This document shows, piece after piece, positions 1-49,821 of a stretch of DNA of 49,821 nt. Source of the DNA: a virus; the IMG/VR virus record IMGVR_UViG_3300037504_000304, positions 1 through 49,821 of that record; one strand, given 5' to 3'. Both the position numbers and the translations under genes were made by a program. The notes under the pieces are model-generated. The model searched no databases. It saw only the letters and a list, made by a program, of their open reading frames with translations, and was not told the DNA's origin. Each line of letters opens with the position of its first letter. The first letter of the stretch is position 1.

Positions 1-75
1 GTTGAGGATGTGGTGGTTTTGCTCATTAGGATTAGCATGAATGACGGTGAGGGCGAGGATAACTCTTATGACTGA
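1..75 (+). CDS. 3-prime fragment of gene intact at 49333-49758
   Basis: The window opens in frame inside a gene. These 24 codons plus stop repeat the C-terminus of the 141-residue protein encoded at 49333-49758. It is not a separate gene. The stop overlaps the ATG of the next gene at 68. Confidence 0.9.
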   Translation, partial: VEDVVVLLIRISMNDGEGEDNSYD

Positions 76-138
76 TACGGCGCAAAACGTGTTGGTGTTG
101 GGGGCTGGTGCTATCGTCGGCTACGCAGTAACGCATCA
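1..138. repeat. Left copy of terminal redundancy
   Basis: Bases 1-138 are repeated at 49684-49821 with one difference: base 12 is G here and the matching base 49695 is T, a synonymous change in a valine codon. The match runs to the last base of the window. It is therefore an assembly overlap of a circular map or a short redundant end, not an internal repeat. The left end cuts through a gene whose intact copy lies at 49333-49758. Confidence 0.93.
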
Positions 139-241
139 CCTGTTCAACCGGATACGCCGGCTGGAACGTTTTGTGGAAGCCTTGAGCTGGCGACTCATGC
201 ACTCCGTAAACCTGATAGAAAGCGAGGATGATGATGAATGA
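68..241 (+). CDS. Small predicted membrane protein (57 aa)
   Basis: Not recognised as a family. Residues 5-25 form one hydrophobic segment rich in Val, Leu, Ala and Gly. A basic stretch (NRIRRLER) and an acidic C-terminus (ESEDDDE) follow, so it looks like a single-pass membrane protein. ATG 68 is preferred over the upstream GTG 41 because it overlaps the preceding stop (TGA 73-75), as is usual in this operon. It ends in a 4-base ATGA overlap with the resolvase gene. The first 71 bases are repeated at the right end of the window. Confidence 0.7.
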   Translation: MTDTAQNVLVLGAGAIVGYAVTHHLFNRIRRLERFVEALSWRLMHSVNLIESEDDDE

Positions 242-741
242 AAGTGATTGGAATCGACCCGAGCGAGAAGGCCACGGCGTGGGCGTACCGCAACGAAAAC
301 AATCGCATAGTTACCGGCGCTGCCCCGTTTCCGGCCAAAGACGACTTCGAAGCCAACTATGCGTGCCACCTGTTTCAAGCTGTTATCGGCCAGGCCTCCA
401 AAAGCGGCGCTCAGAAGCTCGTAATAGAAGACGGCTTTTGCAAGAGGAATATCGCCGCCTATGGCAGGGGCTGTTCCCTGAGAGCCTACCTGAAGAAGAT
501 TGCGTGGGACCATGGCCTCCTGACGGAGGACGTTCAACCGAAAGTATGGCGTAAGTTGTTCGGTTGGGCCAACGCAAAGAGCGTTGACGCGAAAGAGCTG
601 GCGTGTGCGCATGCTCGGGACTTGGGGGTCAAGTCAGCGGACACGCACGATAAGGCGGAGGCGGTATGCATTATGTTATGGGGAGAATCCAATGACGGAC
701 AAGGAGATGATGACTCGGCAGGTAGCATGTTGGGTAGCTGA
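238..741 (+). CDS. RuvC-like Holliday junction resolvase
   Basis: The RNase H-fold signature is visible: GIDPS with D7 near the N-terminus, an acidic VIED strand end with E64 and D65, and a C-terminal D-x-x-D pair (D135, D138) in ADTHDKAEA. These are the metal-binding acids of the RuvC family. At 167 residues it has the usual length. Phage members cut branched DNA made during recombination-dependent replication before packaging, which fits the ERF and SSB-like genes in the same transcription unit across the junction. It overlaps its neighbours by a few bases upstream and about 50 bases downstream. Confidence 0.85.
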   Translation: MKVIGIDPSEKATAWAYRNENNRIVTGAAPFPAKDDFEANYACHLFQAVIGQASKSGAQKLVIEDGFCKRNIAAYGRGCSLRAYLKKIAWDHGLLTEDVQPKVWRKLFGWANAKSVDAKELACAHARDLGVKSADTHDKAEAVCIMLWGESNDGQGDDDSAGSMLGS

Positions 742-895
742 CCTGTCGTACCGGGGGCTTAGGGGTAGTGATGGCGAGTACTTCGAAAGCCTGATGAAGA
801 TAGCAATGGCGTTGAAAGAGGCGCGTAAGCGCCTGCGGCAATCTGTAGCAGACGAAATAGAGGAGATGTGGCGTGGCGAAGAAGATATGCGTTAA
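692..895 (+). CDS. Hypothetical helical protein (67 aa)
   Basis: No family recognised. The sequence is mostly helical and charged, with Glu/Arg/Lys-rich residues 35-65. ATG 692 follows GGGAGAATCC. A second in-frame ATG at 710 sits only 3 nt after AAGGAG, too close for an ordinary site. The first 50 bases overlap the end of the resolvase gene, which is longer than most overlaps here, so the start is uncertain. Confidence 0.55.
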   Translation: MTDKEMMTRQVACWVADLSYRGLRGSDGEYFESLMKIAMALKEARKRLRQSVADEIEEMWRGEEDMR

Positions 896-1190
896 AGACG
901 TGGAGGTCGAGATTCCGTACACGGACATGCCCACCGTAAACCATTACGTCCATACGTTCGGAGAACGCACCGTTATCTCAATGTTGGACGCGGAGATATG
1001 CAAACGGTGGTCCAACCTGATTAAGGGGCGCATAAAGAGAGGGCAGTCCGTGGAGGAAGTTGTGGAACAGCTTGTGCAAGAAGAGTACAAACCATCATGC
1101 CACGAGGTGAAGCGACTGGAGAAGCTGGAGCAGCGGTTGCGCAAGGACGTCGGCAGGTACAACCAGATGAAGAAGGAGTTGGGTAAATGA
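873..1190 (+). CDS. Hypothetical protein (105 aa), GTG start
   Basis: Starts with GTG at 873 after GAGGAG (859-864). The first 45 residues are mixed. The rest is Lys/Arg/Glu-rich and helical, with a coiled-coil-like C-terminus at about residues 78-105. The stop overlaps the ATG of the DUF3310 gene by 4 bases. No catalytic motif was recognised. Confidence 0.7.
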   Translation: MAKKICVKDVEVEIPYTDMPTVNHYVHTFGERTVISMLDAEICKRWSNLIKGRIKRGQSVEEVVEQLVQEEYKPSCHEVKRLEKLEQRLRKDVGRYNQMKKELGK

Positions 1191-1618
1191 CGGACAACGT
1201 GAATCATCCGAGCCACTACACCAGCCTTGACGGCGTCGAATGTATCGACACCGTTCGCGACCCTTTGTTCTGTCTAAAAACGGCCTGGGTATACCTGTGG
1301 CGGTACGACAAAAAGGGCACGCCCGTCGAGGACCTGAAGAAAGCGCAGGTCTATATCCAATGGGCCCTGGAGCAACCGTGGGCACGTTGGATAGCGAATA
1401 AAGAAGGGTTTACGCTATGGCACATTGACGTATACGAATCCATGAGCGAGTGCCGCGGAGCAATGAGGGAGCTAAAAGCGTGGAAGGCAATGCGTTGCCT
1501 CTGGGATGCTGCGCTATATGTAGGGGATGAGCTGTACTCCGCTAAGGACTTCCTAGAAAGCGCGGAAGAGGAAGTGGGGGACCTGATTGTTGCCGAGGAG
1601 GCCAAGGCCAATGGGTAA
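1187..1618 (+). CDS. DUF3310-family phage protein
   Basis: The N-terminus has the family hallmark NHPSHYT (residues 6-12) followed by a GVECID motif. A WRYDKKG..EDLKKAQVYI segment then aligns with the conserved second half of DUF3310. Members are small phage early proteins, sometimes labelled nucleotide-kinase-like, with no secure biochemical role. This one is 143 residues because of a C-terminal extension (about residues 65-143) rich in Trp, Ala and Glu that I do not recognise. It overlaps the genes on both sides. Confidence 0.82.
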   Translation: MTDNVNHPSHYTSLDGVECIDTVRDPLFCLKTAWVYLWRYDKKGTPVEDLKKAQVYIQWALEQPWARWIANKEGFTLWHIDVYESMSECRGAMRELKAWKAMRCLWDAALYVGDELYSAKDFLESAEEEVGDLIVAEEAKANG

Positions 1619-1757
1619 AGCCCAGATACTCCAGGACATCCGCCGGGTACGTCAGTTGGTTAGCGGAGCGCGGGGCGAGGTCAACATCCACGAACGCGAG
1701 TGCGCTCTTGACCGTCTGGACGACATAGAGGAGTTCATACGCAATGAAAGGGATTGA
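1611..1757 (+). CDS. Small hypothetical protein (48 aa)
   Basis: An open frame from ATG 1611, overlapping the stop of the DUF3310 gene, to TGA 1755-1757. It is helical and charged, ending in a run of acidic and basic residues (DDIEEFIRNERD). The next ATG (1744) lies inside its last codons. It is supported by tight coupling to both neighbours, not by recognised homology. The last codons belong to the duplicated 47-base segment. Confidence 0.6.
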   Translation: MGKAQILQDIRRVRQLVSGARGEVNIHERECALDRLDDIEEFIRNERD

Positions 1758-1765
1758 TGGGCGCG
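1719..1765 (+). repeat. Duplicated translation-initiation segment, copy 1
   Basis: These 47 bases match 2333-2379 at 44 positions. Each copy holds the end of one gene, a GAGGAG ribosome-binding site and the first seven codons of the next gene (MKGIDGR here, MKGLDGR in copy 2). Confidence 0.85.
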
Positions 1766-2097
1766 GCCAGCTACGAGAACGGGTGGAAGATCTGATGCGA
1801 GGACCGTATCGAGTAGGTTATAAACGGCCAAGTGAGGGTGTTGGGTGGGCCTTATGCCGTCTGCGTCTTCAGCACAGGCTCACGCTTGAGGAAGCAGCCG
1901 TAATAGTCGGAGTCACCAAACAGCATTGGAGCCTGCTTGAGCTGGGGAAAGCAAACCCCAGCGAGGAACTCCTTCAAAGGATTGGAGAAGAGTTCAATGT
2001 ACCTTGGAGAACCCTCTCACGTGGAAAACTTCCAAAAGACACAGGACCACGAGAAAGTACTTTTGGCGTTTTCAATGAAGGGTGGCTAAGTCGATGA
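1744..2097 (+). CDS. XRE-like helix-turn-helix protein
   Basis: A 117-residue protein with a lambda-repressor-like HTH at about residues 36-85. The pattern RLRLQHRLTLEEAAVIVGV followed by TKQHWSLLELGKANPS fits HTH helices 2 and 3, and LLQRIGEEFNVPW completes the fold. Such proteins bind operators, and an early-gene transcriptional regulator is the natural inference. The C-terminal 25 residues look disordered. The start follows GAGGAG inside the 47-base duplicated segment, and the stop overlaps a tiny membrane-protein gene. Confidence 0.8.
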   Translation: MKGIDGRGQLRERVEDLMRGPYRVGYKRPSEGVGWALCRLRLQHRLTLEEAAVIVGVTKQHWSLLELGKANPSEELLQRIGEEFNVPWRTLSRGKLPKDTGPRESTFGVFNEGWLSR

Positions 2098-2195
2098 TGG
2101 ATCGAGAGCTCTGGTTGGATATGCTATTGCTCGCTTTCGCAGTTCTGATGTTATGGGTCCAGTTCGTGGGCATGATCGCAAAGGAGATCTTCTGA
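2094..2195 (+). CDS. Tiny predicted membrane protein (33 aa)
   Basis: ATG 2094 overlaps the upstream stop and the frame closes at TGA 2193-2195, itself overlapping the next ATG. Residues 6-29 are almost entirely hydrophobic (Leu, Met, Ala, Val, Phe, Trp), giving one membrane span with charged ends. It could be an accessory membrane peptide. Function unknown. Confidence 0.6.
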   Translation: MMDRELWLDMLLLAFAVLMLWVQFVGMIAKEIF

Positions 2196-2371
2196 TGAGT
2201 GTCAAAGGATATGTTGTACCTGGGGTTGCTATTACCGTAACGGACGACTTTCCGCGTTGTCTCGGCTTCCTTCCAGTTTTTGACAACCCGGAAACAGCAT
2301 CGAAGACTCTCGGTAAACACATGGCCCCAGGAGACGACATAGAGGAGGTCATACTCAATGAAAGGGCTTGA
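2195..2371 (+). CDS. Hypothetical protein (58 aa)
   Basis: ATG 2195 shares a base with the preceding TGA and follows AAGGAG (2181-2186), so it is preferred to the in-frame ATG at 2153. The compact beta-rich N-terminus ends in a helical acidic tail (DDIEEVILNERA). That tail is encoded by the 47-base duplicated segment and resembles the tail of the 48-aa protein at 1611. Not recognised. Confidence 0.62.
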   Translation: MSVKGYVVPGVAITVTDDFPRCLGFLPVFDNPETASKTLGKHMAPGDDIEEVILNERA

Positions 2372-2379
2372 TGGGCGCG
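2333..2379 (+). repeat. Duplicated translation-initiation segment, copy 2
   Basis: Copy of 1719-1765 with three substitutions. It carries GAGGAG and the first codons of the gene at 2358. Confidence 0.85.
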
Positions 2380-2702
2380 ATTTGAAAGCCGCCGACTTCG
2401 AGCAACAGGCCAAGAACTGTTCATCGCACCATCACGCGTGCGACTGTCGCATGTACGATATGCTGATGAAGATTGAATGGAACGAGAAGTTAGTCGAGGA
2501 CCTGACCAGGGAACGGGTTAGGCTCATGGAGGAGTTGTGGAACTGCCGGGACCGGTTCAAACGTATCGAGTACCTCTTGAACAAAGCGATTGAGGAACTG
2601 GAAGACGGCGAGGCTATAGGGGACTTTTTGGAACTAATCGAAGACCTGGCGCATATCGGGTCTCGCATGGTCCCCCAACAGAAGGAGCAGGACAATGACT
2701 GA
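2358..2702 (+). CDS. Hypothetical helical protein with His/Cys cluster
   Basis: 114 residues. The first seven codons are shared with the HTH gene at 1744 through the 47-base duplication. A small cluster of His and Cys at about residues 21-31 (CSSHHHACDC) could bind a metal. The rest is a long charged helix or coiled coil rich in Glu, Leu and Arg. No family recognised. It overlaps the next gene by 8 bases. Confidence 0.68.
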   Translation: MKGLDGRDLKAADFEQQAKNCSSHHHACDCRMYDMLMKIEWNEKLVEDLTRERVRLMEELWNCRDRFKRIEYLLNKAIEELEDGEAIGDFLELIEDLAHIGSRMVPQQKEQDND

Positions 2703-2943
2703 CCAAGATTGCCGATACATTGAACTCCGTACGACAAGGTTTATGGTTGCGCCGAAAAACCAAGCCATATATGGAGACCATGCAACGCATATTGAGATCG
2801 ACGACCAGGGGGCGGGCGAATACGTTGCTGTCTCGCAACCAATCTCGACGAACGGCATCACTATCAACACTGAAGAGTGGGGTGCCATTAGGGACGCCAT
2901 AGACGAAGCCATATCGCAGTGCAGGCCGGCGGAGGACGCGTGA
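2695..2943 (+). CDS. Hypothetical protein (82 aa)
   Basis: Alternating beta-like and acidic segments, with a helix near the C-terminus (EEWGAIRDAIDEAISQC). Starts at an ATG overlapping the upstream gene and ends in a TGATG junction with the deoxyribosyltransferase-like gene. No family recognised. Confidence 0.65.
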   Translation: MTDQDCRYIELRTTRFMVAPKNQAIYGDHATHIEIDDQGAGEYVAVSQPISTNGITINTEEWGAIRDAIDEAISQCRPAEDA

Positions 2944-3392
2944 TGCGTAACGTAGTTGTGTTTGTATCAGGCCCATACAGAGCCCCAACCATTAGCGGGG
3001 TGCGCAAGAATATCGAGACCGCACGCCGAGTATCGGAAACCATCGCAACATGTTTTAATGACCTAAAACCGTGGCGTATCCTTCACTACTGCCCCCACTT
3101 GAACTCGGCGTTTATGGACGGGCTACGCGATGACGAGTACTGGTTAGAGCATAGCCTAGAAATGCTGCGCAGGTCAGACGTTGTGTTCGGGTATTTCCCG
3201 AGCTGGAGTGAAGGTTCGTGCGGCGAGATAAGTGAAGCCATTCGGTTGGGCAAGCCGGTAGTCGAGATCTCAGAGCGCGCGTGGTTGCAGGGCGGCGAAG
3301 AAGTCACGTGGGACGGATGGGATGTGACGGACTACCTGCATTGCTTGGAGGGGAAGATTGAGACACTATTGCGTCGCGAGGGAACCACATGA
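2943..3392 (+). CDS. Nucleoside 2-deoxyribosyltransferase-like protein
   Basis: 149 residues from ATG 2943, which shares a base with the upstream TGA. The fold signature is clear: SGPY (9-12) after the first strand, CPHLN (50-54), a SLEMLRRSDVVFGY strand, then S-x-G-E-x-x-E-A with GKPV (about 92-106). In this superfamily (including DUF4406/DUF1937 phage proteins) the Glu after S-x-G is the nucleophile in deoxyribosyl transfer or N-glycosidic cleavage, and E95 and E98 are the candidates. A role in phage nucleotide salvage or base modification is inferred. The substrate cannot be read from sequence. Confidence 0.75.
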   Translation: MRNVVVFVSGPYRAPTISGVRKNIETARRVSETIATCFNDLKPWRILHYCPHLNSAFMDGLRDDEYWLEHSLEMLRRSDVVFGYFPSWSEGSCGEISEAIRLGKPVVEISERAWLQGGEEVTWDGWDVTDYLHCLEGKIETLLRREGTT

Positions 3393-3868
3393 GTAGGCAC
3401 CAGTTGCTTGCAGAGAAGACTGCGTTGGAGCGCATAATCGCGAGCCTTCCCGAATCAGGCGTCATCGACCGCATGAGCCTGGAAGCTCGGAAGGCGAAAG
3501 TAGAGGAAGCGCTCAAAGACACGGAAGATGACACGATGACTACACCAGAGCGAGAGTTGCGCAGCGTGTACTTAGGAATGGTGACGTACCTCGACAGTTC
3601 GTTCGCGGACGTGCCGCGCCGCGCACGGATAACGGGTATCCTGTACACGCACGAAAGCCAGGGCTGGAAGCGGCAGGACCTTGACGTGGAGCGTAACGAG
3701 CTGAGCACGGAAGATGCCAGCAAGCTGGCGCTGGGTGCGCTTGTCGTCCGCGAGGAGTACCGGGAAGACCGGGGCGACGGCGGATGGCGAACGGTGATTG
3801 AGTATCGAGCGGAGCGGTTTCCGCTTGAGATGAGGCTGGCTGAGTTTCTCGATATGATGGATAGGTGA
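3389..3868 (+). CDS. Hypothetical protein with coiled-coil N-terminus
   Basis: 159 residues. Residues 1-47 are helical and Glu/Lys/Ala-rich. Residues 55-155 alternate beta-like stretches with charged loops (YLGMVTYLDSS, RITGILYTHES, WRTVIEYRAERF). Its ATG overlaps the upstream stop by 4 bases. No family recognised. Confidence 0.7.
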   Translation: MSRHQLLAEKTALERIIASLPESGVIDRMSLEARKAKVEEALKDTEDDTMTTPERELRSVYLGMVTYLDSSFADVPRRARITGILYTHESQGWKRQDLDVERNELSTEDASKLALGALVVREEYREDRGDGGWRTVIEYRAERFPLEMRLAEFLDMMDR

Positions 3869-3870
3869 TA

Positions 3871-4152
3871 ATGGACGGGTTGAAGGACATACAGCGGAGA
3901 ATCAGGAAGCGCGCGCGTCGAGACATGCGAGTTTTTCGGAGGTCGCCGCTGACGGGCGACACCAAACTGAGAGATGCCCTGACACAAGGAGGTTGGATGC
4001 GCAGACACGAGTGGCCCCTGAAGAAGTGGTGGCCGCCCTTGTTGAAGCTACTGTATAAAGTGTGGAGAGAATTCGCCCGGCTCCAGCACGCCAAACGAAC
4101 GAGACCATCAACGTCCATGTCTTGTGTCAATATGGAAGACGAAGAGTGGTAG
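3871..4152 (+). CDS. Hypothetical basic protein, frame uncertain
   Basis: ATG 3871 opens a 93-residue frame, very basic at first (RRIRKRARR) and Trp-rich in the middle (WPLKKWWPPLLKLLYKVW). Three readings compete. An internal ATG at 3997 follows AAGGAGG by 4 bases. The frame overlaps the next gene by 91 bases, far more than usual here. Another phase of 3936-4058 also reads as plausible protein, ending in an Ala/Val/Glu-rich helix before TAA 4056-4058. A real gene is likely, but its exact extent is not secure. Confidence 0.42.
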   Translation: MDGLKDIQRRIRKRARRDMRVFRRSPLTGDTKLRDALTQGGWMRRHEWPLKKWWPPLLKLLYKVWREFARLQHAKRTRPSTSMSCVNMEDEEW

Positions 4153-4532
4153 GCGTGAGGACCTACATATCGACGGACAACGGCGTCGAGCGGTTCCACA
4201 TAACCTACGATGCGTTCTGGGCGGCAGTACGGGGCGCGGCGCGAAACATGAAACAAAACAATATATGGAGGGCTACTGAGATGGATGGTAGCAGTTGGTA
4301 TGATATGAGCAGAGATTATGACACTATCGAGGTTTCGCCTGCCATGTGGGCGCTGGTTCAGTGTACGCAGTATGTCAACGGGATGGCGGCAACCATGGGT
4401 GGCAGCCAGGAGGAGGCGTTGCGGTATGTGCTGAAGAAGCTCAGCGAGGTAGAGGGTTATCTTGAGGACATGGAAGAAGAGTTACGTTACCGTAGAGATG
4501 ACGGGAAGGAGCCGACACATGACGAAGCGTGA
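4062..4532 (+). CDS. Hypothetical protein (156 aa), GTG start uncertain
   Basis: The frame runs from GTG 4062 to TGA 4530. The first 40 residues include a beta-like segment (INVHVLCQYGRRRVVGVRTYI). The rest is mixed, then helical, ending in a Glu-rich coiled-coil-like tail (about 120-150). There is no strong ribosome-binding site before 4062, so a later start is possible. The last bases overlap the next gene. Not recognised. Confidence 0.58.
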   Translation: MERIRPAPARQTNETINVHVLCQYGRRRVVGVRTYISTDNGVERFHITYDAFWAAVRGAARNMKQNNIWRATEMDGSSWYDMSRDYDTIEVSPAMWALVQCTQYVNGMAATMGGSQEEALRYVLKKLSEVEGYLEDMEEELRYRRDDGKEPTHDEA

Positions 4533-4683
4533 GCACATCAACCTGTTGGAAAAGGAACTGGAAGATGTCCCTGATGACGCGACCGTGGTCTTCTGGAACT
4601 CCGACCTGGATATACCGTTCGAGATGGGCGTCGAAAGTGTTCAAGAGCATGAGGGCGGGACCTATGAGGTCGGCATGTACTAG
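4519..4683 (+). CDS. Small hypothetical acidic protein (54 aa)
   Basis: ATG 4519 follows GGAAGGA and overlaps the upstream gene. The protein is acidic, with a helical N-terminus (HINLLEKELEDV) and a beta-like second half. This is the last gene of the plus-strand early unit. Its TAG (4681-4683) shares the palindrome CTAG with the stop of the convergent 1980-residue gene, leaving no room for a terminator. Confidence 0.62.
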   Translation: MTKREHINLLEKELEDVPDDATVVFWNSDLDIPFEMGVESVQEHEGGTYEVGMY

Positions 4684-7600
4684 AGCTGCCCGCGCCGGTC
4701 GGCGTCCCACCATTCAACCAACGTACCCCGAATGTCGTTCGCGACTTCCTGGGCGCGTTGCAGGTCCCGCCATTGCTCGTCCGTACACCACGCTTTGAAC
4801 TGTTCGCGTTCGGCGTTGCTACCAAACGCTTTCAACGGATCAAACGCGCCTTCCGCAGACACACCTTCCGCGTCGCGCTGCCGCTTGGTGCGGCGGCGCG
4901 TCGTTCCCTTGCCAAGATACCGCATGAACTTCTCTTCGGTTCCTCCGGCCTTCAGGTACCGTTGCTTGGCCCGCTTGAAGTATTCGGTGTCATCTCGGAG
5001 CACCGCACGTTTCATGTCGCTGTATTGGCTCGGAGGACGTATCTCTTTATCTTCGGCGTTCGTGGCGGTCTTGAACGCTTCGATATGGTCATACGGTCGA
5101 TACAGGATGGTCTCACGCGCATTGGCCCAGTCAGCCACCAGGTCCAACGCATACCGTTCCAGGCGAGAGAACTCCGTGCCGCCGCCAGGAATGTCGCCTT
5201 GGGCAAGCGCACGGAACTCACGCCCTAAACCCAACCCGCCCATCACGGCTTCCCCCACAGGTTGCCTACGCGGTTGCGTGACGTCGGGGTACGTATTGAT
5301 ACCTGTGAGCGCGCTGCCCGCGCCCGTGGCCAGGGGTTGAAGGCTATTGAACGCCCTGCTTGCCATGGCTTGACCCATCTCCTGGGCAGCCGTACCAAGA
5401 CCCATTTGGTCCTCTTTGATGTACGGCATGAGCTGGCGTAACCGATCGAGTCCTAGCCAGTCCTGTATGTCGGCCAGGAGGCCGACGCCGTTGAACACGA
5501 TATGGTTGCCGTTCTTGCTATACCGCAGGTTGAGGTGCGGTTGAATGCGCTGCCATGTGTTCAGTTCGTCTTCCACGTCGCCCATAACCATGTTGTTCCA
5601 TGCCTGGAGCAGCAGGTGAGGTAGTGCCAAACTAAGCGCTGTCAGGGCACGGTTTAGGTTCCGGTTCGTGCGTGTTGCCCCGCTGGTGTCGGCAACGATA
5701 TTGGACCCGTACACGCCGAGCCGTCGGATAACGGTCTCAGTGAACCCCCAAAACGGCATGAGATACTGACGCATGAGCGAACCAAACTGCGTTGTGTAGG
5801 CGTAGTCGCCGCTGAGGCGGCGTGCCATATGAGCTGCTGCCCATTCGTCGCCGAGATGCCGGCGTAACGCATCGACGGTCTTCTTGCGACTCGCCCCATA
5901 GTTCCGAATGGGTTTGCCTTGCTTCATCTTGTCGAGGTACGCCTTGTAACTAGCCAGTCTCGGGGTATCCTCCAGGATACCTATGGCGCGAGTAGGAAGC
6001 CCTGCGCTATAACTTACGATAGCGCCTGTCTTGCGTAGCGCCGCCTTCCAACCCTCTTTTTGGTGGGCCGCTTTGCTCATGTTCTCCAAATCACGGCCAA
6101 GCTCTTGCCACCGGGTTTCGCCCAGTTCCATCGCGCCATATAGGCCACCGTGAATAACACTATGCTGCATAGCCGAATCCAGGAGCGTAGACGACTGCCC
6201 CCGCAGGTGGAAGTTGGACGCCTGTTTGAACGCGGTCCATACGCTCTTCACAGCCGCCGGGTTGGTAGCAACTAGAATAGGCAAGTCGCCCGTCAGGTTG
6301 CGGAGGGCAAACTGCGATATACGCCAGGGCATATAGAGTAGAGTCTGCCTGGTGCCCTTAGCGATAAACCGCATGGCCCTAGTCCACGCTTGCGAGACCC
6401 CTTCCGCCTGGGGGCGCATGCTCTCCAGCTGCCGCTTAAGAGGTTCGGGTAACCGCACATGCTGATTGTGGATCGCGCTCTTTAGCGCGTTCGTTTCCGC
6501 TTCCGAAAGGTTGAACATTGACGACAGATGGTTGACCAGGTGCTCCGGCATCCGCGAGATGTCCAGCGCGTCACGGAACATGCTATCCGTGCTTGCGTAG
6601 TAGTCCACGTACTCATCCGTTACCGGTTCGCCGGCAATGCGGACGACCCCGTCTTCGTCTGCCGTGTTGTACAACGTATGCAACCGTATCAACAGACTGC
6701 GATGCGCGGCCTCCATGTAGTGTTGCAGATAGTACTGCTGCTCGTATACGAAGAAGTTGCTGGAGGGACGGTACTTGTCGCCCCATTCTTTCGTGCGCTC
6801 TTTGCGGGCCTTCTGATGTCCGCGCTTACGAGCGCGGACCGGGACCATCGAGCCGATCTTGCCGAATTTGTCCGGGTATAGGTACCTCTGGATAGCAAAA
6901 TGGAAGTACCAGTCGCCGGTTGCGCCCGAGTCAATCATGCCCAGGGCCTTGGCTTCTTGTGTCACGCTACGGAGCATCCGCCGCCGGTTCTCAAGCGCTT
7001 TCCGGACCTCCGGCCATTCCGCAAGCTGGCGTTCGAAACGTTCCAACTCCACCAACACTTGCTCGGGTGTCAGCTCAAACGTGGTTTCTAACAGGTCCGC
7101 CACGTCCTCGTATGTCGGAAGCTCGCCCTTCTGTTCGGACTCTTGTCTGGACCGGAGCAGCGCTTCGTTTGCCCAACGCAGCTTGACCCCCCAGTTGAAC
7201 GTGTCGTGCGCACGCTGCCGTTCTATATGGTCTTCAATCGCGTTAATGGGCGCGGTTACCTCTTCCAGGACCGATTGCGTCTTGCGTTGCACCCAGGAGG
7301 GTACGCCCTTGACGAACTGGTTCAGCATCTCTTTTGCGGGCGCGTAGACGGTGGAAAACTGGGGGATATGTCGCTGCTCGCGCACCATGAAGAGCCCGGC
7401 GCTCTTGAACGCATTCCACGCTTTACGCACCACGCCTTCGGGGCGTGGGGGGACGCTGGTTTCGTTGTGGACCCGTTGCGTCTCGGGGTCCTGGGCGCGG
7501 AACCCCCTACGCCGACGTCCAGGCTGCCCTACATAGACCGCGCCGCGCTGCGTGCGTTGGGACCGTTCCTGCTCGTTCTCCGCGCGGATATTCTCCAACG

Positions 7601-10600
7601 TCACGTCTACGGGGTCTTGTCGCCCTTCCTGCTCTTCAAGCGCCTGCATGCTCTGGTCAATGCTTTCGAGCAGACCCTCCCGCCCGGTCGCCTCCGTCTC
7701 ACGACGCTGCGCCGCCTGCCGGATAGTGTCCGCGGCTGTAGGTCTAGGTGGGAGCTCAGCGCCTACTTGCGCCCATTCTCTGCGCAGACCTTCTTCGGTC
7801 AGGACGCGGATTCCGCTGTACTCAGACCCAAACTGCGCACTAGCCAGGTCCAAGTAGGTCCCGTCAGGCATTCGTATAACGGTATGAACTAGCTCTTCGG
7901 GGGATTGTTCTTGAATGACGTCTGCTGCGTCTTCACCTACCGGGGCCTTTCGGCCCTTGACGGTTACTGGTTCAACGTTCACCCCTCGCTCTTCGGCGAA
8001 CGACTCAAAGTCCCGGGCTACCGAATCGCATTCCTCACACGCCGCTTCTGGTTCGCTCAAAAGCGCAGGGGTATACGGTGCGTTAGGCTGAGAAAAGAAC
8101 GCCCCGCCAAGCTGAGCCGATTCAGGCGGAGTTCGCATACCAGGCAGCATCTCGTCCGCAGGGGTCTCAGGCTCTGATTGAGGCTCCGCCGCAAACAACT
8201 CGCTCTGCATAGACGTCGCTGTTCCGGATAACTCACCAATCATCCGGTCCACCTCGGACGTGTCTTGCCCAGATTGCTTAAGGACAGCGCGCTGTTCCTG
8301 AAGCACCTCAAGCGTACGTGGACCATAGACACTCAGAGCTTCCCGGGTATCCGGGCTCAGTTGTCGTAGCCGTTCCTGCTCGGCATATTCCTGTTGCGCA
8401 AACGCATGGAGCGACTCATCCGGCTGGACAACCGCCTGGGCTTCGGTGGAGTCAAAGTCGTCGACCTTGATGCGTTCACCGTCTTCCAACACCTTCCCGC
8501 CGTCTTGGGCGCTCTTGGCTTGGTGCCATTCGCCATTCATAAACACAAGCGCCCCCGGTTGAATCTCGGCCTCGTTGACCTCCTCAACCGGCATCTGTTT
8601 CAGTTGGAACAGGGCTTCTTCCGGCGTGGTCTCACGAACCTCCCACTGCCGTGCAGGCCCCGTAAACAGGTTGCGAAGGTCCTCAGGTCCGGCTTCAGGT
8701 CCTACCAACCCCGCCTGCTTGGCTTCTTCGAGCGCCTGGTCCCACGTTAGGGAACCTGCTTTCTTGATAACGCCCGGCGGGAACCGGCCACCGAAGTCCT
8801 CGTAGGTCAACCCGCTGTCTTTGACCGGTCTGATACCGGCTTTGCGCAGACGCTGACGGAACTCTGCCAACGCCTCATTCTCGTCTTCAATAACCTCCTG
8901 GTTCTCCCGCATAAACTGCTCCCGGTCCTTCTCCGTAGGAGCTTCAGTCTGTGGTGCATGTTCAGCGACCAGTTCGCCTTGGGCAGGAGCATCCGCATTG
9001 TCCACGTCCCGCTTTATGATGCGCCCACCGCGGCCTGTTTCGGTGATGTCACTCAAACGGATACCCTTGGCCTTTGCAGCTTTCTCAGCGGCAGGGGTGG
9101 CATCGGGTTTCTGGGCGAACGACCGCAGGTCGGGAGCTTCTTCGGTGGGGAGAGTCGGGTCTACGGGCGGAGCCAGGCCGGGGACCCTGTTAGGCGTCTC
9201 GTGGGACAGGCTGTCCCACCACGCGACAAGGTCGTCTCGGCCTTGAGCCCTCGCGTCCTCACGCCCAATGGCTATGACGTCCTCAAGTTCCCGCACCTCA
9301 GCAGGCGTTAACGTCTCAATCGGACGGCGGAGCAGGTCACGAGCGGATTCAAACCGTTTCCCTTTCGCTACCAGCGCCTCGCGTTGCGCGCGGCCTTCAT
9401 CGGCCCGGGCCATCTGACGTAGCTGCCGACGGTGCACCATCTCACCGGCCTTGTTCAGCCCTATGCCCGGAAGGTTGGTAGCTTCACCGCCGAGCTGAGC
9501 CACCGTGACCATAGCCGCCATCTTCTTGTAGGCGTCAAACACCTCGTCGGGCCCAAGTTCGTCGGGGTTCCACCGATATTCCGTCACCATGTCGTTGACG
9601 AACGATGCCGTCTCTTCGGCTTGCTCAGCCGTGAACCTGCCAAGCACGCGTTTGGTACCCGCCAAGATCCCCGACTTGGCTGCTGCACGTTTCGCAGGGG
9701 AGAAGATGTCCTCAAAACCGCCCAAACCGACACTCTGGAATAAAGAGGGTATGGCGACATCAGACACAGAAGCGCTGGCTACCCGGTTCCATTTCTCCGC
9801 CTCCGACAGACCTTCGCGCTCTGCTTCTTGGATGGTACGGTCAATGGACATCAAGCCCGTGCCGCCTATCATGGCGGCAGGAACGCTTAACGGCCCACCG
9901 AGGGCATAGGGCGCAAACGATAGGGATTCACCCAACGAACGAGTGCCACCCGTCACCGCTTCGGCGACAAACGGCGATGCGCCTGCCGCTTCGGCCTTCT
10001 TCTTTTGACGTTCCGTCTCAGCTTCTTGCCAAGGCCCGACCCGCGCACGCATACGTTCCAGTTTGTCCGCGCGTTCCCCGGCCTGCTCACCGAGATACTG
10101 GACCTCGGCTCCTTGCAGTACCTCGGGCAAGGCTTCGACGCCCCGCTCAATCATGCGGGCTCCCTCGACCTCCACGCCGGCCATCAGAGACCCGACGCTT
10201 TCCCCTGCCTGCCGGATACCCGACCAGACGTTCGACGGGACCTGACCCAAGGTCGCCCCGGTCTTCCTGACAGCGTCCATTGTGCTCGGACCAGGCCCCC
10301 CGATGGCCCCCGAAGGCCCGACATTGACGTCACTTGGCACAAACCGCTCCAACCCCTCTCTAGCGGGCCTTGAGCCATCTGTGAGCGACGTTCGGCCTTC
10401 CGGAGTACGTTGGGACGCCTGGGGCGCAGAAGTTGTTTCTGAGGGCGGAATAGGCCCCGTAGGAGCCTGGTTTCCATACGCAGGCTGGGGTTGGAACCCA
10501 CCTTGAACGAGACTCTTGCTAGGAAACCGTTGGTGGAGCGCCCGTTCCATCTCCTCCTGAGGAGTGTCGTCGGGGAACTCAACCACCGCGTTATAGTCTG

Positions 10601-10622
10601 GAACTTCGACTAGTTTAGGCAT
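4680..10622 (-). CDS. Giant internal-virion-type protein (1980 aa)
   Basis: Last and largest late gene. The N-terminus (FPDDTPQEEMERALHQRFP, residues 16-34) is a short motif common at the start of large phage virion proteins. Residues about 35-120 are Pro/Gly/Gln-rich and 120-300 contain hydrophobic, Ala/Gly-rich helices. Residues about 508-543 match the peripheral-subunit-binding (E3-binding) fold, with ATPAAEKAAKAKGI then ETGRGGRIIKRDV. Residues about 560-1090 are charged and helical. The C-terminal third, around 1420-1460 (RQTLLYMPWRISQF, LRNLTGDLP), resembles the large-polyvalent-protein-associated (LPD38-like) regions of giant phage proteins. By size and position it is probably packaged and ejected with DNA. 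No lytic transglycosylase or polymerase motif was found. Confidence 0.75.
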   Translation of the reverse strand: MPKLVEVPDYNAVVEFPDDTPQEEMERALHQRFPSKSLVQGGFQPQPAYGNQAPTGPIPPSETTSAPQASQRTPEGRTSLTDGSRPAREGLERFVPSDVNVGPSGAIGGPGPSTMDAVRKTGATLGQVPSNVWSGIRQAGESVGSLMAGVEVEGARMIERGVEALPEVLQGAEVQYLGEQAGERADKLERMRARVGPWQEAETERQKKKAEAAGASPFVAEAVTGGTRSLGESLSFAPYALGGPLSVPAAMIGGTGLMSIDRTIQEAEREGLSEAEKWNRVASASVSDVAIPSLFQSVGLGGFEDIFSPAKRAAAKSGILAGTKRVLGRFTAEQAEETASFVNDMVTEYRWNPDELGPDEVFDAYKKMAAMVTVAQLGGEATNLPGIGLNKAGEMVHRRQLRQMARADEGRAQREALVAKGKRFESARDLLRRPIETLTPAEVRELEDVIAIGREDARAQGRDDLVAWWDSLSHETPNRVPGLAPPVDPTLPTEEAPDLRSFAQKPDATPAAEKAAKAKGIRLSDITETGRGGRIIKRDVDNADAPAQGELVAEHAPQTEAPTEKDREQFMRENQEVIEDENEALAEFRQRLRKAGIRPVKDSGLTYEDFGGRFPPGVIKKAGSLTWDQALEEAKQAGLVGPEAGPEDLRNLFTGPARQWEVRETTPEEALFQLKQMPVEEVNEAEIQPGALVFMNGEWHQAKSAQDGGKVLEDGERIKVDDFDSTEAQAVVQPDESLHAFAQQEYAEQERLRQLSPDTREALSVYGPRTLEVLQEQRAVLKQSGQDTSEVDRMIGELSGTATSMQSELFAAEPQSEPETPADEMLPGMRTPPESAQLGGAFFSQPNAPYTPALLSEPEAACEECDSVARDFESFAEERGVNVEPVTVKGRKAPVGEDAADVIQEQSPEELVHTVIRMPDGTYLDLASAQFGSEYSGIRVLTEEGLRREWAQVGAELPPRPTAADTIRQAAQRRETEATGREGLLESIDQSMQALEEQEGRQDPVDVTLENIRAENEQERSQRTQRGAVYVGQPGRRRRGFRAQDPETQRVHNETSVPPRPEGVVRKAWNAFKSAGLFMVREQRHIPQFSTVYAPAKEMLNQFVKGVPSWVQRKTQSVLEEVTAPINAIEDHIERQRAHDTFNWGVKLRWANEALLRSRQESEQKGELPTYEDVADLLETTFELTPEQVLVELERFERQLAEWPEVRKALENRRRMLRSVTQEAKALGMIDSGATGDWYFHFAIQRYLYPDKFGKIGSMVPVRARKRGHQKARKERTKEWGDKYRPSSNFFVYEQQYYLQHYMEAAHRSLLIRLHTLYNTADEDGVVRIAGEPVTDEYVDYYASTDSMFRDALDISRMPEHLVNHLSSMFNLSEAETNALKSAIHNQHVRLPEPLKRQLESMRPQAEGVSQAWTRAMRFIAKGTRQTLLYMPWRISQFALRNLTGDLPILVATNPAAVKSVWTAFKQASNFHLRGQSSTLLDSAMQHSVIHGGLYGAMELGETRWQELGRDLENMSKAAHQKEGWKAALRKTGAIVSYSAGLPTRAIGILEDTPRLASYKAYLDKMKQGKPIRNYGASRKKTVDALRRHLGDEWAAAHMARRLSGDYAYTTQFGSLMRQYLMPFWGFTETVIRRLGVYGSNIVADTSGATRTNRNLNRALTALSLALPHLLLQAWNNMVMGDVEDELNTWQRIQPHLNLRYSKNGNHIVFNGVGLLADIQDWLGLDRLRQLMPYIKEDQMGLGTAAQEMGQAMASRAFNSLQPLATGAGSALTGINTYPDVTQPRRQPVGEAVMGGLGLGREFRALAQGDIPGGGTEFSRLERYALDLVADWANARETILYRPYDHIEAFKTATNAEDKEIRPPSQYSDMKRAVLRDDTEYFKRAKQRYLKAGGTEEKFMRYLGKGTTRRRTKRQRDAEGVSAEGAFDPLKAFGSNAEREQFKAWCTDEQWRDLQRAQEVANDIRGTLVEWWDADRRGQL

Positions 10623-10624
10623 GA

Positions 10625-12172
10625 TTACCTTTTCGGCTGAACTTGTCCGCCTTGGTACACGAATCGAGTCACATCAGGCTGCGTGGCCGTGGTTTGAGTA
10701 CCCGGCGAGAGAACGCTTTGTAGTACCTGCTGCTGCGTAGCAATCCACTTGTTTTGTGCGTCATTTATCTTTGCCTGGACGTCTCGAAGCTGCTCCGCTG
10801 CCCTAGCGGGCGGCATCGTCCTGTCGGCCTCAGTGGCGTTTAGTTCCATCTCAAGCATGTCGCGTTGTCGCCTAAGATTGCCCAGCAACTCTTGATATTG
10901 AGGGCGATACGGCTCAATTCGGGCCTCAAACAAGCGCTTCTGTCCTGCCGTCATCTCAGGGACCCCGCCGACCTGCTGCGTGGGCGCGGCTGTGGCTCCG
11001 CCTGCGCCGCCTACGCTGCGTTGGTAGGGGTTCTCCGCTATGGTCTCTCCTGTTCCCGTGTCAACAATCTTGGCACCCGCCCCGACGTACTGCCGACTAC
11101 CCTCTTTCCCTAGTCGCTCTTCGCGGGCCTCCGCAAGGGACTGTTCGTCCTTAGCGATCTGGTTCTCCATCTTAGCGATCTTCTCTCTCAACTTGAGTTC
11201 ATCGCGCTGCTGCTTCATCCTGTCGTGGTGTTGCTGAAGCTCCTGCAATCGGTCCTGTTCAGCTTGCCTGCGCTGTATCTCGCCTTGCCGCGCTTCCTGC
11301 GCCTGCTCGCGCTGGAACATCTCGTCGCGTTGCAACGTCCCGTACACGTTGCTTGCCTGCTCCGGCGTCAAACCGTACACGCTACTCAGTTCAGGGATCG
11401 TGCTTTCTTGACCCATCATGCCTTGAGCTGCAATCAGGAGTTCCGGGGCGCGCTGGAAGATCTCGCTGCCCACGCGCGAACCCGTCTCGCCAAACACGCC
11501 GCCAACCTTCGCGCCCGCTTGACCGAGGCTCTGCATCAACGTGTTCTGTTGCACGCCTCCCGGCGGAGTCTGAGCCTGGTACGCCGGGGCGCTCATAGCG
11601 CCACCCTGCGCAGTCGGGGCAGCTGCACTCTGGGCAAACGTACCCTGATCCGCGGGAGGAGCCATGTTTGGCCGCCCTGGAGCAGAGCCGTAGGCGGATG
11701 CCGCGGTTTGCGTTGGAACGGGGACGTTCCCCATCTTCTGCCCAGAAGGGCTCATAACAGGTATACCCCCGGAGGCGTTCATGGCTTCACCGATGCCTCC
11801 CCCGCCCCCTTGGTCAGCGGCCCCCAAAGCTGTGGTCGCGTACCCAGACGGGTCTCCGGCTGCCATTCGGACGTTGTTCATAACGGCCTCAGCGCCCGAT
11901 TTAAGAGCTTGCTCAGTGCTCCCCCCCGTCAGCTTAGTGGTAAGAAGGGCTGCCGGCGGGCCGCCGACAATGCCGGCTATGTCCCCCCACATCCCAGCTT
12001 TTCGCTGCTTCTCGCGTTTCTTCTCGGCCTCTTTGAGCAGCTCCTGTTGCAACCCTGCCTGAGCAGAGCGCGCCATGGCTTCCGCCGCAGGGTTATACCG
12101 ACCATTGAAGTTGGCCGCTGCTTGATGAATTGGTATCGTTATCTGGTACCAGTCTTTTGCGCTAAGTGCCAC
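10625..12172 (-). CDS. Internal-virion-type coiled-coil protein
   Basis: 515 residues from a GTG start. Residues about 40-65 are basic and helical. Residues 65-260 are low-complexity, rich in Gly, Ala, Pro and Gln. Residues about 285-360 form a long Gln/Glu/Arg coiled coil, and the C-terminus has a further helical region. No catalytic motif. It lies 2 bases upstream of the giant protein gene in the late operon and 14 bases after the 322-aa gene. This trio at the end of the late block resembles the ejection-protein trio of short-tailed phages in order and composition. That role is inferred. Confidence 0.65.
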   Translation of the reverse strand: MALSAKDWYQITIPIHQAAANFNGRYNPAAEAMARSAQAGLQQELLKEAEKKREKQRKAGMWGDIAGIVGGPPAALLTTKLTGGSTEQALKSGAEAVMNNVRMAAGDPSGYATTALGAADQGGGGGIGEAMNASGGIPVMSPSGQKMGNVPVPTQTAASAYGSAPGRPNMAPPADQGTFAQSAAAPTAQGGAMSAPAYQAQTPPGGVQQNTLMQSLGQAGAKVGGVFGETGSRVGSEIFQRAPELLIAAQGMMGQESTIPELSSVYGLTPEQASNVYGTLQRDEMFQREQAQEARQGEIQRRQAEQDRLQELQQHHDRMKQQRDELKLREKIAKMENQIAKDEQSLAEAREERLGKEGSRQYVGAGAKIVDTGTGETIAENPYQRSVGGAGGATAAPTQQVGGVPEMTAGQKRLFEARIEPYRPQYQELLGNLRRQRDMLEMELNATEADRTMPPARAAEQLRDVQAKINDAQNKWIATQQQVLQSVLSPGTQTTATQPDVTRFVYQGGQVQPKR

Positions 12173-12186
12173 TGTAAACCCCCTGG

Positions 12187-13155
12187 CTAGTTAAAAGCGG
12201 GCGAACTAAAAAGCGTCCCTAACACGGTCCAACCTATACCCGCGCCGAGCGCCGCTTCGATGCTCCCTGTCGCCATGCCTACGGACGTGGCAACGCCCAC
12301 ACCACTACTTAGGTTCTGCACCAACCGTTCGCCAAACCCCGGTTTTAACGGGGCCATGGGCGCTCCGCTTAGCGCGGAGAGCATGCCCGCCCCGTAGTTC
12401 TGGAGCAGGTCCAGGTCCCACAACGATTCGCGGACTTCCCATTCCAGGTCCGTGTTCGTCTGGTCCTGTTTAGCGACGATCTTCATCTTGCTCATCTCTT
12501 GTTGCATACCCGCCGCGCCCTGGATGCCTTGCAGTTGCGCGGACCGCAACCGATGCATGTCGTTCGAGATCTGTAACGCCATCATCATTCGGTCTTTGTG
12601 TTCCTGCAACCTGAACCTAGCGTCGATGTCGTTGAGCTGGTCTTGGCGGTCCTGCTCCATGTTGGCGAGCGCCATGCCAAACTGGCTGGTCATTACCGAC
12701 CGAATATCGAACATGCCCGCCGTCACCCGGCTGACGTTCCTCAGAAACGCGCCTTTGGACCGCTGCTCAAAATCATCGACCAACCCGTCGATATACGTGT
12801 CCAGGTCGTAGTCGCTGTCCACTACGGACAGCGCGTCTTCAACAGCCTCTTCCACCGTGTCGTTGGCGTCAATAGCCGTTATGAGCGCGTTCCAATAGTC
12901 AATCTTGGTCTGAGCGTTGCTCAGGTCCCCGTCCGGGTCATATGCGCTCAAACCGTCGTATGGGTTCCCGCCCGACGTAGTGTCAACGTCGTTGATCAAT
13001 GAGACAACGTTATTGTCGAGGTCGAAGTCCGCCTCGGCAAGCGTTGTGCTTCCCTGTTCGTTTTTCCCGGTAATAAGCTCCTGGTGGAAGCTCTTCATGT
13101 GAGGCGGGAAATCGGTCATCTGCCCCGGGTAGGAGCCTGCTCCAAGCGTGTTCAA
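12187..13155 (-). CDS. Internal-virion-type protein with Gly-rich C-terminus
   Basis: 322 residues if TTG 13155 is used. That start lies just past the upstream TGA (13157-13159). ATG 13119 is an in-frame alternative with weaker spacing. The N-terminal 130 residues are Asp-rich. Residues about 150-250 are helical with many Met and Gln. The last 60 are hydrophobic and Gly/Ala-rich (VGVATSVGMATGSIEAALGA), a composition seen in membrane-interacting ejection proteins. Not recognised by family. Confidence 0.62.
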   Translation of the reverse strand: MNTLGAGSYPGQMTDFPPHMKSFHQELITGKNEQGSTTLAEADFDLDNNVVSLINDVDTTSGGNPYDGLSAYDPDGDLSNAQTKIDYWNALITAIDANDTVEEAVEDALSVVDSDYDLDTYIDGLVDDFEQRSKGAFLRNVSRVTAGMFDIRSVMTSQFGMALANMEQDRQDQLNDIDARFRLQEHKDRMMMALQISNDMHRLRSAQLQGIQGAAGMQQEMSKMKIVAKQDQTNTDLEWEVRESLWDLDLLQNYGAGMLSALSGAPMAPLKPGFGERLVQNLSSGVGVATSVGMATGSIEAALGAGIGWTVLGTLFSSPAFN

Positions 13156-13156
13156 C

Positions 13157-13642
13157 TCAGATCACATCCTTTGTAAACCAGCTAGACTCGTCAAACCCAA
13201 ATCCCCGGCACAACTTCTTCACACGCCCATTGATGGTGTTCGCATGTATAGCGGAGCACCCGGCCTCTCTCGCGAAATCTTCAAGAACCTCAAGGCCCTT
13301 CTTCCATGCTTCAATCGGGACAAACAGGTACCCGCCCAACTCTGCGATATACAAGCTCCTTCGACCTGTGGTCGGGTCAGCCATTAACCGCGTAACAGCC
13401 AAAGCAGCCGTCCGGGGTTCATCGCCATCCTCTATGAGCATCCACACCTGTAAGGCCCCCGACAAAACATCTGCGCGTAAACGGGACAGGATGATTGGGT
13501 CGCCCGAACTCTGACGAAACATCTCTTCCAGAAGTGGCCAATACCGTTGCGCAAACACCGGGTTGGCCTGGACAAGCTGCGTCCGGTCAACGTCAAGCGT
13601 CTTCCGGGATTCCTTTTGTGCCTCTTCGGTAGCGTTTGTCAT
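13157..13642 (-). CDS. GNAT-like acetyltransferase in the virion cluster
   Basis: 161 residues. The C-terminal half has the GNAT topology: a strand (AALAVTRLMAD), a strand (SLYIAELGGYLF), a long helix (GLEVLEDFAREAG) and a final segment NTINGRVKKLCRGFGFDE, where N-x-x-x-x-x-x-L-x-x-x-x-GF is the usual GNAT ending. The pyrophosphate-binding loop is not clear. Similar acetyltransferase-like genes occur beside internal virion proteins in several short-tailed phages, with unknown substrates. Its first 50 bases overlap the upstream tail-type gene, so the true start could be later than ATG 13642. Confidence 0.62.
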   Translation of the reverse strand: MTNATEEAQKESRKTLDVDRTQLVQANPVFAQRYWPLLEEMFRQSSGDPIILSRLRADVLSGALQVWMLIEDGDEPRTAALAVTRLMADPTTGRRSLYIAELGGYLFVPIEAWKKGLEVLEDFAREAGCSAIHANTINGRVKKLCRGFGFDESSWFTKDVI

Positions 13643-15191
13643 CCGCTTGATACCTTACTTCGATGCGCGATATGTGCGCGTCGTCGTTGCTTACATCGCC
13701 TTCAATCTTCAACTTCCCGTCTACAAACGAGTGCGTCGGAAACGCAACACCCTGGGCATTGATGGGTTTGCTCGGAGCCGCTACGTAACTCCCGCTATCC
13801 GAAACGCGCCCATACGACGTGACCGTCCGGTTCGTCAGACCACTCATGGCGCACTGGATCGTCTTCAACGATTTTCTGCCGCGTTCCGCTAAGTCGAACT
13901 CGCCCGTGGTCAGCGCAACCGAATCACTCTCATCGTCGCTGTGCGCCCCGTACAGGTTCCCATCGTCGCCTACAACCAACGTGCTCGGCTGCTGGTCCAC
14001 TGGACCGCCCAAGCCGTTAGAAGTCAAAACGTATGTGTCCGTGCCGTCGGTTATCCAAAAGTGGTCTTCCCTCGGGTCATAGCTCACAACAATCGTCTCG
14101 TTAATGGCGTCGCTCAGCATGTCTGAGAAGATGTGCGCGTAGTTCAGATACTCGGCCTGCATGTTGGCCGTCACGCGCCACAGCCCACCGGCGTTGTCGA
14201 CGAACACATGCTTCTGCTCGTCGCCGCCTACAGCGGCGCGACCTGCTATCCCAAGGCCCTCAGGCAATCCCGCTATAGTACCCAGACCAAAGGTGGGCAC
14301 CGGCGAAGAGTACGGGTTCAATGGCGTGATGCCGTCTTCCCCGTAGACCACCATAGCGTTACCGAGCTGTTTGAACGCCTGGACCTGGCCCCGCCACGGC
14401 ATGGGGCGGAACCCCATCTCATTGCGTTTCCAAAGCTCATGCACAAACGGGTTGCTCGTACCCCAACCCGTGCTATCCGTCGAGTCCAACGACCCGTACG
14501 TCAGATACTTCTGGCTCAGCAAGAACAACAAGTCGCCGCCGCCAATGCTCGACCACCACACCCAGTTTTGGCCTGCACCCGACGCGAAGTCGATGATAGC
14601 GCTAGCTGTATCGGGTACGTTATCGTCGTAGTCCGCAAAGAACGACTGCCAAGCGCTGCTCCATTGGTCTGAGCTGTCGAACCCGCCCATGAACGCGCGG
14701 CCTTCGTGGTAAGCCAGACCCGCGTTGACCGTGACCGTATCGTCCACGAACACGTTGCTGCTCAGATGCGGCAACTTGAACACACAGCATTGACCATTGA
14801 ACAGCATCCATGCGTTGTAGAAGTCCATGAACTGCCAAGCTCCACCCGTCGTGATGCTGTCCGCAGTCTCGGTTTGGTCATTCTCGAAGTCCGTCCAGTC
14901 GTACACCGTAACCGAAGACGTGGACCAATCGCTCTCGTCTACCTCGTAGATGGTGGTGGGGTAGCAAAGCAGCGTCACGCTGCGCCCTCGGAACAACTGA
15001 GGGAACGGCCAGTACATCGTCAATGCCGGCGTGGTGATGGGGTAAGCCACAACCTCGGGGCTCACCGCCCCGTACGGCGTAGGGATCAGCCCCGTCATAC
15101 CTTGCAAGAACGGCGTGTTACGCGGGGTCCGGTCGTCTGGAACCAAACCCCGCTGCAACGCTTCTTCTATGACGAATGAGAACTCACGCAT
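13593..15191 (-). CDS. Propeller-like tail or nozzle protein
   Basis: 532 residues, almost entirely beta-rich, with many Trp, Tyr, Gly and Asp and repeated short strand-turn blocks (for example HKHVFVDNAGGLWRV, DHFWITDGTDTYVLTSNG, VVGDDGNLYGAHS). Such spaced blade-like motifs suggest a beta-propeller. In short-tailed phages large propeller proteins of this size form the nozzle or hub below the connector. The place in the gene order, after connector-type genes and before internal proteins, fits. Assignment is by composition and context, not by recognised family. Confidence 0.55.
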   Translation of the reverse strand: MREFSFVIEEALQRGLVPDDRTPRNTPFLQGMTGLIPTPYGAVSPEVVAYPITTPALTMYWPFPQLFRGRSVTLLCYPTTIYEVDESDWSTSSVTVYDWTDFENDQTETADSITTGGAWQFMDFYNAWMLFNGQCCVFKLPHLSSNVFVDDTVTVNAGLAYHEGRAFMGGFDSSDQWSSAWQSFFADYDDNVPDTASAIIDFASGAGQNWVWWSSIGGGDLLFLLSQKYLTYGSLDSTDSTGWGTSNPFVHELWKRNEMGFRPMPWRGQVQAFKQLGNAMVVYGEDGITPLNPYSSPVPTFGLGTIAGLPEGLGIAGRAAVGGDEQKHVFVDNAGGLWRVTANMQAEYLNYAHIFSDMLSDAINETIVVSYDPREDHFWITDGTDTYVLTSNGLGGPVDQQPSTLVVGDDGNLYGAHSDDESDSVALTTGEFDLAERGRKSLKTIQCAMSGLTNRTVTSYGRVSDSGSYVAAPSKPINAQGVAFPTHSFVDGKLKIEGDVSNDDAHISRIEVRYQADDKRYRRGTKGIPEDA

Positions 15192-15423
15192 TGAAGTGCC
15201 TTAGCACCCTTTCATCGCCGTCTTTCCACAAGGCATAGATGCTTTCATGGATAGCGTCTATCAAACTCTCCCAGTCTCCACCCTCTGCTGTTACGCCGGT
15301 ATCATCATCCGATACTGTCAGGGTGTCCTCGCCCACGTTCACAACAACCGCTAGGTTCCGCACAAACAAGAACCGCACGCCATGGATGTCAAAGTCCGCT
15401 AGAAGGAGTACACGCTGGTTCAT
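15184..15423 (-). CDS. Small hypothetical protein (79 aa)
   Basis: Beta-rich N-terminus (RVLLLADFDIHGVRFLFVRNLAVVVNVGED), an acidic middle and a helical end. It overlaps neighbours by a few bases on both sides, typical of this operon. It may be a small head-tail or tail-assembly component. Not recognised. Confidence 0.6.
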   Translation of the reverse strand: MNQRVLLLADFDIHGVRFLFVRNLAVVVNVGEDTLTVSDDDTGVTAEGGDWESLIDAIHESIYALWKDGDERVLRHFNA

Positions 15424-15848
15424 ACGCTCACCGTTGGGTAATAAAGAAAACTAACCATGATGCCTTTTGCCCAGACCACGTGGTCGTTCACCGTGCTCAG
15501 TCGAACCTCGACCTTAGCCCAATCTTCAACATCCATGGGGGCGTCGCCCATCGCGTTGCTTCCCGGGAACACCGGAATGCTTACGGTCTGGTCGTTGTAC
15601 GTGACCTGAGCAATCACCTTACTCTGCTCGGGCAACTCGTCCACGTACAGCTGAGGGTGCGTTATCTTCCCCGGGAACGGAAACCGGTAGGCGTACACGG
15701 TCGCCGGGTCACGGTCCAGGGGGAAATCCCCGATGTTGTTCACTTCCAGGTGCGGTTGTTGAGGCGGTTGCGCCCGCTGCGGTTTCGGGGTCAGCTGTTT
15801 CCAGTCAGGGCGGCTTGCGGGTCGCCCAGGGATAACTCGTTTAGCCAT
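15420..15848 (-). CDS. Hypothetical virion-type protein (142 aa)
   Basis: A Pro/Gln/Arg-rich flexible N-terminus (about 1-35) precedes a beta-sandwich-like domain (residues 50-142) with alternating strands (KITHPQLYVDEL, KVIAQVTYNDQTVSIPVF, AKVEVRLSTVNDHVVW, IMVSFLYYP). An N-terminal tail on a small beta domain suits an attachment or decoration component. Inferred only. Confidence 0.58.
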   Translation of the reverse strand: MAKRVIPGRPASRPDWKQLTPKPQRAQPPQQPHLEVNNIGDFPLDRDPATVYAYRFPFPGKITHPQLYVDELPEQSKVIAQVTYNDQTVSIPVFPGSNAMGDAPMDVEDWAKVEVRLSTVNDHVVWAKGIMVSFLYYPTVSV

Positions 15849-16821
15849 GTCGTATCCATCGCTCCGGTGGTCCTTGCATCTCTTCGTTAATCAAATCCCG
15901 CTCGATGTCGCGCAGGTAGTCGGCGATAACACGGTCCTCATCCGCGACCCCCTGCGTGTTGCGGTGTGTAACCTCCAGCATGCGCGAGGCAGCGCGAACC
16001 AACACCGCCCCGTCATCGAGTACCGTCCAGAACGACCGGTCGGTATCGTTTTCAAGCTGGCGCTCTTTCCATTGGCACAGTATCTCCAGGGTGTACGTCC
16101 CATCCGCCGGCGGCATGATCTTGATGCCGTGCGTCAAAAGCGCATCCCCGTAATACAAATAGTCCGTGTCCAGCGCATTGGCCGGTTCGCTGACGGCGTA
16201 CCCGCCATCTACGTAGGCGGAGAAATCGTCCCCGTCCGTGCCGTCCAGCGTGAAGTTGTCCGCGTCCGTAACCGTAATGTCGTAGCTGTTGCCGTTCAGT
16301 TCCGTGGACCCGTTCACGCTGTGGATCATCACGCTGTCGCCGGTGGCCCAGCCATGGCTGTCGATGTTGATGGACACCGGGCTGCCGCTAGGCAGCGTCA
16401 CCCCGTCAAGAGGTTTGTTGCGCGGCGGAGCGACCCGTTCCAGCACAGGCGACCACGCAGTCGGCGTGCCTGAAGTCGCATTGGTCACCTGTTCGGGGTA
16501 GTCGTCTTCCCACTCCCACCAAAACTTCTGCTCAAGTTCAACACGGTCTTCGCCGGAAGACGTAATAAGCACGCGCCGCACATAACGGGGCTGCGTAAAC
16601 GTCACAAACGAGTCCCCGCTCGATAGCTGTTTGAACAGCCACGCGGCCCCCTCGTCGTACTGCATCTTACGGGAAAGCCAGTACTGAGCCCGGTTGATGT
16701 ACTTGTTCGCGCCGTTGTCCGAGTAGTCGTCCCCGGCGGCGTCCGTAACCAGGTCATACCGGCCTGTCTCATCGACAAACGCTTCACGTACCGCGCCCAA
16801 TGTGCCCGTCTCGTAAGCCAT
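15841..16821 (-). CDS. Head-tail adaptor-type protein with inserted FCCH-like domain
   Basis: 326 residues. The N- and C-terminal helical parts (YINRAQYWLSRKM; GAVLVRAASRMLEVTHRN) resemble the gatekeeper or adaptor proteins that follow the capsid gene in short-tailed phages. Residues about 150-200 form an inserted beta module, SHGWATGDSVMIHSVNGSTELNGN then ending in NFTLDG. Its HGW-TGD-V and ELNG-Y motifs are widespread in phage structural proteins and are usually reported as an FCCH-like fold. The insertion probably decorates the connector ring. The stop overlaps the next start. Confidence 0.6.
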   Translation of the reverse strand: MAYETGTLGAVREAFVDETGRYDLVTDAAGDDYSDNGANKYINRAQYWLSRKMQYDEGAAWLFKQLSSGDSFVTFTQPRYVRRVLITSSGEDRVELEQKFWWEWEDDYPEQVTNATSGTPTAWSPVLERVAPPRNKPLDGVTLPSGSPVSINIDSHGWATGDSVMIHSVNGSTELNGNSYDITVTDADNFTLDGTDGDDFSAYVDGGYAVSEPANALDTDYLYYGDALLTHGIKIMPPADGTYTLEILCQWKERQLENDTDRSFWTVLDDGAVLVRAASRMLEVTHRNTQGVADEDRVIADYLRDIERDLINEEMQGPPERWIRHG

Positions 16822-16982
16822 CAGTTCACCTGCGCGTTAATGGGCACGGTCTCAAGGTCCACATACAGGACCGCGTCCAACTCATTCACAATCTCCTGGA
16901 TGCTGACTAACTCCTGGAGCATCGTGTGGATGGCTTTGTCAATGCGCGTTACACGTTCTAGAAGTTCGTCATGGTCCTGCAT
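16821..16982 (-). CDS. Small helical protein after the capsid gene (53 aa)
   Basis: ATG 16982 follows a strong AAGGAG 7 bases upstream, so it is preferred over the ATG at 17105, which lies inside the capsid gene. The protein is one continuous Leu/Ile/Glu helix with heptad-like spacing (LLERVTRIDKAIHTMLQELVSIQEI). It could be a small coiled-coil assembly factor. A GC hairpin separates it from the capsid gene. Confidence 0.68.
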   Translation of the reverse strand: MQDHDELLERVTRIDKAIHTMLQELVSIQEIVNELDAVLYVDLETVPINAQVN

Positions 16983-16998
16983 ACGCGCTCCTTGGAAT

Positions 16999-17025
16999 GG
17001 GGGAGGGGCGAGTAGCCCCTCCCCC
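16999..17025 (-). terminator. GC-rich hairpin downstream of the capsid gene
   Basis: A perfect 11-bp stem (16999-17009 with 17015-17025; arm GGGGGAGGGGC) encloses a 5-base loop. It lies 7 bases after the capsid stop. No T-run follows on the minus strand, so it may be an attenuator, an mRNA-stabilising end or an RNA-processing site rather than a classical terminator. Any of these would raise capsid mRNA relative to downstream genes. Confidence 0.65.
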
Positions 17026-17032
17026 GTTAGAG

Positions 17033-18367
17033 TTAATTGGTGTTGTCTGCACCAAGGTTGTGGACAAGCGCCATGCTCTCCACCTGGTCGGCTTCGAGCG
17101 TGCATTGACGCGCCCAGCCCTCCTTGATACCGTCGACCCAGTCCGTGCCGTTTTCAGGTTGCCAGAACCCGCCCGACTTGTTGGTCCGGTTGGCCTTGAT
17201 ATAGGTCAGACCGCGCCCCTTCATGTCGAGCATCCGGCACAGTTCCGGTTTCAGGAACAGGGCCGAACGACGGTAGGGGGTGAACTTGCGGAAGCAGGGG
17301 TGCACGTAGAACTCAACGTCCTGGAACAACCCGTTGACCTTCCGCACGACGATTCCGAACTCGTCTTGAGTCGTCTCGATCTCCTGGTACCCCTGGTCGC
17401 GAGCCAAGTCAATGATCGCTTTCCAGGCCAGGTCGCCGCAGTAGCACTTGTACGTGTTGCCGGGCGTCGCGTACTTGGTGACGGCCAACAGCACATTGTC
17501 AAGCAGGTCTTGCCCCGCCGCCAGCCAGGTCTTACCCGAGTAATCGGAGTCCGTGCTGGTCTTGAAGTTGATGATGTTGTCGGAGACATTATCATTGATC
17601 ATCGTGATAATGCCGTCCGTATAGCGAAGCGGCTTGCCGTTTGCGCCCGTGGTGGTCGCTTTGACGCCCCACAGGAAGGCCTGCTCCATGCTCTCCATGA
17701 GCCGTTGCAGACCGTCGCGGATAGCCCGTTGATACTTGCTAGGCTGTACCCGCTCTTCCTCGGCCAGCTCGGCGCCAGTCAACTCAACCGACGCCATGAA
17801 CGTCTGACAGTAGTTCTCAAACTCCGTCACGTCCTCAAAGATGGCTTGCGGGAGCTGACTGCCGTCCTCACGAGCGTCGCCGCTGATATGGAAGTAGATG
17901 GTGCCGTCGGCCAGGACGCCATTGGAGTCGGCCTCCAAGAGCTTAGCTGCGATATACGAACTAGCCCCGTTAAGGCCAGTATCCAGGACCCGGAGACGAA
18001 CCTCCTGCTGGTCGCTGTTGACAACGTTGATCAGGTTGCCCGCAATGACCTGCTTGGCATCGGCTTCAGCGACCTTCAGGTAGACCGAGTCCCCGGAAGA
18101 CCCCGTGCCGCTATAGGCTGTACTCAGAGAGGTGTTATCGTAGGCGTCCGTGACGTCTCCGAACCCCTTCCAAGCAGCCTGTTGGAACCAATGGTGTTTT
18201 ACGCTCCCAGTCGTGCCCCGCGCGATAGCGTCAAGCGTCGCTGTAAACGGGACATGACCGGCGTATACGTACTTGTGAATCTGGGATCGCCACGATTCAG
18301 GATGGACGTCAGTGGTCCGGTCCGTGGTCGCGACACTACCCCGGATTAGACTTGGGGAAGTAGCCAC
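17033..18367 (-). CDS. Major capsid protein
   Basis: 444 residues. HK97-fold features are seen in order: an N-terminal arm with a VHPESWRSQIHKYV-type helix, a beta-rich middle with many Asp/Gly, the long spine-helix-like region SKYQRAIRDGLQRLMESMEQAFLWGVK (about 213-240), then LDNVLLAVTKYA and a C-terminal beta segment with FLKPELCRMLDMKGR. This pattern fits the DUF5309-type capsid group. It lies after scaffold and portal genes, as expected. Start is GTG 18367 behind GAGGTG; an ATG 4 bases earlier is out of frame. Confidence 0.85.
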   Translation of the reverse strand: MATSPSLIRGSVATTDRTTDVHPESWRSQIHKYVYAGHVPFTATLDAIARGTTGSVKHHWFQQAAWKGFGDVTDAYDNTSLSTAYSGTGSSGDSVYLKVAEADAKQVIAGNLINVVNSDQQEVRLRVLDTGLNGASSYIAAKLLEADSNGVLADGTIYFHISGDAREDGSQLPQAIFEDVTEFENYCQTFMASVELTGAELAEEERVQPSKYQRAIRDGLQRLMESMEQAFLWGVKATTTGANGKPLRYTDGIITMINDNVSDNIINFKTSTDSDYSGKTWLAAGQDLLDNVLLAVTKYATPGNTYKCYCGDLAWKAIIDLARDQGYQEIETTQDEFGIVVRKVNGLFQDVEFYVHPCFRKFTPYRRSALFLKPELCRMLDMKGRGLTYIKANRTNKSGGFWQPENGTDWVDGIKEGWARQCTLEADQVESMALVHNLGADNTN

Positions 18368-18424
18368 TCATGTTCACCTCTTTCGAATGTTCAGTTCGAC
18401 ACTAACCCACGGTGGCAATGAGGA

Positions 18425-19279
18425 TTAGTAGTCAGTAGAAACGTTCAATACGATGGCTCCGTTTGCGTATTCAGTCGTGCCATCTTCGTCGAGCTGTTGC
18501 ACAACAAGCTCGTCGCCGGGATTAACGTACAACGACAATCCCGTCTGGGTAAGGATCGTGTTCCCTTTCGTCCACGTCACTTTCTGAGTAACGCCTCGGG
18601 TCAGGTTCACTAGCAGAAACACAGTGTCTGCGTTCGTTGCGCTGTTGGTATCAGCAAAGAATGTAGCTTTGTTGATTTTACCGCGCACGTTTACAGGCAC
18701 CCCTGTGCCGGTGTCGACTGGGAGCGCCCACACCTGTGTAGCCACAGGCTGAGAGTAGTCCGTAATCGTAGTAGCGTACAGACGGACATAGTAGTAATTC
18801 TTGCCGTTCAACGTCGTCTTCACCCAGTCCGACGGTGGATTGAACGTAATTACGTACGTTGACGTACCGGTTTGTAGCACACTGGAGTCGTCTTCCAATG
18901 TATTACCAGACAGGTCCGACCACCCAGACGACGAGTAGTACTGCCACTTTACATTCCCCGCCGTACCAGTAGCTGCCGTCTTGATGTTGACCTTCATCCC
19001 TGAAAATGGGGTGTCGAGGCCAAACACGCAGTAGTCACCGGTCGCCGGTGAGCTAGGCAGGATCTCTGCATCACCCGTCGCTGCTCCGGCATGCGTGGTA
19101 TCATCCGTCCATGTACCGCCGTCGTTCAACATCACGGCGTCAAACGCCGTATGCGTGATGTTGCCCACGATACAACCGTCCGAATTGGCTCCGCCGCGAT
19201 AGTTCAACGTAAACGGAAGCGGTAGCGTAATCTGCGTGTCGAGCAAACCTCGCTCACGCAAAGTCGCTTTACCAAACAT
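18425..19279 (-). CDS. Capsid decoration or head-fibre-type protein
   Basis: 284 residues, nearly all beta. Residues about 75-165 carry a module common in phage and cell-surface proteins: WQYYSSSGWSDLS, then a Thr/Asp-rich turn, then FNPPSDWVKTTLNGKNYYYVRL. The last 80 residues form a second beta domain rich in Asn and Thr. It lies between scaffold and capsid genes, where decoration proteins are usual. Role inferred from place and fold type. Confidence 0.6.
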   Translation of the reverse strand: MFGKATLRERGLLDTQITLPLPFTLNYRGGANSDGCIVGNITHTAFDAVMLNDGGTWTDDTTHAGAATGDAEILPSSPATGDYCVFGLDTPFSGMKVNIKTAATGTAGNVKWQYYSSSGWSDLSGNTLEDDSSVLQTGTSTYVITFNPPSDWVKTTLNGKNYYYVRLYATTITDYSQPVATQVWALPVDTGTGVPVNVRGKINKATFFADTNSATNADTVFLLVNLTRGVTQKVTWTKGNTILTQTGLSLYVNPGDELVVQQLDEDGTTEYANGAIVLNVSTDY

Positions 19280-19319
19280 GTATTCACCCCCTTAGTGAAG
19301 ATATAGGCGAGTTCACCGC

Positions 19320-19670
19320 CTAGTCAGTCTGGGAAGAAAGTTCCACCCAGCAGTTCGGCGTCGCCTGCACCAAAACGTAGTCATCTACGTCCCCCATGTT
19401 CGAGGACTGGTACGCGGGATCGCCTTCATCGTCGTCCTGGACAACCAGGCCCGTGCCGCCTCCGTCGCTGTCTACGCGGATCAGGTACGGCCCTTTGCCA
19501 ATACATTCCGCCAGCGGCGGAAGTGTAATCGTCAACGTCCCCGAACCGGGAATGGTGGCGTACACATAATGCTGGTACGCGCTAAGCGTGGTATTTGACG
19601 TGATCGATTCAATCTCGTTGTCAACGCCCGCATTGCGCGCATGGACATCGTTCAAGGCAAACTCACCCAT
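19320..19670 (-). CDS. Small beta-rich decoration-type protein (116 aa)
   Basis: Residues 25-115 look like one small beta barrel (HYVYATIPGSGTLTITLPP, GPYLIRVDSDGG, DYVLVQATPNCWVELSS). The SG-TLTITLPP...V-S-GG plan resembles small head-decoration or fibre-head domains in other tailed phages. It is flanked by 40- and 6-base gaps and sits directly after the scaffold gene. Confidence 0.55.
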   Translation of the reverse strand: MGEFALNDVHARNAGVDNEIESITSNTTLSAYQHYVYATIPGSGTLTITLPPLAECIGKGPYLIRVDSDGGGTGLVVQDDDEGDPAYQSSNMGDVDDYVLVQATPNCWVELSSQTD

Positions 19671-19676
19671 CTATCT

Positions 19677-20561
19677 TCACCCCCTCTGCTGAAATGTTGC
19701 TGCGATATTCCTGAAAGCCTCAGTGGTCGGATCCAGTTCCTGGGGCTCTTCAGGTTTAGGACTTGATGTGCGCGGGTTGCTTCGCGCGGCTCCTCGGCCT
19801 CGTTTCTCCCGCCCGTCAACACGTTTGCCTGTTTTCTGGGCGATCTTAATAGCCGCGTTCAGCTCCTGTTCGAGCTTCTCCGTAGCAGCCCGCCGAGACA
19901 TGCCCGGGTTCTCGTTCATGATGCGGCCAACCGCGTTGTACACTTGGCTCTGCATCCCTTCCAGTGTCGGGTACTTCTCCAAGAACCCGTCCACCACATT
20001 CTTACTGTCCATGACCAGAGATGAGATGTTGGCTACCATGTGAGGCATGGTGTTCATCAGCTGGTTCATTACGCCCGCCGCAACCGCTTTGTCACGTTCC
20101 TCAAGGAACTTGTTGAACTCTTCCGGGTCCGCCATCACTTCATCGAAGCGGTCGCCATCCAAACGAGGACCAGTGACCTCAGGAACCCACCCGGGCTGCT
20201 GCTGGGGCTGCGCTTGGGCTTGCGGCTGCTCTTGCGTCTGCTCAGTTTTCGGTTCCTCCGTCGGCTGGTCAGCGTACTGGTCACCTTCCGAGAACTTCTT
20301 AAACAGCGCCGCCAAGTCGTCAATCGTTACTTCTTCGTCTTCTTGCTCTTCTTGGTTCCCGTCATCGGGTACCGCTTCTTGCCTTTCTTCTTGCTGTTGC
20401 AGGGCATCCTCGGTCACCTCCTCTCCGCTAGCGTCTTCAGGTTCTTCCTGCTCGCTGGTTTCGACCTCCTCAGGTTCCGTCCCTTGGTCGCGGGGGTCTA
20501 CGCCAAACCCGCCCAAGAACGCTTCAAACTCTTCGTTTGTGGCTACTGGAGCCTCACTCAT
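19677..20561 (-). CDS. Scaffolding protein
   Basis: 294 residues, extremely acidic and low in complexity: Glu/Asp/Gln-rich from about 25 to 85 and Gln/Pro-rich from 100 to 125. A helical segment follows (ADPEEFNKFLEERDKAVAAGVMNQL) and then a basic C-terminus with KRVDGREKRGRGAARSNPR. An acidic helical body with a basic C-terminal capsid-binding end, placed between portal and capsid genes, is the standard scaffold layout. No protease motif was seen. Confidence 0.78.
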   Translation of the reverse strand: MSEAPVATNEEFEAFLGGFGVDPRDQGTEPEEVETSEQEEPEDASGEEVTEDALQQQEERQEAVPDDGNQEEQEDEEVTIDDLAALFKKFSEGDQYADQPTEEPKTEQTQEQPQAQAQPQQQPGWVPEVTGPRLDGDRFDEVMADPEEFNKFLEERDKAVAAGVMNQLMNTMPHMVANISSLVMDSKNVVDGFLEKYPTLEGMQSQVYNAVGRIMNENPGMSRRAATEKLEQELNAAIKIAQKTGKRVDGREKRGRGAARSNPRTSSPKPEEPQELDPTTEAFRNIAATFQQRG

Positions 20562-20889
20562 TGCTCAAGTCCTCCATTGCTCTCCATGTCTTTGTCTGCA
20601 CGTCCTCGTCATCCTGTAACGAAGATTCGTCCTCAAAACTCCACTGCGCAATACCATTCAACACGTCTTCGTACGTCTTCAGCCGAGCCCGCCAATACTC
20701 CAGGTTCGCCGTCGTCGTCTCCGACTGCATAATAACCTGCATACACCGGTCCGCGTTCTGAAACAGCTTGTACAACAAGACCCGCGTACACGGGTTATCG
20801 AAGAACTCCACAATCACGCCCGGTTTAGCTTCGTCCGGAATCTCCGGCTCCTGCCGAGATAGTAGGTCTTTCAGTAACTCGTATCTCAA
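20554..20889 (-). CDS. Hypothetical portal-linked protein (111 aa), TTG start
   Basis: The TTG at 20889 overlaps the portal stop (TGA 20886-20888 on the minus strand). The protein is helical, with a Leu-rich middle (TRVLLYKLFQNADRCMQVIM) and an acidic tail. Small helical genes between portal and scaffold occur in several short-tailed phages without known function. The last 8 bases overlap the scaffold gene. Confidence 0.6.
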   Translation of the reverse strand: MRYELLKDLLSRQEPEIPDEAKPGVIVEFFDNPCTRVLLYKLFQNADRCMQVIMQSETTTANLEYWRARLKTYEDVLNGIAQWSFEDESSLQDDEDVQTKTWRAMEDLSNE

Positions 20890-22910
20890 ACCGCCATTTC
20901 CCCCATGGGTTGCAGTTGGCCGCTGTCAACGCCGGCGGCTACTTGTTCATCCGGAACCACTTGCGTGTTCATCTGGGGCATCTGGCCGCCTTCCCGCACG
21001 AACTCGCGCAGGTCTTCCGCGCCATTGATACGCGCCCAATGCATGAATATCGGCATGATTCCGCCAACGCTCTGCGTCAACTCGGGGACCGCTCCCTCCT
21101 GTTGGAGTATGGTCATCAGCACGTCCGTCCACGCCTGGCCGTTCTCCCGGTGCGGCAACACCCCGTTCCGCGGTTCCAACGTGAACCCGGGCCGAAGCAT
21201 CTGGTAGCTAACCGAAAGACTGTCCTCATTGGTCGGCAAGCCATACTCACGCCGAAGCAACTCCTCGTGTCGCCCCGCGATCTCAACAGCCGTCTCCATC
21301 TCCATAAACTGCATGGTGTTGTAGGCGAGTTGGTAGCCCAACGGACGCATAGCCTGCGTCTCAATCACCTGAGCCATCCATTGCAACCGGGATAGCGCGC
21401 CCGTCTGGGCCGCCTGAATGCCCTGCGCGGTAGGCCGCTCGGGCATCTTGCTCAGGTCACCTTGCACAATGTCCAACATGCCGCTGGCCTGTTTGTGCAT
21501 GTCCATCAGGAGCATCATGGACGGGATGTTCTGCTGCGTTACAGCGTTGTCCGTCAAACTTACGATATGCTTCCGGATGTCAAACTCACCAAACCCGGGG
21601 TTCTTGCTCCGAATCACTTTCCCCGGCCCGGGGTTCATCACGTCGTCCGTGCGGATAGCGCCAGAATCGTAGGCGACCGTCCCGTTGATGCTTTTGCGCA
21701 TATCGTCGATATACGTCTTCATCATCCAGTCAACGGCCTTCTGCATGGGGTACGTCTGCATAGCCTTACTGACCGGCAACACGCTATGTCCGTCGCTCGT
21801 TGGCGCGCACATGGCAATCGGGAACATGCCGTGGTACAGGTCCAACGGCTGCGCGCGTATCAGAATCTCGTCACCCGCAACGGCAAAGAGCCACTTTTCG
21901 GGCACCTTGGTGTCGCTCAACCCCCATTCGTAGGGGACCAAGTCTACGTAGAAATGAAGCACGTCAACCGCACTACTCAGGTCCGATTCGCCCAAGACGT
22001 TCGTCTCGCCGCGCGCGTCGCGACCGTGCTCCGCGCACTCATACAAGGTGCTCGTGGCAACCTTCTGCTCCGCGAACATCCGCACATACTTTGCGTTGAA
22101 CATCCGCTCTTCAGGGTCGTCCTCGCGCCGAAGCAAGTCCATACTGTTCGTGCGCTGTACCCACCCAAAGTATTCGGAGTCGTAGATCTCGTTAGGCGTT
22201 GCTTTGGGATCCAGGAACACCTGATACGGGTCTAAAGGCCGAAGCCGGTTGCCTTCGGCCTCGACGGTTTCCTCGGCAATCGACACCAGGTCCCCTTCAT
22301 CGATGTCGAGACCTACCTGGCGCGTTATCGTCGCCATCAGTTCCGTGACTTGTTCGTCCACGATATGACGTACCCGGTGCTTGCTCCATTCGGGAGCAAC
22401 CATGCCTATCCCGTAGGTGAACGCATCAGACCACATGGTTTGAAGGGCTAACGCGTGCCGCCAGAACATGGACTGCGCCGCGATCAGCTTCTCCATGACC
22501 GCCGCGCTAACCTTGTTCTGAGGTCCACCGATGCCTTTGTATCGGAACACAGGGTCAACCAGAAACGCGCTCGACATGTACGTCAGGAACGTTTCTTTCG
22601 ACGCCATAGTGATCGGCAGAACAATCGTGACCGGTTTGCGGCTGTCCTTCTGAAGCGTCGCATAGTCCGCCTCTTTCGTGGGCATATACGCCTGCATCTG
22701 CCAGTCCATATGCCGCCATTCTTCCTTGACGGGCGACCCCACGCTAGCAGATTGCCGGGCGAAATCTAGAAGGTTCTCTACGATATACTTGTGCATATCG
22801 CTCTTAGGATGCAGATTGTTGTCGAGCGGATACTCGTAATCGTACTCAACATCCTGAATCTGCTTGCGCAGGTCCGCTTTGCGGTTGGCTATGTCTTCTT
22901 GAAAGCTCAA
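20886..22910 (-). CDS. Portal protein
   Basis: 674 residues. Features fit the dodecameric portal of tailed phages: an N-terminal helical clip and wing with VLPITMASKETFLTYMSSAF (about 94-113), a strand-loop WSDAFTYGIGMVAPEW (about 158-173), RPLDPYQVFLDPKATPNEI near 225, and a long C-terminal crown helix region with MQKAVDWMMKTYIDDMRKS and GMLDIVQGDLSKMPERPTAQGIQAAQTGA. The P-x-R-x-T-A-x-x-I motif near the C-terminus is typical of portals. Start is TTG 22910, overlapping the upstream stop. Confidence 0.85.
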   Translation of the reverse strand: MSFQEDIANRKADLRKQIQDVEYDYEYPLDNNLHPKSDMHKYIVENLLDFARQSASVGSPVKEEWRHMDWQMQAYMPTKEADYATLQKDSRKPVTIVLPITMASKETFLTYMSSAFLVDPVFRYKGIGGPQNKVSAAVMEKLIAAQSMFWRHALALQTMWSDAFTYGIGMVAPEWSKHRVRHIVDEQVTELMATITRQVGLDIDEGDLVSIAEETVEAEGNRLRPLDPYQVFLDPKATPNEIYDSEYFGWVQRTNSMDLLRREDDPEERMFNAKYVRMFAEQKVATSTLYECAEHGRDARGETNVLGESDLSSAVDVLHFYVDLVPYEWGLSDTKVPEKWLFAVAGDEILIRAQPLDLYHGMFPIAMCAPTSDGHSVLPVSKAMQTYPMQKAVDWMMKTYIDDMRKSINGTVAYDSGAIRTDDVMNPGPGKVIRSKNPGFGEFDIRKHIVSLTDNAVTQQNIPSMMLLMDMHKQASGMLDIVQGDLSKMPERPTAQGIQAAQTGALSRLQWMAQVIETQAMRPLGYQLAYNTMQFMEMETAVEIAGRHEELLRREYGLPTNEDSLSVSYQMLRPGFTLEPRNGVLPHRENGQAWTDVLMTILQQEGAVPELTQSVGGIMPIFMHWARINGAEDLREFVREGGQMPQMNTQVVPDEQVAAGVDSGQLQPMGEMAV

Positions 22911-24274
22911 TGTAAGGCCACCCTACTTAAGAACCGGCTTCGGTTAGAGGAGCTGACGGGACTAGCCGCTGTCACGGTAATATAGTCTGTCTTGGTCTCA
23001 TCATCACTGCCGCCCGCGTTTGTGGCCGTCAATGTGACCGTGTACGTTCCGGCAGCGTTGTACGTATGGCTTGGGTTCTGGGATGTGTAGTCTTCACTGG
23101 CGTCACCATCCACATCCCAACTCCACGATGTCGGAGTATTCGTGGACGCGTCGGTAAACGTGACCGACAACGGCGCTTCGCCTGACGTAGGGGATGCGCT
23201 AAAGTCCGCTACCGGCGCAGACACCCCCGAGTTCCACGTCCACGTGCCCCAGAACGTTGCGTTGTCGTTCGTCTGGTCGTATTCGAGCGCTATCCAGTCG
23301 GCGGAGCGGGCGGTGCTGTGGGTTTGGAAGTGTTGCTGGCGCCCATCAAACCAATCGGCGGTCGCGTCGTCCGACCCAAGTATGATGTCAGAAGCACTGC
23401 TTGTGTCAGAATACGACGTGTTATTATATATGGACGCCCCGTCGTTGTACCACTGTAAGTGTGTATTCGGCTGGTCCCATACAACAGCGCTTTGATACCA
23501 CGTGCCGGTGCTCCATGATACGCCATGTGTGTCCGCACTGGTAGTACCGGTATTGCCGCCATCAGTTGACACGGTTACAATATTTACAAAATCAACCTTG
23601 CCACACGTCAGTCTAAAGCTGTCGGTGGTGTTTGTGTAGTCATCCGACAGTTCCCATATAAAATGCTTAAATGAACTATTTTTATCAAACGCATCCGTAT
23701 ACCAAGACGAGATCACTGTGTACTCTGTGCTCGATGACATTGATACGACGTTTTGAGCGTACGTCCTATCATCTACCCCATCAAAATCAGTCGCATCACC
23801 GAGCAGTCCTGTAACGCCACCGGCAGAGATACTACCTTCGGTAGTTAAATTGTTCCCGTTACTGGTCCGGTCGTTGAAATCGCTAGTGAGCGGCCAATAC
23901 CCCTCCCAGTTGCTGTCGTAGGCGTTGTCGCTGCCGTAGGTGTCGCTGGCGGAATAACTCGTGTTGCCGCTGTCGCTCGGGTATACTTTTACGGTCCTTG
24001 CGGAGTCGGCGGAAGCAGCCAACACACCGCCCGTCCACCCAATACGAATAATCCCCGTCTCAGCCGAGTTGTCAAACTCAATTGGGTCAAACGCTTTTTC
24101 GGTGTCACTAGAGTCATAAAACCTAAGTTTTGTTCCATCCGAAGAGTCGCACGCCGTCCAGAAGTCATTGCTAGAGATCTGGCTCATATCAAGCACTAGC
24201 GCTACGTCGTCAGAGACATCTCCCGTAGGCGCAGAGAAAACACTTTCAACATACCCCGTTGACGGCGTTGCCAA
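22907..24274 (-). CDS. DUF2341-LamG-PKD surface or fibre protein
   Basis: 455 residues with three modules: residues about 10-100 match DUF2341 (DVSDDVALVLDMS, DGTKLRFYDSSDTEKAFDPIEFDN, GIIRIGW); about 125-345 match a LamG/concanavalin-like jelly roll (GYWPLTSDFNDRTSNGNNLT at its start); about 353-433 form a PKD domain (ADFSASPTSGEAPLSVTFTDAS, WSWDVDGD, HTYNAAGTYTVTLTATN). Such modules bind carbohydrate or act as spacers on cell or virion surfaces. It may be a head fibre or adsorption protein. Start is TTG. It lies directly upstream of the portal gene. Confidence 0.7.
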   Translation of the reverse strand: MATPSTGYVESVFSAPTGDVSDDVALVLDMSQISSNDFWTACDSSDGTKLRFYDSSDTEKAFDPIEFDNSAETGIIRIGWTGGVLAASADSARTVKVYPSDSGNTSYSASDTYGSDNAYDSNWEGYWPLTSDFNDRTSNGNNLTTEGSISAGGVTGLLGDATDFDGVDDRTYAQNVVSMSSSTEYTVISSWYTDAFDKNSSFKHFIWELSDDYTNTTDSFRLTCGKVDFVNIVTVSTDGGNTGTTSADTHGVSWSTGTWYQSAVVWDQPNTHLQWYNDGASIYNNTSYSDTSSASDIILGSDDATADWFDGRQQHFQTHSTARSADWIALEYDQTNDNATFWGTWTWNSGVSAPVADFSASPTSGEAPLSVTFTDASTNTPTSWSWDVDGDASEDYTSQNPSHTYNAAGTYTVTLTATNAGGSDDETKTDYITVTAASPVSSSNRSRFLSRVALH

Positions 24275-24275
24275 C

Positions 24276-24746
24276 CTAGCTCACGTACTCCTTTCGGAAC
24301 GGGTTGCCTTGGTCGTCTTTTGTGAGAAAAAACTTCTTGCTAGACACCGTATCGGCTTGCGTATCTAAAATGTACGCTGTAGCAATTGCGAATTGATGCT
24401 CTTCGTTCACCGTGTCCAACGTAATCTTCATTACAGTGTCGCTTAGCTGACCGGAAATGTAGGCGTCAAGCTGTTGCTTGAACGCTGACGGCGGGTGGTT
24501 CTTGCGCTCCTCGTTGATTACAAAAGCTGTCTCATCCGCTTCACCTTCGTTCAGAACGTAGAACTGTTGGTTTTGACCTTGGTACGCGCCGTTAGGGCGC
24601 TTGGCAATAACGTGCGCGTTGTACGCTTTTAACGTGCTACCATCCTGTCCCGTGGCTAGGGTAGGCTTAAGTTCTATCTCCTCGACAGTGCTCAAAAACT
24701 CGACCTGAGCGGATAAGTTAGCTAGAAACTCTGCTTTAGTGGCCAT
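24276..24746 (-). CDS. Hypothetical virion-region protein (156 aa)
   Basis: The first 25 residues are helical. The rest is beta-rich with charged loops (NAHVIAKRPNGAYQGQNQQFYVLN, MKITLDTVNEEHQFAIATAYILD). It has its own AGGAGG before ATG 24746. One base separates it from the fibre gene, suggesting a linked role such as attachment or assembly. Not recognised. Confidence 0.58.
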   Translation of the reverse strand: MATKAEFLANLSAQVEFLSTVEEIELKPTLATGQDGSTLKAYNAHVIAKRPNGAYQGQNQQFYVLNEGEADETAFVINEERKNHPPSAFKQQLDAYISGQLSDTVMKITLDTVNEEHQFAIATAYILDTQADTVSSKKFFLTKDDQGNPFRKEYVS

Positions 24747-24758
24747 AAGTCCTCCTGT

Positions 24759-25604
24759 TTAGCTGGGTTCAACTAGGCGTGGCCGAACGTCTACCCGGAC
24801 ACCAATCAACTGGGCGTCCTCGGCCATAGTGTCTTCGCTTACGTCACGCATTACCCTAACAACCAGCAGGCTATACGAATTGCCTACTCCGAAGTCCCCG
24901 TTTAAGTCTAGGGCGCCGGTTGTACGAACGTGATGCAGTATATTGTCGTTTATGAACGTGTCAGACAGGCTCGCAACGGTCGCGCCGTTGAACGCCTCGT
25001 CAATATCGTCCGTATTATCAAGCTCAGCGACAGCGACGTCAAACTCAACCGTTGGAGTTGACGATGAGTTAGCAGTCCAGTAGACGTGAACGTCCACCGA
25101 ATTTTCACCCCACCCGTAATAAGGCCATGGGATAACCCAATACGCATATTCATCAGAAGCTCCGTCAAAGTCGATTGACGTGAAGTTGACAGCGTTTGTA
25201 GCGGTCTCTGTTTGCGTTGGACCACCCGCGCCACTTGTGGTAGCCGTTATAGCCATTTCGGGCGTAAGAAGTATCGAGAAGTCTGAGACTGTTAGCCATC
25301 CAGAACTAGTAAATGTGGAAAAAAGTTGGTAGTCAATGCCCGGGTCAACCGTGGTCTCGTCAATCTCGCCGGTTGCTAGTGTTATTTGCTTGTTCCCGCT
25401 ACCGGCCTCAATAGTCCCATCAGTATCGATGTTGCCGCTTGTGTCCACAGCCATGAAGGATGAGCCCGCGGGGTTGCCCACCTTGATCGCCTCGCGAACC
25501 CACATGTTCGCAGCCATAGTCATGCCTGGGTGTACCAGAGCCAGCACGATAGCAAGCACGGCTACCGCTGTCACAAGGGCCAGGCTTATGCGAAACGTTC
25601 TCAT
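24759..25604 (-). CDS. Late protein with signal peptide (281 aa)
   Basis: ATG 25604, overlapping the end of the upstream gene, gives a classic export signal: a short basic start (MRTFR), about 22 hydrophobic residues, then GMTMAAN as a plausible cleavage site near residue 30. A farther in-frame start at 25694 would bury it. The mature part is beta-rich and Thr/Ser/Asp-rich, with a jelly-roll-like second half. A secreted or membrane-anchored product from a phage late operon is unusual, and surface display on the host or insertion during assembly are both possible. Confidence 0.62.
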   Translation of the reverse strand: MRTFRISLALVTAVAVLAIVLALVHPGMTMAANMWVREAIKVGNPAGSSFMAVDTSGNIDTDGTIEAGSGNKQITLATGEIDETTVDPGIDYQLFSTFTSSGWLTVSDFSILLTPEMAITATTSGAGGPTQTETATNAVNFTSIDFDGASDEYAYWVIPWPYYGWGENSVDVHVYWTANSSSTPTVEFDVAVAELDNTDDIDEAFNGATVASLSDTFINDNILHHVRTTGALDLNGDFGVGNSYSLLVVRVMRDVSEDTMAEDAQLIGVRVDVRPRLVEPS

Positions 25605-25605
25605 G

Positions 25606-26010
25606 CTAGTTCCCCCGCGCTTGCCCAACAGGCCCCCGGTTACTAACTTCCGCGCGCTTGTTCTTAATCTGCTGTTGGACATCTTCCGCGACACCTCGCA
25701 CCTTCAAAATGCGCTCTGCCTGTTCGAGCGCCTGCTCTTCAGATTCTTTTGACGTATACGTCAAGAACGCATCGTAAGCGTTCATATCGCTCTCTAACCG
25801 ATCCAACTCGTCTTGCACAGGCCCCTTCAGGAACGCCTCGACCGTATCCTGGAAGCGAAATGGGTCCGACTGGAGCAGGTTGTTATTTTGCTCAGCCCTA
25901 ACGTCCTGCTGTGCGTCCACCGGAGGTCTTTCCGCCGACACATACAACCAACCGGCGACACCCACTAGAGCAACGCTCAACGCCGTCATGACCATGTCTG
26001 CTCGTTTCAT
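25606..26010 (-). CDS. Membrane-anchored coiled-coil protein (134 aa)
   Basis: Residues 6-26 are a membrane anchor (MVMTALSVALVGVAGWLYV). The rest is a soluble, Glu/Gln/Asp-rich helix with heptad-like repeats (about 55-115) and a basic Arg/Gly end. This shape resembles an inner-membrane spanin subunit, but the gene is far from the endolysin, so that label is not safe. It overlaps both neighbours by one to a few bases. Confidence 0.55.
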   Translation of the reverse strand: MKRADMVMTALSVALVGVAGWLYVSAERPPVDAQQDVRAEQNNNLLQSDPFRFQDTVEAFLKGPVQDELDRLESDMNAYDAFLTYTSKESEEQALEQAERILKVRGVAEDVQQQIKNKRAEVSNRGPVGQARGN

Positions 26011-26474
26011 TAGAAGAACGTCCTTTCATCCGTAATATCTGCGTTAACCACATTCGCAGAACCCGTTGGGTTCGCAACCGTCGCCAGTTTTAGAGCATTG
26101 CTTGGCACGCTCGTCCCGGAGATAAAATCAAGTTCTGAGCCCGAAGCAGTAACCTTCGCGACCACTATGTCATCACGGTCGCTGCCGGTTGAGTTCGCGG
26201 GAGCGGTCAATTCTTCGCTAGCGGTCTTTCGGAATACTTGAGGATTCCCGTCAGCATCCTCAATGATGGCAATCCCAGCTTTAACCGTGACGCTGCGCGC
26301 TTGCGGAGAGCTTTCAGTCACTTCAAGGATGTCGCCCGGCGAGCTGCCATAGGATATAACGCCTTCAAAGCTCTCGTCGCCACCAGCTACCGCCCGCAAA
26401 GCCGCTATCAGTGCCTCGGAGCTGGTGCTGCTAGTAATCGAACCCGAGCCTCTGTAGTGCGTGGTTGTAGCCAA
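26010..26474 (-). CDS. Small tail-type or fibre-type protein (154 aa)
   Basis: TTG start. A beta-rich protein with Thr/Ser/Gly repeats, and a C-terminus ANVVNADITDERTFF. An ITDER-type ending after an Ala/Val-rich beta region (KLATVANPTGSA) is typical of phage fibre or baseplate-spike proteins that list properties of a trimeric stem. SVTVKAGIAIIEDADGN fits the same group. Likely part of the adsorption apparatus. Confidence 0.55.
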   Translation of the reverse strand: MATTTHYRGSGSITSSTSSEALIAALRAVAGGDESFEGVISYGSSPGDILEVTESSPQARSVTVKAGIAIIEDADGNPQVFRKTASEELTAPANSTGSDRDDIVVAKVTASGSELDFISGTSVPSNALKLATVANPTGSANVVNADITDERTFF

Positions 26475-27026
26475 CTAACTCGCCTCTTGAAGAGCAATGC
26501 CCATCAACTTCGAACAGGACGCGCTTGCGCCGCCATCGGGAGACGACAGCTTGAACATCACCACATCCCCCGGTTGAGCGTCACGTATCACCAAGAATGA
26601 ATCCGCTTCGACGTACTCAACCGAAGCCCAACCCCCGCGCCCCTGGAACCGAACTGGCTCCCCAAGCCCGGGCCCGTTGTAATCAAGAAACCCGTACCGA
26701 ACCGCCCGAAGTTCCCACTGCCCGTACGCGGACGAAGAGCCAGCAACAGGCCACACGATGGTGGCCCGTAGCGGCGACCCGTCGTACCAAGACGGCATGG
26801 TTACCTGCCAGAAACAGTGTTCTTGGCGAGATTCGCCAAACGGAACCGCGACATAATGGTAAAGGTCAGACTGATATGCCTCGGGGTCGCCGCTGCCGAA
26901 GTAGCCCGCCGGGATAGCCGACTCAGCCCCCAACCACAAATGTTCGCTGGTGTTGCCGCCATTAGGCCACGAAAACAAACCCGCAAATAACGCTATCGGT
27001 ACCGCTATATAAGACTTTATACCCAT
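26475..27026 (-). CDS. Late surface-type protein, paralogue A, with signal-like start
   Basis: 183 residues. Residues 1-20 are hydrophobic (IAVPIALFAGLFSWP), a possible export signal. The body shares spaced motifs with the next gene (27026-27559): LWLGAESAIP against IWLSAGDAFP, EHCFWQVTMPSWY against EHCIWIVELPSNY, and FKLSSPDGGAS against FKLSSPTGGAS. The pair is a tandem duplication. Beta-rich, probably a receptor-binding or surface module. Confidence 0.6.
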   Translation of the reverse strand: MGIKSYIAVPIALFAGLFSWPNGGNTSEHLWLGAESAIPAGYFGSGDPEAYQSDLYHYVAVPFGESRQEHCFWQVTMPSWYDGSPLRATIVWPVAGSSSAYGQWELRAVRYGFLDYNGPGLGEPVRFQGRGGWASVEYVEADSFLVIRDAQPGDVVMFKLSSPDGGASASCSKLMGIALQEAS

Positions 27027-27559
27027 CAGAACTCCAACCGTATGCCTAGAACCTTGTCTGTTCCCGCAGATGCGCCCCCAGTCGGCGAGCTTAGCTTAAA
27101 AATAGCAAGGTTACCCGCCTCAGCGGTGGCTCCTCCCAACGTAAGCGCCCCGGACCCAGAGACCCCCTGCAACAAACTAGGACTCCCAGATCCCGCTTCA
27201 GTAAAAGTTATCGCCGTTCCGTAGTCTGAGGCTGACCCGCCTGTAAGAATTGAGTCGTCACGGACACACGCGCCTGAAAAAGACCAGTCTTTTTGTGGCG
27301 ATGGATTGCCGTCCGGGTTCCAAAATATCTCGGCTGTAAATGTTGCGGAATCGGGGTAGTTGCTGGGCAGTTCGACGATCCAAATGCAATGCTCTGTAGA
27401 CGCGTTGTCAAACACAAGTTGTACGCAGTCCAGGTTGTCGCCTAAGGCGGCTGCGGCCGCAGCCGTACACCCGTTCGTCGCTGTGGGGAACGCATCACCC
27501 GCACTTAGCCATATGTTTCGCCTGCCAAGCCCTTGGCCGAAATGCGTTATGGTTCCCAT
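27026..27559 (-). CDS. Late surface-type protein, paralogue B
   Basis: 177 residues, beta-rich and Gly/Ser/Thr-rich, homologous along its length to the 183-residue neighbour but without the hydrophobic N-terminus. The shared C-terminal motif is GNLAIFKLSSPTGGAS...GIRLEF. It lies one base from the large-terminase stop, with ATGA-type coupling to paralogue A. No enzyme motif was seen. Confidence 0.6.
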   Translation of the reverse strand: MGTITHFGQGLGRRNIWLSAGDAFPTATNGCTAAAAAALGDNLDCVQLVFDNASTEHCIWIVELPSNYPDSATFTAEIFWNPDGNPSPQKDWSFSGACVRDDSILTGGSASDYGTAITFTEAGSGSPSLLQGVSGSGALTLGGATAEAGNLAIFKLSSPTGGASAGTDKVLGIRLEF

Positions 27560-29212
27560 CTAAAATGGACCCCTTTCTAGTTCCCACACGCGGTTGCGAA
27601 CCTGCGCGTCATCCGTTTTCGATTCATCCCAAGGCGTCACAAAAGGCATGCCTTCCACGTCCGCGAACACCGACACGTACCCACCTTCATGTAGTATCTG
27701 AGGTACATAACCCGCGCAGTCGAGCGCGTCCCAGTACTTGGGCCGGTCGAACGACAGCATCTGTTGCTCCATGGCGCTGCCTTTCAACCGCTCCTCGTGC
27801 CAGACAAGCCCCTTCTGGTAGTAAGGGACTAGCTGCGAGGCGCGTGCGCGTTTGGCCGCGTCACGGCCCGTACCGTAGTCGCCTTTCGGAGCCGCCCGGC
27901 TCTTCAGCCACACAAACTTGAGCTGTTCCAAACCACGTTGCCGGCGTTCCGTCTCAAACATGTGCTGGATGTGCTCGTCAAGGCCCGTCACCTCAACGCC
28001 GACAACCGGACTGTTGGTGCGGACAGCCAGGTCCAGCGTCTGCCGAAGGATCTCCGCCGGGGTCAGGCGCTCATTGATGAGCGACCGCATATAGATCCCG
28101 TTCACGTCCATGTCCACGGCTGCCGCCAGGATGGCCGTGTACGCGCTATGTTGCTTACTTGTATTTGCGGGATCCACAATAATGAACCGCATGTACTCAG
28201 GACTGCTCTGTAGCTTCAGGTCCTGTTCCCGGTAGTACTTGAACATGTCCTGCGTCCACGAGGCCGTCTCGGTGGCTTGCGGAAGGCACATGAACTCGCG
28301 CGCATAGTTGTCCATCGCGCCCGCTTGCTTTGCCTGCTCAACCTCCGAGGCGATCTGCTCGTCGCTGAACAACTCGGGGACATTCGACACATACGTCGGG
28401 TTGCCCGCATCGTCCTTGCCAAACTTAGCTCGCGGCAGGACGTCGCTCGCCCACCGCGATGAGTCGAGCAGATGTTGCATTAAGGAATCTTCATGCTTTA
28501 GCGTGTCGATGTAGAAGAAACGCCAGGGCGGCTCGGTCTCCGTCTCAGGCCACCGGTTCGTGGTCGGATCCGGGTTGCGGCTCGTGTCAATGCATGGGAG
28601 GACCTCGGAGTAGAACCAGTCGCGGTCCTTGGCTCGGTTCTCTTCGTTCAGCAGCTCTTCATCGTCTTCCAGATCGTCCATGACCAACAACGTAGGCCGA
28701 ACAATCTTGTTCCCCATGTATAGGTTCATGCCGCGGACCGGTTGTCCGCGGCCTTTCGGGACCACCATGCTGATCGGTTGCCCGCTGTCAGGGTCAGAGA
28801 GCATATAGCTCTCCTTGCTGAACGTCAGGTCGACGTCCTCGAAAGACGTTGCCTTCAGATTCCCGAAGGTGCTCCGAATGTACCGGTTATTCAGGAGCAT
28901 CATCTTCAGGTTTTCGGTGTTCTTCTGCGCTTCGCGATAGTTCTTGGACAGGTAGACCACGAACGGCGCTTCCCGATAACAGATAGCGCGGATGATAAGT
29001 AGCTTCGCCAGCGTCGACTTACCGATGCCGCGCGCGCCACAGATGGCCGTGTAGGCTTGATGCTTATCGTCTATGGCTTGGTATACACGGTCCCGAAGGG
29101 CACAGTCAGACCGCGGCCCGTCGAAGATTTCAGGATAGAACATCTTGCCGAAGAACTTGCTGTCCGCATAGCCCCGGGCTAGAATGTCTTGGATGTCCTT
29201 ATCCTGACCCAC
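27560..29212 (-). CDS. terL: Large terminase subunit (packaging ATPase and nuclease)
   Basis: 550 residues with a full set of motifs: Walker A CGARGIGKST (about 58-67), Walker B LLVMDDLEDD (about 175-184), a coupling region near WRFFYIDT, and the RNase H-like nuclease acids D347 in IIVDPAN, E407 in VGVEVTG, and D495/D498 in YWDALDCAG. The enzyme drives DNA into the prohead at the portal and cuts the concatemer. The start is GTG, one base from the previous stop. It lies in the middle of the late operon, well away from the small-terminase candidate at 33543. Confidence 0.93.
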   Translation of the reverse strand: MGQDKDIQDILARGYADSKFFGKMFYPEIFDGPRSDCALRDRVYQAIDDKHQAYTAICGARGIGKSTLAKLLIIRAICYREAPFVVYLSKNYREAQKNTENLKMMLLNNRYIRSTFGNLKATSFEDVDLTFSKESYMLSDPDSGQPISMVVPKGRGQPVRGMNLYMGNKIVRPTLLVMDDLEDDEELLNEENRAKDRDWFYSEVLPCIDTSRNPDPTTNRWPETETEPPWRFFYIDTLKHEDSLMQHLLDSSRWASDVLPRAKFGKDDAGNPTYVSNVPELFSDEQIASEVEQAKQAGAMDNYAREFMCLPQATETASWTQDMFKYYREQDLKLQSSPEYMRFIIVDPANTSKQHSAYTAILAAAVDMDVNGIYMRSLINERLTPAEILRQTLDLAVRTNSPVVGVEVTGLDEHIQHMFETERRQRGLEQLKFVWLKSRAAPKGDYGTGRDAAKRARASQLVPYYQKGLVWHEERLKGSAMEQQMLSFDRPKYWDALDCAGYVPQILHEGGYVSVFADVEGMPFVTPWDESKTDDAQVRNRVWELERGPF

Positions 29213-29617
29213 CTAGTGCAACACCCGACCCTCGATGGTTACGTTGGTGGTGCCAGTGCTTGACGTGGCTTGGAATTTGATCGCGTAGCAGGGAGGGAGT
29301 TCAACCCACGCGGCCCCGCTCTCGGTAGAAGCGAGCACGTGGACCGCGTTGCTCCCGCTGCCGCTGGAATACCGCATCGCGTAGATGTTGGTGTCCGTCC
29401 AGTCGGCATCTTCGAGCAACGTATGCCAGTCCGCCCCCGAGACCGGCTGTACAAGCAGGGAGAGACCGGCGAGGGTCTCACCCGTGTTCTCTACATAAAA
29501 GAAAAGTTCCGTGAAGTTGTTGTTGAGGACGATAGCACTCCCAACGTCCTCAGCAGAGTCCCCCACAGTCCCGTTGGACTCCTCGAACACCTTCACTTCC
29601 CGGTCGAAATACGGCAC
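29213..29617 (-). CDS. Small beta-rich virion-type protein (134 aa)
   Basis: GTG start overlapping the previous TAA. Beta-sandwich composition with Thr/Ser/Asn/Asp turns (IVLNNNFTELFFYVENTGETLAGLSLLVQPV, TTNVTIEGRVLH). The NTG-TLAGL pattern is common in phage fibre-attached or head-decoration proteins. Position just before the large terminase gene gives no firm role. Confidence 0.52.
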   Translation of the reverse strand: MPYFDREVKVFEESNGTVGDSAEDVGSAIVLNNNFTELFFYVENTGETLAGLSLLVQPVSGADWHTLLEDADWTDTNIYAMRYSSGSGSNAVHVLASTESGAAWVELPPCYAIKFQATSSTGTTNVTIEGRVLH

Positions 29618-29806
29618 TTATATCACCTGTCCTTCTTCGAATATCTGGCGCACGTACGCTTTGGCCGCCTCCCAAGGCGTCACGCCGCAACCAGGGTCCC
29701 CATTCTCATCCCATTTCAATTCGAACCATTCCTCGTACCAATAGACCATCTCGACCGCCTGCGGAGGCCAGTCGTGAAAGTCTTCCGGTAGAGCTACAGG
29801 AGGCAT
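29618..29806 (-). CDS. Small hypothetical protein (62 aa), Trp/Glu-rich
   Basis: 62 residues, very acidic and aromatic (YWYEEWFELKWDE, WEAAKAYVRQIFEEG). Likely a small helical fold. It overlaps the upstream gene by 13 bases and leads directly into the next. Not recognised. Might be an assembly chaperone or a head-tail factor. Confidence 0.55.
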   Translation of the reverse strand: MPPVALPEDFHDWPPQAVEMVYWYEEWFELKWDENGDPGCGVTPWEAAKAYVRQIFEEGQVI

Positions 29807-30621
29807 ACCACTATGGCCTCATCATCTGCGTTGTCCGTTGTGGCCGCGGCCGTCAAAACAAGAGTGTCCCGCGTACTAGACGTCGTGGTTACGCTGTCAA
29901 TCGTGTACGTCCCGTCGTTGGCGGACTCTTCAGCACCCATAATGACCACGCTTTCGCCAGCATCCCACTCGTTCCCCCAGGAACCGGACGATAGAATAAG
30001 CTCGCATTCGCTGCTTCCGTTGTCCGCATCTACCTGTATCGCCTGGTCAGACCCTTTCTTGACATCAATCGGCCTTGATTTTAAGTCAATCTCGGCGTCG
30101 GTAACCGCACTCTCGTCCGTGTCACCGGCGGACGACAAATCAACCTCTTCAGCGCTGGTATCGATGTCCAGAATGCGGTAATCCGTGTTGTTTGCGCTGG
30201 TAGAGAACCCCGACAAGGTGATCTCATCGCCAATCTGGAACGTGTTTGAGATAACGGAAAACCCGTCCGTCGCCCCGATGGCAAACGTCAACGTCGCCCA
30301 ACTATTGTTCGCCGCGTTGACCGCGTCGATAGTGATGCTTGTGATAGCGTCGTTCAGGTCGCGGTCGTCCGCAGGGACGTACGTCCAGGCATCGTTAGTA
30401 TCGCCCAGCATGTTGACGCACATCTGCGCAACGTCGTACATCTCTTGCAGCGCCGACCTGTACCGAACGCTTAGCGCATGGTTGCCCTCGCCCGGAGGCT
30501 CCCAGTTCTCGTACATCTTGTCTTCCGTCCGCTGAAGCGCTTTCATCTCGTCACGGACCGCTATCGCGCGCGTCAGCGCCGACTGAAGGGTCTCTATCCT
30601 CTCTGAAATCTTCAGGCTCAT
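29794..30621 (-). CDS. Coiled-coil plus beta-domain protein, paralogous tail with next gene
   Basis: 275 residues: a helical N-terminus to about 75 (ERIETLQSALTRAIAVRDEMKALQ), a middle beta region (about 90-190), and a C-terminal module (about 215-275), GAEESANDGTYTIDSVT...DEAIVV. That module shares the pattern G-E-x-x-N-x-G-x-x-x-x-x-S-V...DE-I-V-I with the tail of the protein encoded at 30618-31169. The repeated beta unit is common in phage fibre and tail proteins. Confidence 0.58.
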   Translation of the reverse strand: MSLKISERIETLQSALTRAIAVRDEMKALQRTEDKMYENWEPPGEGNHALSVRYRSALQEMYDVAQMCVNMLGDTNDAWTYVPADDRDLNDAITSITIDAVNAANNSWATLTFAIGATDGFSVISNTFQIGDEITLSGFSTSANNTDYRILDIDTSAEEVDLSSAGDTDESAVTDAEIDLKSRPIDVKKGSDQAIQVDADNGSSECELILSSGSWGNEWDAGESVVIMGAEESANDGTYTIDSVTTTSSTRDTLVLTAAATTDNADDEAIVVCLL

Positions 30622-31169
30622 GCTGTGAACTGCGTGCCGCTGTAGGCTTCAATGACGATAGATTCGTCGTCCGTGTTCTCAGTAAGCGTCCCAGAGACCG
30701 TCAATACGCCGGACGCATTGGCGCTAACCAAAGTATGCACGCCATTGTTGGCGGTGTCCTCTGCGCTCGAGAGCTTGACGTAATCAACGCTCAAGTAGTA
30801 GTCGTTAAACGTCAGGTTCGAAGCGTTCGACAACGCCGTGATCTGGTGAGGAGTAATCGTGGTGTTCCCACCGCTGTTGGCTATGGCAAAGTAGTCAATC
30901 GCGCCATCAGACGTTACTTTGACAACGTTTCGGTGGGCAACAGAACAATGTGGGATCATTTTGTATCGGATCCCACTGGCTTGTTCACGCGCTTCGTCCA
31001 TAAGCGGTTGCATGATGTCGCTGAGACCCCCGTAGGACCATGACTGGTCCAGAAGCGTGTTCTCATACGCCAAAAGACCGTTCATGCGCTGAATCAGGTT
31101 CAAGATGTCCCATATGACCTGGTCCAGGTTGTCGGCATGCTTACTGAACGGCATGACGCGCGCACTCAT
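30618..31169 (-). CDS. Helical plus beta-domain protein (183 aa)
   Basis: The N-terminal 75 residues are helical (DNLDQVIWDILNLIQRMNGLLAYEN). The C-terminal part (about 130-183) is the AEDTANNGVHTLVSANASGVL...DDESIVI beta module shared with the 275-residue neighbour. The two genes overlap by 4 bases and may encode partner subunits of a fibre or adaptor. Function inferred only from fold type. Confidence 0.58.
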   Translation of the reverse strand: MSARVMPFSKHADNLDQVIWDILNLIQRMNGLLAYENTLLDQSWSYGGLSDIMQPLMDEAREQASGIRYKMIPHCSVAHRNVVKVTSDGAIDYFAIANSGGNTTITPHQITALSNASNLTFNDYYLSVDYVKLSSAEDTANNGVHTLVSANASGVLTVSGTLTENTDDESIVIEAYSGTQFTA

Positions 31170-31414
31170 TGTGCGGTGTCACTCCGGTTATGGTACTTGT
31201 CGGCGTTCCGATCGCCGTCCAAACGCCCCCAAATATCGTGCAGTTCGCCTTCATCGCGGTCCAAACGCTCTTTCAGCGCGCAGCTCCGCTCGTCGCAGAA
31301 CTCTTTCGAGACGGAATCCTTCTTGGACCGCCCCTTAATCCCCGCGATAATCTTGGCTGCAACCACCATGCACAACCCCAGGACACCGTTCCCGATGTTT
31401 TCCAGGTTGTCCAC
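31166..31414 (-). CDS. Small membrane protein with charged C-terminus (82 aa), GTG start
   Basis: Residues 7-25 are hydrophobic (IGNGVLGLCMVVAAKIIAGI). The remainder is helical and charged with two Cys (KEFCDERSCALKERL) and an amphipathic tail. Such small one-span proteins between structural and lysis genes are often holin or antiholin accessories. GTG 31414 shares a base with the stop of the 32-aa gene. Confidence 0.55.
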   Translation of the reverse strand: MDNLENIGNGVLGLCMVVAAKIIAGIKGRSKKDSVSKEFCDERSCALKERLDRDEGELHDIWGRLDGDRNADKYHNRSDTAQ

Positions 31415-31512
31415 TAGCGTTCACGCCCCAGCAGAGGCGCAATGACGCCTAGCGCAATGAAAACTCCAAGGCCGAGCCCCAACCCCATGGCTATCAAGTC
31501 CGATAGCCACAC
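31414..31512 (-). CDS. Tiny predicted membrane peptide (32 aa), GTG start
   Basis: The GTG at 31512 shares a base with the preceding TAG, and the stop TAG (31414-31416) shares a base with the next GTG. Residues about 8-29 form one Gly/Leu/Val/Ile-rich span, followed by a basic end (GRER). Tight coupling on both sides and the clear span make it a credible small holin-like or regulatory membrane peptide. Confidence 0.55.
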   Translation of the reverse strand: MWLSDLIAMGLGLGLGVFIALGVIAPLLGRER

Positions 31513-31832
31513 TAGGCATCCACCCTTTCAGACAAGAAATCGGTAAAATCATCGTCCGTTAGCAGGTCACGGAAGTATTCGCGCAGTTCGCGCTCATTCA
31601 TGTCCTTGCGCATACGCTCCCACCGTTCCTGTTCGTTCCGTTCTTCATGCCAATCGGAGATGATGTCCCCAAGTTCCTGTACCGTCTTCTCGTTGAAGTC
31701 AATGTTGAAGTTGACGCCAACTTCCATGCCTTCCGGAAGGCTCTCACAACAGGTAAGCATCAGCGCAATCCACAGGCAGGTGAGGGCGATAACCGCCCAT
31801 TCGAACGTCTTTGAAGCTGTCCGCAAAGTCAT
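31512..31832 (-). CDS. Membrane or lipoprotein-type lysis-region protein (106 aa)
   Basis: A hydrophobic segment at residues 11-27 is followed by Cys28-Cys29 and an acidic region. The LTCC context is a weak lipobox (the residue before the second Cys is Cys rather than Gly, Ala or Ser). The soluble part is helical and very charged (HEERNEQERWERMRKDMNERELREY). Next to the holin candidate and endolysin, a spanin-like or other lysis role is possible but unproven. Confidence 0.5.
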   Translation of the reverse strand: MTLRTASKTFEWAVIALTCLWIALMLTCCESLPEGMEVGVNFNIDFNEKTVQELGDIISDWHEERNEQERWERMRKDMNERELREYFRDLLTDDDFTDFLSERVDA

Positions 31833-32188
31833 CGGACCTTCCGCTTCTGGACGGCGTCTTCAAGCACGTCTCGCACGAAACTGGTGCCGATTTCGGCCAT
31901 CACGTCCACGCCTCGGGTCTTACCAATGTCGATTGCTAGCGAAAGCGCTCGGTCGCGCGCCTCCCGGCGCTCTTCATCGGTCAATTTACCGTCCTCGCGC
32001 CCGTTCTTCAGGTCGCGCACATAGTTCTCATACACCTCAGTAACGGCTGCATCAACCGCCGACACCGCCGTGGCCCATCGGGTATCTTTCACGCGTCCCC
32101 AATACTCGCTACCCTTGAACCAAGTCAACGCCGTTGAAAGGATCGAGAACAGAATTAGCAACGCTAGCACTAGAACTTCTTCACCCAT
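31829..32188 (-). CDS. Holin-like membrane protein (119 aa)
   Basis: Residues 4-23 are one hydrophobic span (EVLVLALLILFSILSTALTW). A long amphipathic region (KDTRWATAVSAVDAAVTEVYE, then DERREARDRALSLAIDIGKTRG) resembles class-III-like phage holins with a single N-terminal span and a helical cytoplasmic tail. Holins open the inner membrane so the endolysin can reach the wall. It lies 15 bases after the endolysin gene in transcription order. Confidence 0.6.
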   Translation of the reverse strand: MGEEVLVLALLILFSILSTALTWFKGSEYWGRVKDTRWATAVSAVDAAVTEVYENYVRDLKNGREDGKLTDEERREARDRALSLAIDIGKTRGVDVMAEIGTSFVRDVLEDAVQKRKVR

Positions 32189-32202
32189 GTCGTATCAGCC
32201 TC

Positions 32203-32760
32203 CTAAGCCGCATCCAATCGGTTAATCCAACCCCGAATATCGCCGCGTACCCAGTCGTCTTCGTGGACGCGCTGGTTGTAGTACATGCCCGCGTGTATCT
32301 TATAGGCCGCCGTCAAGGTCTGTGCCTCTTCCGTTCTCAAGAACCGGTTAACCCAACGGGCGGTCACGGGACCAAGCGCCCCATCTTCCAGCAGGCCGTC
32401 CATCCAACCATAGCGAACCATGTTGTAGGCTTGCTGAAGAACCAGTTGACCGCGATATTGACCCGTATGCACGCCAAACAAAAGAGCCTGCGTAGCCAAA
32501 CGGGCTTGCTCAACGCCGTCATCAATGCGAATGAGCCCCATGGGAGCCCAGAAGTTGTCGTAGAAGAATTTCTTGCGGTAACGCGGCTCTTTTTTGAGCC
32601 GCTCAACGTCCACCCCGGGCCAGTATCGAAGCGAGATGCCGTACCAGGTCTCGCCTCCTGGGTCGGTTGCGCGGTCCGCGAACCCACCCTCTTTTTCGAC
32701 AAGCACTTCATACGCAGCTTCGAAGTTCCTGGAGCCCCAAGGCAAATCATCAGCCTCCAT
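32203..32760 (-). CDS. Endolysin, glycoside hydrolase family 108
   Basis: 185 residues. The GH108 (N-acetylmuramidase) signature is present: EKEGGFADRATDPGGETWYGIS near the N-terminus, in which E24 in EGG is the expected catalytic acid and DPGG-T-YGI the conserved loop. LQQAYNMVRYGWMDGLLEDGALGP fits the C-terminal PG_binding_3-like part of the family. The enzyme cleaves the peptidoglycan glycan backbone of Gram-negative cells at the end of infection. No signal peptide was seen, so it should depend on the holin. Confidence 0.9.
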   Translation of the reverse strand: MEADDLPWGSRNFEAAYEVLVEKEGGFADRATDPGGETWYGISLRYWPGVDVERLKKEPRYRKKFFYDNFWAPMGLIRIDDGVEQARLATQALLFGVHTGQYRGQLVLQQAYNMVRYGWMDGLLEDGALGPVTARWVNRFLRTEEAQTLTAAYKIHAGMYYNQRVHEDDWVRGDIRGWINRLDAA

Positions 32761-32762
32761 AC

Positions 32763-33275
32763 CTACACGACGTCCGCACTAAGACCGTCTTGAACACCTT
32801 TTACCCACCCCAGAAACTTTGTCTGTTCCTCAAACTCGAAGTGTTCGTAGATCGACTTGACAGCCGCCGTAAACAACGTTCTACTAAGACTGTAGACACG
32901 AATGTACCCGTCAGGTGTAACCGGTACATCGAAATAGCACATGCCACCTTCCGTTCGAACCGGCTCCGCGTCCACCCCGTTTTCGGTCAGGTAAGCCTGT
33001 AAAGCACGTACCCTCTTCTTTTCGAGGGGTTCCTGCTTGGCCTTAGCTAAGACGCCTCGGATGTACCAGGTCGCGTCATCAGAGTCCGGGCGAAACATCT
33101 GCCGCCTACACCCGGTAGGACCCGTCACCTTGACAACCACCGAACAACCAGCGTCGCCTATAGCAAGTTCGTCCCCATCATCCAGTTCCCACCATGCCCA
33201 CAGAGCCTCAAACGGGGGTCTGTTTGGCGTTCCAAGTTGTTTGGAGACGAAGTCTACGGTTTCTTCCCAGTTCAC
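32763..33275 (-). CDS. Hypothetical protein (170 aa), GTG start
   Basis: 170 residues with a beta-rich middle and C-terminal beta-helix-like segments (GMCYFDVPVTPDGYIRVYSLSRTLF; AVKSIYEHFEFEEQTKF). The Trp-rich part ALWAWWELDDGDELAIGDAGCSV stands out. GTG 33275 overlaps the upstream TGA. It lies between the terminase candidate and endolysin. Not recognised. Confidence 0.6.
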   Translation of the reverse strand: MNWEETVDFVSKQLGTPNRPPFEALWAWWELDDGDELAIGDAGCSVVVKVTGPTGCRRQMFRPDSDDATWYIRGVLAKAKQEPLEKKRVRALQAYLTENGVDAEPVRTEGGMCYFDVPVTPDGYIRVYSLSRTLFTAAVKSIYEHFEFEEQTKFLGWVKGVQDGLSADVV

Positions 33276-33598
33276 GCGTCGAAAGCCTTCTTCAACTGCC
33301 CCAACCCAACGCCGACCTCACTAACCGCCACGTCCGCCGTGGTCGTGCCGTTCTTGTTCAGCGCGTAGACCGTCACCTTCACCAACGAATGGTTATCTCC
33401 AAGCGAACAAGCTTCAGTAAGCTCCTCAGAAGTGATGCGCTTACCGTCTCGTTCGACGCCTTGCCCGCTTGAGGCAGGCGCGGTGACCCAGCTCGCGCTA
33501 AGCTGAACCCATCCCGCACCACTCTCTTCGATAAGACGCTCCTCAGCCTTCGCCGTCGTCGGAGCCGTCGTCCCCTTCGTCCCACTCGATTTCGCCAT
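33272..33598 (-). CDS. Hypothetical beta-rich protein (108 aa)
   Basis: ATG 33598 follows GAGGAG by 10 bases and is chosen over the ATG at 33622. The protein has a Ser/Thr/Lys-rich flexible N-terminus, then a compact beta domain (GAGWVQLSASWVTAP; HSLVKVTVYALNKNGTT). It overlaps the end of the upstream terminase-like gene by 56 bases. Not recognised. Confidence 0.58.
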   Translation of the reverse strand: MAKSSGTKGTTAPTTAKAEERLIEESGAGWVQLSASWVTAPASSGQGVERDGKRITSEELTEACSLGDNHSLVKVTVYALNKNGTTTADVAVSEVGVGLGQLKKAFDA

Positions 33599-34088
33599 CC
33601 TCGGGTAACTCCTCGTTGTCAACCACTTCGCCGACCACCTGCCGGCGGTACCGGCTCTTCATGTCTTCCAAGGCGTCAGCCGTCACCTGGTGCAGATGAT
33701 TCACGCTACCGTCCACCTTGGTCCTGGACTGCTTCACGAACTCGCCCGACGGATGCCGGTCAAGCGCCATCTCCGTAGCCCGTATCAGCTCATTGCTCTC
33801 AAGGTCTCCGGCCTCAACCATCTCTTTGAGCTGACCGGTCCCCAGCTCAGCGATCTCTTCGATGTTCCGCTTGACGTTGGCCGCCAACAACTCAGACCCA
33901 CTCTTCAACTGCTCGACATGCGCCTTGAACGGGTCATGACACGCCAACACGCGCAGCGTCTTCTCAGTCAGTCCCACCGAAGGCGCAATCGCCTTCCACG
34001 GCATACCCAACGCACGCAACCTCGCAGCCTCACGATGCCGCTGCGGCGCATCCTCAATCTTCGTGTATTTCCACTGACCAATGCTCAT
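33543..34088 (-). CDS. Small terminase subunit candidate (HTH protein)
   Basis: 181 residues, first gene of the late unit. Residues about 14-60 hold a terminase-type HTH (REAARLRALGMPWKAIAPSVGLTEKTLRVL) followed by a helical oligomerisation-like region (about 60-110) and an acidic C-terminus (DGEIEWDEGDDGSDDGEG). This matches the layout of TerS proteins, which bind pac or cos DNA. The gene for the large subunit is 4.3 kb downstream. The start ATG lies 8 nt from the -10 of its promoter, so the mRNA is probably leaderless. Confidence 0.6.
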   Translation of the reverse strand: MSIGQWKYTKIEDAPQRHREAARLRALGMPWKAIAPSVGLTEKTLRVLACHDPFKAHVEQLKSGSELLAANVKRNIEEIAELGTGQLKEMVEAGDLESNELIRATEMALDRHPSGEFVKQSRTKVDGSVNHLHQVTADALEDMKSRYRRQVVGEVVDNEELPEDGEIEWDEGDDGSDDGEG

Positions 34089-34096
34089 TTAGCTTG

Positions 34097-34126
34097 ATTG
34101 TACCACAAATTGGATACCCATGTCAA
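34097..34126 (-). promoter_or_regulatory. Late promoter, leaderless type
   Basis: On the minus strand: -35 TTGACA (34121-34126), 18-base spacer ending TTGTGG, -10 TACAAT (34097-34102). The expected transcription start is about base 34090, two bases before the ATG of the small-terminase candidate. It drives the whole late operon as far as can be seen. The TGTGG-TA context recurs in other promoters of this genome. Confidence 0.75.
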
Positions 34127-34192
34127 ATCGCGGGCATATGCCCGCATGTCAGAGTTGACCCTCATCTCAGTTAAGACAAGTAGGCCACGTTA

Positions 34193-34215
34193 AGCTCACC
34201 TCATCGTGGTGAGCT
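34193..34215 (+). other. Hairpin A of a mutually exclusive pair
   Basis: A perfect 8-bp stem (34193-34200 AGCTCACC with 34208-34215 GGTGAGCT), 7-base loop. Its right arm shares GCT (34213-34215) with the left arm of hairpin B, so both cannot fully form at once. Confidence 0.6.
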
Positions 34216-34235
34216 GAGCGCACCAAGCGCTCAGC
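34213..34235 (+). other. Hairpin B of a mutually exclusive pair
   Basis: A perfect 8-bp stem (34213-34220 GCTGAGCG with 34228-34235 CGCTCAGC), 7-base loop. Same size and loop length as hairpin A. Confidence 0.6.
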
Positions 34236-34356
34236 AGCATGGGCATCGCCTCGCGCGCGTGCGCGCGGTTATAACCGTTATAACCTGTTATAACCGTTAT
34301 AACCAGGTTACCGTTATAACCGTTATAACCAGGTATCTGTTATAACCCATTCTAAA

Positions 34357-34379
34357 GGGACGCCCCTTAAGGGCGTCCC
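34357..34379. terminator. Perfect hairpin in the origin-like region
   Basis: 9-bp stem GGGACGCCC / GGGCGTCCC with a 5-base loop, between palindromes 7 and 8. No T-run, so function (terminator, origin structure) is open. Confidence 0.5.
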
Positions 34380-34407
34380 GTTATAACCGTTATAACTGTT
34401 GGTTGCA

Positions 34408-34429
34408 GGGGCGTCTTCTTAGACGCCCC
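34408..34429. terminator. Perfect hairpin with TCTT loop
   Basis: 9-bp stem GGGGCGTCT / AGACGCCCC with a 4-base loop. A CGTCTCTT direct repeat follows at 34433-34447. Could act in either direction. Confidence 0.5.
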
Positions 34430-34461
34430 GATCGTCTCTTCGTCTCTTCGTATGTTATCGT

Positions 34462-34495
34462 GTTCCGTCCGCCCCTTTAGAGGGCGGAACGGAAC
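34462..34495. terminator. Long hairpin with one-base bulge
   Basis: Inner stem TCCGCCC / GGGCGGA (34468-34474 with 34482-34488) and outer stem GTTCCG / CGGAAC (34462-34467 with 34490-34495), with A34489 bulged. The tenth GTTATAAC follows one base later. Confidence 0.5.
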
Positions 34496-35663
34496 GTTAT
34501 AACCAGGTTACCGTAATCACCATCGTGGGGTTACCGCGGTTACCTCCCCCCTCTGGCCTCCGTTGTCACTCCGGCCATCTCCCCCGTTACTTCTAAAACA
34601 GAGCCGATTTGGATAGTTATTCCCAACTTATTTCTCGTGATATCTTCACGATTGGCAAACCCCTTAGCTGACAATGACTTACGTGAATCAATAATTTCAC
34701 TGTGTTACACTGACCATTTTGACACACGGTGGAAATCGTACTACGTGTATGGTGCGTAACATGTACGTGGTACCAAGGCCCAAAATACCGCGGATTTTTT
34801 ATGGGGGTGTGTCACTTCTCACATGCACACCCGGGGACCCCCCTCGGCACCCCCGGTCCGCTGCACCGCCACGTCGGCCCTCGGCATGACCATCGCCACC
34901 ACACCGTCGCTCATGTCAAGTACACTTTACATTGGTAGGGGGTAGGGGGTGGTGAGTGGACGGGTTGGTCCAGGGGACAATCAGACCTGAGGTGACCTAT
35001 GGGATAAGGTGAGGTGATAGGTGCCGGCCGGCTTGCACCTGCCTGCCCTCGAGGTGAGAGGTGAGGTCCGCTGGCTTGCTCCGCTGCGTTGGCGCTCACC
35101 CGTTAGAGACAAAGCAGCTTGACACTCACGAACGGGGGAATGTGATTGACAACGCCCAGAAGGAACGCTCCGAAGATATGGCAACGGTCCGAAGGGCAGG
35201 CCCCACAGCTGAGCATGTGATAAGGTGTGCTGTAGGAGGCCCAAAACGCCTCCAGAATCGCCGAACGGGGCTGAGACGGGTTATCATGCTCAAGGGAGGC
35301 AAGAAGCGCTTAGAGAGACGAAAAACGCGTCCTAGAAGCCTTTTTGTACGATTGCGTCACGTTCCTGCTTCAATTCTCCAAACCAGTCCATATGCCGAAT
35401 CATTCCTAGATAGTAACGATTCTTATTTAGGGTCATCGAGACAAACGCAACGTTTTGTAACGGTTGTTCTTGTTTCCTACATTTTCGTGTGGTTTGGGCC
35501 TGGTGTTACGATTTTACCTAAGGTGTTACGAATCTACCCAGCGGCGTGAAGAAAGGTGACAGTGGTGTGAGTAGAAAGGTTACGTTCAACCGGTTGAATG
35601 AGTTGGCATGGGGATTGCTTCATAGAGTGCGTATCGGGATTGTGGGCGGCTGAAAATTAGGGC

Positions 35664-35692
35664 TTGACAAGATGGTCAGGGGCTGCTATAAT
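35664..35692 (+). promoter_or_regulatory. Consensus sigma-70 early promoter
   Basis: TTGACA (35664-35669), exactly 17 bases, TATAAT (35687-35692): a full consensus promoter. Transcription should start near 35699 and run into the first module gene, whose leader also holds a 6-bp hairpin (35704-35720). Its strength without an activator marks it as an immediate-early promoter. Confidence 0.88.
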
Positions 35693-35725
35693 CCAAACGA
35701 TAGGCGCGCATGGGGCGCGCTCGCG

Positions 35726-35737
35726 ACCGTGGAAAGG
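35726..35737 (+). repeat. ACCGTGGAAAGG box 1
   Basis: Perfect 12-base box, first base 20 nt before ATG 35746. GGAAAGG serves as the ribosome-binding site. Six more direct copies follow before 38021. Confidence 0.88.
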
Positions 35738-35745
35738 GAAGAACG

Positions 35746-35985
35746 ATGAAAGAGAATATGATCACCGCTGGCGACCTGGTGCGGATGGGCATGCACGAAG
35801 ACCACAAGGTCGTTCGGGAAGTTGAAGGGATTGGGATTGCTATTGAATACCTTGGCATCGGCCACTGGCGCCTTGCCAAATGGGACCAGGGCGGCTACCA
35901 AACGGACAACAACCACGCCGACGATGAGCTGATTGACGACGAGATTGCGGAATGGAACGCGTACGCATCGTGCGCGCGTGCGTAG
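35746..35985 (+). CDS. Module gene 1, hypothetical (79 aa)
   Basis: 79 residues from ATG 35746, set by box 1. Compact and mixed alpha/beta (VVREVEGIGIAIEYLGIGHWRLAKWDQGGYQ), ending DDEIAEWNAYASCARA. That tail resembles the EDEAEAWNAYVGAVR tail of module gene 3, so the two are probably related. Known function not recognised. It is transcribed from the consensus promoter just upstream. Confidence 0.72.
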   Translation: MKENMITAGDLVRMGMHEDHKVVREVEGIGIAIEYLGIGHWRLAKWDQGGYQTDNNHADDELIDDEIAEWNAYASCARA

Positions 35986-35994
35986 ACCTTAACC

Positions 35995-36016
35995 GGGGCG
36001 GGCTCCGGCCCGCCCC
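35995..36016 (+). terminator. Module hairpin 1
   Basis: 9-bp stem GGGGCGGGC / GCCCGCCCC with TCCG loop, followed by TCACCTC (36017-36023) and then box 2. No T-run. Confidence 0.65.
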
Positions 36017-36025
36017 TCACCTCTA

Positions 36026-36037
36026 ACCGTGGAAAGG
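36026..36037 (+). repeat. ACCGTGGAAAGG box 2
   Basis: Perfect copy; ATG 36045 is 19 nt after its first base. Confidence 0.88.
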
Positions 36038-36044
36038 AATAAAG

Positions 36045-36251
36045 ATGAACGACGAAACCCACTTCAACGAAATTAACGACGCAACCGGGTTTGCCAATGG
36101 CAATCCGTTTGTTTCCGAGCGCCAGGTGCGCCGGTATTTCACGGCGGCTAACCAGATCCTGATGTTCGGCGATGACGCCGAAACCGACCAGGAGGCGCTA
36201 GACCTATACGCGGAAACCGTCATCGGTTATCGGCTCCATTGCGCGTTTTGA
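36045..36251 (+). CDS. Module gene 2, hypothetical (68 aa)
   Basis: 68 residues. Helical, with FVSERQVRRYFTAANQILMFG and DQEALDLYAETVIGYRLHC. The N-terminus is Asn/Asp-rich. Not related by eye to the other module proteins. Start is set by box 2. Confidence 0.7.
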   Translation: MNDETHFNEINDATGFANGNPFVSERQVRRYFTAANQILMFGDDAETDQEALDLYAETVIGYRLHCAF

Positions 36252-36296
36252 TCGTGGAACGCCTGCGCATCGTGCGACCGGGCGTAACGCTACAAC

Positions 36297-36316
36297 GGGG
36301 CGGCTTGTGCCGCCCC
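36297..36316 (+). terminator. Module hairpin 2
   Basis: 8-bp stem GGGGCGGC / GCCGCCCC, TTGT loop, followed by TCACCTC (36317-36323) and box 3. A variant of hairpin 1 with compensating pairs kept. Confidence 0.65.
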
Positions 36317-36324
36317 TCACCTCA

Positions 36325-36336
36325 ACCGTGGAAAGG
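36325..36336 (+). repeat. ACCGTGGAAAGG box 3
   Basis: Perfect copy; ATG 36345 is 20 nt after its first base. Confidence 0.88.
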
Positions 36337-36344
36337 ATAGGAAT

Positions 36345-36668
36345 ATGATTTACACCGGCTCCCAGAACGACCATCGACGAGGCGAACTGGACGCGTGCGG
36401 CATCCCACCGTCGGACATCGATCGACTCCAGGCCAGCGACCTCCCCATTGAACGGGAATGCAACGATGACGAGCCGGCCGGCATCATCATTCGGCGAGAC
36501 GGGGGACTCATGTACTCCGTGATTCGCCTCGAAGGCCTGACCACGCGGATCCTCGAAACGCCGGATATAGGCCTTGTAGAGGATGAGGCTGAGGCCTGGA
36601 ACGCCTACGTGGGGGCGGTCCGGCGAGAGCAGCAGGCCCGCAAGGAGATGCGCGAGCAGTATTGCTAG
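36345..36668 (+). CDS. Module gene 3, hypothetical (107 aa)
   Basis: 107 residues. A helical N-terminus, a central beta-rich part (PAGIIIRRDGGLMYSVIRLEGL), and a tail DEAEAWNAYVGAVRREQQARKEMREQYC that matches the tail of module gene 1 before a basic extension. Probable distant paralogues. Function unknown. Confidence 0.7.
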   Translation: MIYTGSQNDHRRGELDACGIPPSDIDRLQASDLPIERECNDDEPAGIIIRRDGGLMYSVIRLEGLTTRILETPDIGLVEDEAEAWNAYVGAVRREQQARKEMREQYC

Positions 36669-36677
36669 GAACTGAAC

Positions 36678-36699
36678 GGGGCGGGCTCCGGCCCGCCCC
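36678..36699 (+). terminator. Module hairpin 3
   Basis: Same 22 bases as hairpin 1 (9-bp stem, TCCG loop), followed by TCACCTC (36700-36706) that runs straight into box 4. Confidence 0.65.
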
Positions 36700-36706
36700 T
36701 CACCTC

Positions 36707-36718
36707 ACCGTGGAAAGG
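36707..36718 (+). repeat. ACCGTGGAAAGG box 4
   Basis: Perfect copy; the 20-nt spacing picks ATG 36727 over the out-of-frame ATG at 36723 and the second in-frame ATG at 36730. Confidence 0.86.
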
Positions 36719-36726
36719 GAAGATGA

Positions 36727-37071
36727 ATGATGCAACCGACACGCGAGACCCTCACGGAAGCCCTGCGAGATGCATCCAAACGTCTATGGACGGTCTACAA
36801 ACCCGCCCGCTATCAAGTCGCGCTCGGAAACAGGACGATCGCTCCTGGCTATGTTGATATAGTGGCTGAAATTGCTGTCCATGAGGACGTGGACGGGGTT
36901 CTCAGCTTAGAGATAGACTCCCGGTTTGGCACTCCCGACCTATTCGCGCATTGGCTGCTGCCGGCAGTCTATGACCAGCTGGCCTTCCGCACTCAGGCCA
37001 GGGGGAGCGTTGACCTGACCTGCGAGCTTCTCGCCGAACTTGTGTATGCGCAGGCAGTTAACGTCGCGTAA
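36727..37071 (+). CDS. Module gene 4, hypothetical (114 aa)
   Basis: 114 residues. A helical N-terminus (TREALTEALRDASKRLWTVY), a beta-rich middle (YVDIVAEIAVHEDVDGVLSLEID), and a helical end with LTCELLAELVYAQAVNVA. No recognised family. Start set by box 4. Confidence 0.68.
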   Translation: MMQPTRETLTEALRDASKRLWTVYKPARYQVALGNRTIAPGYVDIVAEIAVHEDVDGVLSLEIDSRFGTPDLFAHWLLPAVYDQLAFRTQARGSVDLTCELLAELVYAQAVNVA

Positions 37072-37080
37072 CTAGCCGAA

Positions 37081-37099
37081 ACGGGCCCTTGCGGCCCGT
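37081..37099 (+). terminator. Module hairpin 4 (variant)
   Basis: 7-bp stem ACGGGCC / GGCCCGT around a 5-base loop. Unlike the others it is not followed by TCACCTC, and a second GC-rich stretch (37100-37130) lies before box 5. Confidence 0.55.
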
Positions 37100-37138
37100 C
37101 GCGCCGGCGTGGTGGCCGGTGCCTGACGAAGGTAGCCA

Positions 37139-37150
37139 ACCGTGGAAAGG
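37139..37150 (+). repeat. ACCGTGGAAAGG box 5
   Basis: Perfect copy; ATG 37159 is 20 nt after its first base. Confidence 0.88.
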
Positions 37151-37158
37151 GGATAGAC

Positions 37159-37398
37159 ATGCGAGACACTACTACCAGAAGAGAGCTCTTAGCTGCCAAG
37201 GCGGATGCGGAGCAATGGCAACAGTGTTTCGAGGAAGAGAACGACAAGGTTCGGCGAGCAAGCGCGGAGTTGGCCGAGATGCAAACCGCCGTCGGTGTGA
37301 TGCGGGATCATGTTCGCAAACTGGAAGAACGCGCCCGGCAGTACAAACGCAAACGAGACGAGGCCTGGGAGACCATGTTCAGGTTAAACGATGATTAG
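37159..37398 (+). CDS. Module gene 5, coiled-coil protein (79 aa)
   Basis: 79 residues, almost wholly one charged helix with heptad-like spacing from residue 8 to 70 (RELLAAKADAEQWQQCFEEE, VRRASAELAEMQTAVGVM). Probably dimeric or multimeric. It ends 19 bases before the 3-prime end of the opposing HTH gene, so the two converge. Confidence 0.7.
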   Translation: MRDTTTRRELLAAKADAEQWQQCFEEENDKVRRASAELAEMQTAVGVMRDHVRKLEERARQYKRKRDEAWETMFRLNDD

Positions 37399-37417
37399 CT
37401 ACGGTCCTCCCCGCCCG

Positions 37418-37651
37418 TCAGCGCTGTTTATCGAGCCAGGCCTGGAATATGCCAAGCGCGAGCCAATGAACCAGCGTATGATCGGCGTCATCCTGAAGCC
37501 GGTCGACATGCGTACGGACCTCAGGCCTGGCGAGCCAGTTACAGACGTGTTTGCGAGAGACCCCAAACTCCTCGGCTATCTCTCTCGCGGCTAGGCCGCG
37601 GACGACACTTCGGCAGAATGCGCGGTCGCGGTCAGAAAGTTTTTTGCTCAT
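37418..37651 (-). CDS. Minus-strand HTH regulator candidate (77 aa)
   Basis: The only minus-strand gene inside the early region. Residues about 20-42 form an HTH (AAREIAEEFGVSRKHVCNWLARPEV) in a small helical protein similar to regulator or terminase-type HTHs. ATG 37651 is exactly where transcription should begin from the promoter at 37658-37686, so the mRNA is probably leaderless. That promoter overlaps the early promoter at 37676-37704, making this a likely local repressor or switch. The plus-strand frame 37391-37594 is its shadow. Confidence 0.72.
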   Translation of the reverse strand: MSKKLSDRDRAFCRSVVRGLAAREIAEEFGVSRKHVCNWLARPEVRTHVDRLQDDADHTLVHWLALGIFQAWLDKQR

Positions 37652-37657
37652 GCCAAA

Positions 37658-37686
37658 ATTTTACCACAAAAGGCATTGACAATCAA
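37658..37686 (-). promoter_or_regulatory. Promoter of minus-strand HTH gene (leaderless)
   Basis: On the minus strand: -35 TTGATT (37681-37686), 17 bases, -10 TAAAAT (37658-37663) preceded by TTTTGTGG. Six bases separate the -10 from ATG 37651, placing +1 on the A of the start codon. Its -35 shares base 37681 with the opposing promoter. Confidence 0.68.
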
Positions 37687-37704
37687 GCCAGCCTGTGGTA
37701 CACT
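37676..37704 (+). promoter_or_regulatory. Second early promoter, back-to-back with HTH promoter
   Basis: TTGACA (37676-37681), 17 bases ending TGTGG, TACACT (37699-37704). It leads into box 6 and module gene 6. RNA polymerase cannot occupy both this and the minus-strand promoter at once, and a repressor bound at one would also affect the other. Confidence 0.75.
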
Positions 37705-37734
37705 CTGAATAGTGGCGGCGATCAGGCCGCCGGA

Positions 37735-37746
37735 ACCGTGGAAAGG
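37735..37746 (+). repeat. ACCGTGGAAAGG box 6
   Basis: Perfect copy; ATG 37754 is 19 nt after its first base. No GC hairpin precedes it; a promoter does. Confidence 0.88.
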
Positions 37747-37753
37747 GAAGACA

Positions 37754-37972
37754 ATGGAAGGCGCACGAGAACATAGGGAACGCTACCGCATAGTCGTAGA
37801 TGGCTGCCCGCTGCCCGAGCATTACGGGACCGAAGAAGAGGCCGTCAAGGCAGCCGCCGAGTACGCAGAGGAGACAGGCCGGAGCGTATCCGTTTACTAC
37901 GAGATGGCCGACGGCGGTCGGCGAGAGTCCATGCAGGTCTGGCCTGAGCCAGGCGACCTGTGGAGTAGTTAG
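37754..37972 (+). CDS. Module gene 6, hypothetical (72 aa)
   Basis: 72 residues from ATG 37754 (box spacing), not the GTG at 37712. Layout is beta-alpha-beta: YRIVVDGCPLPEHYGTEEEAVKAAAEYAEETGRSVSVYYEMADGG. This is a compact fold seen in many small phage proteins of unknown role. Confidence 0.7.
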   Translation: MEGAREHRERYRIVVDGCPLPEHYGTEEEAVKAAAEYAEETGRSVSVYYEMADGGRRESMQVWPEPGDLWSS

Positions 37973-37979
37973 GCGTACG

Positions 37980-38000
37980 GGGCGGGCTTCCGGCCCGCCC
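37980..38000 (+). terminator. Module hairpin 5
   Basis: 8-bp stem GGGCGGGC / GCCCGCCC with a 5-base loop, followed by TCACCTC (38001-38007) and box 7. Confidence 0.62.
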
Positions 38001-38008
38001 TCACCTCA

Positions 38009-38020
38009 ACCGTGGAAAGG
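38009..38020 (+). repeat. ACCGTGGAAAGG box 7
   Basis: Perfect copy; ATG 38029 is 20 nt after its first base. Last direct copy of the array. Confidence 0.88.
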
Positions 38021-38028
38021 GAAGAACG

Positions 38029-38598
38029 ATGAGACTCGATCCAAGCGAAGCGTATGACCGGTATGTGGGCGACCAAACCCCGGATGAGTTTATGGCTCTC
38101 TCAATCGACGCGGGGCATAAGACGCCTGAGGAGGCCGTTAGCGCGTACATTGATGAGTGCGCAGCAGGCATGGGGATCGCCCCCGAAATTGTCGAGGATG
38201 TCAAGCGCGCCCTTGCAAGGTATATCCGGGAGAGCAGGAAGACCCTGGCGTACTATCTTGTTGCGCAGCTTGATGGTGAGATCGTGCGGTGGCGAGTGAT
38301 TGAGCAAACGGGGGAGGGCCAGGTATTTGGCTGCGCTGAAGTTGCCTTGTGTTTCAGCCTGCGCGAGCCCGGGGAATCCCTAGGCGCTGACGTTACAGAG
38401 TTCTCAGTCTTCCGCGACGTCTCGCCAACCAGTAACGGCGGATACACCATAGACGAGCCGCACGACGGTTGGTGCGATGAGGTTCCGGACTGGGTTATGG
38501 CGTGTATCGATTACCAGGACCTTGTTACGTTCTCAGAGCAGGTCGCGAACCAGGCCATGCCGGCGACCTGGGCGGAGTTCGTAGCCAAAGGCGTGTAG
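38029..38598 (+). CDS. Module gene 7, hypothetical (189 aa)
   Basis: The largest module protein. The N-terminal 75 residues are helical (DEFMALSIDAGHKTPEEAVSAYIDECAAG, VEDVKRALARYIRES). Residues 80-150 are beta-rich (LAYYLVAQLDGEIVRWRVIEQ, GCAEVALCFSLREPG), and the acidic C-terminus contains DYQDLVTFSEQVANQ. Not recognised. Confidence 0.68.
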   Translation: MRLDPSEAYDRYVGDQTPDEFMALSIDAGHKTPEEAVSAYIDECAAGMGIAPEIVEDVKRALARYIRESRKTLAYYLVAQLDGEIVRWRVIEQTGEGQVFGCAEVALCFSLREPGESLGADVTEFSVFRDVSPTSNGGYTIDEPHDGWCDEVPDWVMACIDYQDLVTFSEQVANQAMPATWAEFVAKGV

Positions 38599-38618
38599 GG
38601 GATAAGGAGTGTATAGCT

Positions 38619-38885
38619 ATGACCATGAACGAATGCGTAAACGAGATCGCTCAGTTGGAAGACCAGGAACGGCGTGTATTTTGGTACGACGATAGCTCCG
38701 TGCTCAGCGTCAAGCGCATAGGAGACCGGTATGAGTTCGTAGACCGTTACTGCAGTGACGAGTACGGCTCTGGTACGCTCGACCTTCCGCACCTCGTAGT
38801 TTACCTTTACAAGGCTTTTCGGTGTCAACGGTTGCCGGTGATCACCTTTCAGGAACAGGCCGAGTTCCTAGAGGCGACGGAGTAG
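38619..38885 (+). CDS. Hypothetical protein (88 aa)
   Basis: ATG 38619 follows AAGGAG (38604-38609) at 9 bases, unlike the module genes which use the 12-base box. Mixed alpha/beta (ERRVFWYDDSSVLSVKRIGDRYEFVDRY) with a Leu/Val/Tyr helix near the end (LPHLVVYLYKAF). An earlier in-frame ATG at 38502 lies inside module gene 7. Not recognised. Confidence 0.65.
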   Translation: MTMNECVNEIAQLEDQERRVFWYDDSSVLSVKRIGDRYEFVDRYCSDEYGSGTLDLPHLVVYLYKAFRCQRLPVITFQEQAEFLEATE

Positions 38886-38890
38886 CGGTA

Positions 38891-39226
38891 TTGTTGACTC
38901 CGCAGAGAGCCATACGCAACAGGTGTTTAGACTGCATGGGCGGTTGCATATCAGAGATCCGCGCATGCTCTGCCCGGTACCCCGGACCCAGAGACGCCGG
39001 CGGTCCAGACGCCTGCTACCTGGTACCGTATCGACTGCCAAGCGGAACGGACGGCAAGGCCCATTGGACCAGGGTCAAAGCCATACGCAAGGAGTGCCTG
39101 AACTGTAGCGGGACGTCACAAGCTGTCGAGGAATGCCCCTCACGGGATTGCCCGTTATGGCGGTATCGGTTCGGCGTGCGACCGCAGACAGCAGCCAAGC
39201 GTAAGGCTAAGGCAAAGGCCACCTAA
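38891..39226 (+). CDS. Cys-rich twin-motif (zinc-ribbon-like) protein
   Basis: Two copies of AIR-x-x-C-x-x-C: AIRNRCLDCMGG...ACSA...CYLVPYR and AIRKECLNCSGT...ECPSRDCPLWRYRFG. Each has the spacing of a four-Cys zinc-binding unit. Such proteins are common in phages, of unproven role. TTG 38891 follows GGAG by 8 bases and avoids the 64-base overlap demanded by GTG 38822, so 111 residues are given; the start is uncertain. The basic Lys/Ala-rich tail may bind nucleic acid. Confidence 0.65.
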   Translation: MLTPQRAIRNRCLDCMGGCISEIRACSARYPGPRDAGGPDACYLVPYRLPSGTDGKAHWTRVKAIRKECLNCSGTSQAVEECPSRDCPLWRYRFGVRPQTAAKRKAKAKAT

Positions 39227-39258
39227 CTAGTCCACACGAGGCGCTCCCTGTCGGAGCT

Positions 39259-39270
39259 CCTTTCCACGGT
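39259..39270 (-). repeat. Inverted ACCGTGGAAAGG box
   Basis: A perfect copy of the 12-base box in minus orientation, touching the terminator at 39271. No minus-strand gene follows it, so it cannot be a ribosome-binding site for a known gene here. It may mark the end of a mobile or recombinable array. Confidence 0.82.
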
Positions 39271-39301
39271 GCCCCCGGGCTTTCCACCCGGGGGCTTTTT
39301 T
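39271..39301 (+). terminator. Strong intrinsic terminator
   Basis: Perfect 9-bp stem GCCCCCGGG / CCCGGGGGC, 7-base loop, then six T (39296-39301). It ends the early module unit after the Cys-rich gene. A promoter begins 17 bases later for the next unit. Confidence 0.93.
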
Positions 39302-39317
39302 GTGCCTTGTACCCAAT

Positions 39318-39346
39318 TTGACACCAACCACAATATGTGGTATAGT
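39318..39346 (+). promoter_or_regulatory. Promoter of phosphoesterase gene (leaderless)
   Basis: TTGACA (39318-39323), 17 bases ending CCACAATATGTGG, TATAGT (39341-39346). The CCACA-ATA-TGTGG run is an inverted repeat abutting the -10, an operator-like site. Six bases separate the -10 from ATG 39353, so transcription should start on that ATG. Confidence 0.82.
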
Positions 39347-39352
39347 GTCAGC

Positions 39353-40213
39353 ATGAAAACAACGGGGATATTCAAGGTAGCCAGCTACCGTATCGACCTG
39401 CCGAATCTATCCACACCTCTATACATCGCGCCTCTTGGGGACATCCATTATGGCGCGGTCAACCATGCCGCCGGCCACTTCCACGACCACCTAGCCGAGC
39501 TAGCCGAGCTTGGGGACTCCTGTTACATCCTGGGGATGGGGGATTATCTCGACCTGTTCTCCGCAGCGGAGCGAGCCAAGGTCTCCGAATTGCACGAGAC
39601 GACTTCCGAATACTTGGCGAGGCATGCCCAGGAGCAGGCGGACGAATTCGCCGACATACTGGAGCCCTGGCGGGGCCGCATAATCGGGTTGATCGAGGGC
39701 AATCATCACGGCGTGCTTCAGATTGGCAACGTAACCCAGACTTCGACAGAGTACCTAGCGCACAAGTTGGGCGCCAACTACCTTGGCGTAATGTCTGTCA
39801 TCAACCTGGACATAAGGGTGTCGACGTCCAGGACCAACCTCGTTGTCTGCGCGCATCACGGGGTAGGAGCAAGCAGATACGCCGGTGCAAGCTTGCGAAA
39901 GGTCGAACAGCAGGCGGAGTGCGTTGAAGCAGACATCTATCTTATGGGTCATGACCACGCCGAGTCACATGCCGCAGACGTCCGGCTCCGCCTAGTCAAC
40001 GGGAAAGCCGGACCAGTCCTCGTCGAGAGACCGATACGAGTTATGAGGACAGGAGGGTTCCAAAAGAGCTACGAAAATAATAAATCCTCTTGGCTGGTCG
40101 ACAAAGCAGCGAAACCGCGGCCCTTAGGGGCACCGATTATCCAAGTAAATCTCTCGAGAGACGAAGAGCAGGGCAAACGCATGTTGCGCAAACGCATGAG
40201 GGTACTCGCATGA
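39353..40213 (+). CDS. Calcineurin-like metallophosphoesterase
   Basis: 286 residues from ATG 39353; the longer frame from 39269 would run through the promoter. All family motifs are present: GDIHYG (D30, H32), GMGDYLD (D64), EGNHHG (116-120), AHHG (167-170) and GHDH (199-202). These bind two metals in phosphodiesterases or nucleases of the Mre11/SbcD type and in phosphatases. Phage copies often process DNA or nucleotides; substrate unknown. The stop overlaps the next start in ATGA. Confidence 0.9.
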   Translation: MKTTGIFKVASYRIDLPNLSTPLYIAPLGDIHYGAVNHAAGHFHDHLAELAELGDSCYILGMGDYLDLFSAAERAKVSELHETTSEYLARHAQEQADEFADILEPWRGRIIGLIEGNHHGVLQIGNVTQTSTEYLAHKLGANYLGVMSVINLDIRVSTSRTNLVVCAHHGVGASRYAGASLRKVEQQAECVEADIYLMGHDHAESHAADVRLRLVNGKAGPVLVERPIRVMRTGGFQKSYENNKSSWLVDKAAKPRPLGAPIIQVNLSRDEEQGKRMLRKRMRVLA

Positions 40214-40449
40214 TCACATTGTTAGTGGCCGGTTATCTCACCATCGGGGTAGCCGCAGCGGGAGCTGCGGCTTGGCTTACGTACAAATGGGGAAGGTTTT
40301 GGGGTTCGCCTAACCTCGGCATCATATGGAGCGGGGTTATAGGCGCCGTTGTCGGCGCAGCGTGGCCGCTCCTGTTCGCTTTACTTGTTGGCGCGCTGCT
40401 CCGAGAGTTCGCTTTTGATCTCATGGACAACGATGATTTTGAGGCATAG
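40210..40449 (+). CDS. Small membrane protein with two spans (79 aa)
   Basis: Two hydrophobic segments (about 3-22 and 36-63), the first followed by WLTYKWGR, and an acidic end (DLMDNDDFEA). Not a recognised holin. It is coupled to the upstream stop by ATGA and followed with no gap by the sigma-like gene. Confidence 0.65.
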   Translation: MITLLVAGYLTIGVAAAGAAAWLTYKWGRFWGSPNLGIIWSGVIGAVVGAAWPLLFALLVGALLREFAFDLMDNDDFEA

Positions 40450-41019
40450 ATGCAACTAACAGACGCAGATGCACGGTTGATCACAGGGTACGCAAAACGC
40501 AGGTTTGGCGAGGCGGGCGAAGAGATCGCGCAGAACGCCGCGCTACGCTTACTTCAAGACACGAACTACACAGAGCAGGGTAAACGCAATAGCTACATAC
40601 TGAGAGCCGTACATATGGCCGGGGCCAGCTATTACCAGGGAGACTGGCATTCCAACAACACCGAGGTGCTGGACGAGTCAGACCATGAGCCATGGATGGT
40701 CTACCAAGACCACGGAGCGGACTACGGCGACGAAGTCCACACTGCGTTTGCTGCACTATCAGACCAGTTCCGCGGTGTAGCTGAACTACGCTATATGAGA
40801 GATATGTCCTGCAAACAGATAGCGGAGGCACTTGGCATACCGGTAGGCACCGCATTAAGTCGGGTCTCACGCGCGCGTGACCGGCTCACATCGAGTTTAT
40901 CTGGTTACGCAAAAACGGAGTACCGGATAAACGCCAGCAGGACAATCGGCTACAGGCACTTCTCTACCACCGGTCAACGTCGTCGTCCTCTGGGTGCGGG
41001 TGTGCGTAGATCTGCGTAA
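40450..41019 (+). CDS. ECF-like RNA polymerase sigma factor
   Basis: 189 residues. The C-terminal region (about 99-150), AFAALSDQFRGVAELRYMRDMSCKQIAEALGIPVGTALSRVSRARDRL, is a clear sigma region 4 HTH. The weaker region 2 lies at 18-60 (EIAQNAALRLLQDT, SYILRAVHM). The C-terminal extension after 150 is basic and not part of the usual fold. Such a factor could redirect host polymerase to non-consensus phage promoters, perhaps middle or late ones. It sits in the short unit started by the promoter at 39318. Confidence 0.8.
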   Translation: MQLTDADARLITGYAKRRFGEAGEEIAQNAALRLLQDTNYTEQGKRNSYILRAVHMAGASYYQGDWHSNNTEVLDESDHEPWMVYQDHGADYGDEVHTAFAALSDQFRGVAELRYMRDMSCKQIAEALGIPVGTALSRVSRARDRLTSSLSGYAKTEYRINASRTIGYRHFSTTGQRRRPLGAGVRRSA

Positions 41020-41106
41020 ATTGATTGGTTATACACCATAGAACCCTGATTGTCAGCACCTTTTCGAACTTTTCTTTCAAACGCCGAAATTTGTCCGAAT
41101 TTAGCC

Positions 41107-41136
41107 TTGACATGAGCCCAAAAGTCATGATACACT
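41107..41136 (+). promoter_or_regulatory. Promoter before excisionase-like and ERF unit
   Basis: TTGACA (41107-41112), 18 bases, TACACT (41131-41136). Six bases separate the -10 from an ATG at 41143, matching the leaderless spacing seen elsewhere. However, the frame from 41143 is not protein-like, and the HTH gene at 41180 has its own AGGAGG. A short leader is the likelier reading. Confidence 0.75.
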
Positions 41137-41179
41137 CTAAGCATGACGCATAAGGAAGACCAACCGATAAGGAGGGCTG

Positions 41180-41380
41180 ATGGAGCGACTCTACACTATC
41201 CGCGAGGCCTGCCAGACGCTGCGGAGCAGCCACGACACGCTGTGGAAGCTGCGCAATCAGGGCTACCCGCCTGGCCGCCGACTTGGGGGCCGGGCGCTGT
41301 TCACCAAATCACATTCAACCGCCGCTACGCACCACCAAGAACGTGGACGACCTCGTAGCGAGCTGGGAGACGCACTATGA
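41180..41380 (+). CDS. Excisionase-like HTH protein, possible frameshift near the end
   Basis: ATG 41180 follows AAGGAGG. Residues 4-44 match the MerR-like or excisionase HTH (LYTIREACQTLRSSHDTLWKLRNQGYPPGRRLGGRALFTKS). The in-frame tail (HSTAATHHQERGRP...) is unlike the usual end, whereas another phase from about 41314 to TGA 41384 reads HIQPPLRTTKNVDDLVASWETHYD, a natural tail. A one-base error or frameshift is likely. Probably a transcriptional regulator; no integrase accompanies it. Confidence 0.68.
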   Translation: MERLYTIREACQTLRSSHDTLWKLRNQGYPPGRRLGGRALFTKSHSTAATHHQERGRPRSELGDAL

Positions 41381-41643
41381 CTGAACTGCAAGCGCAAGAA
41401 ACGCAGCCGTTGGAACTAGGCCCGCGCCTTATTGCGGGATTCGGCGAGGCATACGACTACCTGTTAGCAAGTGGCTTGGACCCCTACGTCGCTGTACGCG
41501 CCGCCAACAAAGCACATAGGCGCAGCAGCATGCTCCAGGAGGTCCACCGTACCCTGGGCCTTCTGGCCCAATACGTCGAGGGTGATTTCCTGCGGAATCA
41601 GGCTATCGATGCGCAGAACAAACTGTTTCAAACCCTTCTGTAA
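41377..41643 (+). CDS. Hypothetical helical protein (88 aa)
   Basis: Helical, with an Ala/Leu-rich middle (AGFGEAYDYLLASGLDPYVAVRAANKAHRR) and LGLLAQYVEGDFLRNQAIDAQNKLFQ. ATG overlaps the end of the HTH gene. Not recognised; the recombination genes lie two genes downstream. Confidence 0.68.
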   Translation: MTELQAQETQPLELGPRLIAGFGEAYDYLLASGLDPYVAVRAANKAHRRSSMLQEVHRTLGLLAQYVEGDFLRNQAIDAQNKLFQTLL

Positions 41644-41655
41644 GGAGGACGTAGC

Positions 41656-42045
41656 ATGTGGTTCTACACAGACATTCCAGACGGGCACATTGAGCCGCTG
41701 TTTTGGGTGTGCGCCGACGAGAGCGACGGCCACGCCGTAACCGGCTTGGTCGATGCCTGGACGGGCGAGGTCGTAAACCCTGAGACATTGCCGACAGACA
41801 CCTACGAGGCCCTGCGCAGGCAGGCCTACGAAGACAACGGCATCGGGTACGAGATCTGCCGTCCGCACATGGCTCTGGAGATCCAGGCCAGGACGGATAA
41901 CAAGGTTGTACGAACCCGTGACCAAGCCCGCAAACGGTACGAGGTAGCCGTTCGGGCAGACCATGAGTTGACCTGGGAAGATTGGGTAGCCGCCGAGGAA
42001 GCGCGAGCCGCCAAGCACAGCGCAGCCCCGGCAGCCACCGTATAA
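41656..42045 (+). CDS. Hypothetical protein (129 aa)
   Basis: Begins after AAGGAGG. N-terminal beta-rich part (MWFYTDIPDGHIEPLFWVCADE), a middle with a Trp/Thr turn (VDAWTGEVVNPETLP), and an Arg/Ala/Glu helical C-terminus. Not recognised. Sits between an unknown and the ERF gene, so a recombination-linked role is possible. Confidence 0.65.
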   Translation: MWFYTDIPDGHIEPLFWVCADESDGHAVTGLVDAWTGEVVNPETLPTDTYEALRRQAYEDNGIGYEICRPHMALEIQARTDNKVVRTRDQARKRYEVAVRADHELTWEDWVAAEEARAAKHSAAPAATV

Positions 42046-42064
42046 GGAAAGAGGAGCGTAAGCC

Positions 42065-42880
42065 ATGACCACCGACGAGATCAAGCAACTCAGCGTGTAC
42101 GAGCGTCTGTTAGGCGTGATGGGCGATTTGCCCTACTTGGAGAAGGAAGACAAGCGTGTCAACAACCAGTACCGGTTTGCGAGCTACGATACCCTGGCTC
42201 TCAAACTCCAACCGCTTCTTGTCAAATGGCGGCTGGTCTGCATAACCGATCTGGCGGACTGGTCCCAGGACGGCAACCGCACAACCGCAATAGTCAAGGT
42301 TTCCATGGTCAGCGTCGATGCCCCGACGGAGCGCGTCGAGGTCACCAGCTTAGGGTATGGCGTTGACAATCAGGACAAGGGGCCCGGAAAAGCACTGACC
42401 TACGGGGCCAAGAACGGCCTCCTGAAGATGCTCAACGTGCCATGCGGGGAGGACCCGGAACGCGACCTGATTGACCACGTCCCTGGCAACGCGTCGGCTG
42501 ATACGCCGGCTGAGCCCAAGCCGGACATCGGCAAATTCCGCGACCTGACCGGCGAGCAGTTGGCCTATGACCTGCAACAGTTCTGCGAGGCTCTCGGATG
42601 GGACCGCGACTCGCTACGAGCACACGCCAAGCAGTTCGGCAAAGGCCGGGACGCCTTGGTTCTCGCAGCCCAGGACGCCGCAACACGCCACATCAAAGAG
42701 TATGGGACGCCTGATCCCAACATTCTTGTCCCGGAATCTACCGAGTGGTTGGAGGTCTACCACGCCTACCGGATGGCCGCCTTGGAGCCCGACGACCCCG
42801 ATATGAGCGAACAGTCCATGCAGGAACGCGCGATTGAGCTCTGGTCTCAATTCCACCAACTTGAACCGGCGGGGGCATAG
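42065..42880 (+). CDS. erf: ERF-family single-strand annealing protein
   Basis: 271 residues. The ERF signature is at about 97-130: YGVDNQDKGPGKALTYGAKNGLLKMLNVPCGEDPE. The N-terminal half has the family pattern (NQYRFASYDTLALKLQPLLVKW, IVKVSMVSVD). The C-terminal third is helical and acidic. ERF proteins bind single strands and anneal complementary DNA for recombination-dependent replication or circularisation. It precedes Gp157-like and SSB-like genes, a common trio. Confidence 0.88.
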   Translation: MTTDEIKQLSVYERLLGVMGDLPYLEKEDKRVNNQYRFASYDTLALKLQPLLVKWRLVCITDLADWSQDGNRTTAIVKVSMVSVDAPTERVEVTSLGYGVDNQDKGPGKALTYGAKNGLLKMLNVPCGEDPERDLIDHVPGNASADTPAEPKPDIGKFRDLTGEQLAYDLQQFCEALGWDRDSLRAHAKQFGKGRDALVLAAQDAATRHIKEYGTPDPNILVPESTEWLEVYHAYRMAALEPDDPDMSEQSMQERAIELWSQFHQLEPAGA

Positions 42881-42883
42881 GGC

Positions 42884-43354
42884 ATGAGCAATGTAATTCA
42901 CGCATTCGACACAGAGCTAGGCTGGGACGAGGAGGACGAACTTGATCATTCATGGGTCGATACCGTCGACCCAAACGAGGAGATCAAGCGCCTGGCCCAG
43001 GAAGAAATCAACCTGAAGATCGCCATGGACGGTATCAAGAAGACCAAACAGGACCTGGCGGCGCGCGAGCGCCGCCTTCACGCCCGCATGGAGAAAGTCA
43101 AACAATGCCGGCGGGACGTTCAGGCGGTCCACAACATGTCCAAGGTGGTCTACCCCGAGTTCACGGTTTGCCTGCGAGGAAACGGCGACACCTTGAAGTG
43201 CGTTGACCGGGAGGCCGTGCCTGAGGAGTTTCGAAGGCATTCCTGGACAGAGGACAAGGCCGCGGTTAACAAGCATTTCAAGAAGACCGGCGAGGTACCG
43301 CCGGGCTACGAGGTAGAAGAAGGCAAATCAACAAGCGTTATTTTGACGCAGTAG
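42884..43354 (+). CDS. Gp157-like phage protein
   Basis: 156 residues. A coiled-coil N-terminus (about 30-80, Glu/Lys/Arg), then FTVCLRGNGDTLKCVDREAVPEEFRRHSWTEDKAAVNKHFKKTGEVPPGYEVEEG. This is the Gp157 pattern: beta-rich segment, VPEEF, DK-A-x-x-x-x-K-x-G, and a closing P-G segment. Family members appear with phage recombination genes and were linked to phage-resistance phenotypes in Streptococcus; biochemical role unclear. Four bases follow the ERF stop. Confidence 0.82.
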   Translation: MSNVIHAFDTELGWDEEDELDHSWVDTVDPNEEIKRLAQEEINLKIAMDGIKKTKQDLAARERRLHARMEKVKQCRRDVQAVHNMSKVVYPEFTVCLRGNGDTLKCVDREAVPEEFRRHSWTEDKAAVNKHFKKTGEVPPGYEVEEGKSTSVILTQ

Positions 43355-43362
43355 GAGGCGCT

Positions 43363-43872
43363 ATGCCATTTCCAAAGAAAACGATCGACATGAACGAGAC
43401 TGACACGAACGCAAGTGGCGGCGGGGCTATCAGCAGGTTTGAAAATGGCGTGTGGTATAGCGCCCTGATGGTTGATTTTGAGGAGCGCGAGAACGACAAG
43501 GGTCCTTACGTATTGCTCACCTTTATGGTGTTCAACGACGAGGGTTACACGATGACGGTGCGGGACTTCTGCTCCCCCAACATGGATTGGAAGTTGCGCA
43601 AGTGGTTTGGACTGGTGGCCGATTTTGAGGGGTGCGACACGGTTGAGGTTGACTTCAATCGGCTCATGAACCGGCATTGCAAAGTCACCCTCAAAGACAA
43701 CTACAAGGAATCCAAGTTCAAGGAGATTGATAAATACCAGAAGACCGGCCCGGACAACATGCCGAACGACCACGTGCTTCGGGAGCAGACCAGCCGTAAG
43801 GGTCACGCTAACGCAAGCGTTACAACCCAGCCCCGCCCCAAGGTGACGGACGACGAAGAAATCCCTTTCTAG
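43363..43872 (+). CDS. SSB-like protein (DUF669-like) with acidic tip
   Basis: 169 residues. An OB-fold-like N-terminus (about 20-110; SRFENGVWYSALMVDFEER, YVLLTFMVFNDEG, CKVTLKDNY) fits DUF669-like phage single-strand-binding proteins. The C-terminus is a disordered Pro/Lys/Thr region ending DDEEIPF, like the SSB tip that recruits partner enzymes. It probably coats single strands for the ERF protein and primase-helicase. Confidence 0.75.
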   Translation: MPFPKKTIDMNETDTNASGGGAISRFENGVWYSALMVDFEERENDKGPYVLLTFMVFNDEGYTMTVRDFCSPNMDWKLRKWFGLVADFEGCDTVEVDFNRLMNRHCKVTLKDNYKESKFKEIDKYQKTGPDNMPNDHVLREQTSRKGHANASVTTQPRPKVTDDEEIPF

Positions 43873-43882
43873 GAGACACGAC

Positions 43883-44166
43883 ATGAAATACGTAGTTGTT
43901 ACCACAGACAAGGACAGACAGGGCGTTTTTGGTGGGTACCTGAAAGGCGGTAGTGCCGACGCCGGGGTTGTTACGTTAGTTGATGCCAGAATGGCCGTGT
44001 ACTGGTCCCAGGAAACGCGCGGGGTGCTGGGGCTGGCGTCTATTGGTCCGCAATCGGGCAGCGCATTACGCCTCCAGTTCCTCTCATTGAACTCAACGGT
44101 GTTACCTCGGTGATTGAGTGCACCCAAGAAGCGACCGCTCAGTGGGAGCTGGGGCTATGGGATTAG
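43883..44166 (+). pseudogene. DUF6948-like gene broken by a frameshift
   Basis: The frame from ATG 43883 reads well to GPQSGS (about 44062), then becomes noise and stops at 44113. The -1 frame from about 44062 reads RITPPVPLIELNGVTSVIECTQEATAQWELGLWD to TAG 44166, which is the expected C-terminus of the DUF6948-type family. No slippery heptamer is visible. A missing base in assembly or a true frameshift is likelier than programmed slippage. Intact, it would be about 94 residues. Overlaps the next start. Confidence 0.8.
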
Positions 44167-44756
44167 AGGTTTGCGAGGGCAACGGCTATGGCAACGGCCA
44201 CGGCTACGGCTTCTGCTACGGCTACGGCTACGGCTACGGCCATGGCTACGGCTACGGCCATGGCTACGGCTATAGCTACGGCTACGGCCACGGCCACGGC
44301 TCTGGCGATGGCAACGGCTATGGCAACGGCCACGGCTCCGGCTACGGCAACGGCCACGGCCACGGCTACGGCTACGAAGACGGCGACGGCTCCGGCTACA
44401 GCTACGGCTACGGCTACGGCTACGACGACGGCCACGGCTACGGTTACGGCGTAAGCGGTGCAGTCCTACACATTCCTGAAGACAGTGCGTGGACGGCTTA
44501 TCACTATATAGTGAAGGGGGAGAACGGTGCCTATTATCTTCGTGGCGGCAGGGCTGTGGAGATTGGCCAGCATTTACACGAGGACGATATAAAGATGTGT
44601 TCTCGCGGATTGCATGCTAGTTTGTCGCCAGATGACGCTCGCGATTATCGCCCGTTAGGAGACGCGGTGCTGACGCTTGTGAGTGTTTGGGGGAGAGTGC
44701 AACTCGATAGGGACAAGCTAGTTGCAACAGACCGCATGATCGTGAAGGAGTTGTGA
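44157..44756 (+). CDS. Gly-Tyr-rich repeat protein with DUF7666-like domain
   Basis: ATG 44157 follows GGGAGC and is used instead of GTG 44118. Residues about 8-98 are an almost pure string of G-Y, G-H, G-N and G-S dipeptides. Residues 100-199 are a folded domain (AVLHIPEDSAWTAYHYIVKG, CSRGLHASLSPDDARDY, DAVLTLVSVWGRVQLDRDKLVATDRMIVKEL), close to the DUF7666-type domain of phages. The low-complexity part suggests phase separation or a flexible linker. Confidence 0.7.
   Translation: MGLEVCEGNGYGNGHGYGFCYGYGYGYGHGYGYGHGYGYSYGYGHGHGSGDGNGYGNGHGSGYGNGHGHGYGYEDGDGSGYSYGYGYGYDDGHGYGYGVSGAVLHIPEDSAWTAYHYIVKGENGAYYLRGGRAVEIGQHLHEDDIKMCSRGLHASLSPDDARDYRPLGDAVLTLVSVWGRVQLDRDKLVATDRMIVKEL
44178..44450 (+). 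repeat. GGCTAC-type hexamer tract
   Basis: An imperfect tract of six-base units (GGCTAC with GGCCAC, GGCAAC, GGCTCC variants) encoding Gly plus Tyr, His, Asn, Asp or Ser. Gly codons are almost always GGC, the second codon varies mostly at bases 1 and 2. Expected to change length easily. Confidence 0.92.
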
Positions 44757-44757
44757 A

Positions 44758-44955
44758 ATGGCCATGGTAGCCCTGCTGATCGCACTGGGGGTGTTCCTTG
44801 TAACCATCGCAGTCGGCGTAGTGCTTCGAACCGTCAGTGAAGATCTGCGTCTCGTTGAGCAGGAGATCGACCAGCTTGAAAAGCGGCTCTTTATCTTGGA
44901 AGCCCGCCTAGACGAGTTCCAGTCGGGATGGTTGAGGATGATTGGAACACCGTAG
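44758..44955 (+). CDS. Small membrane protein with coiled-coil tail (65 aa)
   Basis: One strong span (about 3-23, ALLIALGVFLVTIAVGVVL) and a helical Glu/Leu-rich tail (RLVEQEIDQLEKRLFILEARLDEF). ATG follows AAGGAG by 7 bases. It resembles a small membrane-anchored coiled coil. No lysis gene nearby, so role unknown. Confidence 0.68.
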   Translation: MAMVALLIALGVFLVTIAVGVVLRTVSEDLRLVEQEIDQLEKRLFILEARLDEFQSGWLRMIGTP

Positions 44956-44983
44956 CGTGCCGGCAAGGGAAGGAGTAAAGGTA

Positions 44984-45145
44984 ATGCAAACCATAACGTG
45001 GGACCAGCTTGTCTTGGCTCTGCAAACCCTTTACGGGGATGAGATAACAATCTATATGGATGGCGACTGTTTGCGAATCATTCGCCCGGGTGATGAGGAC
45101 GAGTGGCCTGATGGTCGTTTGGTTGTCTCTAAGGATACCGGGTGA
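44984..45145 (+). CDS. Small hypothetical protein (53 aa)
   Basis: ATG 44984 follows AAGGAG (44970-44975). Mixed alpha/beta with an acidic end (ITIYMDGDCLRIIRPGDEDEWPDGRLVV). An in-frame ATG at 44942 lies in the previous gene. Not recognised. Confidence 0.65.
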   Translation: MQTITWDQLVLALQTLYGDEITIYMDGDCLRIIRPGDEDEWPDGRLVVSKDTG

Positions 45146-45154
45146 TGTGCCAAC

Positions 45155-47023
45155 ATGGATTTAGACAGCTATCTCAGGGACGGAGTCAGTCAAGGAGACC
45201 GAAACAACAACCTATACCGGGCGGCGTTGGCCGCCCGGGAGCAAGGTTGGGATGAAGCGCGTATACGGGAGCGCATCGGGGAGAAGGCGAGAGCCGTGGA
45301 CGGCCTGCCGCAATATGAAGTAGACCGCACGATACAGAGCGCGATGCAGCGGGACGATGTTGTCCCGCAAGCGCCGCAAGGGAACATAACGCAGTTCCCT
45401 TCGAAACTTCGGCTCAAAGCATCCCAGATACCGTTACCGGCGCATGATTGGCAGACGGACGACCTGGACCGCCTTCTGCGCGCCGCGTTCCGAGACGACG
45501 AATACGTGTGCTATGCCCCGTCCTCTTCCGCCGGCCACCCGCAACGTGGTCGGTTCCATTCGTCCGAAGAGTTGCAAGGCGATCTCGACGGACGGCTTAC
45601 CTCCGAGGCCCTAGCGCTCCACCCGAGCGCTGGGGCCTTCGTTAAAGTCAACCCCATGGACGGGAACGGCGAGAACGATGCGAACGTCGCAGCCTACCGC
45701 CATACGCTGTTGGAGAGTGACGACCTACCAATTGACGAACAGTGGGGGCTTGTTACGAACTCCCGGGTTCCCGTAACCGCTGCCATTCACAGCGGCAACA
45801 AGAGCATTCACTTTTGGGTACGCGTCGATGCCGTCACGCGCGAGCAGTACGACGAACGCGTGATGTTTCTGCATGACCACATGGCGTCCCTTGGGTTCCA
45901 ACCGGACCAAAAGTGCAAGAACCCAAGTCGTCACAGCCGGTTGCCTGGGGTCTATCGCGGCGACGCTCAGCAGTACCTTCTCGGAACCGACCTCGGATAC
46001 CAGGACTGGCATCAATGGATGGAGGCGCTGCGGTCCCGCAAGAGCGGTTTACCTGCCATCGAATGCGCGACGGCCTGGGTTGACGAGCACATCGAGCCTG
46101 CCCGGGAGCTGATAAGCGGCCTGCTCAGGGAAGGTCACAAGCTCATGCTGAGCGGTCCGAGCAAGATTGGTAAGAGTTTCTTGCTCATTCACCTTGCGAT
46201 GTGTGTCGCCTCCGGTGCGCGTTGGTACAACTGGGCATGCGCTAAGGGCCGCGTCCTGTATGTCAACTTCGAGGTGGCCAGCGAATCGTTCAAGAACCGG
46301 GTGCAGGACGTGCGGTTGCACGTCCCCGACTTCGACGCTGCGAACTGGTTTCAGTGGGATTTGCGGGGACACATGCCGGCGAGTCTGACCACGTTTGTAG
46401 ACGAGCTGGTCGAAGGCGCGCAGAGCATCGGGCCCCGGCTCATTGTCCTCGACCCCATCTACAAGCTACTCAGCCATCACGACGAGAACACCGCCAACCA
46501 TATCAGCGCCGCCTGTAACGAGCTGGACCGTATCGGCACGGCTACGGGGGCCGCCCTGGCCTACGTTCACCACTTCTCGAAACAAGGTCACAAGGACAGC
46601 CAGGTTGAAAACCGGGCCAGCGGTTCGGGTGTGTTTGCCCGGGACCCCGACGCCATTGGCACGTTGACCCCGGAAGGCGACGAGTGGGGAGTTACGCGGC
46701 TTGAATGGAGCCTGCGCGAGTTCCCGCGGCCACGCAGCGTCAAGCTGCGGATGCGTCATCCGGTACCGGAAGTGCTGGACGGCGGGTACCTTGAACCAAC
46801 GCAGGCCAACATGCCGAAGAAGGACGCCGTAGAGCGGTACTTGGAAACAGGGGAGGGGAACGTGTCGGGTTTGGCAGACCGGTTCAACCTACCGGCCTAC
46901 GCGGTCGGCAACCATCTTCGGGGCCTGGGTTATGTGGTCATCAACAACAAGATCCAACACCCCGTAACAACTTTTGACGTCGACATGGAGCCACTAGACG
47001 AAGACGAGGAGGTGCCGTTTTGA
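45155..47023 (+). CDS. Primase-helicase with PriCT-like, primase-polymerase and RepA-type ATPase regions
   Basis: 622 residues. Residues 10-65 resemble PriCT (GDRNNNLYRAALAAREQGW...YEVDRTIQSA). Residues about 105-290 are a primase-polymerase (AEP) region with E187-S-D189, SGNKSIHFWVRVDA (213-226) and RHSRLPG. Residues about 320-520 are a RecA-like, RepA-type helicase with Walker A GPSKIGKS (334-341) and Walker B LIVLDPIYKL (429-438). Near 555-605 a winged-helix-like region follows. The C-terminus is DEDEEVPF. It should prime and unwind the phage DNA and use the tip to engage replication partners. Confidence 0.85.
   Translation: MDLDSYLRDGVSQGDRNNNLYRAALAAREQGWDEARIRERIGEKARAVDGLPQYEVDRTIQSAMQRDDVVPQAPQGNITQFPSKLRLKASQIPLPAHDWQTDDLDRLLRAAFRDDEYVCYAPSSSAGHPQRGRFHSSEELQGDLDGRLTSEALALHPSAGAFVKVNPMDGNGENDANVAAYRHTLLESDDLPIDEQWGLVTNSRVPVTAAIHSGNKSIHFWVRVDAVTREQYDERVMFLHDHMASLGFQPDQKCKNPSRHSRLPGVYRGDAQQYLLGTDLGYQDWHQWMEALRSRKSGLPAIECATAWVDEHIEPARELISGLLREGHKLMLSGPSKIGKSFLLIHLAMCVASGARWYNWACAKGRVLYVNFEVASESFKNRVQDVRLHVPDFDAANWFQWDLRGHMPASLTTFVDELVEGAQSIGPRLIVLDPIYKLLSHHDENTANHISAACNELDRIGTATGAALAYVHHFSKQGHKDSQVENRASGSGVFARDPDAIGTLTPEGDEWGVTRLEWSLREFPRPRSVKLRMRHPVPEVLDGGYLEPTQANMPKKDAVERYLETGEGNVSGLADRFNLPAYAVGNHLRGLGYVVINNKIQHPVTTFDVDMEPLDEDEEVPF
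47003..47023 (+). repeat. Tail/RBS/TTG segment, copy 1
   Basis: 21 bases identical to 49316-49336. They encode DEEVPF and stop, hold GAGGAGG, and supply the TTG start (47020) of the next gene. Confidence 0.85.
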
Positions 47024-49290
47024 TAGGTTCCTCTATGGAGTACACGTCGTTTCTCGCGCGGAAACGTGTGGAGGATCGCCCGTCTGGGTTTGAGCCCGGC
47101 GCGCTCAACCGACGGCTGTTCGCATTTCAGCAGGACATTGTGAGGTGGGCTTTGCGTAGGGGCCGCGCGTGCGTCTTCGCAGATTGCGGGCTTGGCAAGA
47201 CGCCCGTTCAGCTCGAGTGGGCCAGCCGCGTGGCCATGGAGACGGATGGGAATGTCCTCATTGTCGCGCCTCTCGCAGTTGCCGGGCAGACTATCCGCGA
47301 AGCGGGCAAGTTCGAGACGCTGACTCCCGGCTACTCCGAAGACGGGACCCCGGCCAAACAACTAACCATCACAAACTATGAACGGCTCGAGCGGTTCAAC
47401 CCCGACGATTACAGCGGCGTTGTGCTTGACGAGTCATCCATCCTCAAGAGCTACACAGGGAAGACACGAAACGACATAATCGAGCGCTTTGGCCAGATTT
47501 CATACCGGTTGGCTTGCACGGCGACCCCGGCGCCTAACGACTTTATGGAGTTGGGAAATCACGCCGAGTTTGTGGGCGCAATGAGCCGAGTTGAGATGTT
47601 GTCCATGTTCTTCGTGCATGACGGCGGCGAGACGCAGAAGTGGCGACTCAAAGGTCACGCCGAGGACACGTTTTGGGAATGGGTTGCCAGCTGGGCGGTC
47701 ATGCTTCGCAGACCAAGCGACTTGGGATACGACGACGGTGCGTTTATCTTACCCCCTTTAAAGGTAGAGCAGGTAACGCTGCACAGCGAAGAAGCGACGG
47801 ACGGTTTTTTGTTCCCACTCGAGGCCCAAACGCTACAGGAACGGCAGTCTGCCCGGCGAAGCACGGTGAGCGAACGATCGGAACGCGCAGCAGCACTCGT
47901 CAACGGAACCGATGAACAATGGCTCTTATGGTGCAACCTAAACGACGAGAGCAGTGCATTGGCAACGTTGATTGAAGATGCAGTAGAAGTCCGCGGAAGC
48001 GATAGCGCAGAATGGAAGCGCGATGCGGCGCAGGACTTTGCCAACGGAACTGTCCGTGTTCTGATTACCAAACCAAGCATGTTTGGGTTCGGCCTCAACT
48101 TCCAACAATGCCATAACGTTGTATTCGTTGGTCTTAGTGACAGCTATGAGCAGTACTATCAGGCAGTGCGGCGGTGCTGGCGCTTTGGGCAAAAAAAGCC
48201 GGTCCAAGTGTATATCGTGGCGAGCGACTTGGAGGGAGCTGTAGTGGCCAACATTCAGCGAAAAGAGCAGGATGCCGCCGCCATGGCGGAGGAGATGGTG
48301 AAGCATATGCACACCATTAACGAGGATAATTTGCGTGGAAGCGAACGCCGAAGAGACGATTACAAGGAGGACTATGCTGCCGGCGACAACTGGGAAATGC
48401 ACCAGGGTGACTGCGTGGACGTGTTGCGCAACATGGACGACGGCAGCATAGACTATCAGGTTTTCAGCCCGCCGTTTGCTAGTCTCTACACCTACAGCGC
48501 GAGTGAGCGCGATATGGGGAATTGCAAAGACGATGGTGAGTTTCTCGCGCACTACCGATACCTCATCGCAGAGCAATTCCGCGTAACCAGGCCCGGACGA
48601 CTCCTGTCCTTTCACTGCATGAATCTGCCCGCGAACAAGACGCGGGACGGATACATAGGCATACGCGACTTTCGCGGAGAGCTGATTCGAGCGTATGAGG
48701 AGGCGGGGTGGATTTACCACTCGGAAGTAGTAATCTGGAAAGACCCCGTCACAGCGATGCAACGAACAAAAGCACTTGGGCTGCTACACAAGCAGCTCGT
48801 GAAGGACAGCGCAATGAGCCGACAAGGCATACCGGACTATCTGGTAACCATGAGGAAGCCGGGAAACAATGATCGACCTATTAATGGTGGTTTAGACCAC
48901 TTCGTCGGCGAGCATCCGGAAGGCATTGGGCGCAAGGACCCCAGCATCGATGCGTGGCAACGGTACGCCAGCCCCGTATGGATGGACATCAACCCGAGTA
49001 ACACGCTGCAACATCGAAGCGCCCGAGAAGACAAGGACGAGCGACACATCTGTCCGCTTCAGTTGGACGTAATTCATCGCGCCCTTCAGTTGTGGAGCCG
49101 CCCCGGGGACGTGGTGCTGAGCCCGTTTGCCGGTATAGGAAGTGAGGGGTATGAGGCGATAAAGTTGGGGAGGGTCTTTATTGGGGTAGAGCTTAAGGCT
49201 AGTTACTACAAGCAGGCCGTGTTGAACCTGAAGGCGGCTGAGGAAGAGGCACAAGGCGAGCTGTTTTCCGGCGTGCTCCAAGAGGTGTAA
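47020..49290 (+). CDS. SNF2-type helicase fused to DNA methyltransferase
   Basis: 756 residues, TTG start. The helicase half has Walker A GLGKT (57-61), VVLDES (134-139), ACTATPAPND (165-174) and motif VI QAVRRCWRFGQ (381-391). From about 455 a DNA methyltransferase follows, with catalytic motif IV SPPF (483-486) and AdoMet motif I LSPFAGIGSEG (about 700-710). Motif IV before I, and an S-P-P-F, fit a beta-class N4-cytosine or N6-adenine enzyme. No nuclease is seen. Probably translocating self-modification of phage DNA against restriction; specificity unknown. Confidence 0.9.
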   Translation: MIGSSMEYTSFLARKRVEDRPSGFEPGALNRRLFAFQQDIVRWALRRGRACVFADCGLGKTPVQLEWASRVAMETDGNVLIVAPLAVAGQTIREAGKFETLTPGYSEDGTPAKQLTITNYERLERFNPDDYSGVVLDESSILKSYTGKTRNDIIERFGQISYRLACTATPAPNDFMELGNHAEFVGAMSRVEMLSMFFVHDGGETQKWRLKGHAEDTFWEWVASWAVMLRRPSDLGYDDGAFILPPLKVEQVTLHSEEATDGFLFPLEAQTLQERQSARRSTVSERSERAAALVNGTDEQWLLWCNLNDESSALATLIEDAVEVRGSDSAEWKRDAAQDFANGTVRVLITKPSMFGFGLNFQQCHNVVFVGLSDSYEQYYQAVRRCWRFGQKKPVQVYIVASDLEGAVVANIQRKEQDAAAMAEEMVKHMHTINEDNLRGSERRRDDYKEDYAAGDNWEMHQGDCVDVLRNMDDGSIDYQVFSPPFASLYTYSASERDMGNCKDDGEFLAHYRYLIAEQFRVTRPGRLLSFHCMNLPANKTRDGYIGIRDFRGELIRAYEEAGWIYHSEVVIWKDPVTAMQRTKALGLLHKQLVKDSAMSRQGIPDYLVTMRKPGNNDRPINGGLDHFVGEHPEGIGRKDPSIDAWQRYASPVWMDINPSNTLQHRSAREDKDERHICPLQLDVIHRALQLWSRPGDVVLSPFAGIGSEGYEAIKLGRVFIGVELKASYYKQAVLNLKAAEEEAQGELFSGVLQEV

Positions 49291-49300
49291 GTGCCGATAT

Positions 49301-49336
49301 ATGAGCAACGGTTTTGACGAGGAGGTGCCGTTTTGA
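49301..49336 (+). CDS. Eleven-residue open frame ending DEEVPF
   Basis: ATG 49301 opens MSNGFDEEVPF, then TGA 49334-49336. The last six residues copy the tail of the primase-helicase. It may be a vestige left by duplication, a translation leader for the TTG gene at 49333, or a free SSB-tip peptide. Only weak evidence for expression; no ribosome-binding site is clear. Confidence 0.35.
   Translation: MSNGFDEEVPF
49316..49336 (+). repeat. Tail/RBS/TTG segment, copy 2
   Basis: Exact 21-base match to 47003-47023. It supplies GAGGAGG and the TTG at 49333. Confidence 0.85.
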
Positions 49337-49758
49337 ACAACGATGGGCTTGGACTATCTGAGTCAGGTATACGCAAAGAAATGCGCGATTTCTACGAAAG
49401 GAACACTGAAGTTAGACCTGGCTACGAAAGATTCCATGTTCGCTTGCCAATTTGTCGGCCCGATGGGTGGGCGTTTGAGTTCGAAATTCAGCCCCAAAAG
49501 GATGGGACTTTGACGCTGAGCGACGGAGGTGTAGCGGCTGAGTTCCTGGAGGATTACGGGCATTCATTAGACCATTCGGCTATCCGCGATGCGATTCATG
49601 GGAAACGCGCCCCAGGTTTCTACCTTGAGGGGCGGGAACTAAAACGTAATGTTCACCCGGCTGCCGAAGCGCTGCAACTGTTTGTTGAGGATGTTGTGGT
49701 TTTGCTCATTAGGATTAGCATGAATGACGGTGAGGGCGAGGATAACTCTTATGACTGA
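49333..49758 (+). CDS. DUF1828-like or hypothetical protein (141 aa), TTG start
   Basis: TTG 49333 overlaps the TGA of the 11-residue frame. The region FHVRLPICRPDGWAFEFEIQPQKDGTLTLSDGGVAAEFLEDYG is the beta pattern seen in DUF1828-type proteins (a domain near type I restriction or antirestriction genes and in prophages), including LSDGG near the centre. The tail is Val/Ile-rich and acidic. The last 75 bases are repeated at the left end of the window. Its place beside the methyltransferase fusion hints at a linked DNA-modification role. Confidence 0.6.
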   Translation: MNNDGLGLSESGIRKEMRDFYERNTEVRPGYERFHVRLPICRPDGWAFEFEIQPQKDGTLTLSDGGVAAEFLEDYGHSLDHSAIRDAIHGKRAPGFYLEGRELKRNVHPAAEALQLFVEDVVVLLIRISMNDGEGEDNSYD

Positions 49759-49821
49759 TACGGCGCAAAACGTGTTGGTGTTGGGGGCTGGTGCTATCGT
49801 CGGCTACGCAGTAACGCATCA
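49684..49821. repeat. Right copy of terminal redundancy
   Basis: Matches 1-138 except T49695 against G12. It contains the end of the 141-aa gene and the first 71 bases (ATG 49751) of the small membrane-protein gene listed at 68-241. Confidence 0.93.

Follow-up and report, generated by a model that had tools for sequence, protein, structure and literature searches.

The stretch at 34.19-34.72 kb of this phage genome is best explained, as a single reading of the sequence, as a candidate replication origin of the phage, an assignment that we consider about equally likely to be right or wrong. We prefer it because the window, an IMG/VR virus record taken in full (49,821 bases), combines features of the RSF1010, pRN1 and Ceduovirus origins, and because relatives of the phage's primase-helicase carry an element of repeats and a stem-loop 3' of their gene, while this phage has one here. 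The initial annotation had already proposed an origin at this place. The proposal stands as the best single explanation, now on the grounds of the relatives' 3' elements, but two other readings stay alive: a packaging site, since the gene for the small terminase subunit (terS) flanks the array, and a regulator array, since the arrays of relatives often lie near a ribbon-helix-helix-like gene.

The phage is without a close relative in the collections searched: no close DNA relatives were found in phage records, and the TerS and primase peptides retrieved none from IMG/VR. Its late operon runs leftward from 34088 to 4680 and includes the genes for the endolysin (32203-32760), the large terminase (27560-29212) and the portal (20886-22910). 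The early operon runs rightward from 35.7 kb to the record end and continues from the record start to about 4.5 kb; it includes the genes for an exonuclease (from 39269), an Erf-like annealing protein (from 42065) and a helicase/DNA methyltransferase (from 47020). No DNA polymerase was recognised among the phage's genes. The two operons converge at 4.7 kb and diverge at 34.1-35.7 kb, and the sole long non-coding region of the genome (34089-35709) lies at the point of divergence. The first late gene (33543-34088, minus strand) gave no match above the cut-off in family databases. A profile of 45 small-terminase sequences, taken from relatives that had been found through the large terminase, matched it over 152 residues (hmmsearch, E 2.7e-10) and matched no other of the 69 window proteins. 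With this gene identified as a terS homologue, the array described below lies just upstream of the first late gene.

Within the non-coding region, the 8-bp palindrome GTTATAAC occurs ten times, and every exact copy in the window falls within 34268-34503 (mean of 0.32 and maximum of 2 copies in shuffled sequences). The array has no strand. Eight sites form four pairs with starts at 34268/34277, 34287/34296, 34313/34322 and 34380/34389. The partners are 9 bp apart, and each pair constitutes a 17-bp dyad, GTTATAAC-C-GTTATAAC (34268-34284, 34287-34303, 34313-34329 and 34380-34396), with two single sites at 34339-34346 and 34496-34503. The starts are spaced by 9, 10, 9, 17, 9 and 17 bp, which rules out an in-frame coding repeat. 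A degenerate companion, GGTTACC (34306-34544, plus strand), is present at 34306, 34506, 34529 and 34538, the last two likewise 9 bp apart; six more copies occur in the genome outside the array region. For DnaA boxes and IHF sites, the region contained one-mismatch matches only and no exact match. Rfam returned nothing at gathering score at the array, and its mir-2001 matches there were discarded as due to the palindromes. A search for GTTATAAC in PubMed Central full text gave nothing relevant among the matches listed. In IMG/VR, the paired motif alone was found in 14 scattered contigs, mostly with one pair each; several matches to the three-site pattern, including that in L186, a distant terminase relative, turned out to be coding Gly-Tyr-Asn or Cys-rich repeats.

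Around and between the palindromes lie five hairpins, and the two kinds of motif together make up a 315-base non-coding element. Two adjacent, slightly overlapping hairpins lie ahead of the array (34193-34215 and 34213-34235, the latter with a 9-bp perfect stem in a long fold). They are followed by two perfect 9-bp GC-rich hairpins, GGGACGCCC-cttaa-GGGCGTCCC at 34357-34379 (z -5.0) and GGGGCGTCT-tctt-AGACGCCCC at 34408-34429 (z -5.5), and by the long hairpin GTTCCGTCCGCCC-ctttaga-GGGCGGAACGGAAC at 34462-34495 (z -4.9), which directly abuts the last palindrome. Folded as single-stranded DNA, the segment 34180-34560 reached -94.7 kcal/mol as compared to -50.2 kcal/mol in shuffles (z -11). Among 382 windows along the genome, scored with mononucleotide shuffles and RNA folding parameters, those starting at 34191 and 34321 ranked lowest in fold z-score. 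No region except that of the array combined strong folding with a strong short-repeat signal; for 34180-34510, the fold z-score was -11 to -13 and the repeat z-score +31. The array and its hairpins are thus beyond chance and unique in the genome.

The element is flanked by two divergent promoters. The late promoter, TTGACA-18-TACAAT (34126-34097, minus strand), precedes the start codon of terS by 8 nt and is nearly leaderless; a 16-bp palindrome, GCGGGCATATGCCCGC, is located just upstream of its -35 box. The -35 box itself is about 140 bp from the first GTTATAAC site of the array. The early promoter, TTGACA-17-TATAAT (35664-35692, plus strand), is 1.16 kb away from the last palindrome. Next to the array, the stretch 34590-34720 has a GC content of 37.4%, versus roughly 57% in most of the genome, and is a candidate unwinding element. 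Several claims of the initial annotation are borne out by these data. The ten palindromes, eight of them in four pairs at 9-base phasing, were confirmed by the exact count against shuffles, and the perfect hairpins before and between them by the folding z-scores; the non-coding character of the region between divergent early and late promoters agrees with the location of both promoters and the non-coding spacing, and the AT-rich stretch downstream was recovered as well. Cumulative GC skew, which had been suggested as a check, has its minimum at 34930, in agreement with an origin, and its maximum at 4685, but it is not independent of transcription direction. The extremes coincide approximately with the switches of transcription direction, and in relatives, among them L049, L078, L050, L051 and L093, the skew is lowest close to the point of divergence, at a distance from the array of hundreds of bases up to over 1 kb. 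Since the minimum in relatives mostly tracks the divergence point, GC skew is no test of the origin, and we dropped it as confounded by transcription.

The phage's primase-helicase (45155-47023, plus strand; 622 residues) comprises PriCT_1, a primase domain, an AAA_25 helicase and a predicted C-terminal winged helix. Its AlphaFold model (mean pLDDT 77.7) had RSF1010 RepA as the best structural match (1nlf, 1olo, 1g8y), and the sequence profile matched 1g8y with an E value of 8.7e-11. The C-terminus is modelled as a helix-helix-helix-strand pattern (residues 556-597, pLDDT about 60-75), which is common to the relatives and which we read as a probable winged helix. It is still true, as initially annotated, that no initiator other than the primase-helicase is visible, but a candidate origin-binding domain is visible in this predicted winged helix. 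Neither PHROGs nor Pfam identified a RepC-like iteron-binding initiator in the scanned proteins, many early proteins being of unknown function.

In relatives of the primase-helicase, we compared the gap directly 3' of its gene with other gaps of the same loci. The median fold z-score, again from RNA parameters and mononucleotide shuffles, was -6.4 in the gaps 3' of the primase gene versus -0.9 in the control gaps, and the repeat z-score was 6.8 versus 0.45. Both signals, folding and repeats, were present in 16 of the 27 gaps behind the primase gene and in 3 of the 161 control gaps (p about 1e-12), a statistical link between the protein family and repeat plus stem-loop DNA. In the typical element, short repeat units, at times palindromic, come first and a GC-rich stem-loop comes after them (L198, L196, L208 and phage BCJA1c); in L198, three CCGCAATTGCGG palindromes precede the stem-loop. 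Some of these stem-loops may be transcription terminators, which does not explain the repeats. We take the elements to be putative replication origins of the relatives. The phage's own primase gene overlaps the next gene, leaving no gap and no fold or repeat signal there, and the same double signature is found at 34.2-34.5 kb. This distance of 10.6 kb between the array and the primase gene, unlike the arrangement in the relatives, speaks against the origin. In addition, the arrays need not belong to the primase-helicase, since most of the terminase relatives checked lack the helicase (PF13481 matched in only 3 of 14), yet many have arrays at the equivalent place.

The element resembles several known origins in part. 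RSF1010 uses RepC to bind iterons, RepA to unwind, and RepB' to prime at the ssiA and ssiB stem-loops (PMC4234260). The phage shares the RepA-like helicase domain and the combination of tandem repeats with stem-loops, comparable to iterons plus ssiA/ssiB in oriV; its primase and helicase are, however, fused, no RepC homologue was found, and the repeats are 8-bp palindromes instead of the plasmid's iterons. In pRN1, a winged-helix domain is combined with primase and helicase domains in the replication protein, which requires a stem-loop located 3' of its gene; stem-loop DNA of this type has been reported as a candidate origin in phages, too (PMC4234260). The phage protein has the same three kinds of domain, the C-terminal winged helix being predicted, and here as well stem-loop DNA is the candidate origin. 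In contrast to pRN1, the phage has a RepA-like and not an SF3 helicase, its palindrome array is combined with several hairpins, and the element does not directly follow the gene but is remote from it. The origins of Ceduovirus (lactococcal c2) phages are situated in non-coding DNA between divergent early and late genes, contain palindromes and repeats, and support plasmid replication; the type of sequence differs from phage to phage, but its location is conserved (PMC7150918). The array studied here likewise occupies non-coding DNA between divergent early and late genes and consists of palindromes and repeats, a likeness of layout. The c2 origin needs no additional phage proteins and has the early promoter PE1 inside it, whereas a phage primase-helicase is present here and the early promoter lies outside the element. 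The lambda origin, located inside gene O and bound by O, has dyad-symmetric sites near AT-rich DNA. The phage, too, has four sites with dyad symmetry close to AT-rich DNA, similar in size to those of lambda (17 bp here), although no O homologue was recognised.

Binding, unwinding and initiation at the array are steps that we infer for such an origin. The GTTATAAC dyads would be bound cooperatively by an initiator, for which the candidates are the winged helix at the C-terminus of the primase-helicase and a small early protein that has escaped recognition. The AT-rich stretch beside the array would open next, and the RepA-like helicase would then be loaded. The exposed GC-rich stem-loops could serve as priming sites for the fused primase, as do ssiA and ssiB of RSF1010, a role also proposed for the pRN1 stem-loop, and a host polymerase would extend the primers, no phage polymerase having been found.

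The main rival to an origin is that the GTTATAAC array represents operators of a ribbon-helix-helix or HTH regulator that coats the early/late divergence and switches transcription, which we regard as possible, though rather unlikely. It remains a serious rival on account of the arrays in the terminase relatives. Of these, 36 extend for 1 kb or more upstream of terS, and 18 terminase relatives carry a short tandem array in non-coding DNA within 2.5 kb upstream of terS. With the window included, 27 arrays were counted in 32.7 kb upstream of terS versus 1 in 38.4 kb of other non-coding DNA, a comparison based on simple ORF calls; the DNA upstream of terS consists of long gaps rich in AT, and coding triplets are another possible source of 9-bp periods. 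A period of 9 is the commonest among the arrays upstream of terS, and the array sequences differ between phages. As a rule, the array of these relatives occupies the early side, and in several of them it adjoins a gene whose product has an N-terminus resembling ribbon-helix-helix proteins. Such genes occupy the early side of the divergence region in the relatives (23 ORFs) and are directly beside the array in L079, L040 and L098. Palindromes of 8 bp in 9-bp steps would suit the cooperative ribbon-helix-helix binding known from MetJ-type boxes. However, the fold assignment in the relatives is itself weak: AlphaFold predicts an extended segment and two confident helices, and the best Foldseek match had an E value of 4.2. 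A profile of the relatives' ribbon-helix-helix-like proteins, which a very divergent homologue could escape, matched no window ORF, and Pfam detected no ribbon-helix-helix domain in the window's small proteins scanned.

The motif itself also occurs in settings that suit a regulator. A dyad similar to the 17-bp pairs is found many times between the genes of another phage contig (L008:7881-13628), where 12 GTTATAAC sites are spread across 6 kb, mostly as dyads AAGTTATAAC-N-GTTATAA(G/C)TT; by sequence, these look like a dispersed operator or promoter motif. In a Nanoarchaeota MAG (L184:6035-6276), three GTTATAAC sites at 9-bp steps lie directly upstream of a VapB-like antitoxin gene. The window encodes potential readers in an HTH_3 protein (1744-2097) and an HTH_23 ORF (37418-37651). 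Against a regulator, the array overlaps neither promoter, being about 140-380 bp upstream of the late -35 box and more than 1.1 kb from the early promoter, and the perfect GC-rich hairpins would have no role in a simple operator. The 77-aa HTH_23 protein is encoded on the minus strand, opposite to the early operon, and its gene with the back-to-back promoters at 37676 (+) and 37686 (-) forms a small switch-like arrangement. Both leftward promoters, at 34088-34102 (-) and 37651-37663 (-), have their -10 box about 6-8 nt before the start codon and share TTTGTGGTA(C/A)AAT; terS and the small HTH gene may thus be leaderless.

It is improbable that the array is a packaging initiation site (pac or cos) read by the neighbouring small terminase subunit. 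The late gene adjoining the array is indeed the small-terminase homologue, and multi-site packaging signals have precedents in phage P1 pac and lambda cosB. The hairpins would be unexpected in such a site, however, and many relatives have another conserved gene between the array and terS (22 ORFs). The product of this gene, some 120 aa long, is an early protein (L049:8586-8942 plus 21 further ORFs); it was considered as the array reader and rejected, as the window has no recognisable homologue. The terminases of L079 and L094 are 83% identical with nearly the same HTH, and their arrays are unrelated, which, for this one pair, speaks against the terminase as the array reader. Contig ends in the relatives do not cluster clearly either; 20 of 30 ends lie no more than 2.2 kb upstream of terS, but ends located between TerS and TerL were equally common, and we discarded contig ends as a sign of a terminus. 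Least of all do we expect the hairpins to act within an RNA transcribed across the region, as a non-coding RNA or attenuator: folding is very strong and a weak promoter-like site lies at 34668 (+), but the array is transcribed from neither strong promoter, the hairpins have no terminator-like T-tract, Rfam gave no match at gathering score there, and the short self-palindromic boxes resemble sites for a protein on double-stranded DNA.

Other features were observed along both operons. The sequence CCGTGGAAAGG is a start-associated leader of early genes, located just before the start codons at 35727, 36027, 36326, 36708, 37140, 37736 and 38010 (+) and 39259 (-); at four sites it is preceded by a GC-rich hairpin and TCACCTC. 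Several GAGGTGA/GGTGAGGTGA motifs at 34980-35075 (+) are complementary to this TCACCTC, and RNA pairing between them is possible. A type II hammerhead ribozyme (Rfam RF02276, 63 bits, E 8.5e-11) is located at 37074-37141 (+), in the interval between two genes of the early operon and immediately ahead of a copy of the repeated leader. A 189-aa protein with sigma-70 region 4 is encoded at 40450-41019 (+), and ORF 44118-44756 contains about 45 copies of the 6-bp unit GGCTAC (44178-44450). The last late protein (4680-10622, minus strand; 1980 aa) carries an E3-binding domain (PF02817, E 2e-9), apparently an unusual domain for a phage protein, and a tRNA-Gly (acc) is predicted at 29283-29361 (-) within an ORF upstream of the large terminase.

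Returning to the candidate origin, the results connect a widespread family of phage primase-helicases with a recognisable DNA signature, usually 3' of the gene, and this phage offers a case of its apparent relocation to the boundary between early and late genes. With low confidence, we suggest that it may be a new type of origin, composed of 8-bp self-palindromes at 9-bp steps with perfect stem-loops interspersed among them and moved from the replication gene to the divide between early and late promoters, where one nucleoprotein complex would couple the start of replication with the early-to-late switch. The origins of most uncultured phages are unknown, and origin prediction from short repeats plus a stem-loop becomes testable across many phages.
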